Assembly (NCBI GenBank): GCA_035236585.1
Contig: CP141138.1
Location: 23,881,437 to 23,945,436, forward strand
Reading direction: 5' to 3'
Length of the DNA: 64,000 nt
From: Warburgia ugandensis
Lineage: Eukaryota; Streptophyta; Magnoliopsida; Canellales; Canellaceae
Shown here: positions 1 to 64,000 of the stretch, piece after piece
How positions within the stretch are numbered: position 1 is the stretch's first letter
Layout: each line of letters opens with the position of its first letter
Position numbers and translations under genes: made by a program
The notes under the pieces: model-generated
Database searches by the model: none
Seen by the model: the letters and a program-made list of their open reading frames with translations, nothing else
What the model was told of the DNA's origin: nothing

Positions 1-181
1 AGAGGGGGAAAATGGTTCCTAGCTCGTCGACCCACCATTGGCTTGGTTGAGCCTATGGTGGAGAAGGGAAGGGGGGTTTTGGGTACCCTCCTCACTCGCA
101 CCCAGATCAGGCCAAAATCGTCGCTGGAGGAAAAGAAGAGGTCAAGGAATATGGTGATTGGGTGGTGTCAAAGGAGAAATG
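1..181 (-). mobile_element. Gypsy-type LTR fragment, outer part
   Basis: This GC-richer stretch appears to be the left part of the same minus-strand LTR that resumes at 3744. The two parts are separated by an inserted element flanked by a perfect AAATG duplication. The left end lies outside the window. The assignment rests on the insertion geometry and similar composition more than on a direct alignment. Confidence 0.4.
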
Positions 182-1501
182 TGTTGATATTTTTCGCAAG
201 TGCACAGGCTATTGTGATATAGCTAATACAAGTACGGGTCGATCCCACAGGGACGTGCTTTTAGAAAATTGGAGTTTTTAATAAAATTTAATTATTTAAA
301 AATTAAAATTAATTTACAAAAATTAACAAAAAGAAATCAGACTTCATATTCAGTTTAACAGTGAAATTCCATAGGTCTAATTCTGGAAAGAATAGGAAAA
401 AACAACAAAACCTTAATTAAAACTAAAACTAGAAAAAATTAAAAAAAAATCTACTTCCTTAGCTTAAGTACTATCCAATTCTTCAATTCAGATATCACAA
501 ACTTTGATCAGACTCCATCTATATGTTCAACATGTCCTGGATTAATGATCTGACAGATGAATTCGTCAAATTATTCAAATTTTTAGAGATCTAATCTAAT
601 TAAGGAATATAAGAATTAATGGCTTAGATTTGGAATAACAATTAAATTAGAAACTATCCCACAAACAAGTTCTAAATTTTAATTGAATTTTTGAATTAAA
701 ACAAACAAGAAATAAGAGTTTTCCCATAGTTAAACCAAAATCCTTGATTTGGTTAAATAGGGACATATAAGATAGTTCCTAGATTAACTAAGGAATAACA
801 CAGAACATGAATAACCAGAACTGAAACAGTTGGCTGCTAGATGGGTGATCGGAGGGCCTGCCTGGGTTAGTGAAGAAGACGACGCCAGATCAGGGACTTG
901 CGCCTGGCCGTGCTGGAGATCTCTGGGAGGTGACGGTGGTCAGGGAAAAAGTGAAGACGTTAGTGATATGACAAATGATGGCTACAGAGGCTAGTGCGCG
1001 CAAGGGCTAGGGCGTGTCCAGTGGAGACGAGGATTGTGGAGGAGATAGGCGCAGAGGAAGATAGCACCTACTGAGGAGAACTGGGTGTGCTGGGGCAGAG
1101 ACAACGTGGAGAGATGAGCGATCTGGGAAAACAACCTGTGCTGGAAAGGTGCGTTGGGAGCAAAGACAAACAATGTCTAAGATGCAAAGAACACTGATGG
1201 AAGGTGGAGATGACGCATGTGCAGCGTGGAAAGGACTGAGCAGAGGTGGTGAAGTGTATGATGCATGATAGTCTGTCTGCTTCTTGCAGACGATGAGGTG
1301 TTGGTAATGGATGGTTCTTGAAAGAGAGACTAGAGAGAAAGCAACGCAAAGAGATGAAGATCACAATAAAGGGGAACTTGGGCGTCGATTGGGAAATCGA
1401 TGGGCGTATTGGGTGGAATGGTAATGGGAGGTGTGGTGAACAAAAAGTTACAAACTAGAGGGAGAAAAGTAGAGAGAAGAGGAATATGGTATAACAAACA
1501 A

Positions 1502-2092
1502 GAAACAAAAGAAAATAAGGAAGAAAAATAAAGGCAAGTAAAGAAAGACAAAAGCAAAACTAAAACTTCCAACCTTCAAAAGCTCCCCCAACTACTCCCA
1601 CGGTTCCCTCTTTATAACTTTGCCCTCTTCCTAATTCTCCTCCACCTCTTTCCTTTAAGAGTTAGTTTCCTATTAAGAAGCTTCCTCTTCTTCCAAATTA
1701 AGACTCCTCTTCTATTAAGAAACCTTCAAATTCTGTTTTGATAGAGATCTAGTCCAATCATTGCTCTCTTGACTCATCTACATCATTGAAATTCACTCTG
1801 ATCCATCAATGCCTCTTTTGGTTGATCTACACTATTAAATATCAATCTAAGCAATCCAACCCTCCTTTAGTAGATCTGCAAGGCCAAAGACTATATTAGA
1901 GTAATCTAAACCATGCATTAAGCATCCACTTAGCTCAATTGATCATCTGACCGTTAATTCTTACAATTTACGGTTGGATGGTAGATTTGAGCTAAATTTT
2001 ATATTTTATCTAAAAATTATCAAAGTAAAAAGTTAGATGGTCTAATTGAATGCTAAACTAAGGGTCTTTCAGCCAAAATTAAACACTTAACA
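1502..2092. repeat. Direct repeat copy 1 (partner 3151-3738)
   Basis: About 590 bp running from GAAACAAAAGAAAAT to ACACTTAACA recurs 1.65 kb downstream in the same orientation with scattered differences. Because the second copy forms the right end of the flanking element, this copy most likely marks the end of its left terminal repeat. Confidence 0.75.
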
Positions 2093-3150
2093 CACCCCTA
2101 ACTAGCATTTTGTTGGTCCTGAGCAAAACATGCAAAAAACTATTTTACAAAAATTGGTACAAGGTGTCACTTTCGTAGGTACTCATGATTGCATTTAGTA
2201 CATGCAACAAGCCCTTGAAGCCCTAGGTTACTCCTAGTGGACGAGTTAAACCTGTGAGCGTTTGCATTGAATATACCCACAAAATTTAATACTAAGTCCC
2301 TTATTTTATCTCAGAGAATCCTAATTCATTAGCAATTTACTAGTTTTTCACAACTTAATGAAGATGATTTGACAACTTTACACATCATACATATACTAAA
2401 GACATTTTATCTAAGCTATTTCTCAGAGTGCATATGTGTGTACATCCACATAAATCTTGACTTCTAAACGGATATGCTTAAATTCCATTGGAAATATGAT
2501 TTGAACTCAAATCCTCACAGGTATACGCTCAGAAGTAAAACTCTCAGATAAGGGGTTTAAACATATTTGTCTCATTATGTGACCGATTCCAACAAGCTAA
2601 TGGTTCACATAAATCTTTTGATCGCTCATGAGACAAAGGCAAGTGATCCATAAGAGTGGACATTATCACCAAGAATATTAGGGGTCTTTTACCTTAATTC
2701 TTTCTTTTTATTTCCTCTTTAAGGCTATGTCCACCTAAGATCAATAGGTCTTTAACTAGGATGAAATGTAGACTTAGGAAAGGTTGAGAATAGAAGAGTA
2801 TAAGGAATTTCAAAGGTTCAAAATTGAGTAGAGGTCTTCACTGAATATCTGCGAGGACAACTTTTCCTTCGAGTTTGTACTTGAGGTGAATATATCTCTC
2901 ATATTTTGGTCTTTCTCATTCTCATTCTCTTTCAAAAAAAATTCTTTTCTTTTCTTTTTTCATTGGAAGAAAGACTGCTAATTTTCACACTTCTTTGAGT
3001 TTTTGTCCTATTTTTCAACTTTTTCTACTAACTCTACTCATTTTGAAGATGGGTAGTGGTTATTTATTTTACTAGGTTATTCTAGTTTAAGGTGAATGGG
3101 GTTAAGAAAGAAAAGGCTTAATAATAGGCTCAAAAGGGGTTAGCAAATAG

Positions 3151-3738
3151 GAAACAAAAGAAAATAAGGAAGGAAAAGAAAGGCAAGTAAAGAAAGATAA
3201 AAGCAAAACTAAAACTTCCAACCTTCAAAAGCTCCCCCCTACTCCCATGGTTCCCCCTTTATAACTTTGCCCTCTTCATAATTCTCCTCCACCTCTTTCC
3301 TTTAAGAGTTAGTTTCCTATTAGGAAACTTCCTCTTCTTCCAAATTAGGACTCCTCCTCTGTTAAGAGACCTTCAAATTTGTTTTGATAGAGATATGGTC
3401 AAATCATTGCTCTCTTGACTCATCTACACCATTGAAATTCACTCAGATCCATCCATGCCTCTTTTGGTTGATCTACACAGTTGAATATCGATCTGAGCAA
3501 TCAAACCCTTCTTTAGTTGATCTACAAGGCCAAAGAAGAGATTAGAGTCACCTAAGCTATACATTAAGCATCCACTTAGCTCAATTGATCATCTGACCGT
3601 TAATTTGGACAATTGATGGTTGGATGGTCAATTTGAGCTAAATTTTATATTTTATCCAAAAATTACCAAATTAATGAGTTAGATGGTCTAATTCAATGCT
3701 AAACCAGGAGTATTTTGGCCAAAATTAAACACTTAACA
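3151..3738. repeat. Direct repeat copy 2 (partner 1502-2092)
   Basis: This is the second copy of the ~590-bp direct repeat. It ends exactly at the AAATG target duplication, which supports reading it as the right terminus of the inserted LTR-like element. Confidence 0.75.
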
Positions 3739-3743
3739 AAATG

Positions 3744-4608
3744 GGTGGCTAACGACTATCCGATCGTCACCCATCTAAACTCGACGGAGGGAGAGGGAAG
3801 AATAGAGAAAAGAAACCTAGACATGCTAACTTATCCAAGGGCTGGCCGTGCCGGAATGGGAACTCCAAAGGTGGAGATCTGGCACATAGGTAGGGGGAGA
3901 TCAGAAAGAGGGGGGAAAATGATGGAGATCGGGGCTCTCTAGTGTCCTCGGTGAACTCCTTTGGTAGATCAGCGATTCCCACATTGTTGGTGAACCGACA
4001 TCGCCACTGGGGGACTTCTGGGCCACTGGCAGCAAGAAAAATCTCCTGAGTGTACTAGAAAGGGAGGAGATCGAACAGGAGGCTTACAAGATGGTGTCGA
4101 AAAATATGAGTGGCACGGGTTGCGCGTTGTTGTGGTGATGGTAGGATTCTAGTGATGAGGGAACGGGAAGATCAGGGAGACAGGGTTTTTGGGTCATTGG
4201 ATTCTACCTGTTTCCGGTGCCCCCCCTATTTTCGACTCACTGTGTCAAGTGGCATTCGACCCACCATGTGTCGAGCTTCGCTCCACACGTGTCGGGTCAT
4301 CCCCTACTGCCCGTCGCATCATGTTCAAGTCATGGGGGAGGGGTGTCATTATCAATTTGGAGCCCCCTAAATTAGTAAAACTTTTGGGTTTTTCCACCCC
4401 AATCTCCGTTTTGCGCAAAATTAGTGTCATTCAAATCGTATCGACGTATAAGTTCCAAATTTAATAGGCTCATGTCCAAATTTCAAGCTAATAAAGAGGT
4501 CATTTCCATAAACTTAATTCTCATAGAATTTAGTTCAAATTTCTTATCCCCATTAAAATTATAATTTAAAATCATGAAAAATGACTTAAATTTTGGAGTT
4601 GTTACAGT
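3744..4608 (-). mobile_element. Gypsy-type LTR fragment, inner part
   Basis: The right end reads TTTTGGAGTTGTTACA, the reverse complement of the TGTAACAACTCC start typical of plant Del/Tekay-type LTRs and like the other LTRs in this window. It contains the GGTGTCATTATCAA block seen near 12370 and 22955 in two other copies. It is an incomplete LTR, interrupted on its left by the 182-3738 element. Confidence 0.65.
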
Positions 4609-6072
4609 ACATCAATAGTCTAAATCATCTTTCAGAAGACTCCTACTTTTTTTAGATTACTCTACCATTCTCTTTCAATATTGTAGATTACTATAAAAGA
4701 TCTAAGATATTTACAAGGAATTCTCTAGAATTCAAGCCTTCTGGAATCAGGCTTTGTTCCACAGATCGAGGAGCACAAGCCTAGGTCTCTCAAGCCACAT
4801 CCATAAGCTAAACAGGCCTTCCTTGGAGCCTGTAGACCTTGGTCACGTCACAAGCCTTGCAATGGAAGTCCGTGACAATATGCACTTATAACATTTATAA
4901 TCTTCTTTCTTATAACAAGTTTTGTCAGTAGAATTCTACCACTGATTCTTTTAACATGTATAACTTTAACTTTTAATTCTTTATCTACAACTATCACTAT
5001 GCCATTTCTATTTTTGTGCTTTCCTATGAACTAGAGCTTATATCGATCAATTTCTATAGTTTTAGTCTCTTTCCACCTTGTAAGAAATTAGAAGTTCAAA
5101 ATACCAAAATTCACTCCTTCAATTAGCTTGTCATAAGTATATGTTGAATGAGACCACTATATCAATAGTTTGGATTTTCAAAACTGAACTAGTTTATACA
5201 TTTAGATGTTAGTTGAAGTTTAACATACCAATGGTTCTGAATCACCAAAGTTTCAGGGACCCTCTTAATTTTCAATCATCTAAACTAGAAAGATGGCCAA
5301 TTTACTATATTTCAAGGCCATCGCCAATAAAAGAATGAAGCTTGATATATGTGCCCCCTTGGATTAGCTTAGTCTAGATTTGTTGGAATGGAACTCATCA
5401 AAACAATAGTTTGGATCTCAAAAGAAAATCTGACTATACATTTAGATGTTAGTTGACTCTAAGATAAAAAGTGGCTTTAAACCACCAAAATTTTGGGCCC
5501 CATTTGATTTCAATCGTCTAAATAAAAGAATAATTTTGGATCTAGAGAAAAGAAAACTAAATAAATAAATAACAAAGGAAATCATAAGGGAACAATAACT
5601 TGGTTTTGATTTATAGTAAAATTATAATTTTGGAAACATATGGGCTGTGATAGAGCCCCATTGACTTTCAAGCCTTTGTCAAGTGTAAATCTTTAGACAT
5701 GGCAAACCCAAACATACATGAACCCAAGATAAGAATAGGTCAGTTTGAATAAGGGTAAAATTATAATTTGCCAAAAGGCATTAGCAACATTATAAGTTTG
5801 TAGACGTTTATATGATGATGAGCTGCCTACTTTCTACCTTTCAGAAGAATAATATATATGAAGGCTTCACTTTTCTTATCCCTATGAAAAATTATAGCAA
5901 AAGACTACTATACCCTTCACTTAAGTTAAAAACAAAAACTACTTAGCTCATGCTCACTACATAAAGACAACTAAAAACATGACAAAATACTTTTAAAAGG
6001 CCAATAAAATTACACAACTGAAACTATAAAGAAAAAAAATATAACAAAACTATTGAACTTAAACTTCAACAC
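4609..6072. other. AT-rich stretch, no gene seen; diverged ~240-bp repeat pair
   Basis: No convincing reading frame is present. Two loosely similar blocks (about 5110-5310 and 5350-5545) share phrases such as TACATTTAGATGTTAGTTGA, which suggests an old tandem duplication. Nothing else is recognised. Confidence 0.4.
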
Positions 6073-7803
6073 CACTATAGCAAGGGGCTTTAAGGATAGT
6101 TAAAATTGTGTACAAGGTTCAAAAACCCTCTTATAAAATGAAAACAAATATAAGACGATTTATGAAACCATTTTATAATACTACTAATATAAGATGGTCA
6201 TTGAAACTGTCTTATATTAATATATAAAAAAATCATCTTATATTAAAAGTACTATAAGATGATTTTTAAAAAAACCATCTTATAAAACTATCAAATATAA
6301 TGTGGTTTTTTAAAAACTATCTTATAAAATAGTAAAAAAATGAAAATATAATATGACTTTTTTAAAATCATCTCATAAAGTTGTAAAACTATGAAAATAT
6401 AAGATGATTTTTCAAAAACCTTCATATAAAATTGTGAAAATATAATACAATTTTTTAAAATCATCTTATAAAATGATAAAATTGTAAAAATATAATAAGG
6501 CTTTTGAAAAAATTCTTATAAAACTATAAAATATATGACAATTTTTCAAAAATCATCTTATAAAAAAGTGAAAATATAAGACATTTTTTAAAAAATCATC
6601 TTATAAAACTCTATGTTAGATGCCTTTTGAGGTTTATTAAAAATATAAGACTTGGGTCTTTTTGTTCTCAATGTTCTTTATCTTGCATAATCAATTTTGC
6701 ATATTTTTATTAATTAAAAAAGCGAGAAATCATGCACAAAGTGGTCTTGAACATAAGCAAATACTATTATTATTCACATGAATAACAAAAAGTAGCAGAC
6801 TTTAAGTTATACGTTGGATGTACTTTTTAATGAAAATTGAAATTCTAAGACTTGGGTCTTTTTATTCTCAATGTTCTTTATCTAGTACAATCAACTTTAT
6901 AGATATTTATTTATTAACAAAGTGCACTTGAACATAAGAAAAATACCATTACTGTTCACATGAATAATAACTAGTAGACTTTAAGCTCTATGTTGGATAC
7001 CTTTTTGAACAAAATTTGAAAATCTAATACTTGGATCTTCTTATTCTCAATGTTCTCTCTATAGCACAATGAATTTTATAGATTGTCATTGAATAATGAT
7101 GCAAAAAATCATGCACAAAGTGATCTCGAACATAAGCAAAATACTACTATTCATGCGAACAACAAGTAGTAGAAATCAGGTTTTAATTTGGTTCTCTCTC
7201 TCTCTCTCTTCACCTTTTCTTCCTCTTCTTCTTCTCCTCTTGGGTTTTTATTTGGTGAAGGAGGTTTTATTTTTTTTTTTTCGAGTGGGGGGTTTGGGGT
7301 GAAGTTTTATATATATTAATTGAATATAAGACAGTTCATTGAAAACTATCATATATTATTTGTAAATCTTTCCCACTGGACCTCTTCCCCTTAATTTTAT
7401 TTGAATAGTAAAAGACAATTTTTGAAAATCATCTTATAATATCACAAAGAATATAAGATGGTTTTTGAAAACCGTCTTATAAAAAAAAGCTTATAAGAAG
7501 GTTTCTAAAAATCGTCTTATAATGTCAAACATAATATAAGACGATTTCTGAAAACTAACTTATAAAAAGAAGTTTATAAATTAGTTTTTGAAAATTGTAG
7601 TATAATGTCACATAGAATATAAGACAATTTTCAAGAACTGTCTTATAAACAATTTTTATATGACGATTTTATTAAAACCATCTTATAATATCCCATTTTA
7701 TAAGACAGTTTTAAAAAACCATCTTTTTTTTATAGTTTTAATAGATGGTTGTGTTTAAACAGTCTTTTTTTTGCCATCTTGTAAAACCTCAATTTTAGTA
7801 GTG
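6073..7803. mobile_element. CACTA (En/Spm)-like non-autonomous DNA transposon
   Basis: The left end starts CACTATAGCAAGG and the right end finishes TTTTAGTAGTG, the reverse complement of CACTACTAAAA. Next to both ends lie many subterminal units of the form ATAAGATGGTTTTT and its complement AAAACCATCTTATA (about 6150-6620 and 7320-7740), the usual layout of CACTA subterminal repeats. Flanking triplets are CAC and CAA, a possible imperfect 3-bp duplication. No transposase reading frame is visible, so it would need a helper element. Terminal similarity beyond CACTA is weak, so the exact left edge is less certain than the right. Confidence 0.65.
6646..7190. repeat. Three ~180-200-bp tandem units inside the CACTA-like element
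   Basis: Units begin TAAGACTTGGGTC at 6646, TAAGACTTGGGTC at 6846 and TAATACTTGGATC at 7025. Each continues through a TTCTCAATGTTCT block, a GAACATAAG block and a TTCACATGAATAA-like block. Spacings are 200 and 179 bp. The function is unknown. Internal triplication is common in non-autonomous CACTA derivatives. Confidence 0.75.
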
Positions 7804-8133
7804 CAACCTTTCTTTCTTCTTTCTTATTTTGTAATGTTTGAGTATGCTAATGAGCAAATGAGATGCTTTTGTATTACCTTTCCTTTCAAATTTTTAGAAG
7901 CATAAATAATAAATTAAGCAATTTGCAAGTTTAAATTTTGGTTTTAATCTGCAAACCTAGCCACCTTGTCTAGAAATATCATTTTTTTAGCTAAATTTAT
8001 AATTATAGAAATAGGAACTTTTAACTAAAGTTATGATTGTGTATTTCTTCCTTTTTAGTTCATTTGTCAAACTGTATGATTCCCACATTGTTTATTTTTA
8101 ATGTAAGTTTTTTTTTTTTTACATGAAAACAAT
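7804..8133. other. Short spacer, nothing recognised
   Basis: AT-rich sequence between the CACTA-like element and the first recognised ABCC pseudogene piece. It probably belonged to an intron or exon of that gene, but no match could be made by eye. Confidence 0.4.
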
Positions 8134-8330
8134 TTGACATGTTTAGGTGCTAATGGTCCTATTCTTTCAAGGTCTAAGGACATTAATGGCTATATTCTAA
8201 CTATTTCCTTGGGTGTTACATCCACCTTGAAAGTACTTTTCATTTTTCTTCTCTGGACCTTGATGAATATTCTTGTTATTTCTATTCTTTTTTTAATCAT
8301 GTTAGTTTCTTTTGTTATGTGTTTGAAGTT
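8134..8330 (+). pseudogene. ABCC pseudogene piece: early membrane-domain exon
   Basis: The frame at 8134 reads SKDINGYILTISLGVTS, matching the plant ABCC13-type stretch around LDGYILAISLGLTS in membrane domain 1. Further on, a shifted frame gives LDEYSCYFYS, resembling LDTQYSFRLS. The frame change shows decay. Earlier N-terminal exons were not found and may have been lost or lie outside the window. Confidence 0.7.
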
Positions 8331-9050
8331 GCCTAGGAATGGTAGTAATCTCCATTAAGAAGCATTCTCTAAAATGTTGTATTTTCTCCACATTTTTCTT
8401 GCAATAGTTCCATTTTGTTTTTGATATTAGCATCATTTTTCTTTGACATTCCTATGTCTAACTCCTTCGTGAAGGTTTTTTTTTTTCTTTATGTACATGG
8501 TCTAAAGACATGATATTTTCATTATTGTGGCAATTGTTCTATTTTAAGCTAAAAACTTCATGAGAATTTCATCTTAGATATGGTGTTTGAACATATTCAT
8601 TATCTACATGATGAGATAAATCAACAATTTGAATGTAATTATGTTTTATGTGGGTTTAACTTGCTAAGAACTTGGTAAGAAAAATATCCTAGTTAAGTAG
8701 TTTCAAGCTATTGATATTACTTTTAACTGTCATATTTGCCTCCTCATATCTTCTCTCTCATCATCTCTAGCCTTTGTTGGAGAGTTTGACAAATACCTTT
8801 TCCTTATCTTTCGCTTGTTGCTAGTTGAGAGATCCTTCAAAGATTTCTTTTAGTTTGACCCTTTCTATAGGTAGCATCATTTTCTCTCACTTTCTCCATG
8901 TAGCTAAGTCAAATGTGGATTTCCTAACTAAAGGAGTTTTTGGAGAGAGTTTAGTGGTCAATATTTTTGGTTGCCAATTTCAATTTTTCTATCATTTTGG
9001 CTGTCTCATCTTTAATTGTTTATGATGTCCAAGCCTTTGGATTGTCTTAG
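8331..9050. other. Probable pseudogene intron remnant
   Basis: AT-rich sequence with no further recognisable ABCC exon. Two short open frames (for example 8825-9025) show no family resemblance. Confidence 0.4.
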
Positions 9051-12000
9051 TGTGACAACTTGAGTTTTTAAAACACTTTTTCATAATTTTTTTTGAAAAG
9101 TGGGGCCCCAAGTTTGAAAATAGTTTCAAAAACAAAATTGTGAAAAATATTTTCAATTAAATTCAATTTTAAAACCCCGAGTGTCAACCATCAACTCACT
9201 ATTTAATTATTTATGATTTAATTTTAATATTTAAATTTTAAAAATAAATAAAATTTTCTATTTCCAAGTAAACCTTTTAGTAAACCTCTTAAAAACAAGT
9301 TTACTTCTTTAGGACTCATTCAGTCAACAGCCACAGTTCTTGCATCATTACAAATCAAGTCCAAATACCATAGATGTACATATACAATCCAAGTAGAATT
9401 AAAATATACCCTCAAATGAAGATGTCTCGATCAACTACTCATCTGATTCCTTATTAGTCCTATCTATCTCTCAATATGTAAGGCATTGCAAAAATAGTGC
9501 AATGCCTCAGCAAGCTATGCTTGGTAGAGGAATAAGATACACATCGAAATAATAATAATAAAAAACATTTCTTTTCACAATATATTAATCATTTCAATGC
9601 ATTAAAATATTTTGCATCATCAATTTGCATGATTAAATTTAAGATAATCACCAGAATTTGAATATTAAATTTTAAGCATTTCATGTAAATATCATGAATA
9701 AATCCAATAGCGAAATATCATGTTCAAATCATAATCAAAATCTCAAGTAAACTTTATGAATATATGCAAACATCATAAATAGATCTAGTGATACAAAGTC
9801 ATATGCAAATCATGATACAAATATTGAATAAAGCATCTAAATAATAGAGTTAAATAACATCAAACTCATAAAATAATAGTATATAATCATAATCATCCAA
9901 CCGTTGTTGGTCCACATACATGTAGTCAATACTGTGCTCACATATGCATCCTATCAACATTGGGTATACATAATGATTATGAACTCATACCAAGCATATC
10001 ATCATGTCACATCACAAGGCTTATCATCATGCTATATAGCCTACACCACAGTCCAAAATATACAAAGGACTACTATGTTGCAACGATAACCAACTCCTGC
10101 ATCTATCCATTGTCGCTCCTCGTCAATACTAGTATAGAAAACTAAATGTTCGTCATGCATTGGGGCAAATCATACATGTAGTTGTGGACTACCTATGATA
10201 CCATTTCCCACAAGATTTGTCCATCTTCGGGGCAGGTGTCTATCATCTCAAAAAGTCAGAGGGCAGGTGGCCAACCCTATATCCCTCCTAGCATAGTATC
10301 CCTAGGCCTATACTTGTGGAAAGAAAAATACACCAGGCCTACATGCCTGTATATAAAATACTAATAATATCAAGCTACACACTTGTATCATATCAAATCC
10401 ACAAAAAACACTATATCGTATACATAGTTGGTACCTTGTACCAAATCAAGCCTATCCAACTTCCACGTCAAATCACATGGAGATAAAACATGTCATACAC
10501 TATTAAACCATGCTTTTTAAATGAATGACATGGCTTTCAAAAGCATGGAAATATAATCATAATATAGCAATTCTCCGTATACAAAACTATTACCTGTTTA
10601 TTTCATAATTTATGCCATAAATATTGCATGTATAATGTTGCATAATAATTACATTTTATAAATGATTTATACAACTCAAATCACATGCAATTATCAAAAT
10701 CACATCATAATCATATAAAAAAATCATGCAATTTGTGAAAATTAGCATCTTAAATTGCTCCTACCTCAAATTTATCTATCTCAATCCTTAAAATGCCCAA
10801 TGATCTCAATGTTGTATCAATTAGCATATTTGCCAAGTCATATGTGAATGTAATGGCATTTTCCTATCACAAATCCCCATCTGTAACTCATTTCGTTTTT
10901 TATCATCTTTAAACATGATGATCTTGTCTTTACAGATCTTTGCTCATATGTGTATATCTTTATTTTGGTAATATCCTCAAATCTTGGTTGTTGGTTAAAG
11001 ATCATAGGTCCAAATCATTCATCTATTCTTAACTTTAGTTGATCTCAGCCTAGCACACAATCTATTTCATATTTCAATGTTTAATCTATTAATCCGATGG
11101 TTACATCAGATTCTGATCGGTCAAATCAATAGTTCTAGATCCTCATAACGTTCAAGTTCCTAAGCTAAGGAAATCATAATAATCTCATCATTAGGTTAGT
11201 TCAATTATCTATTTTAAAGTTTGATCTAACTTGATCATATGTATTTTCTAGGTTTCCTATAATTCAATTGCTTCTCACTAGCTCCTGTTCAGATCTAACT
11301 ATTGGATCCTACTCTAATTGGTCCGATCTATGTTCCTTGTCTCATCCTACAGTCCAAATTTATAAAATTTGGTCTACTAAGACAATCTAACCATTAGATC
11401 ATTTTATTTACCATGTTAGATCATTAATTTAGTCATTTATTAAATTTTAGATACTTATGAGCTGCAAATCTAGGCTATACAAGGACAAATCTTACTCAAT
11501 CCAAAGTTTTGAGGATGATCTTATAGATAGATCATTCTTAATGCCTACCTTAGGTATTTTAATTGTCAATATCTAGGACTAATACATCTTGATCCTACAT
11601 AGCATTAGTATTTTACATCATCTAATTGTATATTTAAAGGTAATTTATTGATCTGACAGTAAGATCTACCTCTAATCAATTAGATCTATGATTTTAGATT
11701 TCCTTGTCATAAAATGTTACTATTTTAGATCATTTGGATGATCTGACTATAAATCAATATCTATATTGTATTAGATCAACCAATTATTTAAATATTTGAA
11801 GTCTGATTGCCTTCGATCAAGTAGATCCAAGCCATCCAAAGTCTATGGTTCAAAACTAATATTCACAATGTATTCAAATCCTAAATTTTATCATTTTAAT
11901 AGGTTTGTCTCATCGAGATAATTCCAACGGATGTTTCTGATCTAAAATCTGGTTTATACAACTTCCTGAATTGAAAATCTAAGTTTCAGAGGAATTTCAA

Positions 12001-12064
12001 TGGTTTAGATTGAATTTGGATAAAAATAAGGAATAAAATGATGTCACTAGGACGCCTTGAGTCC

Positions 12065-12121
<57 letters not shown>

Positions 12122-12684
12122 GTAGTGTGAGCAATGACAATGGGGAGATGCAAGTAGGGGAGCTCACTTGTAGGAGTTCTACCCAAAGGTGAGCCATGCT
12201 AGGAGGATCCTTGGAGGAGCAGAGGTTGTCGAAGGGGTGTCTTAACAGTGGGGGCTCGTGGGGGTAGGGAGAAGGGGAAAGACAAAAGGACGAGAAGGGG
12301 GTGGGGTTACAACGTGGCAATAGGGCTATGCTGTCTGCCACCTACCGTACACATGGCCTGATAGGGTGGTGCCATTATCAAAACACATCTGCATTTTTCA
12401 CACATTTTGTTTTAAAATTAGATAAATATGCCCTATTTGAGAAAATTACCAAAATACCCTCAATTTCAATCATAACTTTTTTTATTCGAACTCTGATTTA
12501 GGCGCTCTTGTGTTGTTGAATTTGTTTTCTCAAGTAGATTACTAATATTAATGCTTTAACTCTTAAATTCATGTTTTCCATTTATTATCCTCTTAAAATT
12601 TAAAATCTTGTCATGAATTCTGCATTTTTCTTTTTCTAATTTATTCTATTTGCATAAAATGAATTAAAATTTTAGGGTGTTACA
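9051..12684 (-). mobile_element. Gypsy solo LTR (Del/Tekay-like), 3.6 kb
   Basis: Bounded by TGTGACAACTTGAG on the left and TTTAGGGTGTTACA on the right, with the perfect 5-bp duplication CTTAG at 9046-9050 and 12685-12689. The whole length aligns in reverse with the + strand LTR at 45698-49744, which carries a primer-binding site just downstream, so the orientation is minus. Only one LTR and no internal domain is present between the duplications: a classic solo LTR left by LTR-LTR recombination. It sits in the spacer of the ABCC pseudogene. Confidence 0.88.
12067..12118. repeat. (GA)26 microsatellite
   Basis: An uninterrupted 52-bp GA run inside the solo LTR. The Gypsy LTR copy at 45698-49744 has a CT run at the corresponding place, so the simple repeat is an ancestral feature of this LTR. 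Confidence 0.95.
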
Positions 12685-14786
12685 CTTAGTCACTATATGA
12701 ATTCTTCACCTTAATAAATTCCAATCATTAATAAAGAAAATATGAGCTAAAAACCTAAGCTCTCATGCTAGCTAATGCATTTTCGATGTTTTCCAAGTTT
12801 CAAATCCTAATAACAAAAAAATATATTGAGACTTTTGGTTAAATTGCTTATCTGAAAGAGTCCCAATAGAAGGAAATGCTCGTAAAATACCCAAGGAATA
12901 GATGCCAACCCTAGAGAGTTCATCACGTACAATGTATAGAAATTAGGTAACCCTCAAGAAATCATCTCATTTGGACTATCCAAGCCATTTATTTTGGGTT
13001 TGTGAAAAATTAAAAAGAAATGAATGGTCTTGATTTCTAATCCAAAGAAACATAGGCTAAAAGTTTTTAGTGGTCATGAAATTTGATTTTTAGCCTATCT
13101 AAGCCATTCCAAATATATTGAATGGCTTGATCTACAAAATATAATCACAATGATTAAGGGTAGCATCTACTTTTTAGGATGCTTAAGAGTGTCTACTCCT
13201 CCAGGGATCCTCCCAGCATGGCTCACCTCTGCTCCAAAGTTACTTGATTTCCATCTCTCTATGACCGATATAGTAGATTTTCTAAATCTATTTCCAGAGT
13301 TAGGGCATTTAGTAGATTCAAACAACAATAAATTCAAAAGAATATATATATATATATATAAGAAAACCCATGAAAAGGAGGGATTGAGATAACTTATTTG
13401 AAGAAACAATTAAGGAGGTTCTTAATCCAAATAAAAGCCTCTTGAAATTTGCAACCCTTACAAAGATCTATAGTTCTCTTAACAAACTAAAACTTAATAC
13501 ATGATTTTGATTATAGATGGTTTCTCTTTTATATCTCAAGAGTCATGACTCATGATGTCTAAATTGTTTGAAATGATAAAAAGATAGATTATGATTTATG
13601 CATAAACAAATTCATTTAAAGTGAATTCTACGATACTGCTAAAGCTTCACTATCCACGTTAACGATCTTGTGAAGGCATGGACTTGCGCATGCATCTATC
13701 TTCCATATTTGGAGAGAATAAAGACTCAATTTCAATTGCTCTAAGTAGTATGCCCTTTTGCCTGCTCAATCTTCTCACGGCAAAAATTAGTACCTGCATG
13801 ATGTGCCGAAGCCGTGGTTCTAATTTCTGATACATGCTTGGATATATGACAAGGATAACCTCAGGAATTTATAGGTTTCGGTTTTCCAATAAAATTTCTG
13901 AAATGTTCTTCTTGACCTTTATGTGCTTTAATCACCATGGTTATTGTCATTGCATTTTGTAGACCCTCTATCCAAACAAGTAATTTTTGAGGAAAGTTTA
14001 CTCTTTTGATGCTACAGTTCCTTTGTAGATACACAATGTAGCTTTCATCATCCCAGAATAAAACGTCGGTCAATTATCATGACACTTGTTTATCACAAGG
14101 TAAAGTCCATGCCCTTTCACCCATTTTAACAGTTTTCATGATATGTGGAGGTAATAGTTTCTTTCCTTCTTTATCCGGAGAAGGGCTTAAAGAAATATAC
14201 TTATCAACAAGTAGAATTCTTGACTAGATTGTTTTCAGTTTCCTCAGCTTTTCCAGTTATTGGGGAATGCTTCAGTAAATTTGATCTCATTATGATATAA
14301 TCAGACATCTTTATTACGATGTCTCAGGACTTGTTTATGATCTCCAATGGCAAAAAACTTATGTCAATCACACAACGGTTACAACATACTGAAGCTGTAT
14401 CTGATCGTTGAATATCAGAAATCACACATGCATAACTTTGAATATCAGAAGTTACATATGCATAGCTTTGGATTCCATGATCAAAAGTACAGATGATTGA
14501 ATTTATTGATTGTCCTACGGCATGGTTTTTTAATATCGGAGATCCACAGTGATACTATCAGATGGATAGTGTGACTTAACCAAAAGTGGAGCCGTCTATA
14601 ATAGTGTGCTTGCCTCTTTCTGATACAATGAGGTTGAGCTCTATTGAAGCACTCCTATTGTTTATATAAGTCCACATCATACCGGCAGCAGAAATATTTG
14701 TTATTTATCTGGACGTATTTTGCTTCTTGTAGCTTAAGCCTACTTATTTCCATTTTCTTGTGACATTGATGAAATGAATTGGGACT

Positions 14787-14897
14787 AGTAAACAGCATAG
14801 CCTTACCTTGCATTTTTGCAAGAGGCTGCTTTCATGCCTAAAACCTGTGACCTCTAGATCATAAGACAACAACTCTACTGTTGCGCCAAGGCTCCCC
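14787..14897 (-). mobile_element. Au-type SINE, truncated
   Basis: The reverse complement starts GGGGAGCCTTGGCGCAACAG and includes the tRNA-like B-box region and the GAGGCTGTTTCC/CTTGCAAAAATGCAAGGTAAGGCT blocks seen in the two SINEs of the TM9 gene. The 3' half with the CTGCCCTTTTT end is missing from this copy. SINEs of this family are tRNA-derived and moved by LINE enzymes. Confidence 0.8.
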
Positions 14898-14909
14898 TTC
14901 CACCAGTAA

Positions 14910-14946
14910 AAAAAAGGGCAGCCCCGGTGCACGAAGCTCCCCTTCC
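14910..14946 (-). mobile_element. 3' end fragment of a second Au-type SINE
   Basis: Reads AAAAAAAAGGGCAGCCCCGG followed by TGCACGAAGCTCCCC, the reverse complement of the GGAGCTTCGTGCACCGGGGCTGCCC-type tail of Au SINEs. It abuts the 5' end of the neighbouring truncated copy, so two copies, or a rearranged one, lie side by side. Confidence 0.65.
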
Positions 14947-15178
14947 GCCAGTATGCATAGTAAATAAACAACTGTGATAAAAGGATCTTATTTGTCTTTC
15001 TTCTTCCCATGGAGTCCACTATTTCTCTTAACATATAATCTGAATCAGCAGAAGTTAACATCTCTCAATCTGAGCTTTGAATAACCTATCACGCATAAAA
15101 GAATTGAATATATTGTTTCCTTGGATCTGATATTCCGAATATATTATATGCTGATTATTTCTTGGACTGTTCTGGTCC

Positions 15179-15290
15179 AGCTTGCCATTGCAGATTGGAG
15201 AAGCACTATTTCTTCAGTATACAAAGGTTAACTTCTCATTTGTTGCAGGTTGAAATAACCATCTTGCTTATACCAGGTACTTATCCGGCT
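15179..15290 (+). pseudogene. ABCC pseudogene piece: membrane-domain exon (QIGEALFLQYTKV)
   Basis: Codons from 15179 read SLPLQIGEALFLQYTKVNF without a stop, matching the SLPLQIGVALYLLYTQVKF segment of ABCC13-like proteins. A one-base shift after about 15247 is then needed to read VEITILLIP, which corresponds to LAITILLIP in the family. This is strong evidence of a real ancestral exon that has since decayed. Confidence 0.85.
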
Positions 15291-15457
15291 AAATGACATC
15301 AAAAGCAGGTTAAATTTATAACTGAATTAGTCGCATAGGACAGTATTGCCATGAATGAAAAGATGAACACAAATTGCCATGCATAAAATTTGTTGCGTGT
15401 TTGTTTATTAGATTTAGTATTGGAAGGGAAATGCTTCACTAATCAGTTATATTGCAG

Positions 15458-15524
15458 TTAATAAATGGATCTCTACTTTGATTGCACATGCAAAAGAGAA
15501 AATGATGAAACAAAAGGATGAGAG
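15458..15524 (+). pseudogene. ABCC pseudogene piece: NKWI...KMMKQKDER exon
   Basis: An acceptor (TTGCAG) precedes the exon and a donor (AG|GTAGAA) follows it. The 67-bp exon reads NKWISTLIAHAKEKMM then KQKDER, the conserved cytosolic segment between membrane helices of plant ABCC13-like proteins. The exon is open and both borders look functional, in contrast to the other damaged pieces. Confidence 0.85.
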
Positions 15525-16598
15525 GTAGAATTTCAGACCATTTATCTTCATAAAGCCGAGATATTATATATGCCCCTGTGATTGAAAATGCTGTTTGCAT
15601 GAATGAAATCAACATCTTATATGGAATAAATATGGCTCTGTTAGATAAAAGAGATCAATTACAGTTGGGAACTTGGATGCATTCAACTGAATGGAAAACT
15701 AGGGTCCATCTTCTAGAATAAAGGCATTTAAGAAGGTTCTCTTTTGAACTTAGTGTTATCAATGTTTACTCCAACTCTTTAAGATTGAGTTGATGGAGCA
15801 AACTTGATGCTACTACTGATATTGATCTAAGATCAATATTATCAAAGAGATTTTCCTTTATCGAATCCGTTGATGATTATAAATTAAATTATGTTAGCAC
15901 TGGCTGTGTGGACTTCTTTTAATTAGAGCAGAAAGGTACTCCATGTAGTTGATTCTTTTCTCATGGAAAATTTGAAATCCATCAAAAGTTTACTCCAGCA
16001 CATTCAGATAATGTGAGATCACTACTGTAATTATCAGTTACACTAGATGCATTTCAGCCTAGTTTGAAAAACAACGATAAAAAAGAGTCTAAACCTGAAT
16101 TCTTGAACTTGAGATAAGTAATTGTCAGACCTTCAAAAGAATTAAAAAATGTCTAAAGAAAAAGGAAAGAGAAGTTTATGATTAACACCCTGGAGATCAA
16201 GATCTGGTTAAAACCGTATCTTGCCCCCAAATTATGCAAAGAAGTCTACACTTTGCTGATGATGTCATCTCGAAAGAGTGCTATTTTGATGGATCTAATG
16301 GTGAGGCAGCAATATTTGATGACTGTTTATGTACAGGTTCAAATGATTGGAGCTCTCTGGATCAGAAAATTGATACCATATTGATATATAGAGAAAAAGG
16401 AGAAAGAGATACAAAATATCATTTCCTTCAGTTGGCCTGCGTGGTCTAACTCTAACCATGCATGAATCCTCATTTTGTTGACTTATGAGAGGCTTACAAA
16501 AGGCAATCCGATTATGAAAGTAATCTCAAATCATCTGGAAATGAAAAGAAGCTGATAATTACTGCCCGCCTGAACATGAACCAAAGCTTCTATTTGCA
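15525..16598. other. Pseudogene intron, no further exon recognised
   Basis: AT-rich sequence between two ABCC pieces. The frames at 16178-16449 (two overlapping, ~70 codons) do not resemble ABCC or any family I recognise. Confidence 0.4.
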
Positions 16599-16599
16599 G

Positions 16600-16645
16600 G
16601 CTGTTTGATTGAAACAAGAGCATTGGAAGTGAAAAAGCCAATCGG
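16600..16645 (+). pseudogene. ABCC pseudogene piece: LIETRALEVKK exon
   Basis: After TTCTATTTGCAG the sequence reads GCLIETRALEVKK, matching the GWLMKTRATEVTHL segment of ABCC13-type proteins. Similarity fades after about 16645. A second LEVK-like phrase lies at 16755-16761, at the border of the Copia insertion, so the element may have entered a duplicated or neighbouring exon. Confidence 0.7.
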
Positions 16646-16761
16646 CATGCAGTGGCTGATCCAGAATCTCTTATTGTTTGATCTAAACTTCTTAATTGTA
16701 TTGAAACTCCTTTCTGTGGTACTGTTCTAACCTGTATACTAATCATTACCAGACTTGGAAG

Positions 16762-16985
16762 TGAAGAAACGAATAGTAGTGTAAGATGTTATTCTTCTTT
16801 TCTTGTCTTTGTATTTACAATTGAGAGGTCTTATATAGATTTTACACAGTTTGCAATGAAGGTAAATGTCTACAATTATGCTACAGTCAATGGTGAAGTT
16901 CATGTGTGCTGATTTTGCCCCTTGAATGAGTACATAATGTGTGCTGAATTTCTTCCTTAGATGCAGCCATAGTTACATTCTATCA
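16762..16985 (-). repeat. Copia LTR, left copy (3' LTR)
   Basis: Runs from TGAAGAAACGAATAG to ACATTCTATCA. Same length as the right copy. I count roughly 20 differences in 224 positions by eye (about 91% identity), which points to insertion several million years ago at a grass-like substitution rate and longer at slower rates. Confidence 0.88.
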
Positions 16986-17715
16986 TGCACCTCCAAGATT
17001 GAGCTTCCATCAAGGATGCCAATCTTGGACCTATGAGCGGTGAACTGCTTGCAAGCAATTGATTTTGTGAGAGAATTTGCAAGTTGATCTGTAGTATGAA
17101 CATGAGACACTCGAAGTTGACGTTTAGTGACCTGATCGCAAACGAAGTAGAAATCAATTGCAATGTGTTTTATTCACGAGTGAAGTACTAGATTAGCTGA
17201 GAGATAGGTAGCATCAATGTTGTCGCAGTATATTGTTGGAGTAGTTGACGGTGTTATACCAAGTTACTCGTAATAAATTGGTAATCCAGTTTAGTTCTAC
17301 TACAATGGACGCCATAGCCCAGTATTCAACCTCGGTGGATGATCTTGTTACTAATTTCTATTTCTTTGATGACAACTGATAAGATTGTCTCCAATGAAGA
17401 CCACATATGTTGTAGTTGAAGTATGATCATCAGGGTTTCCGGCCCAATCCGCATTAGAAAAGGCAATAGTCATGGGTGAGTTTTTACGAATGAAGATGCC
17501 ATGATTGCGGGTTCCTTTAAGATAGCGAAGAACTCATTTGACTAATGTAGATTTGTGCATAAATTTAGATAGTTTGTTTACCAAAAAAGAGATGCTAGGC
17601 CTTATCAAGGATAGATACTGTATAGAACCAAGGACTTGGCGATAAATTGTGGCATTGGTAGAAGGACTACCATCACGAAGTTGAAGTTGTTCAGTAAAAG
17701 ATAGTGGAGTGGTTA

Positions 17716-19770
17716 TGTGGCTCCTCAGGTTTTATAAACCTTTTTCTGAAATTGACAATAGTAATAATAATATGCTTAAAATAAAATAGGGGGATTCCTA
17801 AAAGTAAAAACTCATAATTAATAATTTTTCACAGCATTGAAGGAAATACCAAAAAGAAAATTCTAGAGGGTCATCCACATCTCAAATACTATGAGCATTA
17901 CAAAAATTTAATTTCAATACTTTGAGCATGCTCAATTTAGAATCACGACAAATCATATACAATCGTGAAAAGACAATAATAGGAATAATATGTCTACAGT
18001 CCCCTAGGGTTCTATCCATGATCACTACATCATACCCATGTGTGCATGTAAATATACACTATACAGTCCAATGAGCCTAAACACAAGTCCAAGAGACATA
18101 CACTAATTGGTCTCTAATGTACAAAAAGGCAGATGGTCCTCGAGGTCCTCACTCAGTCAACACTGCTCCACCTACATAACCTTAGCGCTATTGCGCTCCA
18201 AACAAAGCAATGCCTCAGCAAACTATGCTTGTGTAGGTGATTCACATTCAAAAATGAATATGATAAAATCACATGGCACAAGGTATCAAGGTCATGGTAA
18301 ATCTCATAAGATGAATATGTACAAAACACACAAACATTAGATATCCATGACGAATAAAATAGGAGAATCATGATCCAAACAAATTGACATCCATCCTAAG
18401 CATCATGACATACAAAGCATGAGAAAAATACATGAGTATACACCCATCGAAATAATGAAAATATGTATCCATAGAATAACATGAATGTATATTAAAATCA
18501 AAATCAACAAAACATCATGCACAACCAAGCCCTATGAGTGTCTCAACTACACTCACGGCAACGTGGGCCTAACTCTTAGTACTTTTCGCTTTCACCCTTT
18601 CACCCACAATGGGGCACTCAGGCACTCACGAAAAGACGCATTCTAATTCCGCTTTCACCCTTTCCCCCACACGGGCACTTAGGCACTCACAGGAAGATGT
18701 GATCTAATCCCGCTTTCACCCTTTCACCTTTTCACCCACATGGGGTACTCAAGCACTCGCGGGGGAATGCATTCCATCACAACTTCAATCATTCCAACCT
18801 ACAAGCATAAAGACTACCATGTGTAACCGTCTCCATAAGATCTAGTCCAAGACAATGGTAGTGTAACATCAGTCATAGAGTAAAACATATAGCTAAATTA
18901 TGTAAATCAAGATATCGTAACATCAACCATGTATGATAAAGAAGTTCTCATGTAACATGAAAATGTGCAAAACTCATGCTTCAAAATTCCCAAATAATAT
19001 GTCATGATTAAGGAAATCATGAAAATCATAGAATGCAATCACCTACCTCGACAAATACGATACTCTAGTCAAGCGTGTAAGCAACGTCACGTTGTGTGCT
19101 CTAATGTATCTGTCACAGCATAAGTCATCTATTACTTAGTATTCTCATATCTGAAAATAAACAAATTCAAGTAACAATTCCCTTGATCTGATTAACCCTT
19201 TATTGGGTCAATCCTGTACTAGATGTAAGTTTTCCTAACATTTAGACAAACATTCATGGTCTTTAATTATCAATATATGTCAATATTCACTTAATTTATG
19301 TCCCTTAATCAATGAAGGGTCAGTCCCTAACATCTCGTGAAGTTTGGAGACGATCTGACTATTGGGTCGCTCATAACACTCATAATTAACATCTGATCAT
19401 CAGTTCTAACTATTCTTATCATGATCTCTCTAATATCAGTGTTTATTTAGTGATTTATGCATGTCTCTATGATTATACCTTGATCTAACGGTTAGATCAC
19501 TCTTTGTTCAGCCAATCCTAAGGTACCTGATCAAATGAATTGTCAAGATTACTTTTCTTGACAATCACATGTGATCTACTTTGCTAATTCCCTAGGTCAT
19601 CTTATATTTGGTGTATATAATCAAGTTTTAAGGCCTGATCATCCATCAGAGGTGTCAGGTCCTTATTACTCTACTATCCGATCAGAAAGTTTAGGTTTTT
19701 TGGTCAATTTCAATCTAGATTCTTCCATTTGTGCCATATCCTAGCAATTTCAATGCTTTAAAACCCATCT
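17716..19770 (-). mobile_element. Gypsy-type LTR fragment inside the Copia element
   Basis: The left edge TGTGGCTCCTCAGG with TTTTATAA resembles the TGTGACGACCCAGG edge of the LTR at 55016. The phrase GCCTCAGCAAACTATGCTTG near 18210 recurs in all full LTRs here (9507, 49268 in reverse, 55470). Copia coding sequence resumes near 19775. The right LTR terminus is not recognisable, so the copy is incomplete. Confidence 0.65.
18588..18780. repeat. Three ~62-bp tandem units (GCTTTCACCCTTTC...)
   Basis: Units start at 18588, 18651 and 18712 and share GCTTTCACCCTTTC, CCCACA.GGG.ACT and AGGCACTCAC blocks. They lie in the interior of the LTR fragment. Confidence 0.8.
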
Positions 19771-20446
19771 GTGTCGGGTGTGGAACATTTAGCATCCATC
19801 ATATTAGTCTTGATCAGAAGATCTGAAATGTACTTACTTTGAGGGAGAAATAGGCTAGTTGGAGTCCATGTAGCTTCAACATCTAAGAAATAGTGCAAGT
19901 TGTCCAGTTCTTTTTAAGGAGAATCTATTGGCAATTTGGGTTATGAAGGCTTGTGTAGCAGAAGTCTCGTTTCCTATGATAATGATGTCGTTGATGTAGA
20001 CAAGAAGGTAGGTGATATTTCCATTTTCTATTATGATAAAGAGAGAGTTGTTTAAATGTGAGTTCTAAAAATTGTTGGATAATAGAAATGTTTGTAGTTC
20101 ATGATATCACACTCATGGTCATTGTAGGAGGCCATAAATGGCCTTCTTCAATTTGTACACATAATTGGAAACTTGAGGATGAGTAAAACCTGTAGGCTAT
20201 TGCATAAAAACACTGTCCGAGAGAACCTTGTATGAAGGAATTGTTGATGTCTAGTTGTCAAAGATGTCATCTTGAGGTGATGGCAAGAGTTAAAACTAAT
20301 TGAATTGTTGCTTGCTTTACAATTGGGTCAAAATTTTGAATGAAGTCCACACATGGTCCCTGGTGAAATCCATTTGCAAGACGTGCTTTGTAATGGGCAA
20401 ATGTTCCATCTTGGTTTCGTTTAACCCAAAAGATCCACTTATAGCC

Positions 20447-23258
20447 TATGATGACCCAGGTTTTCACATGCATTTTTAAATGTAAAACTAATTCCTAATG
20501 TGGTGTCAGACCTTATTTTAAAACACTTTTATAAAAAATAATGCAGTGCAACAAAAAAATCTTTTATTCTAAATTCATTTTGAAAACCACGAGTGTCATT
20601 CACTTCCAAGAGAACAAAATAATTTTTAAAACTAAGACGAAAATATATACATCCCAAACCCAGCCTGTCACAGCTCACAGTCCAACTATAATATACATGT
20701 CCAAAGGATAAGTCATATACTTACATTCATACTTGTCTTTATCTTCACTCACTTGATCGAAGCACTACATTACCTGATACTTCTTCTAATCCTACTCGAG
20801 CTTATCTATAAAATAATATATTTGGTTGAGTATTTAACATACTCTGTAGGTGGTCTGATACTACTAATTTGAAAACAAGGCATGCAACATGAATAATTTC
20901 AAGAGAGGTTTTTTAGGTAATAAAATCATGCAATTTATGTAAACATGGGTATTCATTCATAAATCATTCTCACATTTTATATATAGAATTTCCAACAAAA
21001 TTAATAAATCAATAATATAAAGACCACGAAATTCTGAAAGTAGTAATTGATCAAACCAGATGCTAGAATCTCAACCTTATGGTAGATATCATGCACTTGG
21101 GATCTCGGTGAACACATCAGCCAACTGGTTACGTGTACTCATCTAAGACCATCTCAATGCACCATCTATGGTGGTACAAAACAAAAGTCGTAGGGTCTGC
21201 TATGCTCATGACGAGACTTATATGAACTTGTGTGTGTTTGGTATTTAGAGACTAACCCACCACAGCTTCCACAGCGACTATAGATATATTTTGGAAAAGG
21301 GTGCCATGAACACCTCCAGTGGTCGTCCCATTACCACAATAGTCAAGAAAAGGGACAAGTGCCACTTTGGGTAATGATACCTACCACCTTTGGTGGTTAG
21401 AGGCCGAGAGCCTAATCTTGTACACAAACAACCTCTTAGCATAGTGCCCCACCAGGTTCATTAGCCTGAAAATAAATATATGTGTGTTCCAATTTTAAGC
21501 ATTCAACACATGCTAAGTCATGCAATTTATGCAATCTTGTTTCAAACACATGCAAATTATACATTTATGAAATTCCAAAATAAAGATAAGCTATGAAAGA
21601 TATAAGTAGTAGCATTATCAATCAAGATCATAAATCATTTATCATTTCAAAAACACAAAAATAATTTTAGATAATTTGTTTAAGTTTGGAATTCAGTTAA
21701 AGACTTAGTAGCATTAGACTATCTACCTTAAGGATGTCACTTAGTTTTGCTTTTTCTTCAATTCGAATCATGAATCTCCTTCAGAGTCTTTGCAAAATCT
21801 TGGGTATAATTTAAGGATGAGAATCTAACTATTATTTCTCAATCGCTATTGATCATTGGTCAGATTCATAGATTAACTGCCTAGATCATCGATCTAGACT
21901 CCAATCCTATCTATTAATATTCAGATTTATGACTAAAGGATTAATGTCCTTAATTCATAGTTGATCTAGGTATATATATCTTCTAAGTTATCCAATGGAT
22001 CACTTCTTGAGGTCTAATAATCTTTAGTCTTATAGATATATGAGAATTTCATAGTTTTTAGGTAATGATTAGTTAAAAATGTTCTTTGATCCTAAATTTA
22101 TTATATAATTAGGTTTATGTCGTCAATATGAATCCATTGGACCTTTCTGATCATAAATCAAACTTGTATAGCCATCGAAATTAGAGATTTTGTGTTTCAA
22201 ATCAGTTTAACTATCCAGATTGAAATTCTAGATCTAGAACACAACAAAATGGTTACAAGGTTGCATCTCAGTTCTCAAGACGCAAGTGCCTCCCAATCAA
22301 ACTGCGATAGCCCTGCATGTGCAGAGGTGCACTGGGATGTGCATCTCCAAGATGCGTTCCAGAATGTGTCTTGGACCTAGAGATCGGAGGTTGGTGCAAC
22401 GATCCAATCTAAACTGTCGGATCACCCGATTCAGGATCAATGTCTAAGATGAGTTAAAATTTGACTGTTTTTACATATCTAGGGGTTTTGGGATCCCACA
22501 AATTCATCAAAAGGCTCATATCTCCCATCTGAGTCGTCCTTCAATGGGTTCTATCTTAGATCCACCCGTTCTGGTTTCACCGGTGATTTGCAAGCTAGTG
22601 AGACCAGATCTTGCTAGAATGTGAGGGGAAAACGCCGAAAAAAAGAGAGATGATGGATAGAGAGAGGGAGATGTTACCTAGTAGCCGGAGAAGGTCTAGG
22701 CATTTTTTCAATGGTGCATATTTGAATATGGTTGCCTGAATCCTCAAATTGCTAGTGACGATGTAGGAAATGGGATGCCAGAGGGAGGGGAGAAGAAGAG
22801 GGAGAGGGAAGTCTGAGTGTGATGGGGGAGGAGTGGAGTATTTAAGGTTGGTGAAAGCGATGTCGTAGCTGACCTTGGTCCCACGAAAGGAGGCTAGAGG
22901 AGGAGCGGCATGAGTGCTTGCCACTTTGTGTGCAACCAAAGGAGATAGAGGGGGGTGTCATTATCAAAACGACCCTTGCTAATTCTACTTATTTTTTGTA
23001 TTTCTTTATTATTTACACATGTATCAAAATGCTCTTATACTTAAAAGTTCCATAACTTTCTCATCTAAACTCCGTTTTTAGTGTTCTTTGTATTGTTGGA
23101 TTCTATTTTTCAAGTAGAATCTAATTATGAGGGTATTTTCAACAAATTTGGCTTCTATAAATTCTTACTTCTAAAATTCAAAAATTTTAAAACATTCATC
23201 CTTCTATTCCATTCAATTTTCCAAAATAAAATAGGATTTAAAAATTCGAGTAGTTACA
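20447..23258 (-). mobile_element. Gypsy solo LTR (2.8 kb) nested in the Copia element
   Basis: The left edge TATGATGACCCAGG and right edge GAGTAGTTACA correspond to the two ends of the Del/Tekay-like LTRs in this window. The Copia reverse-transcriptase sequence stops at one edge and continues at the other, which proves insertion into the Copia element. Flanks TAGCC and CAACC are a decayed candidate target duplication (3/5). No internal domain is present. Confidence 0.8.
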
Positions 23259-23512
23259 CAACCAATAATGTTTTTTGTGTGATCAAGTGGAATAAGATTC
23301 CATGTTTTATTATGAATGAGTGCATCATATTCTTCACACATGGCTTTACTCCAGTGTGGATATTTGAATGCTTGAGATTCACTGGTTGGTTCATAGGAGG
23401 TGGACTCTATTTGAAGGATGGTATTGAGGTTAAGCATTTTGCCAGGTTTGAAAATGTTATTTGTTGAACAAGTGACAATTTTTTGAACTTGGTAGGTGAT
23501 GGTGATGAAGAG

Positions 23513-23516
<4 letters not shown>

Positions 23517-23605
<89 letters not shown>
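23517..23605. repeat. (GA)44 microsatellite
   Basis: An 89-bp uninterrupted GA run inside the Copia internal region, the longest simple repeat in the window. The antisense reading gives an artificial Leu-Ser polypeptide. Confidence 0.95.
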
Positions 23606-23607
<2 letters not shown>

Positions 23608-24868
23608 GAAGTACATGCATATGAGGGATCTTCAGAGTAGTCTTCTTTATTGCAGTAGGAGTAGGGGATGTTTGGTTGGATTGATCATAGTCTTTGTTAA
23701 TGCTGATAGTGGTTGCTCACTTAGAAAATTAGATGTGTGAAGAGAGTGATCATGGTTAGATATTTGGGGAGTAGATTGGGGAATGACTTGTGAGGGGATT
23801 ATTAAATGAGAAGAGTGCCTGAGCTGTGGAGAGGTTTGTGTGTTAGTTGAAGGAATGCAAAAAGAGTGAGAGGTAGCAAAACTATTGGTTTTATTTGAGG
23901 AGGGAAATTTTTAATCAAATTTAATTATTGATGAAGATATAATAGTTAACTTATTCCATTCATGATGTGTGTTTTTATTGACAAGTGAGTCATTTTGGAA
24001 AAGATGTTTAAATGGAAAAATTGACTCAATAAATTAAACATGTATTAATAAAATGACTTTTTGTGATTGAGAATCTTAACATTTGAATGCATGATGTTGT
24101 ATAGAGTATCTAAGAAAAATACACGGGTGTGAGCAAGGTTTTAGTTTGTGATTTGAGTATGGTCATAACCAAGGAAAGCACATGCATCTGAAGACCTTTA
24201 ATTTTTGAAATTTTGGATTTTTTGGTGAAATATTTTTTCAAAGGGTGATTGATAGTGTAATATAAGAGTGACCATTTGATTCATTAGATAAGTGATAGTT
24301 TGAAAAGTAGCTATCCAAAATCAAAGGGTTAAAGAGGCTTGATGAAGTAAGGTGAGTCTTATTTCAACAATATGTCTATGTTTTTGTTCTGCTGATCCAA
24401 TATGTTGAGGAGTATATGGAAGTGATTGTAGATGCTAAATACCAAGATGGAGAAAGGATAAGCTAAAAATGAAGAAGTCAGAAGGCGCTCTTCTTTTTTG
24501 GGTTGATTAGATATAGGGTTTTGATTGGCTAATGAAGAAGGGGAGATGAAAATGGGGATTGATTCACACTAAAAGTGAAAGGAAAGAGGTGCGAGTGAGA
24601 TGTTTGAAGAAAGTTCGTAGAAGAAAACATGAGAGAGAATTGGTTTTCCGTGGTTGGTCCAACACTATGCAGTTGCCAATGATGACAAAGATGAGAGATG
24701 CGTCCTTTTTCTCTGTTATTAGAAGAAACTAGTAAGGGGAGGGAATTCTAGATTGGAGAGACTAAGGACTAGGGAGAAGGTTGAGAGCATATTTGTTTGA
24801 TAGTATTCTGAATTACACATGGTGAAGGGAAAATCGAGAGAGGAAGAACACTGAAGGCTTTGATACCA

Positions 24869-25092
24869 TGAAGAAACTAATAATAGTGTAAGATGTTATT
24901 CTTCTTTTCTTGTCTTTGTATTTACAATTGAGAGGTCTTATATATATTTTATAAGGTTTGCAATGAAGGTAAATCTCTACAATTATGCTACAGTCAATTG
25001 CGATGTTCATGTGTGCTGATTTTGCTCCTTGAATGAGTATGTAAAGTGTGCTAAATTTCTTCCCTAAATACAACCATAGTTACGTTCTATCA
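24869..25092 (-). repeat. Copia LTR, right copy (5' LTR)
   Basis: Runs from TGAAGAAACTAATAA to ACGTTCTATCA, 224 bp like its partner at 16762-16985. The primer-binding site lies immediately to its left (around 24854-24868). Confidence 0.88.
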
Positions 25093-25155
25093 TGAAGTAT
25101 TTGGGGCATCCACTAAATGCCACAATAGTACGACAATCTAACATAGTTATTTTAC

Positions 25156-25430
25156 ATGTATCATTGTGTTTCTTGTTGGGTAAATAGTAGTGTGCCCTGT
25201 TTGCATGTGTTCACTTATGTTGCCTTACTCAATATTCTCATCTCTCCACTAAATTCATTCACATGGTGGATTAATGGATCGATTGATGTAATTCTCAAAA
25301 AGCATTTTTTTACTTTCAACTTCTTATTTGTCTTGTGCATTCCAGGCCATAATATCTACCAAACAATTGAGCAAATTGCTCTCCTGTCCGAAGCTCAGTT
25401 ATCAAATGCTGCAGCCATTTGATGACTCGT
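25156..25430 (+). pseudogene. ABCC pseudogene piece: end of membrane domain 1
   Basis: Reads VFTYVALLNILISPLNSF then WWINGSID, a close match to the family's VFTCVALFNTLISPLNSF..WVINGLID at the end of membrane domain 1. A following segment (25367-25393) in another frame reads LSKLLSCPK, like the RRLSRFLSCPE linker, after a short intron with an acceptor near 25347. Confidence 0.85.
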
Positions 25431-25492
25431 TATATATAGCTGATTTTTCATGCTCATATTTCAATGGTCAGCCTAAGGTGTCCCTCAAACAT

Positions 25493-25620
25493 ATGGCAAT
25501 TGTCTTCCAAGATACATGTTCTGCTTGGTCAAACTGGGATGAGATAGGGAGAACAGAGTCTTGAACCACTCTACAATTGACCTTCACAAGGGGATGCTTG
25601 TTACAGCAATTGGAGAGGCC
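25493..25620 (+). pseudogene. ABCC pseudogene piece: start of nucleotide-binding domain 1
   Basis: The frame from 25493 reads MAIVFQDTCSAWSNWDEI, matching AVVFQDASCTWSSSNEIE at the beginning of NBD1 (the aromatic W of the A-loop). A shift at about 25561 leads to LNHSTIDLHKGMLVTAIGEA, corresponding to LNHVTLHLPKGSLVAVIGE just before Walker A. The frame break is one of the clearest signs that the gene is dead. Confidence 0.85.
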
Positions 25621-25837
25621 ATTACTATGCTTTTAGAAGTCTTAAGAGTTTCTTGTTATCTAGTTTCTACTTTTGCAATGACGATAGCAAACTGCATTTA
25701 TTGGAATGTATTGTTTATAAAGGGCGTTTGATTCCATTGAACATGAAAAAAAAGTTAGTAAAATGACACATGAAGGATGTTTCTTATGGTAAGGATTGAA
25801 AAAATGGCCTTATCTTATGATTCATGTGAAAGTATGA

Positions 25838-27050
25838 TTTGTAACAACTGGGGGTCTTAGAACAACTATATTGTCCCCTTTGGCTGCCCATACAGCCTCA
25901 TAGTTTTGTTCCTCCCCTATGGTAAAATGCCTCGTTGCAAAGAGAGTTCCTCGAACTCTTATAAATTGCCTAGTTTCCTCTCCTTAAGTGATATGGGACT
26001 AACTCTTAGTACCTCACTCGTCTTAGGATTCATCCCTCAAGGCTTCACATCTTCTTTCCTTAGAGAACACAAGTCTCTGCATGATAGACATGACCAAGTG
26101 CCCACATGCGGCTAGCTACCACACCACGAGGGGAATTGGCTCTGATACTATTTATAGCAATCAGGGGTCCCACAACAATGATATTGTCTACTTTGGCTGC
26201 CTATACAGCCTCATGGTTCTGTTCTTCCCTTATGGGAAAAAGGCCTCGTTTGTGGGTATTAAAGTGCACAGCGGATGATATTGTCCTTTTTAAGCCCAGC
26301 CCTCAAGATTTTGTTCCCTCTAGGCCCCTCCCCCTACTTGGTTCCCTGAGCCATCTCCCATCTATAGGCTCCCTAGACCGTCTCCCTTTTCAAGCTTCTC
26401 CCTTAGGACACCTTGTGCTAGGAGAGTTTTCAAACTCTTATAAACTGCCCAATCCCTCTCCCTAGGCGACGTGGGACTAACTTTCAATACCTCACCCGTC
26501 TTGGGATTTATTTCTCAGGGCTTCACATTAATTTGTAACAGCTGGGGTCTCATAGCAACGACATTGTCCACTTTAGCTACCCATACAGCCTCATGGTCTT
26601 ATTCCTCCCTTACGAGAAAAGGCCTCGTTGTTAGAAGAGTTCCCTGAACTCTTATAAATTGCCCAGTTCCCTCTCCCCAGGTGATGTGGGATTAACTCTC
26701 AGTACTTCACCCGTCCTAGGATTTATCCCTCAAGGCTTCACATCTTCCTCTCTTAGGAACACTAATCTTTGCATGATAGCCACGACTAGGCGCTCGCGCG
26801 CAACTAGCCACCACACCATGAGGGAACTAGCTTTGGTAGCATTTGTAATAGTCGGGGGTCTCACATCAACAATATTGTCAGCTTTGGCTGCCCATACAAC
26901 TCACGGTTTTATTTCTCTCTTATGGGAAAAGGCCTCGTTGTTAGGAGAGTTCCCGAACTCTTATAAATTGCTCAGTTCCCTCTCCCCAAGTGATGTGGGA
27001 CTAATTCTCAGTATCTCACCAATCTTGGGATTCATCCCTCAAGGCTTCAC
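25838..27050. repeat. Tandem array of four ~310-380-bp units
   Basis: Units begin near 25838, 26151, 26532 and 26842 (the last is shorter). Each has TTTGTAACA.C..GGGGTC, ATATTGTC..CTTTGGCTGCC, ATACAGCCTCATGG and CTCAAGGCTTCACA blocks. The array lies between the NBD1 start and the Walker A exon of the ABCC pseudogene, so it probably expanded in an intron. The frames across it (for example 26659-27075) follow the repeat and are not genes. Confidence 0.8.
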
Positions 27051-28055
27051 AATATGTGATGGATCACGGCGGTAACTTTGATTCAGTATGAATATTGAGA
27101 ATGTTCAATCACTAAAGTTTGGCATATTGGCATTCATTTGCTCCTTTTCATCTAGGAATGTTGGAAGATGTGAACATAACCCTTAAGTGGTGTCATGATG
27201 ATCTAAGACATTATAGAATGATGATTATAGATGGCTTAAGGAATGTCATCAAATGCTACTCATGAATGCTTACAACTAAAAACCGTCCAATCATTTTAGG
27301 CTCTTCAAGTGGGTCACTGATCTCGCACTCTCTTCCTGGCCACCCCTTACATGGCAACCAAGTTGGTCTGTAGCCTGTTATTATTTCTGTTCTTGAAATT
27401 TGTTTTGTACAGGCTTGTTACCCAGGAAAGGATTTGATATATATTCCAGAGTAGAAAAATATGTTTCCATTGTAATTTTTTAGAGGACAACCAAATCAAT
27501 TTGCTAGGCCAAACTCCATTCCTTGCACCAAATTTATAATATCCTATTCCAATTTTTTAACATACATCCTGATAGAAATAACTTAGTCCTAGCAAGGAAT
27601 TAGCTTCAATTTGAAGAACCAAGATATTAACTTGATGTTTTATATGTGGCTTGCAATTATTTTTACTCAAGTTATGTTCTTATTTTTGTGACATTTGATT
27701 CACCGAAACTTGGTGCGTGGGATATAGTGCATACTAAAAGAGGGAGATTAGACTAATTGTATTGACTCTAGAAGATTGAGCTCTGTCCCTTCGTGAAATG
27801 GTGTAATTGTGTATATCCTAACCCTATTAAATTGTTAGCATACTCAAATAATGACAACCCATATCTCTCTCCTTAGAACTATGTATATTTAGGACAATGA
27901 TGCATTTTAGCTACTGAACAACCAACTCTTCGTAATAATACTACCAACAAACTCCGGAAATTAAAGTTACCTAATATAATAATCTAATTTCCCATGTCAA
28001 GGATCTGGTTTCTGCTTCCTCTCATTCTCAGTAACTGACAGTTGCTTATGATCAG
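27051..28055. other. Pseudogene intron sequence, nothing recognised
   Basis: Sequence between the tandem array and the Walker A exon, with no repeat or coding match seen. Confidence 0.4.
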
Positions 28056-28157
28056 GTTGGTTCTGGCAAGTCATCCTTGTTAAACTCAACACTAGGAGAG
28101 ATGGGGATCATTCACGGATCAATGTGTTTAAATGGATTAAAAGCGTATGTCTCACAG
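28056..28157 (+). pseudogene. ABCC pseudogene piece: intact Walker A exon
   Basis: A 34-codon exon bordered by ATCAG| and |GTTATC reads VGSGKSSLLNSTLGEMG, followed by an IIHGSM segment and AYVSQ (the Q-loop). Walker A (GSGKSS) is complete and there is no stop. Family members have VGSGKSSLLNSILGEM here. Its good preservation beside ruined exons suggests decay is not ancient. Confidence 0.92.
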
Positions 28158-28245
28158 GTTATCTCCTGTTCCCGGATAGACAGACTAATCTAATCTTCTC
28201 TCTTGCCAGTTTCATCTGATGTTAGTTGTTTTTATGAGCCTGTAG

Positions 28246-28311
28246 ATTCCATGGATCTTGTTGGGCACTGTACATGATCATATCTTGTTTGGAAAGGACT
28301 GACAGAAAAAG
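28246..28311 (+). pseudogene. ABCC pseudogene piece: IPWILLGTV...ILFGKD exon
   Basis: After a TGTAG acceptor it reads IPWILLGTVHDHILFGKD, matching VPWILSGTVRENILFGK. A stop codon follows GKD before the probable donor at 28312, where family members continue with a tyrosine-containing segment. Confidence 0.88.
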
Positions 28312-28540
28312 GTTTGCATGAGATAATTTGATAATAATTGCTGATTTCTTTTAGGTTCCATACTACTAAAACACAACTTCCCTCCATTTTCATTGATATT
28401 TCAATGTAAAATGCATTTTATGAAGGATAAATGTTTGGTGGCCGACGACGTATACCAGCTCTTTAGAAAATTCCTGAGGGAACCGGATCTTTTATAACAT
28501 TGGAATTTTAGTTTAGAGCAGATATGCATAGGTACTAAAG

Positions 28541-28652
28541 GCCCGTGCACTTGATTTTGATATCTCTCTGATGGTCGGAGGGATTTAGCATATATTGGCG
28601 AGGAAGGACTCAACTTGTCAGGCGGACAAAGTGCAAGACTTGCCCTGGCACG
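28541..28652 (+). pseudogene. ABCC pseudogene piece: ABC signature exon (LSGGQ)
   Basis: Reads ARALDFDISLMVGG, then after a frame change AYIGEEGLNLSGGQSARLALA, ending at a donor CG|GTAAAA. This is the ABC signature region (family: ACALDVDISLMVGGD..CIG..GLNLSGGQRARLALAR). The LSGGQ motif itself is intact. Confidence 0.9.
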
Positions 28653-28737
28653 GTAAAATTTTCTCATTTGCAGATGTAGCCGGATCCATTTTCAAAATCT
28701 ATTTATGATCTTTATCATCAAGATAAACAATTTGCAG

Positions 28738-28885
28738 GGCACTCTATCATGGCTCCGATATATCCTTGCTTGATGATGGCTTAGCGCAATTGATGCACAA
28801 AAGTGGCTCGCTGGCTTTTACATAATGCTGTTCTAGGTCCTCTAATTAACTCGAGGACTCCATACTATGTACTCATAATCTTCAG
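28738..28885 (+). pseudogene. ABCC pseudogene piece: Walker B / H-loop exon
   Basis: Starts after TTTGCAG and reads ALYHGSDISLLDDGLAQL, the Walker B region (family: AVYHGSDVYLLDDVLSAVD). After a shift it gives VARWLLHNAVLGPL, and in another frame CTHNLQ, the H-loop, just before a CAG|GTCATT donor. It shows several frame changes. No later exon, including NBD2, was recognised downstream. Confidence 0.88.
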
Positions 28886-31408
28886 GTCATTCCTTTTTCA
28901 AATAAGTTGAACCTGTTCAGACTTCTGGTACTTTTATGTGTCTAGTAGGGTGGATGCAATAGCATATATCATTTTTGTGGTGCTTTACAGTAGATTTTCT
29001 TTGTGCTTTATATAGCTAAGGGCATTGCTATTACTTATTAGAGACCAAATGACGCTTTTGGCTTGTAAAAGTCCATGTAAAATTTCTAAGAGGTTTCATT
29101 TGTAAACAAGTGTACTTTACCTAACCAGGCGGTGTTTCAAGTCAGTCCCCAAACTCAGTCCGGGTAGCATTTCTCACTCAAATTTTCTATCTATTCAGAG
29201 GAACATGTAAAACAAGAAACAGAAAAGTATTTGGTGAGCTGCTGTAATGCATGAGGAGCCTAGACCGTCGGCTGGATCTTCGGTTAATTGCTTACTTACA
29301 TGAGTAACTCTTGACCTTGACAAAGCATCAAAATTTTCCTCAAGAGAACGGAAGGGTTGGTTAGGATCCAACAAGGAAGTGTAAGATCCAAACTACAACT
29401 CCATATTACATGTGGAGTAAACCCCTTTACACCTACAAACACCATGAAATAGACCCAAAGGAAACACTAAATTTCAGTGACAGTTATTTGATTCCTAAAG
29501 CCCGAAGCAACGATATTTCCGCCAAAGCAATTAAATATGAGTGACACTTGTTTTTGTAAGATTTATGGCATTTTAAATTCTTGCATCTTTGACTCAGTTG
29601 AAAAAACGTAAGATAGAGATTTTGTCACCTGATGATCTTAGTATACTAGAAACATTGTGTCTAACAACTGATAACCACGCTAGTTGTAGTTAAAACTGCA
29701 CCTTGTTGCATCTTGAAGGTCCTTAACTTACTATTCACATTCTTTTCTTTTTTTTTACAAGCCAAGAATTATGAAACAAATTACCCATGCGCACACACTC
29801 TCTAATCTAACCCATTAGGGGGTGTGACGTGCGACCAAGCACACTTCAAAATAAATGCAAAGTTGTCTATGACCAACTGTGCTGGACATTATTCTTTATA
29901 TTTAGCTACACTAAATGATCAACTTCTTACTCTGACATCAGGTCTGTAGTCAAGAAAATTTGCTTCCAAGCATGATAATTTTAGCATTTTTCTAGGGGTG
30001 ATTCTAACTGAAAGATGGGTTATCAGACGGCTGCGATTTAATGATACTTACTAATCAACTGTTAGATCCGAGGAGATCGATCCATGTAGCAAGGCTACCT
30101 GTAAGGAAAGAGACTAACAGCCCACAGATGTTAGCATTTTCCTTCAAGTTTAAACAACGAAAACAATGCCGTGCACTGTTTCTGGCTGTATCCAGCATCA
30201 AACGGTAACACTTTTGCTACTCAAAGCCCCACACGAAAGAGAGAAACGCTCTGCTTGGTTTGAAAACCTACGATAGGGCGCTTCTTTAAACTCGCCCCGT
30301 TTTGCATGAAAGGGCTCCACCGTAGGATCATCTGCCCCATCCGTCTTGATTGCTCCAGCTTTTGGGAGATCCTATTCGCAAACTAAATATCAAGGAAATG
30401 CGAAGAAGACTTCAAGCGAGTGCTTTTAGCAAATACGAAAGCTGACCAACTTAGCTACAGATGCTGGACAAGCTTTGGGAATGATTGAACTACTTGCGAA
30501 CAGAATAAATAAATAAATAAAAATACATCTAAAAAAAATTAGAAAAAAGGATTTTGGGAGTCAAAATTGGTACCGAATATTCACGCTCTACTTTTTATTA
30601 GGTGCACTCCAAGTATCCCACTCTTCACCAAGCTATGGCTCCATTTGGGTCTAATTTTTTTGGAAGATACAAACCATTTACAATATTCTTGAGTTGTGCA
30701 CCAAAAAAGGGGGTCATCCATTGTACATGTTGTTAGTGGTTGTTTTGATGAAATTAGCTAACATCAGATAAGTTGATATAAGATCCACCTTGAGATGGCT
30801 TACCTATGTTGAGATGACCAAATTTGGCATGAAATAAAGTGAGATGGTTGAAAATTCAACTTAACTATAAGTTAAGAAGAGATGAATTTTCATGTCAACT
30901 CATCTCAACCACTAGTAGTAATGAGATGAGGAAATACTGTTACATCTCATCTTAGCCCAGGTACCACTAATAGCGATATGATTTATATAATCTCATCTCA
31001 AGCATTCACTAACTCTCTCATATACTTTTAACATATATAACAAAGTACATTTTTAAGAACCAATTTTTAATATAATACTCGTCGAGGATACAAATAAGAT
31101 TGTGAATGGTTTGGATCTTTAAAAAAGTGGGCCTAATTGGAGTTCTAACTTTCCAGAGCTGAGAATGGGCATTTATAATTTCAAAGATGTTCACTCCATA
31201 CAAAGTTTAACATACTAGAGATATGGAATAAACGGTTCAAATCAACCTTGAGATTGGGCCCGTACTCAATAAATTTGAGGCGCTTGGTAGAAGCGCCCCA
31301 TAGCCTCGGCACAATGGCAATTCATTGAATTTAACCAATACCTTTCCCCATTTTTTTTTGGTCAAGTTTCTCTCTCTGTCCCGTGTACTTGAAAAAAAGA
31401 GCCATATC
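28886..31408. other. Spacer between pseudogene and TM9 gene
   Basis: No coding region is recognised. A GAGATGA-rich, partly self-complementary stretch at about 30740-31010 could be a decayed MITE, but no clear terminal repeats or target duplication were seen. The last ~300 bp probably hold the upstream promoter of the TM9 gene. Confidence 0.45.
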
Positions 31409-31416
31409 TATAAATA
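31409..31416 (+). promoter_or_regulatory. TATA box of the TM9 gene
   Basis: TATAAATA lies 117 bp before the start codon, followed by an A-rich then GA/CT-rich leader typical of plant 5' UTRs. Transcription would be expected to start near 31440, giving a leader of about 90 bases. This is inferred from position and consensus only. Confidence 0.65.
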
Positions 31417-31532
31417 GAAAAAAAAAGGAAAAAGGAAAAACCAGGGTGAGAGAGAGAGAGCAGAAAGGATCTCCATTTCTCCGTTCCTCCCCTCTCCTTT
31501 CTTAGATCTGTCCGCCTTGTGCCCTACCTCTA

Positions 31533-31646
31533 ATGGCGATTCGTCCATCTTTCACGTTTCATTTCTGGATCACCGTGCTTCTCCTTCTCTCCATCCGTGG
31601 AAACTGTTTCTATCTCCCTGGCGTCGCTCCGGAGGATTTTGAAAAG
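31533..31646 (+). CDS. TM9 exon 1 (signal peptide, start codon)
   Basis: 38 codons, starting at the first ATG after the CT-rich leader (context TCTAATGGC) and ending AAG|GTTAGT in phase 0. Residues 8-24 are hydrophobic ([10 protein letters not shown]), then [11 protein letters not shown] marks the likely cleavage zone. Confidence 0.95.
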
Positions 31647-34600
31647 GTTAGTTTCTAACCTGCATACTTTCGATTTGCATTTGCTGTGTGTTTCTAGTGT
31701 CTTCTCTGCCTAATGCTGGATCTTGTTAATTTGAACTTCTTTTTTTTTGCTTGATCCATGCTATTTCCTCGGATCCTTTCTTTTCGACCTTGGTTTTGGA
31801 GAATTTGGATTATGTGGCTCTGATTTGTTGAACTTGCTTCGTTTTTTCGGTACTATGTTAGTTGATGTGGATAGACTGTTTATTGGATGGATTTCTATTG
31901 AATTTGAAGATTTGTTGTTAATCTGGGAAGATTAGTAGAATCTGCATATTATGTGGCGCTTCCTTGTTAAGGAGATTAATCTGGAAATTTTTTTACTTCC
32001 ATTGTTCATTCTCTTTTGTCTTAGTCCCTTTTTTTCGGGTCTACATTGTTGGTTTCAGTTGTTTGGATGTGGATGGATAGATCTATGTTTCGTCATATTG
32101 CTCTGGCCGTCTCATCTTCCAATTTTTGTTGGCAAGTCTGTTCAGTCTGTAGTTAACTATTCTTTTTCTGTAATGCATGTATTTCTGCATATGTACATTG
32201 TATGCATGTGCATTTTTTTGTTATGTTGCCTAACGCAGTTTAATGGGATGATTGCATAAACGATTAACGCATTGAGTTTTTCTGTCTAGATGATAGGATA
32301 CTGGAAGTCAAAACTGTGTCCTATATTGTCTAGGACATGTATCATTCTATCCCAGACGACAGTCAAGAATAAAATTCTGTTAGTGTGTGATGTGCACAAG
32401 TCTACTACGAAATGACCACATATTCCTTATCTAGGGTTGCCAGTAAACACCATGTGGACTAATATGGCCGTGTTCATTAAGAAAGTGGTAAAAGATGTCC
32501 TAGAAATATTTAAAGGTAAAAGACAACCAACAAAAGAAACTTGGTGGAGTAAAAAAGTGCAAAAAGTTATTAAAGAGGAACACGTGTGTTTTAAATCATA
32601 GTAGAGGACTAAAATAAAGAAAACTTTGAGTAATATAAGAATCCCAAAAAGATTGCTAAGAGAGTAGTAAATAAGGTTAAACTCAAAGCATATGATGATC
32701 TCTATAATAGATTAGGATTAAGAGAAGGTGAGAAAGATGTGTTTAAACTTGTCAAAGTAAGAGAAGGTGAGAAAGATGTGTTTAAACTTGTAAAAGTAAG
32801 AGAAAGAAAGAGTAAGGACTTTGACCACATTTACTGTATTAGAAGTGATGACCAAAGGGTACTAGTCAATGACGACAAGATCAAACAAGGAAGGGAAAGT
32901 TACTTTCAGAAATTGCTAAATAACAATTACTCGGAGAATATAGGGATTGAAAGTATCGTAAACCCAAATAACATTGGATGTTATAGATATGATAGTAGGA
33001 CTAGAATACCTAAAGTAAAAGAGGCCTTGAAAAAGGATGAAATCAAAAAAGGCTCTGCGGCCTGATGGTATACCAATAGAGGTTTGGAAATATATGGGAG
33101 ATACCAAGGTAGTTTGGATGACAAAATTGTTTAACAGGATTATAAAATCGAAGAAAATGTCAGATGAATAGAGGAAGAGCTCTATTGTACTAATTTACAA
33201 GAATAAATAAGACATATAGAGTCACATTAATTATCAGGGGATCAAACTTATAAGCCATACTAAGAAACTTTTTGAAAGAGTGATGGAGAATAGGCTACGA
33301 CATTAGACAAGTGTATCGGAGAACTAATTTGGTTTCATGCTGGGAGGTCTATCATGGAAGCTATTTTTTTGCTTAGACAATTGATAGAAAAATATAGGGA
33401 GATGAGGAAAGACCCTCACATGGTCTTTATTTACTTAGAAAAAGCTTATAGTAGGGTTTTTAGAGAATTAATATGATGGGTGTTGTGCAAGAAAGGGGTT
33501 TCATGGAGTTATATAGACATAATTAAGGATATGTATGAGACAACAGTAACAAACGTTAGGACCACTAGTGAAGAGATTGGTGATTTTCTTATCATTATAG
33601 GATTACACCAAGAACACTTTTGATACTTGGGATTGATAATTCATAAGAGTGGAGAGATTGAGAGGGAGGTTACCAGAGAATCTAAGTGGGTTGGAACAAA
33701 TGGAGATGCGCCTCTGGAGCTTTGTATGATCGTAGGATGCCACTGAAACTGAAAGAAAAATTCTACATGATGGCTGTAAGGCTGGTCGGCCATGCTCTAT
33801 GAATCAGAGTGTTGGGTAGTTAAGGAGCAACATGTACATAGAATGAGTGTAGTCGAAATGCAGATACTGTGATGGATCAATGACAAGACAAAAAAGAATA
33901 GAATTAGAAATGAAAACATTGGACGAAACTTTGGAGTAACACCAATAGGTAACAATATGAGTGAGATTAGATGTAGATGGTCTGTACATGTCCAAAGTAG
34001 ACAAAAAACGGCACCAGTTAGGAGTGAGGCAATCCAAGTCGAAGGTTCTAAAAGGGCAGGGGAAGGCCCAAAAGAACGTGGATAGAAATGGTGAGAAAAG
34101 ATTTAAAAGCTTTGGGACTGAATGAAACCAAGACCCTTAATAGAGGGGAATGGAGGAACAAGATTCATGTGACCAACCCCTAATCGGGATAAGGTCTTGA
34201 TAATGATGATGATGATGATCATGGGAATTCAAACTAGTGACTGGAACAAGAACTCATACAGCTTAAATCAAGTGTAATTGTATGAGTCAATGGTGACACT
34301 TTCAGTTTCTTACTACCTTTGAGCCAGAAGAGTCTTTTGTTGAACCAGTAGAGACAGCAGTGAACTCTCTGCACCAGTTAGTGATCAAAATTGTGACTCT
34401 GGGGGTACCCTAATCAAATTATGAGTGTGAAATTGGAAATTGGAATGCCAACCAAACTCTTGATATTTTCAAATTGGTTTCAGATTGTTTGGCTGTTTTG
34501 ACCTGAACAACATACTATCAGTGCAAATGGATTGCCACTCAAACACTTGATTTTTTTTCCAGATTGCTTTCAGATTGTTTGGTTGGTTTGATCCAGAAAT

Positions 34601-37600
34601 ATTAGTGACCCCCATGAGGCTGACTTCTAACCAAAGTAAATGGTTTTGAGAGGTGAAGTTTCCTCTTTGATTTTATCTCATGTCTATATGTCTTTGAATT
34701 GGGAACCAACTAAGGCCAACTTAATAGTCTACTTAAATGTAAAAGTTGGAGAATGTGGGTTAGAGAATGGCTTTGACAAATTGAGATCTATAGCGACACT
34801 CTTTTTGGGATATAAGTGCATTTTCTATTTGAATATGCACCAAGCTTTGTGTCTCTAATGGTGTTGCAGATCTGTGATTTTTGTCGATTATGATACTTGG
34901 GCTCAGGATTGTGATGATCTTTTTATTTCACTAAATGGTCTTTGTTATGGTAAAGAGACTCATTTGGAAACAAAGAAGCTTATTATTACTCATGGTTAGT
35001 TTGGTCACAAGTAGGGAAGAAAAGGAAGCAAACCATAAGCAGTTCAATCATCCATTTTGAGTGAAAGTAATCTCTAAACAAAAGGTTATCTCTTGAAGAG
35101 TCAGCTCAAGCTAACGAATCTACCAAAGTTCACAGAGTTGAAAGAGTATGCAGTCTGATTGGAGCAAATAGGTTTCCACTAGTCTTCTGCAGCATTGATA
35201 AATCGCCAAGAATAGCCTATTGTAGTTTCCATCAACGTGATGACATGCATAAAATTGCCTTTAACCAGAGGCTTTGCAATGAAAGAATATCCATCTACTT
35301 CATCTCAAAGCCAATAGATTGCCATTGTCCAATCTCTGAATCCGGCAAGGCTCATGTTAGTCAAGTACTGAACTTGACATCATCTTCTTGATTATTACGA
35401 TATCTCAAATTCCTATAGGCCCAGGAGTGGTCTTATTTGGTCAATCAACATCAAATTTAATAGATCTATAGGAAAGTGGTGGCTACTGGGTGGAACTCTG
35501 GATAAAGGTATAGAACTGAGGCAGATATCCTAATGCATACAAGATCAGATCTCAACACTTCATCTGAAGGCTCGCTAGGTGTACCTTTCAATTAAGTTAT
35601 ATTGGCTGAGGCAGATATCTTAATGCATATCATATCAATATGAACATCCATCTAAAGGCTCTCTGGAGGAACACCATTGGATAATGTTGCTAAAAATCAA
35701 ACACTTCAGGGAGCTAATATGATTTGTATTGCTCTGAGGGCGCTTCTCTTATGCTTTTGCCAGAGCACTTCAGGGCACTAATATGGTTTGCTTCACGGCA
35801 CTAATATACAAGGTCAAATCTCAACACTTCATCAAAAGGCTCTCTAGGTGGAACTCTTGGTGAAGGTATAGAAGCTGAGGCAAATATTTAGTGCATACTA
35901 GATCTTGTCAACACTCCATCTAAAGGCTCTCTGGAGAGCACTGTTAGATAGTGTTGCTGAAAATCAAACAGTTCAGTTCAGGGCACTGATATGGTTCATT
36001 TTGTCTCTGAAGGGGCTTTCCCTTGTCGTTTTCCTAAATGCTCCAAAGAGAGTAGCTATAGCAATACCAAGAGAACCTTTGTTCTAATATGACGAATAGA
36101 AAAGCACCACTCTTGCCAACTTGTTGAGATGCCTTTTTCAGCATGACAGCCAAAAAGTGGCTATATTAAGCTGCTTGCCACTGACATGCTAATCCTATAC
36201 AGAGTTACACTTTGAAAGCTTGATACCATGGTCTACAGACAGTATATCGAGACTTGTACAACCAACGTGAATTGGTGGCTGAATTTCCCTAACAAAGTAG
36301 TTTTTACTTGCTTCAGCTGAGAACTCAAAACTGGGAAATTTGGTCAACATCTTGAAAATTTTGAAAAATATAACCTTATCCTATGGTTTTCATGAGAAAT
36401 GGGTGAAAAGCAGAGGACTTGTTAATCATATCTTTTATTATTGTTATTATTATTATTGTTGAAAGGTAAAGTTTGAAGGGGAGCCTTGGTGCAACGGTAG
36501 AGTTGTCATTGTGTGACCTTGAGGTTATGGGTTCAAGGTGTGGAAACAGCCTCTTCCAAAATGCAAGGTAAGGCTGCGTACTTTTGACCCTTGTGGCCCC
36601 CCCTTCCCTCAACCCCTCATACGCTGGAGCTTCATGCAGCGTGGCTGCCCTTTTTATTGAAAGGTAAAGTTCTTATTCATCTACTAATGGGGAAACTCAG
36701 CAGTCCAACTGCAAGAAAGTAGTTGACAACAAAAATGCCTTATACACTGCCTATATACAACAGAGGACAATGAAAACAATCACAAACAGAAGACTGTACA
36801 GAGCACAAAGCATATGAGTATAATCTATGCATATAGATGACACTGATGATACTCAATGACACCAAAATGCAACTGTACAGCCATGGATTGAAGTGACAGA
36901 TCACGTAATACCACACTCATTGAAATCAAAAGAGCCAAGGAGCAAACCCCTACATCAATAGAAGCCAGAGCTTTCATATCAAGGTGCAGTACACAACCTC
37001 ACCGCAAAAGCATGTGGTAAAACCATTCCTGAACAACTGTAATGACACTTCTTCCTTGGCAAGATGATCTACATCAGAGTTAGCACTGGCCATGTACAAA
37101 CTTGGCTTGAAGGGAGCAATCCACTTGATAAAGTCTCTCCATTTCCTCCCCAAACCTCCAAGGAGGTTCTTTACATTTCTGCATCCACCTGATAATATCC
37201 ATTGAATCCCCCTCTACTATAATGTTGAAAATACCAAGGTGAAGACAAGTTAAAAAACTAATGAGCCAAGGCCGTAATTTCAGCTAAATGAGAGTCACCA
37301 AATTGAGATGGACCACAGTAATCCGCCATTACTTATCCATCATCCTTTTTTACTAATCCATCTATTAGCAGACTCACCTGGGTTCCCAATGCACATACCA
37401 TCAAAATTAAGTTTAAGGAATCAGGTGGAGGCTCCCATTTAGGACATCGCTTCTCCTTCGAGCATCGAGATAATCTCACCTCATTGCACTTTCTGTTGAT
37501 CATTTCAGCTGAAAACCTATGAAAGCCTTTAAAGTAGAAGCCCAGTAACACACCAAACTTCTGATTTTGGCAAAAATGAAATCCTTTTCTACTTGTCTTC

Positions 37601-40600
37601 CTTGGAAGATTCTGCAATTCATTTCAATCCAAATACACCAAAAATAAACAATAGCAGAGAGTTGCCATCTAATTCTATTTCTATTGGTGGACTTCTGTAT
37701 AAACCATGAGTGCATTAGCTGAGAAGGGCTTGCAGGAGTCCTGCACTGCTTGTTACTCAGATCTTTAGGCACTGAAAAGGAGACGAAAGCTAAGGGAGCG
37801 AATGGGATTAAATACCCCAGTCTTTAATCATATTTGATCAAATAGAAGAGATTCTTTCCTTTGGTTATCTTGAGATTGGATTGTTGAATTTTGGAAAAAA
37901 ATCTCCTGTTGATTTTTCTATTACATCTGTTGAGAATCGTCAATCAACTGCTTCTTCTTTTTTCTACATGTGACTGTAAAGAGTTGCAGCTCATTAGTGG
38001 ATTTTCTTTGACTTTTCTCTTGATTTGAGTTTTATCTGCTCTCTTTGGATATTTATAGTTGAACGTGTTTTTACCTTGTAGGGAGATTTTCTGAAGGTGA
38101 AAGTGAACAAACTGACTTCTACAAAAACACAACTTCCATATTCCTACTATTCTCTTCCTTTTTGTCGCCCAGAAACCATAGTTGATAATGCAGAGAATCT
38201 TGGGGAAATTCTTCGTGGAGATCGTATAGAAAACTCACCTTATGTGGTCAGCTACACTTTCCCTCTTCTCCTGATATTATTTTCATATTTACACGGGATA
38301 TTATAATAAGGTCTCTGAGCAGAGTTCTTTTGCAGTTCCGTATGAGGGAGCCTCAGATGTGTAATATTCTATGCAAGATAACACTAGATGCAAAATCTGC
38401 GAAAGATTTCAAGGAAAAGATAGAGGATGAGTATCGGGTCAACATGTAAGTACTGATATTGGTGAACGCTCTTTCTAGAAGCACCTGTTTATACTGAAAC
38501 ATATTTGTTTGACAAATCCAAATGGAATGTTGCAGGATCCTGGATAACCTTCCTCTTGTTGTTCCCGTGAAAAGACTAGATCGGGAATCTGCTATGGTTT
38601 ATCAGCACGGTTATCTTGTTGGCCTCAAAGGCCAATACACTGGAGTAAACACCAATATCCTTAGGCAGCAATTGTATCATAATTTGTTTTTCTAGTGAGC
38701 ATTATGTGACAAGTATATTATTGTTTTGCAGAGTAAGGAAGAGAAGCATTTTATCCATAACCATTTGTCATTTCATGTTAAGTTTCACAAGGATGCAGTG
38801 ACAGACTCTGCAAGGATAGTGGGATTTGAGGTCAAGCCATTCAGGTCATTGTTAACCTAACCCTCTTGCAGTAGGAACCCATGGTATTAGATATTTATTT
38901 TTTGCTGATATCTAGAAGGGGAACCTTGGTGCTGAGTTGTCGTCGTGTGACCTAGTGGTCATGGGTTCGAGGCGTGGAAACAGCCTCTTGCAAAAATGTA
39001 AGGTAAGGCTGTGCACTGTAGACACTTTGTGGTCTGCCACTTCCCCAAACCCTGCATAAGGAGGAGCTTTGTGCACCAGTCTGCCCTTTTTTATTTTATG
39101 CTGATATCTCATTATTAACAGCTTATGTCTATTTTATGAATCTTATATTTGTGTTTCTTTTCATTTTGTCCAGTGTAAAACATGAATATGAGGGTGACTG
39201 GATGAATGAGAAGACTCGTTTGACAACCTGTGATCCCCATGCAAAACGTGCTGTTGTAAATTCTGATACTCCACAAGAGGTTGAAGAGAAGGACATTATA
39301 TTCACATATGACGTTGAGTTTAAGGTGAGAATTTTCACACCTCTTGCATTCGTGAGAACCTTGTTGCAATTAGAATTAACACATAATAATCAGCCAAATA
39401 CGTTCTCTTACCCCAGCTTACTGTTCCATTGCTAAGTGTGGATGATAAGTTATTCTCATTTTATTACCCCACCTTGCAGGAAAGTGATGTGAAGTGGGCA
39501 TCTCGATGGGATACCTATCTGCTAATGTCAGATGATCAAATCCATTGGTTCTCTATTGTTAATTCTCTGATGATTGTTCTTTTCCTCTCGGGCATGGTGG
39601 CCATGATCATGTTACGGACACTTTACCGGGACATTTCCAAGTACAACCAGCTGGAGACCCAAGAAGAAGCACAGGAAGAGACAGGGTGGAAACTCGTCCA
39701 TGGAGATGTTTTCAGGCCTCCAGTAAACTCAGACCTATTATGTGTGTATGTGGGAACAGGTGTCCAGTTCTTTGGAATGATTCTTGTCACCATGATGTTT
39801 GCGGTGCTTGGTTTCCTCTCCCCCTCGAATCGTGGTGGATTGATGACAGCCATGCTCCTACTTTGGGTCTTCATGGGCCTGTTTGCTGGTTATTCTTCGG
39901 CCCGTTTGTACAAGATGTTCAAAGGAATAGAATGGAAGAAAATTGCCCTTAAAACTGCTTTCACATTCCCTGCCATAGTCTTTGCCATATTCTTTGTCTT
40001 GAATGCTCTCATCTGGGGCCAGAAGTCTTCAGGTGCAGTGCCTTTTGGTACCATGTTTGCCCTCGTCTTTCTTTGGTTTGGGATCTCAGTCCCGCTGGTG
40101 TTCGTGGGTAGTTATGTTGGGTTCAAGAAACCTGTGATTGAAGATCCTGTGAAGACAAACAAGATCCCAAGGCAGGTTCCAGAGCAATCTTGGTACATGA
40201 ACCCATTCTTCTCAATACTGATTGGAGGGATACTTCCATTTGGAGCTGTTTTCATTGAACTTTTCTTCATCCTCACTTCGATTTGGTTGCACCAGTTTTA
40301 CTACATATTTGGCTTCCTATTTGTTGTATTTGTTATCCTCATTGTCACCTGCGCTGAGGTAACAATCGTACTGTGCTACTTCCAGCTCTGCAGTGAGGAT
40401 TACCTCTGGTGGTGGAGGGCTTATTTGACATCAGGATCCTCGGCTCTCTATCTCTTCCTCTATGCAACTTTCTATTTCTTTACAAAGCTTGATATAACAA
40501 AGCCAGTATCAGGAGTGTTGTACTTTGGCCACATGCTGATCGTCTCATATGCGTTCTTTGTGCTTACTGGCACAATTGGTTTCTACACTTGCTTCTGGTT

Positions 40601-40637
40601 CACAAGGCTTATTTACTCGTCGGTGAAGATTGATTAA
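31533..40637 (+). CDS. TMN8: Transmembrane nine superfamily protein (TM9SF/TMN, endomembrane protein 70)
   Basis: Seven exons (31533-31646, 38082-38246, 38336-38445, 38536-38644, 38732-38844, 39174-39324, 39480-40637) join in frame with GT-AG introns to give 639 residues, a normal length for plant TMN proteins. Residues 1-25 form a signal peptide, and FYLPGVAP follows, the usual start of the mature lumenal domain. The lumenal domain runs to about 275. Nine hydrophobic spans lie at roughly 277-299, 346-368, 373-393, 411-433, 443-465, 500-522, 529-553, 570-588 and 600-626, all in the last exon. Conserved family phrases include [14 protein letters not shown] and SEDYLWWW. The C-terminus SSVKID carries the KXD Golgi-retention signal described for plant TMN proteins. 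The family acts in Golgi/endosome membranes, probably in membrane-protein sorting. The wording is nearly that of Arabidopsis TMN8, and the exact paralogue number is tentative. The gene looks intact. Confidence 0.96.
32739..33065 (+). pseudogene. RTE LINE open segment with duplicated 30-bp motif
   Basis: This 108-codon open frame covers the region between endonuclease and reverse transcriptase. GAAGGTGAGAAAGATGTGTT followed by TAAACTTGT occurs twice in tandem (about 32724 and 32763), giving the duplicated peptide [13 protein letters not shown]. Stops lie on both sides, so it is only a fragment. Confidence 0.75.
34200..34219 (+). repeat. (GAT)n tail of the RTE LINE
   Basis: AATGATGATGATGATGATCA directly follows the conserved 3' phrase CTAATCGGGATAAGG. 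RTE LINEs typically end in short trinucleotide arrays rather than poly(A). Confidence 0.85.
34220..35517. other. Intron 1 sequence, unassigned
   Basis: No coding match. Two short similar blocks near 34460-34505 and 34550-34595 (CAGATTGTTTGG-type) hint at a small duplication. Confidence 0.4.
35518..36000. repeat. Imperfect tandem repeats in intron 1
   Basis: Units with GAGGCAGATAT..TAATGCATA and CATCTAAAGGCTCTCTGG start near 35518, 35608 and 35877. The last two also share ATAATGTTGCTAAAAATCAAAC and a CTTCAGGG block. The origin is unknown. Confidence 0.7.
36474..36656 (+). mobile_element. Au-type SINE with perfect 15-bp target duplication
   Basis: Contains GGGGAGCCTTGGTGCAACGG, a B-box-like GGGTTCAAGG, the CAGCCTCTTCCAAAATGCAA block and the CTGCCCTTTTT end, the standard layout of the plant Au SINE family (tRNA-derived). 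TTGAAAGGTAAAGTT occurs at both 36459-36473 and 36657-36671, so the insertion borders are exact. The perfect duplication suggests it is relatively young. Confidence 0.93.
36950..37775 (-). mobile_element. L1-type LINE 3' end with RNase H-like domain, degraded
   Basis: On the minus strand the reading gives [19 protein letters not shown] (zinc-binding RT tail, 37600-37670), then [18 protein letters not shown] (start of the plant RNase H domain, about 37370-37430), then [17 protein letters not shown] and [12 protein letters not shown] (about 37130-37230). These are the standard blocks of plant L1 ORF2 C-termini. Frames shift between blocks and the polymerase itself is missing. It is antisense to the TM9 gene. 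Confidence 0.82.
38082..38246 (+). CDS. TM9 exon 2
   Basis: 55 codons from CTTGTAG|GGAGAT to TATGTG|GTCAGC, phase 0 at both ends. Reads [20 protein letters not shown] and continues to RIENSPYV, a conserved lumenal-domain block of the family. Confidence 0.95.
38336..38445 (+). CDS. TM9 exon 3
   Basis: From TTGCAG|TTCCGT to AACAT|GTAAGT. Reads [15 protein letters not shown] to EDEYRVN and ends in phase 2. Lumenal domain. Confidence 0.95.
38536..38644 (+). CDS. TM9 exon 4
   Basis: From TTGCAG|GATCCTGG to ACTGGA|GTAAAC. Completes the split ATG codon and reads [13 protein letters not shown] to GLKGQYTG. Lumenal domain. Confidence 0.95.
38732..38844 (+). CDS. TM9 exon 5
   Basis: From TTTGCAG|AGTAAG to TTCAG|GTCATT. 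Reads [19 protein letters not shown] to VGFEVKPF and ends in phase 2. The following intron carries a SINE. Confidence 0.95.
38914..39091 (+). mobile_element. Au-type SINE in TM9 intron 5
   Basis: GGGGAACCTTGGTGC start, GGGTTCGAGG B-box, CAGCCTCTTGCAAAAATG block and CTGCCCTTTTTT end. The 18-bp flanks TATTTTTTGCTGATATCT (38896-38913) and TATTTTATGCTGATATCT (39092-39109) differ at one position. Without it and its duplication the intron would be about 130 bp, like its neighbours. Confidence 0.93.
39174..39324 (+). CDS. TM9 exon 6
   Basis: From GTCCAG|TGTAAA to TTTAAG|GTGAGA. Reads [20 protein letters not shown] to [11 protein letters not shown]. This is the last lumenal segment before the first membrane span. 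Confidence 0.95.
39480..40637 (+). CDS. TM9 exon 7 (all nine membrane spans, stop codon)
   Basis: 385 codons plus TAA, from TTGCAG|GAAAGT. Reads [16 protein letters not shown] and continues through all nine transmembrane segments to SSVKID. Carrying the whole membrane domain on one large last exon is usual for plant TMN genes. The upstream open part of this frame (39429-39479) is intronic. Confidence 0.96.
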   Translation, partial: ESDVKWASRWDTYLLMSDDQIHWFSIVNSLMIVLFLSGMVAMIMLRTLYRDISKYNQLETQEEAQEETGWKLVHGDVFRPPVNSDLLCVYVGTGVQFFGMILVTMMFAVLGFLSPSNRGGLMTAMLLLWVFMGLFAGYSSARLYKMFKGIEWKKIALKTAFTFPAIVFAIFFVLNALIWGQKSSGAVPFGTMFALVFLWFGISVPLVFVGSYVGFKKPVIEDPVKTNKIPRQVPEQSWYMNPFFSILIGGILPFGAVFIELFFILTSIWLHQFYYIFGFLFVVFVILIVTCAEVTIVLCYFQLCSEDYLWWWRAYLTSGSSALYLFLYATFYFFTKLDITKPVSGVLYFGHMLIVSYAFFVLTGTIGFYTCFWFTRLIYSSVKID

Positions 40638-41000
40638 TAGTGAGCATGGATCAACTACTGGTTTTCTGTGCAAGGAAGCGATTAATGCAAGCAGGTTATT
40701 TTCATCTTCCAATTTAGCGTTGGACTTCATTTTTGAATTTAAGGGTTCTTCATTCTGCTATAGAAACTGTATACCTTCCTGATGCAGGTTCCTAGAACTA
40801 GTTCTTGTTTCTTCTAGTTTCTTTCTCTTCTTACCCTTTTTACTATTCTGGAAGACGCAAGAGGGTTTAGCAAATTGTACTTCTCTCAACTGCTTGTTCA
40901 AGTATGGAAGGGTCCTTGTACTTTTGTATCACGGCATGCTTCCTAGATTCTAACCCTTCAAATTCTTTTCATTAACCTGTACACATTTATCTTCTGTGGA
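40638..41000 (+). other. Probable 3' UTR of the TM9 gene
   Basis: T-rich sequence after the stop codon without a clear AATAAA near-canonical signal. The end of the transcript cannot be placed from sequence alone. Confidence 0.45.
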
Positions 41001-43279
41001 AACACCTCGACTGATTGGGCTTCTTGCTGTTTTGCGAAATTCCTAGTTATTTGAAAGAGTTATTGGATTAAAGGTTGAAGTTGATTTTTAAGAGATCTTT
41101 TACCTGATAAAAAGGGTAAGATATTTGTCGTCGCTCACCTGAATTAGTATAGTGCACCATGCTTCTTTGAATGCCAACATTGGATGAACGTAAATATTTT
41201 AGTGGTGAAATGATGCTTTTATTCTGAGGAGCACCTTTTACGCTGAATATGAAGCAGTATATATTCTTTTGTTTCTTTTTTAGTCCCGTTCTTTGAACCG
41301 TGTCATCTATTAGATAAAATACTCGCACTTGGGCGGACACGATCTCCTGATCTGCCCAGTGAGACCTATTCTTGCACTATTGTGCCGTATGCACCAGCCC
41401 ATGTGCTTTTGCCCATATATGATCCGTCCAAGGAGCGTCCTACCTTTTTGCAGGCAGAAGCCAGAGCTTTGTGCTTGAACTGGATCAATTATCAAACCCT
41501 ATGTCTTTTGCTGTAAATGTCATTCGTAAGATTTTCGGGCTGTGAGTCAGCCCTATCAGGCTTAGGGGTCAATGCATTCTTACATATCTCAAGATTCTAC
41601 TCTGCATTCCTGCACTCTGTTGGCAATTTCAGCACCAGATGATATCCATCCCTGTATGAAGGGCACCATTACCGACTCTGTTAAACATGTCTGAGTAAGA
41701 TATTGATTGCTTTGAGAATCATAAAAAACTTTAAACGTCAATTAAATTATGTTATAGAGTGCGACTACCGAGCAAGGTACTTTCCCGGATCAAGAAGAAG
41801 GCTCTATTAAGCAGGCACTTTCCCGATCTTAAGGAGAAAGGCACTCTCTGCTCCACATGGGAAAATCTGTGGTTCCACGTCAATATACTTGTCCACTAAT
41901 CAACAACTAATTCACGTGTTTGGTACCTTACCAAAAGGTCATTCCATCGACACTCCTACAAAAATCACTGATTTACATTTTCTGAGAAAACCCTGACGGG
42001 AATTTTGGATGAAAGGTCTAAGCGATGTCCAATCAAGATGATACACTTGTCATCATCTGCAGGATAAATGGATTCGACTTGCGGAGGTGTCATGCATGGG
42101 AGTATGCTAAATGGACTCTCAATATGAGAGCGTCCATGGACCAGTCTATTTTGGCGTCGCCTAAATATGATCAACTCATTCACGTTATTGTTCTAGCTTT
42201 TGATGTCTACTGGTTAAAAACGTATGTAGATTGGATGATTCTAGCATCTAAAATTATGTACATGAAAACTGCCGGATAAAAACTTCAATAAACTGTTTTT
42301 GTTTAGAATCATCCAATGCACATGGTTTTGGACTTATTTTCTTCAGCTGCAAAACAAACCAAAGAAACATCTATTAGTATACAAAATCACATGATAATAA
42401 AGAATAATAATCAATGGAATAATTGAGATCTAAGTATACATAGCTTAGCTCAGTTGATTGACAGTGTTTTCCCTTAAAAAATACCTCTAACACCATCTCA
42501 GTCAAATGAAAATAAAGATAAGAGGTTACTGATTGACTTACATGTTTAGGAGAAACAGATCTGAGCCTTCTAAGGATATAAATACATGCATCAAAATCAT
42601 CCAAAATCTAGCACGAAGATGGGCTTGATTTGACCTTGAAAAATTGCACCTTTTATGGATGTGCGATTTTCTTTTCTTCATTTTCCTCGTGAAAAGTGAA
42701 AGCTCTCGAGGATGCTTTTTTATTCAGAATCCAACTCTATCTCTCTTTTAAATTTTTTTTATATCAGAGACCTGTTACAGATTCTAATCTTGGTCATATA
42801 TTGAAGCAAACCTAGATCGTAAGATTTCAGTGTAACATGGGAGTTAATTTTCTATTAAAATAGATAGACTAAGACAAATAGGGTATACTCATGAACACCA
42901 TGACTACTCTAAGTGTTCCCTAACCAAATCTAATGATCCGGACAATCCAAATCAAGTACCTAGGTGATCGGCTTAGATAGATGATTCGATAAATACAATT
43001 TGATCAATTACATTATCATGATCCTGTGATTTGGTTGAATACCAAGACTAGGACCATCATCTCCCATTTGATCAATTAAACCTGAAATTACAAGAAACTC
43101 ATCAATTCTCCTCAATCTCAATGAGTATCTATGACTCAAGAACAAATCTATTGTTAAGGCCTTAGTTAGGGATTAGGTAATATCTCAAAAATAAAAGTAT
43201 ATCTCACAATCACTATCTTTTTCCATAGAATATCAAACACATATAGATAATAACATCTGTATGTTTGCGCTTAGTAACT
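41001..43279. other. Spacer, no gene recognised
   Basis: Short frames on both strands (for example 42025-42279 and 42374-42604) show no family match. Two ~45-bp similar blocks around 41775-41850 share GGCACTTTCCCGATC-type sequence. The right part may include the untranslated end or LTR of the adjacent Copia remnant, but no paired LTR was found. Confidence 0.4.
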
Positions 43280-45697
43280 ACCTCCCCATTCCTAAGTGTG
43301 TACGAAGTAGCTAAGTTATCACATCTTATCTCCATTGGAAGGTCAAGTCATACATATAGACTTAAATATCCTATAAAACCTTTGATCCACAAAGCCTTAG
43401 AATTAGCTAAACTACAAGCTACAAATTATGCTTTCATGGTGGACTTGGCAATGGACATTTTTCTTTTATTGCTCCATGAAACCACATCACTATCAAACAT
43501 GAAGACATGAAGACATAACCAACTTTAGATCTTTTCTCATCTAGATTGGGCACAAAATCAGAATCCCAAATCTGAGAGGTATAAGCTCATCTATCTAAAA
43601 AGATGAGCTTTAAATGCTTTGTACCCACTAAGTAGTAAAAATTTTGGTTTACAATATTCCAATAAGAAATGTGACAATTACTAAGAAATCTACTCAAAAG
43701 GCCCATTACATCTCCCATATCCGGTCTAGTGCAAGTCATGGCAGGCATAAGCCTTCCTACACCTTGAGCATATAGGCTTAGACTCCATAACCAATTTATC
43801 CTCATTACTTGAGGTGCCATCTTCTTGCTTAAACGAGTACCCTTACAAATTGGTGACTCTATGGGTTCCAACCCAACTACGCCAAATCTCTTGAGCACAC
43901 AATCAATATATGATACTTGTATCTTTTATTTCAAATAGCATATGAAGCCATTCTTTAGTTTTGACAATCATTTCTAGATTGTTGCCCATTAATATTAAGT
44001 CATCAACATACAATGACAACAACATAAACTTACTACGATTGAACAATGACTATACAAAGATGTCATATTGGTTGGGTATAAAAACTATATTCTAAAATAA
44101 CCTTATGGAATATAAAGTACCACTGCTTGGGCCATTGTTTTAGACCATACAAGGCCTTAACTAACTTGCACACTTACCTTTTTAGGTATGATCCTCAAAA
44201 CCATTAAGTACTTTCATATAGTTTGTTCCTTCTAAGTTACCATTGAGGTAAGCTATTTTAACATTCAACTGGTTTATCTCCAAATCCAAGTGTGAACCAT
44301 CACCATTAATATTCTAATCGAGGTAAACTTAAATACTAGAGAGAAGGTCTCCTGATAATCAATCCTTTAACCTCAATAAAGCCCTTAGTCACAACTTTGG
44401 TCTTGTGCTTTTCAATGGAACCATCAGCTTTTGAATTCTTCATGATGATCCGTTTACAACCAATGGCAACCTGCCTTTAGGTAGGTAATCATAAACCCAA
44501 ACTTGATTCTTTTTTATAGAATCATTTTCATCTTGAATGACACCAAGCTATTTATTAGCATTCTTAGCATTTACTGCATTAGAATAACTTACATGATTTT
44601 CACTTAAAGGAGATTCATTTATAACGACATCCTTTTCAATCTCTTCTACCATCATAAAGTGATCCCTCAGTTTTCTCTCTCGTAAGGCTAGTTAAAGAAT
44701 CAACCTTAGGAGTCAAATCTATGGTCTCAACAAGATTACTATATTTCTCCTTATTTTTGACAACTTCAAGTAGTTCTACCTTTTTTACCGAAATTGTAGT
44801 GTCTAAGTCTTTTTCCAGAAAGTGAACAACCCTACTTTCTATGACTCTTATTGAACAATCAGAGTGATGTACTACAACCCTATACCATTTAGAATATTCA
44901 CTATATCCTATAAAAAATTGCATTACATAGTTTTATAGTCCAATTTAGACCTATTTTTAATATGGTATTCTAACATGAGCACTAACACCTTAGACTCTTA
45001 GATTAGCTATGTCTTGTTTCCTATTAGTCAATAATTCATAAGTTATCACCTTACAAAAGGGTATACAATTCAAGACATACATCACAATGGAGAGTGCCTC
45101 TCCCATAACTAAGTTTTTAATGCAAAATGGTTCAATATACTTTGAATCATATCCAATGAAGTCTAATTTTTCCTTTCAACAACTCCATTCTATTGAGGCA
45201 TATAAGGTAGGGTAAACTACTATACTATACCTTGACTTTTACAAACTAGTCAAATAGTCTTGCAAAGTTGTATAATCATACAAGACTGATTTTCTACCTT
45301 AGCTTTAAATTCCTTGAACTTATCTAGAACAACAAATTTATTACTTGAATGGTACACGTATTAGAACCTAGAATTGTCATATGTAAATGTGATAAAGTAT
45401 GTCATTCCTTTATAGATTTTAACATTGAAAGGACCATAGACATCAAAATGAATAGCTTCTAAGGGCTCCATGGCTCTTATCCCTTTTCCAATGGGTATCC
45501 TAGATATTTTACCAAAAGAAAATGTTCACATATTTTTAGTTTGTTCTACAACCTAGGTATTAAATCATATCCAGAAATTTTTTCTAACTTGTCTTTATTT
45601 AATCGCCATAATATAAGATGTCACAATAAATTGCCATCTTTAGAGAGGAAACAATCATAAGTAAAAGGAACACTTTTATTAATATTAGTAGTAAAAA
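43280..45697 (-). mobile_element. Ty1/Copia coding remnant (integrase-RT-RNase H), broken
   Basis: On the minus strand, Copia blocks appear in the correct order: pre-integrase zinc region (about 45550-45690), integrase core and its C-terminal FIGYSE block (44860-44923), reverse transcriptase (about 43950-44530, with KALYGLKQ and YVDDLIL), the CTRPDMGDV..RFLSN block (43680-43740) and RNase H (43290-43510). It is broken in several places and its gag end is absent, because a Gypsy LTR begins at 45698. It is different from the Copia element at 16762-25092. Lineage not determined. Confidence 0.85.
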
Positions 45698-49744
<4,047 letters not shown>

Positions 49745-49746
49745 GT

Positions 49747-49760
49747 TGGTATCAAAGCAG
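49747..49760 (+). other. Primer-binding site (initiator Met-tRNA type)
   Basis: TGGTATCAAAGCAG two bases after the LTR end, the usual reverse-transcription primer site of plant Gypsy and Copia elements. It marks the start of a short internal leader. Confidence 0.8.
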
Positions 49761-49894
49761 ATTCATTCACTCATAGACAATCCTAAAAGTCCAAGTTGAA
49801 ATGACAATCTAAGGTGGAAGTTAGAGATGGTATGAGTTAAGTAATTAAATCAATTTTTTTATATTTAAATTTGAATAAACACCACTTAGAGGAG

Positions 49895-50719
49895 TTGGCA
49901 GAGGAGGCCTTGTCGGTTTGGATCCATACACCAATGAATCCTTGCCAGAAAAATCAATTCGGCAAAGCAACCAGAGAGGAAAAGAATAGAAAAGGTATAG
50001 GAGAGGAGAAAGCTCACTCGAGTTAGTGTTCCCACGTCTTGTGTTGCTCACAAAATGCGCTGACTGCTTGGAGACCAAGGGCAGTTGGCACTGATGAGAT
50101 CGGGGCGGGGGGGGGGGGGGGGGAGACACCGGTGCAGGTGTCAAGGAGGAGAATAGAGAGGCAGAGAGCAAGGTTTCATGGCGGGTGTGCTAGTAGCACA
50201 ATCGGCTGGGTGGCTTGGGCTCGACGCATTGATTGACATGTCCAACCCACCATTTAGTGCAGTGCTATCGGCTGTTGCGCTAATTGGGTGGAGCTCAAGA
50301 GGGGAGGAGTTTGGGAAAATAGCTTTAAATGGTGATTTCAAAAAAAAAAAATCACTAATCATTAGTTACCAAAAATGCGCACAATTATTATGTTTAATTT
50401 TGTGCAAACTCATTTTTACATTTATGGCTAACATGACTACTCATGATTGCATCATGTGTGTCCCACTTGCAATTAATTTCATCACTTTTTAATTAAAATA
50501 ATTACAAGATTTTCATCCGAATGCTGATTTGGACATACTTAGTGTCATTGGATTCATTTTCTTGAGTAGATTACTAACATTGATGTTTCAACGCTCAATT
50601 TCATGTCTTCCATTAGTTATCCTCTAAAATTTAAAATCTGATAAATTGAATTTTGTGTTTTTCCTTTTTTCAATTTATCCTATTTACATAAAGTGAATTA
50701 AAATTTTTGGGGCATTATA
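49895..50719 (-). mobile_element. Gypsy LTR fragment in opposite orientation
   Basis: This ~825-bp segment is the reverse complement of the beginning of the 45698 LTR (about 45698-46655). Shared marks are AACCGACAAGG, GCTCAC..GAGTTAGTG and CACATGATGCAATCATGAGTAG. Its right edge TTGGGGCATTATA is the LTR start in reverse, and a polypurine tract follows, so it is the beginning of a 3' LTR of a minus-strand element. The rest is missing. Confidence 0.82.
50107..50123 (+). repeat. 17-base poly-G run
   Basis: CGGGGC followed by 17 consecutive G inside the inverted LTR fragment. The equivalent place in the 45698 copy is C-rich then CT-rich, so this is a local expansion. Prone to sequencing error. 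Confidence 0.85.
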
Positions 50720-50735
50720 TCCTCCCCCCTTTATT
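50720..50735 (-). other. Polypurine tract of a minus-strand Gypsy element
   Basis: In reverse it reads TAAAGGGGGGAGGA directly before the LTR start, preceded by the TAGGACGCAATTTT phrase that resembles the GAGGACGAAATTTT motif before the 3' LTR of Del/Tekay elements. Confidence 0.75.
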
Positions 50736-51721
50736 AAAATTGCGTCCTAGAAATTTCTCAGTACATCTCTACATAATTATCTTAAGGCATATATTTCTCC
50801 TCTCATTTTGAATATTTCTAATTGTATCCTTATCTCCTCATGAATTAGAGTTCTTGTAACTCCTCAATACTCATGAGACTCCCAATTGCAAACTCTAAAT
50901 ACTCATAACATTTATCAATGTTACTTTTTCATCTCCTTTAGGCAATTGCTTCCAATGTGCACTTTGATAATCTGCTTTTATTTGTTAATAATCACCATTT
51001 AGTTTATACCATCATCCTTCACATCCTCATATATACATATTAAGCTCCATATCTTCAAATGATTATCTACATGTTGTGTTAAGATAATCATTGTATAATC
51101 TTATATTGTAGTTGATTTTTCTGGGAGCTGTATTACTCTCATGGTAACACTCTTACTCAATGAAAGTCAAGTTTCTAATTTTTCTAAGAATACGGTAACC
51201 TTCATAGGCATCATCAGTTATCTCGTTTATTAGTATAGCGCACCTCAATTCCCTTTATACTTCATATCTAGACAACTAGCTCTCACTTGTCTAATTGTAC
51301 AACTATTTTGAACACCATCCTTGAATAATTCCATATTGTCGCATTTTATATCAGTAATATCTCCAAATTTCTACTACAAATGCTCAAAATGTCAAATTAC
51401 TATTTAAATGGATTCACTGGAATTACGCAATTAACTTTCTTTCATCCTCTTGGTTAATATTTCTCCTTAGCTCATAATGGATAACATTCCAATTATTGCC
51501 AAATATACTTCCTCATCTCATTTATACTATCTTGGCACAACCATGTCGAGTATTTGAACCTTTTTATTTCACTAAAATGAATCTGCATAAAATGACTGAG
51601 TGCCCCTATGGAATTACTCGTTTTAATTTGGAATTTATTGCTATCATGAAGCTTTTCTTTATAGGAATACTACTTTTCATTTTCTAAGTAATACGTGGAC
51701 TTCAAAATCAATGCTTGTACA
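50736..51721 (-). mobile_element. Degenerate internal sequence of the minus-strand Gypsy element
   Basis: AT-rich sequence upstream (in element sense) of the polypurine tract. It appears to continue at 54788-55015 and 59618-61300 after two later solo-LTR insertions. No recognisable gag-pol protein remains. Attribution is by position. Confidence 0.45.
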
Positions 51722-52125
51722 TATAATGCCTCAAATTTTGAAGCTATTTTGTAAAAGTGGTTAACTTTGAAGGTCAATATATATGTTTATATGTTTAATA
51801 GTAATAAAAATATATAAAAATAATAATTTTTGAGAAAAATTAGTACCATTAGATTTTACACTCAAAATGGAATCCAACGCCTCAATGAACGTCGAAAATG
51901 GAGCTCATATGAAGAAGTTATAGGTGTTTGAAGATTGAGGGCATATATGTAATTTGAATATAAAATGAGTAGGACCCGAAAACACAGGGGGCCGTTTTGA
52001 TAATGGCACCCCCGTCTTCTTCCTCCTCCAGCCACCGCCATTCTCGATCCTTCTAGAACCACCTCTGTAGGGCGGTATTGGAAAGGATGGCGGCACCACC
52101 ATGGGACGGCACCGCCTCCCTCATC

Positions 52126-52133
52126 TATAAAAA
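52126..52133 (+). promoter_or_regulatory. TATA box of the solo LTR
   Basis: TATAAAAA after a GC-rich stretch and before a CT-rich leader (CCTCTTCCTCGATC), the usual promoter position within an LTR. Whether it is active is unknown. Confidence 0.55.
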
Positions 52134-52529
52134 CCTGTTTCCCCTCTTCCTCGATCATCCTCTTCTTCTTCTTTGGCCAAGCTAGGGCTTCTGGCAAAAA
52201 TCAGAAAACCCCCTTCCTTGTCCCTTGCAAAATCTGGCATGACCCAGGTCCTCCCTTCTGGCTGGCCATCCTTTTCGCTCCTTCTCTTCCTTTTCCTTCC
52301 CTTGGCCTTTGTGATTTCAGCGGGGTTTCCAGCAGGCGTCGTAGGAGCTGCACCATTGGAAGAAGGGCACGTTTTGGGCTGCCCAGGTAAGGCCCCTCTG
52401 CTTCTCTTTATTCCCTTTCCCTTTTCCCTCAGATCCCGACCGGATCTGGGCAATTTTTCTACCAAAAAACGCCGACTCTCTGTGGAAGAAACCAGACGGT
52501 GGAAACCCGTCCAAGGCAACGTCCCAAGG

Positions 52530-52600
52530 TGCACGGGCATCCCAGGGGTGCGGGCATCCAAGGATGCACGGGCATCCCAGGGGTGCATGGGCGTGATGCC
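52530..52600. repeat. GC-rich GGGCATCC short tandem repeats
   Basis: Three to four units of about 16-32 bp based on GCACGGGCATCCCAGGGGTG. They lie in the downstream transcribed part of the solo LTR and create long but spurious frames on both strands (181 and 184 codons). Confidence 0.75.
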
Positions 52601-53541
52601 CACCCGTGCCAAGCTCCCTGGGGCGACGTCACAAGCATGCCGTGTGCGAACAGATGCCCGACTCAACCAAGACACACAGGCATCTCAAGAGCTAGGACGT
52701 GTGCGCAACTGCACCTAAGATGCGTCCGCGCGACGCCGTTTAGAACACACAACTTGGCGCACCATTAGGACGTGCACAAGCACACCATTCGAACGTACGC
52801 ACGCGAGCCAACGTGGTTATGGTACGACCAGTGCGCACACGCATCCTAGAACCCGTGGCGCGCAGGACCCTATGCGACACATTTGAGTTGTCCATTAAGG
52901 AGCGACATTAAAATCCAAGTTAGGAGGTTATATGACTCCGATTGACGATCCAAAAGAACCATTGCGTCCGTAATTTTGACACAGACCCAATTATGCAATA
53001 ATATGTAGGATCAATAAGCTATTTAGGGAGACTATAGCTTAAAAACTATAGAGATCTTGTGAATCCACGAGATCAACCATAATCAGACCCATGAACTGAT
53101 CTAATAAAGGCCTTAGGACATTCTTAGACCAAGAATGTTGTGGATCGACCCCTAGAAACTCATAAATTATATAGATCTAGCCATTGCCCTATGAATAGAG
53201 AACTAATGTTAGGATCTTATGTGTTGAACTAATGCATTTCCAAATATACTTGATTTGTAAGTCGTCTGATATTGCTACGCTTTTATGTATTTTTCAAATA
53301 TGCCTGATTTATAGGTAATCTGAGACTCTGCATCTTAAACTTTGATTTGCCTCTATTACCATTTTTAGCATGCTTTTTGAGCTATGATGTTTTTATTCAA
53401 GCATGCGAAATTGTCTTCATGTTTTATGACTTTAAATGTGACAATTGCATGAACTAAATTTATGCACTGCCCACATGATTGCAAATAGATGCATATATTG
53501 CATGATTTCGATGATTGAGGATTGCCATATCACATAAAGCA

Positions 53542-53779
53542 CCTTGAGGGTTACCAAAAGATGCTAGAATGCCCAAAAGACGATGGTGAGGCAGTGTGAG
53601 GGCCAGGTAGTGTGAGGGACCCAAAGAGGACATTGGGGAATGATTTCATAACTTGCATAATTGCATTAATTGGATAATTGCATATCCTCAAGGGTTACTA
53701 AAAGATGCTAGAGTGCCCAAAAGACGCTGGTTAGGCAGTTGTGAGGGCGAGGCAGTGTGAGGAACCCAAAGAGGACATG
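53542..53779. repeat. Two ~92-bp direct repeats (spacing 145)
   Basis: CTTGAGGGTTACCAAAAGAT through CCCAAAGAGGACAT at 53542-53633 recurs, with small changes, at 53687-53779. Part of the solo LTR. Confidence 0.8.
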
Positions 53780-54787
53780 ATTTTTATATTTTACGAGTTG
53801 ATAAGCCTGGTAGGCACTCTGTTGAAAGGAGGTACGGGATTGGCCTCCCGGCCTCTACCACCAAAAGAGTGGATGGTATCAATGCCAAAAAGGCATTGTC
53901 CCTTCCCTGACTGTTGTGGTAAACAAGGACGACCACTGGAGGTGTTCACGGCACCCTTTTGGGGACATCCATAATCGCCGTGGAGGCTATGGTGGATTCC
54001 AGCTGTATGCTGAGTATGAGCGTAGTGGCCATATGATTTCAGTATGATTGATATGCATATAGCATCGAGATGGCCGTATATGAGTACTCGTGACCAGTTG
54101 GCATGATATATTCGCCGAGAGATTCATATGCATGATACTAGCATCTGCTTGAATGATAACTATTTTGAGAGTTTCGTGATTATTATATTTTACTCGTTGG
54201 TTGATGTGTTGTCGAGATATTATTACTTGGATCATTTATTTTCTACCTTATGATTTTAGTCATAAATATCCATGTTTACACAAAATGGAATCATTGAGGT
54301 TTTACATGAAAAAGCTCTTTGCATGATGCATGTTGTTTGCCATATTTTCAAAATAGTAGTATCAGATCACCTACTGGGTATGAGAAATACTCAACCTAAT
54401 CCATCATTTTTTCTAGATCCAATAAAGTATACTTAGAAGGGACACCAAAGAACGTTAGGGCCACAATCAAGGAAGCACAGGTAAGGTCCATATCAAGCCT
54501 TTTTGTATTTGATGTGCACTTGGTTATAAGTGCTTATTTGTGACTTGGGCTGTGACTAACAATCTTGGGGTTAGTAGTTATTCATTTATATGTTTTTCCA
54601 AAAGGTGCCATGGCCTTATGCATTATTTGTTCACCTTGATCTGTTAATGACGCTCGGGATTTTTATACAAAAATTTTACTTAAAAAGGAAAAATTTCTCT
54701 ACATTCTTTTGCATGAATTATTTTAAAATAGAGATCGATCTCGCTGTTTATTATAAAAACTGCATCCTAAAAGCCCGGGTCGTCACA

Positions 54788-55015
54788 ATACATTATCACT
54801 ATCTATGCCTTTTACTAGATTCACTATGATTGTTCATGCACCTTAGCATCTTATTGTATCCGATATATTTCTCAACTTTATATGCAATATCGACGTGAAA
54901 TTCTCATGGCAGAACCAATTGTCAGTTATTATTTTCACTATGAAAGCATTTCTTTCTAATTTATTCTAATGATTATTTACAACATTCTATTTATTCCAAT
55001 ATTTCAGACATTAAT
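54788..55015 (-). mobile_element. Internal Gypsy sequence between two solo LTRs
   Basis: A 228-bp AT-rich island between target duplications of two separate LTR insertions, most simply the same degenerate internal region as 50736-51721. No coding match. Confidence 0.4.
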
Positions 55016-58000
55016 TGTGACGACCCAGGTTTTTATAACATATTTTGTAATACATTTTGCAAAGACAAGGCCCTTAGGAGTAAAAATCTTTTGCAAAACA
55101 AAATAGCGAAAAAAAATTTCTTTAGAACTTATTTTGTAAAACCCAAGTCATTACTTCATAACATAAGTAGAGTTTTGTACAAGATAAAATTTCATTGAAG
55201 GAATAAACATTTATTAAACTTCAGGATCCATCAAGTGGTTCACAATACAACCCGGTATCATTACAATACTTGTCCAAATTACATAATCCAAATTTCAAAA
55301 CTCACATACAATAAAAACTCTCAAAACATATAATGCCCTCAAATAAAATACATGTCTTCAATGGATATACCCTGATTAATTATTCTTTCAAGTCTTCTCA
55401 AGTCTTGAGCTCCTAACTCTCCTTCTCTGTATTTGAGATATTGTAAACATTCAAACATTTACAATATCTCAGCAAGCTATGCTTGGTAGGAGATTAAAGA
55501 AGTAACATAATTTGACAATATAATCCTAATACTCATTAATCCTATTATTCATTTCTGTCATAAACATGATCATGGATCAATCCCATTTTTATAAACCTTC
55601 TTTTATCATTTATGTACATCTTTATACATAATGTATATGAACAAATTTATCAAAATAGTGAAAATATTCAATTCTCATTCCCAACTAAGTTGATCAACTC
55701 TTTCAATTGCAAGAGATCAGTGTATCAGCTAGTTACTGTATTGGGAATTTTCTTTTTCCTGGGAATGTTGGTAATATACAATTACCTAGCATTTCATTAT
55801 GCCATATATAAGGCATCTCACTATGCTTATCTCATATGCATCATAGTACAAAATAAATAAAAGGACTACCATGCTTGCAGTTTAATCTGCACAGTGGGCC
55901 TGGATAATTGCTCAATAATCTACTCATGCCATATTCAGTGGAAATGTAAAATCCATGTTCGTATGGGGGGACCATGGTTGTCACAGTGGCGACCTTCCCA
56001 TAATTGCCCCACCTGACTTTTTACCTTTCTTAGGCATGTAATTCATCATCAACAAATTTCTAAGAGCGGGTGGCCAAACCCTCATAACTCCCCTAACATA
56101 GCATCCCCAAGCTTAGGCCTGTTTAAAACAAAACCACAAGCCTCGATGCTCATATGTAAAATATTTCTTATACGTATCAAACAATATGTATGTTTATTTA
56201 GAGTTGGAATATCTTATACTTCCCTATTCACTTAGGGTTTTCTTCAACTCTACACTTAACCATTTCATATCTATTTTCTCATTATTTGGTTGGATCATAA
56301 GGATTTAACACAAGGTATTTGCATTATATATGTCAACATTTCTATACATAAGATCATGTATTCAACATGCATCTTTCATATAGATGCATTCATAAAATCC
56401 TCCTACCTCAATAGGGTATTCTTACTCCTTGAAGTCTACCATAGTCATGATCAACGTATATCTATCAAATCATACGTATAATGCCATCTTTCTATCCAAA
56501 GGTACATACTACATGGTCTTTTGATCATCCTCAATTAGGATGATCTGAATCTTTCTTCCTTGAATCACATATGATCAAGGGTTCAGATCTTCTAACCTAA
56601 TAAATCTATATTACAAGTATATTCACATAATAATAATCTACTCTACATTTGTATTTCTTTTCTTTGGTTATTTTTTATCATTCAAGATCTCTTCTTGGAT
56701 TCTTGTTTGATCATCCTTATCTTATTTACAATTTTTATTAGGATTAGTTAATTTGCTAACCTTTTATGTTCTTATTATTATTTCTCAACCAGTTAGTGTT
56801 GTTGGTTTGATGATAATTTGTTCACTCCTAATTATAGACAACTCCTCTTATTTCCAATTGACTAAGGCTTACCAGCTACAGGCTACTCAAAAAGTGGTTA
56901 CTTCAATCCTCATGCAAGGAGGCATTTAGACCTCAACAAATGTCACCAGAAGGTGAGGGAAGAGCGAGGCTCTATTAGATAACCCCCTTAACCACAATAT
57001 TTAGCGTCAATTGCAGTGACCTTAGCTTAACCTTCCATAAGGCTCCTATGAGCTCGTAAACCCTAATTTATCTCTACTTGATTTTTATTAATGTCCATGA
57101 TCATATAAAATGTCATTCATGGATGTGTATTATTCTTCTAATTTTGGCTAAGAAAATGGTAAACAATTCTTTATATTGTCCTACTAACTATAGACCTTAT
57201 TAATTAAGTCTAAGTTAAGTTATTCCTTCTTATTTATGTCATGAAACTCTAATTTCTCATTAGGTTACATTTTTAGTATTTTATGCTCTTTATCATAACT
57301 AATTATCAATTAAATCTACTAAGAAATATGATAATAATGAATCATAAACTTCAAAGCATAAAACTAATATAAATTCAATAATCTAAGGATAGTAGTACTA
57401 TATAACTACTATCACGATCCCTAATTAATGAAATCAAATTAAACTATCATGATCTTAAATCACAATTCCATTACCATCTTAAATAGGAATCATGCTATAG
57501 TCCATACTCAAATTAAACTAGCATGACCCTAATTCATATATTACTTATCTTAAGGATATTTAAAGAAAATCATGTGTACTAACATGTCCCTAAGATGATT
57601 AAATCTAACCATTTAATAACATGTAGATCATTTACATCAAAATGAAGAAATAACTTAGCATGGATCCTATAATAATGCCATAAATTAAAGTTAAAATGAA
57701 TCTAATAATTAAATAAAATCATACTAATTAATTTACATCATTAGAGGCTTTTAATATGATCCAACCATTAAATCTTAAGTCTTTTCCTTAGATCTAGGGT
57801 TTTCCCTTCATTATAGGTTCAAAGATCATCTTCACATGTTTTTGTCAAACTGATCAATGATCTTACTAGATCTCATTATTATTAACTCCATCCAACTCAT
57901 CCATAGGATTTAATCATTCTTGATCTTACTAATCAAGAAAGTTCCTTTACAAATTTTAGGTTACTTCTACCATACATGGTAGATTTCTTAAATTATCATT

Positions 58001-59617
58001 ATCTGTCATATTAAACCCTCAATTTCACATATCCTTATCATTATAACATAAATAGATCAGATCCATAAGGTCTAATTATCTTAGATCTTCAAAATCATGG
58101 AAGAATCTTATTTTCTTTAAACAGAAAGTTTCTTGCAATATTTTTGAAATTAGACATCATAAGATTTCTATAGCTTCTTTACACTTGTGATTTGGAGCTC
58201 ATATGACTCAAGAATTCAAGTTTGAAGCTTACAGTCGTTTTAACAGTCCGAATTTGATTTGGTCGTTAGAATAGGACAAAATAGACGGAACTAGCAGAAC
58301 TGGTCGTTAGAATAGGACAAAACAGACGGAACTAGCAGAACTGGTTGTCCCGCCTTATTTTACCTGTGACCACCGGTGGAAACAGAGTGGTGACCTGTAA
58401 ATGGTGAGACGATCCATATCAGACCTTCAAATCACCATCCCTCTTTTCTCCTTCAAATTGGGCTATCATATCTCCACAAAATTGGCTCTATGGGGTTTGA
58501 ACCCTTCTGAATCTATTTGATGGCTCCAATTTTTCATCTGTGCCTTCCATAATGCCAATTTGGAGGGTTTTACACCAAAACTTGATTTTCTGAAACATTA
58601 ATAGAAAATCAAATCCAGTGAAATTAAAAATATAAAAAATGACATAAAATGAATATTGGATGATATCCTCCTACTTGACTTGCTTAGCATTGACAAATTG
58701 ATGCCAAAATAAGTAAATCCTAGTCGTATGCCATAACACAATAAATAAATCTTGATTTGTATTTTTCCTTTGATTGAACCGTTGGATCTTGAAATTACTT
58801 TGGGGGTTTTTTAGATCAGAGAATTTAGAAACAATATGGAAAATTAGATTTGTAAAATTTTATCTAGAATAGAGTGGCTAATTGAACTTAGGTCTCTTGG
58901 TACTATTCTAGAGAGAGGAGAGAGAAAGAGGAAAAAAGAGAGATATTGGGGGAGATGGGGGAGGAGTTTTGTTCTAATTTTAAAGGGGAGTCTCGAGGAT
59001 TTTGTGGTGAAGTTGTGAAAATTTTTGTGAAATTTTCATAATTATTTATAGGCAAGTTTTTGAATTTTAAATTAATTTTTCATAAAAAATTTCTTCTTTC
59101 TTTTTATTATTTTATTTATGGGTGGAGTTTCCACCTCCACTACAATCTAGTACTGCATTGCTCAAATATTGTTGCTTCCAGAATAGTGGCCTACTTTGTG
59201 GGCCCCACTTTCATGTGAAAAGACTGTTTTGCCCTTTTATTCATAAAAATGGAGAAAAATGGATATTATTTATCCAAACTTGGATTTTAGTGTACTCAAT
59301 GGCGCCGGAATCATTTTTTCGAGTACCTTCCAGTTTTTCCAAATATTCAAATTTTAAATCTTGGTTATGGGTGAAAATGACTATTTTACTCTTTCATGTA
59401 GAAAATTGAGATTTTTCATTCTAACTTAGAATTTAACGAAATTAGTGTTATTTGATTCAATTTTTTGTGTATATTCTTAATTTCTAAGTTTTTACTCATG
59501 ATTTAATCTCTATGAAAAGATATTTTCTTTTAACCTAATATTTCAGCTCGAGTATTCTGAAATTTTAAACTTTCATTGATTTTCTCAAATCAATTTACAA
59601 AAATTAAGATTATTACA
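55016..59617 (-). mobile_element. Gypsy solo LTR (4.6 kb)
   Basis: Bounded by TGTGACGACCCAGG and AAGATTATTACA with TTAAT (55011-55015) and CTAAT (59618-59622) as a 4/5 target duplication. Shares ATCTCAGCAAGCTATGCTTGG with the other LTRs. It is the longest LTR of the window, with no internal domain. The frames inside it are not genes. Confidence 0.82.
58261..58342. repeat. Near-perfect 41-bp tandem duplication
   Basis: GGTCGTTAGAATAGGACAAA through CTAGCAGAACT occurs twice head to tail with one difference. Recent slippage or replication event within the solo LTR. Confidence 0.93.
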
Positions 59618-61304
59618 CTAATCACTTCAAATCTCAAAATTTATTCTATTTATTAATTCAATCTTCTACATTGCAAGTATAGGACCTCTTAAACTCGATC
59701 ACATTATTTCTTTTCACTAATATTCTATCACTCTTTCTAAATTACCATCCAAAACTTCATAAGATTACATAACGCTTTTAACTTGGAAATAAAGACCAAA
59801 TTAAGTCAACTGAATCTCCACTATCATCTTTATACATTCACATTCTCGTCATTAAGTTATATATAACAAATAATTCATTCTTGATCACATTTGCTAAAAG
59901 TCATTATCGTAGTTCATTTATGATTCTAAATCAACTCGCTTAGTAAAATTTGACTTAACTCCTCTTAATCCTTGAAGATCGCACGTCTTATTTGCTATTT
60001 TAAGCTAACCATTTATAATGCCTTTCATTATATGGAAATCTCATTAGATACTCCTTCCTTTTGATCGACCACCTTGTTTAGTTCACAAAATGCCATTAAT
60101 ACTGCATCCTTGATTACGCACCAAGGTCAACAATACTTTATAATTACACAATATTCATACATGTCCTTTTTTCAATTACTTACTTTCCAACTTGTTCGTT
60201 CTCTTGATTAAATTCCCATTTATCCTTCATGATCAAATCATTCAAAATTTAGGTGTTGTTTTAATGCTATAATGAAAATGTTCAGAAGGTTTGAGTCTTT
60301 TCTCATTTATCACTTACTAAGAGCATTTCTTTCCACTAGTTTAGGATTATCTATAAATGGTGTAATCAAAATGTGTGATTGATTATGTAGAACTTGAATT
60401 TAGAAAATTTTGACAATCATATCTTAAACAGTAGATGTACTTCCTCATGACGTTTTTATGACTCTCTTGCAATAGTACACTCCAATCATCAATCAAATCT
60501 TTCGTATTTCTACTTCATATTATTCTATGAACTGCCTGCACATATCAAATTCTATCGACTAAGTATAGTAATACATTATAGATTAGAGCTTTTCATCATA
60601 ACAATATGATATTCTTCTACCCTCGTATAAGATCCTCATAATAATTTTTAAAGAATCCTCCATTCTCGTTCGTAATATATACAACGTGCATATCGTATTT
60701 CTCTATATCAAATACTTACTTGTCATATACTATTTCTACACTGTACACTTCTATCCCAACAACTTATTAATAATTGCATTTGAATTCATAGTCCAAAATT
60801 AAATAATCTTTATAGATAAGCATTTCTTTATAACAGTATGCAAATCCTCTTTATCTCAATATCTCTAACAATTTTTTCATCATGCCATAAAATTATCAAT
60901 AAGAGATCTACTATTTAACCAAACTCGTTCTCATAATCTTCTAAAATTTTAAAATGCTCATTCACTAAGAGCAACTTTCTATCTTTTCTGATAAATAATC
61001 CTTATAATCTCCAAGGCTTTACATGTACTGTTCTTACATTAGAACTTGTACTCATAGTAAGTTGTTTCCATTAATAAATCATTAATCAACAATGATATTC
61101 CCAGCTAGAAACACCAAGTGATACACACCATGCTCTAATTTCTTATGTTAAGAACCTTACCATTCTCATAAGAATTTACTTTCCTTTTCTTTAATTATTT
61201 TTCTTTTTCCTTGACCATTCATTACTTTCAACTAAGTCATTTTCCATTAAGGATATGAATCTAATTTAGATATAATTTTCACTCTATCTTTGCAAATTCT
61301 ACTA
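59618..61304. other. AT-rich stretch, probable internal Gypsy sequence
   Basis: Very AT-rich, with no reading frame or terminal structure. By position it continues the degenerate internal region interrupted at 55016. Nothing else is recognised. Confidence 0.35.
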
Positions 61305-62640
61305 GAACCATGAGAAAAAACAACTAAGATGAAAATTTTGAGCCATTAGATGGAAGTAGGACACCTAAAAACCTAGGAAACCCTTGTTACAAAGAAAATA
61401 AAATGATGTAGACCAGAGATCTGAATGGAAAAGGAACGAATGGTCAAGATCGCACTGTTAGAATCATTTTCATCTAGGCTATGACCAAGATGCATGGTGC
61501 AAACGCACCACAAGAACACAAGTTCCTGACATGTTTCTGCATGTATAAAATGGTTGCAGGTCGACTGGGACACCAATGCGTCTTGAGGAACGAGACGCAC
61601 TTTGGTGCATTCTGGAGACCAAGATATACCAAGCACTCTGGAACACATGTCATAGAGCCGATGCATCCTAGTAACATCATTTTCTGGCCCATTATGATCC
61701 ATATTCAATCTGAACCATTGAAATCTATTTAAAAATTAGATTTTCAATTTTGGATTCAATATAACTCTAAATTTAGATTGAAAATATCCTTTGGAATTAT
61801 CTCAACAAGATGGACCTATTAAAATAATAAAATTTAGAATTTGGACAAGTCTTGAACACTAGTTTTGAGCCATAGACTTTAGATGACTTAGATCTCCCAA
61901 ATCAAAGGCAATCAGACTAAATATTTAAATAATTGGTTGATTTGACACAATATAGATACTAATTTATAGTCAGATCATCCAAATAATCTAAAATAGTAAC
62001 ATTTTATGACAAGGAAATCTAGAATTACCTATCTGGTTGATAGAATTAGATATGATTGTCATATCAACAAATTACCTTTGGATATGCAATTAGATGATAT
62101 AAAACACTAAAGATATGTATTATCAATATGTACTAAACCTAGATATAGATGATTATGATACCCAAGGTAGACATTGAGAGTGATCCAATAGTAGGATCTT
62201 CCCAAAAACCTTGGATTGAGTTAAGATTGAACCTTGTACAGCATAATCTGTTCGGTCATAAATGTCCAAACTTAAATAAATGACTAAATTAATGGTCTAG
62301 CATGGTAGATGAAATGATCTAATGGTTAGAATACCCGAGTAAATCAAGATTAATGAATATGGATTCTAAGATAAAATAGAAAACATAGATTTGATCGATC
62401 AAAGCCGAATAAGTCTATCAGACCTAAGTAGAAGTTAGTAAAGGAATAATAGACCATAAGAAAATCAGGAAATACCTTCAATCAAACTAATTTAAACAAT
62501 GGATGAATAAACCAATTTAGTTATTAGATCATCCCAATGACATCAAATTTAGTAAGATTAGATTTTTAAAATAACTAGAGACCACCTATTTGACATCAAA
62601 TTTAGTCAAATCTAACCACATATTTGACTAAATATTAAAA
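61305..62640 (+). mobile_element. Gypsy LTR interior fragment
   Basis: Aligns almost continuously with about 46660-48000 of the 45698 LTR. Shared phrases include GGAAACCC.TGTTACAAAGAA, CTAGCATGGTAGATGAAATG and GATCAAAGCCGAATA. Neither LTR terminus is present, so both ends are truncated. Frames on both strands at 61373-61732 are LTR sequence. Confidence 0.82.
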
Positions 62641-62994
62641 AAAAATATACAACTTATCTGCCTTTTCCAAATAAGGAAGTTGCTTCCATTTAACTTCCCA
62701 ATTTTATTGAGTTTCGAAGCAATTGTCTTAGATGCCATTATGCTATCTTTTTATATAGCTAGACTTAGACAATTCTATAAATTTAAACAACATAAACCAT
62801 AGTAAGAAATATTTTTAAATATTCAAAAAATAACAAGAATTAAGAGAATGCCTCTACAAGTGTACAGATTCACAGAAAATCAAATTCCAACATCCTAACA
62901 TTCAATTACAAGAACATTTTATTCACTTAACATCTAAAAAACAAAATCAACCATATAGATATAATAATTCAAGAATAGCTTATGAAAAATAAAA
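62641..62994. other. AT-rich spacer, nothing recognised
   Basis: No coding or repeat match. The last nine bases AAAATAAAA form the left target duplication of the following MITE. Confidence 0.4.
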
Positions 62995-63401
62995 GAGGAA
63001 AGTACACTTTAATCCCTAGAACTATTTACTTATGACACTTTAGTCCTTAAAGTTCCAAAAAAACAATTTAGTCCCTAGAACTATTGGTTTGGGTTGTACT
63101 TTAGTCATATTAACTTTTAGTTAATAGAACAAATGGTTGGGCCCCACAATCAATGGTTTGCCACAAAATTAGATTGTTTTACTAGAACTTTAAGGACTAA
63201 AGTGTCATGAGTGAAAAGTTCTAGGGACCAAAGCGTATTTTCTCCTTTTTTAAGAAAAATAATAAACTATTGCCTTTGGGGCCCAAACATTACTTATATT
63301 GACAAAAAGTTAATAGAAGGAAGAAGGATTTTAGTATGACCTAAACCAATAGTTTCAGGGACTAACTAGAACAGCTCTAGGGACTATAGTGTACTTTTCT
63401 C
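62995..63401. mobile_element. Mutator-like MITE, 407 bp, with long inverted ends
   Basis: Starts GAGGAAAGTACACTTTAATC and ends GACTATAGTGTACTTTTCTC, so the two ends are inverted repeats. The similarity extends inward through repeated TTTAGTCCCTAGAACT-type blocks, making a near-foldback. Flanks AAAATAAAA (62986-62994) and AAGATAAAA (63402-63410) agree at 8 of 9 positions, and a 9-bp duplication is the hallmark of Mutator-like transposons. The A-rich flanks lower the weight of that match. No coding capacity. Confidence 0.78.
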
Positions 63402-63410
63402 AAGATAAAA

Positions 63411-64000
63411 GTACCACATTTGTGAATCATCATACACTTACGACTTCTACTAGGTCTTATAATTCAATATCTAGTTAATTATATACCTTGATCATGAATT
63501 GTATTGAGTGTAGTTTACATTAGTTACTTAAGTTCTAGCAATTAAAAAAGATAACTCAGTAGTTGTAACACAATTCAAGGATATTAATCCTAACATGTAA
63601 TCATTTAAGAGCTAAGTTAAGGAGAGATACCACTTCCACTAGAGTTTATAACCTTAAAAATTCTTTTTCATCTTCTTTAAATATGAAAATAAATCATTAA
63701 AGAAAATTATCTAAAAATTAGTGTAATTTAAACCAATTTCCTAACTTGTTGACGTTAATATAAAACAAACTATGTTTTAAAACATTAGCTAGAAAAAAAA
63801 ACGATTTTCTTAAATATTAGATAGAAAAGTTCTAATATATAAGTAACATTAACAATTACTATTTTAGAACATAAATACAAGTTTTAACATTTAGAATAAT
63901 TTTAAATTATGATACTCTCAATCACTAATTCATACAAACATACAATTCTAACACTAAAATATGTAACCGTATAAACTAGCTTGACAAGCTAATTAGTATA
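63411..64000. other. AT-rich window end, nothing recognised
   Basis: No frames, repeats or terminal motifs of note. Confidence 0.4.

Follow-up and report, generated by a model that had tools for sequence, protein, structure and literature searches.

An ABCC transporter pseudogene in Warburgia ugandensis, its intact paralogue and a half-finished gene loss after duplication

In the window, a stretch of 64,000 nucleotides from contig C13 of the Warburgia ugandensis genome, exon-by-exon DNA alignment to an intact paralogue on contig C2 of the same genome recovers 13 exons of a single ABCC transporter gene as ordered + strand remnants (8170-28885). The locus is very probably the decayed twin of this AtABCC13-like gene, left when a chromosomal segment was duplicated, most likely through a whole-genome event, and inactive since an early stage. 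A first-pass annotation of the window had proposed an ABCC pseudogene with at least ten ordered exon pieces, and both proposals are borne out by the collinear alignment to the C2 gene and by the lesions described below. The search that it suggested for an intact paralogue has now found one: a duplicate has been lost here, and the lineage itself retains the gene.

An unprocessed pseudogene collinear with the C2 gene

Window positions 8073-29089 align with a single gene on C2 in collinear blocks that include the introns, with E values down to 0 in the DNA alignment, and homology extends on the right to about 29118. To the left of about 8050, DNA comparison detected no homology to C2, where the counterpart of this border seems to carry an insertion. 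Of the extent first given, 8134..28885, positions 8134-8169 align with C2 intron, and the first window exon begins near 8170; a 9-residue gap that C2 seemed to share with the window at 8140 was dropped as intron preceding the acceptor. ABCC-derived DNA, from homology blocks listed by hand, makes up 7.0 of the 21.0 kb. In a tblastn search, a provisional ABCC13-like reference protein matches the + strand in collinear pieces between 8140 and 28891, with a best E of 4e-12 but weak scores for some of them (e.g., E 0.55 at 14019-14099, against a best E of 0.32 for the reversed query); independent proof of the locus comes from the DNA alignment to C2. The window copy still has introns, which are homologous to the C2 introns, together with disabling lesions and lost constraint, and is an unprocessed (duplicated) pseudogene.

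The C2 gene is about 98 kb long and has 26 exons, GT-AG introns of up to 9.4 kb, and neither stop nor frameshift in a spliced alignment, which comprises 27 rows because one 60-bp "intron" is an artefact. Its 5' exons include C2:15386194 and 15383829, with further end pieces at about C2:15390663 and about 15292753, and its protein contains two ABC_membrane and two ABC_tran stretches. The segment encoding the first nucleotide-binding domain (NBD1; window 28006-29089) matches the 1.12-Gb genome at exactly two places, its own position and C2:15348995-15350119 (83%). Window positions 55013-58239, whose match to a C2 intron fits the gene order, were considered as a further part of the gene and rejected as a repeat, with at least 41 genome matches (40 of 9,655 candidates scored).

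Exon remnants, lesions and family identity

All remnants lie on the + strand. The first membrane domain (TMD1) is represented by remnant 1 (8170..8231; C2:15365630-15365570, 88.5%), with an altered acceptor AG and a 1-bp insertion at its 3' end; remnant 2 (14018..14099; C2:15363749-15363662, 85.4%), with a 6-bp in-frame deletion and both splice sites retained; remnant 4 (15180..15276; C2:15361385-15361287, 86.6%), with a 2-bp deletion; and remnant 8 (25207..25287; C2:15359379-15359299, 90.1%), without indel but with its acceptor AG changed to AT. Remnant 3 (14126..14148; C2:15362545-15362429) keeps 23 of 117 bp after a 1,183-bp deletion that included the acceptor. Remnant 5 (15458..15524; NKWISTLIAHAKEKMMKQKDE; C2:15361067-15361001, 89.6%) is open and has both splice sites intact. 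In remnant 6 (16585..16644; C2:15359802-15359684), 59 of 119 bp persist with a 1-bp insertion and a GT-to-GC donor; the 5' half and acceptor went with a deletion of 190 bp bounded by AGCTT direct repeats. Remnants 3 and 6 are weak in the protein test, their scores being reached by 2 and 15 of 200 shuffles, respectively, and they rest on the DNA alignment. Remnant 7, read against C2:15359580-15359464, is split into its first 9 bp (16753..16761), which precede an LTR element, and its last 30 bp (25098..25127); 78 bp of the exon are deleted, with a 3-bp repeat (TGG) at the junction.

The TMD1-NBD1 linker is encoded by remnant 9 (25346..25617; C2:15359201-15358932, 85.9%), which has a 1-bp deletion, a 3-bp insertion and a GT-to-GC donor. 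Remnant 10 (28056..28157; C2:15350073-15349972, 89.2%) is open and carries the Walker A motif (VGSGKSS); here and in remnant 5, the splice borders first described as perfect indeed keep AG and GT, with no indel and no in-frame stop, and the intact Walker A piece is confirmed. Remnant 11 (28246..28311; C2:15349883-15349816, 86.4%) has lost 2 bp and carries a stop at 28300. The LSGGQ motif reported earlier is present in remnant 12 (28522..28652; C2:15349605-15349474, 90.1%), but this exon has a 1-bp deletion 5' of the motif and, when read in the frame of C2, a stop at 28529. Remnant 13 (28737..28885; C2:15349373-15349225, 89.1%), past LSGGQ in the Walker B region, contains three frame-breaking indels. 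The damage thus consists of frame-breaking indels in seven of the 13 exons (1, 4, 6, 9, 11, 12 and 13), in keeping with the frame-broken pieces of the first-pass annotation, altered splice dinucleotides in four (1, 6, 8 and 9), and deletions, which took the acceptors of exons 3 and 6.

Protein alignment for the TMD2/NBD2 half in 28892-39000 and for the N-terminal part in 1-8140 yielded scores no better than shuffled queries. The 5' exons were not found in the window or in the 20 kb upstream; searched against the genome, with 12 candidates scored, they gave eight matches, none of them on C13.

The joined NBD1 pieces match ABCC chains in the PDB (ABCC2, E 8e-15; ABCC5; ABCC4), and homology to ABCC NBD1 includes Walker A and LSGGQ. 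The window holds parts of TMD1 and NBD1, short of the full-size layout of two TMDs and two NBDs, and has no significant match to TMD2/NBD2. We tentatively take the locus to be of AtABCC13 type on the basis of a provisional reference sequence, to which the C2 protein is 68.9% identical over 1,105 residues, and 66% identical in the half missing from the window. When the C2 protein is compared with the PDB, ABCC3 and ABCC2 chains outscore those named "ABC transporter C family member" 2 and 13, an order compatible with a separate branch. The name ABCC13 is itself misleading: its wheat namesake is AtMRP5-like (PMC5301939).

Divergence and the neighbouring TMN/EMP70 gene

The pseudogene lies upstream of, and on the same strand as, a TMN/EMP70 gene, as the first-pass annotation had noted of an intact neighbour; its long last exon is intact (ORF 39390-40637; Pfam EMP70 E 2e-161) and 96.2% identical in amino acids to its C2 counterpart. 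The gene and its preceding sequence (31365..40712, +) form blocks collinear with C2:15289775-15281001, and TMN follows the ABCC locus in the same orientation at both places. The retained collinear neighbour that characterizes a fractionated homoeologue is present as TMN plus intergenic DNA; support for synteny between C2 and C13 comes from ABCC, TMN and the intervening DNA only. On C13, a kinase gene lies some 15 kb upstream of the window, and C2:15281001-15408000, an interval with an 8-kb gap, contains nothing that matches it at E <= 1. Three blocks at 29189..30395 (+) resemble C2:15292048-15290694, the 3' flank of the gene there (70-81% identity), so the duplicate once extended beyond the end of the gene. 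Since this flank survives and the second half of the gene does not, loss of that half postdates the duplication. The flank blocks have diverged unevenly, with JC distances of 0.137-0.257.

The ABCC pair has a dS of 0.191 (388 codons, bootstrap 0.13-0.25) and the TMN pair a dS of 0.203 (395 codons, bootstrap 0.152-0.257). With equal dS, both pairs probably stem from a single duplication. Noncoding DNA of the window and C2 differs by a JC distance of 0.187 over 5,551 sites. ABCC divergence is spread over the codon positions (0.120/0.111/0.129), whereas TMN differences are distributed 10/5/49, with an omega of 0.089. Branch assignment used a provisional reference protein as outgroup: at the 86 ABCC amino-acid differences, it sides with C2 in 51, with the window in 7 and with neither in 25, and the resulting omega is 1.02 on the window branch (bootstrap 0.72-1.54) and 0.14 on the C2 branch (bootstrap 0.05-0.30). 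Since duplication, the window copy has thus changed at a near-neutral rate and the C2 copy under constraint.

Insertions

An LTR-like insertion at 9051..12687, in an intron and with no C2 counterpart, is flanked by the 5-bp repeat CTTAG and is possibly a solo LTR, a second LTR not having been noticed; relatives occur within the window at 46998-49744. The LTR-flanked element in exon 7 (16762..25092) has LTRs at 16762-16985 and 24869-25092, which differ by K80 0.095 over 226 bp, further LTR-like sequence nested inside, and a target repeat, GGAAG/TGAAG, alike at 4 of 5 positions. By eye, reverse-strand fragments at 16973-17731 in this element resemble copia RT/RNase H; Pfam found an RT or RNase H family in none of four fragments (one irrelevant sub-threshold match), and PHROGs gave no match. 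A third insertion, intronic at 25837..27054, consists of related units with copies 79-85% alike, and Tandem Repeats Finder reported no array there. The exon 7 element is the one clear exonic case, the remaining mapped insertions being intronic. Gene capture by a CACTA-like element with a TIR-like end at 7791-7803 was rejected; the window has no partner end, and homology stops 250 bp away.

Proposed history and alternatives

A segmental copy, most likely made within a whole-genome duplication, would account for the two ABCC-TMN blocks now on C2 and C13. Both TMN copies remained under constraint, and of the ABCC pair only that on C2; the C13 copy probably lost constraint at duplication or soon after. 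It then accumulated indels that break the frame, mutations at splice sites, and deletions, of which some lie between short direct repeats and presumably arose by illegitimate recombination. Its 5' exons and everything beyond NBD1 were probably lost in the same period, and insertions entered it, one of them clearly exonic. It now encodes no transporter and presumably has no residual function. A segmental rather than whole-genome duplication that carried ABCC-TMN to another chromosome, the ABCC copy being dead on arrival with its 5' part missing, is unlikely: it would suit near-neutrality across the whole history of the window copy, the absence of 5' exons from the window and the 20 kb upstream, with none of their eight genome matches on C13, and the kinase gene without a partner in the gapped C2 interval, but the duplicated segment contains at least two genes with intergenic DNA, TMN is constrained at both sites, and the retained 3' flank points to loss of the 3' half after duplication.

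Inactivation by a transposon is less probable still. The LTR element inside exon 7 and the two thirds of the 21-kb stretch that are non-ABCC DNA speak for it, but the divergence of its LTRs is about half that of the duplicates, the window copy seems to have evolved neutrally for most if not all of the time since duplication, and the living C2 gene is also long-introned, so that long disrupted introns are no mark of a dead gene here; on these grounds transposons are not the likely cause, although earlier insertions may exist. Of the sequence first suggested, loss of function followed by transposon accumulation, what stands is that at least one insertion postdates the loss of constraint; dissection by transposons is not the main story. 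That the locus is a functional gene or half-transporter misread as a pseudogene is extremely improbable: exons 5 and 10 are open with both splice sites, and exon 2 combines both splice sites with an in-frame deletion, but seven exons are frame-broken, the 5' exons and second half were not found, and omega is about 1. An assembly of pieces of several ABCC genes, by chance or by transposons, has a negligible probability, since all pieces and their introns are collinear with one C2 gene, at exon identities of 85-91%, and nothing in its favour was found.

Comparison with known systems

Unlike AtABCC13/MRP11-type transporters, as judged from the provisional reference sequence, the window copy encodes no complete domain. 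A literature search on loss or pseudogenes of plant ABCC13, of partial coverage and hence no proof of absence, returned nothing on this locus. TaABCC18 of wheat, a truncated ABCC gene called a pseudogene (PMC4486771), is like the locus in its truncation; its origin and synteny are absent from the passage concerned.

In maize homoeologues after tetraploidy, deletions have been inferred between direct repeats of 3-24 bp (PMC2893956). The present locus is similar in that one copy decays by short-repeat deletions, with AGCTT at the 190-bp and TGG at the 78-bp deletion, while the partner and neighbours remain; it differs in that much of the gene middle and its introns is still readable and that frame-breaking point indels occur as well. 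Relics after genome doubling are described as rare or extremely transient, with loss by excision following plant whole-genome duplication (PMC7775554). Both gene ends are likewise gone without trace in the DNA examined here, yet about 7 kb of gene sequence survives.

By itself, this half-finished loss adds one more lost duplicate, an ordinary outcome. Its use is as a worked case in which the steps are visible, with a living partner, TMN as clock, neutral introns to measure against and an LTR pair that supplies an internal date. It may be, though we hold this only tentatively, that an early-inactivated plant duplicate can persist with introns, and with exons at 85-91% identity, to a divergence of about 0.19, excision being confined to its ends. 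If so, duplicate loss in large, transposon-rich plant genomes would be a slow decay with piecemeal short-repeat deletion, not a quick, clean excision. The locus bears on the contrast between quick excision (PMC7775554) and slower decay with short deletions (PMC2893956) as the fate of redundant plant duplicates.

ABCC remnants and their living paralogue

The ABCC remnants were traced with a presumed AtABCC13-like protein as query; assignment of the gene to the AtABCC13 type is provisional, since it depends on this reference sequence. Its tblastn matches in the window are collinear and on the + strand (best E 4e-12; 0.32 for the reversed protein used as control), and a PDB search with the joined NBD1 pieces retrieved ABCC chains, bearing out the ABCC exon pieces placed at 8134-28885 by the first-pass annotation. 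A search of the plant's own assembly (1.12 Gb, 14 contigs) with the NBD1 pieces yielded the window itself and, on another contig (C2), a split-exon match. Spliced alignment resolves this match as a - strand gene with 26 exons covering query residues 314-1419, GT-AG introns and no stops or frameshifts; it is an intact paralogue, for which the first-pass annotation had proposed a search. Two further 5' exons were located by genome search, and tblastn added pieces close to either end. The living gene spans ~98 kb (about C2:15292753-15390663) because its introns are very long, and its joined exons encode two ABC_membrane and two ABC_tran stretches. In the second half, which the window lacks, the encoded protein agrees with the reference sequence at 66%, so the reference was not shaped by the window there. 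The NBD1 segment (window 28006-29089), and this segment only, was counted for DNA matches in the genome, giving exactly two. The alignment of window and C2 is collinear, introns included.

Missing gene ends

No match to TMD2/NBD2 was found within the window, and none to the 5' exons either there or in the 20 kb that precede it. Window 29189-30395 matches C2 sequence directly 3' of the last ABCC exon, and from 31365 onward the match runs as far as and across the TMN/EMP70 gene, the last exon of which is 96.2% identical between the two. The duplicate was therefore formerly longer, and its second half has since disappeared. At the left border of homology, C2 seems to carry an insertion; the 5' exons of the window copy may have been lost later or never copied.

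Probably one duplication, two fates: the ABCC and TMN/EMP70 pairs

Between window and C2, the ABCC pair has a dS of 0.191 and the TMN/EMP70 pair one of 0.203, and noncoding JC divergence is 0.187. TMN/EMP70 has an omega of 0.089. ABCC divergence is equal across codon positions (0.120, 0.111, 0.129); polarised by the AtABCC13-like reference as outgroup, 51 changes fall on the window side and 7 on the C2 side, with 25 unassigned. If the synonymous rate is taken as the same in both lines, the window copy has an omega of 1.02 (0.72-1.54) and the C2 copy one of 0.14 (0.05-0.30). In the simplest history, the window copy would have been inactivated at duplication or soon afterwards.

Relative to C2, frame-breaking indels occur in 7 of the 13 window exons, which hold two stops among 388 codons in the C2 frame. 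A splice dinucleotide is altered in four exons, in two of them from GT to GC, a donor that can still work; the acceptor is deleted in two. Larger deletions of 1,183, 190 and 78 bp overlap three exons, and exons 5 and 10 are undamaged. AGCTT repeats lie on both sides of the 190-bp deletion, and the junction repeats at the 78-bp (TGG) and 1,183-bp (TT) deletions would fall within chance expectation.

Transposons and neighboring features

The first-pass annotation's view of a gene dissected by transposons is not supported as the main course of events. Exon 7 contains an LTR-flanked element (copia by eye, a label that Pfam did not confirm). Its LTRs differ by a K80 of 0.095 (20/226 sites), about half of the duplicate divergence, so this element came after duplication. 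Two further insertions, LTR-like (9051-12687) and repeat-rich (25837-27054), are intronic. The living copy, too, has long introns, two of them measuring 8.9 and 9.4 kb within its aligned portion, so transposon load does not set the dead copy apart from the living one.

By eye, 7791-7803 (AATTTTAGTAGTG) resembles a CACTA-type transposon end, near diverged subterminal-like repeats at ~6121-7725. Related short repeats occur at 14796-14940, 36475-36655 and 38915-39091 and at several sites in the C2 gene; the opposite strand of the first appears tRNA-derived and SINE-like by eye, and ARAGORN found no tRNA gene. A 143-aa ORF (32634-33065), LINE-like by eye and without a Pfam family, resembles ORFs at C2:15299372-15300007 and upstream on C13, the contig on which the window occupies 23881437-23945436. 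The LTR-like stretch at 55013-58239 is highly repeated, its first 869 bp having at least 41 genome matches, mostly 91-92% identical, with 40 of 9,655 candidates scored. GC content reaches 0.475 at 52000-54000 (0.24-0.41 in the remaining 2-kb bins), where ORFs overlap on both strands. Outside the window, some 15 kb upstream, a - strand 755-aa ORF (C13:23863920-23866186) carries a protein kinase domain (Pkinase, E 2e-30, first 289 residues) and has no partner in the C2 DNA compared, which covers 15281001-15408000 except for 8 kb.

Comparison with known gene loss

Passages of a maize study describe loss of one duplicate via short deletions with flanking direct repeats (PMC2893956), and passages of a later study argue that excision prevails, with relics rare following whole-genome duplication (PMC7775554). 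The window locus is an event of a known kind and, set against these passages, combines both outcomes, its ends excised and a lasting relic in between.
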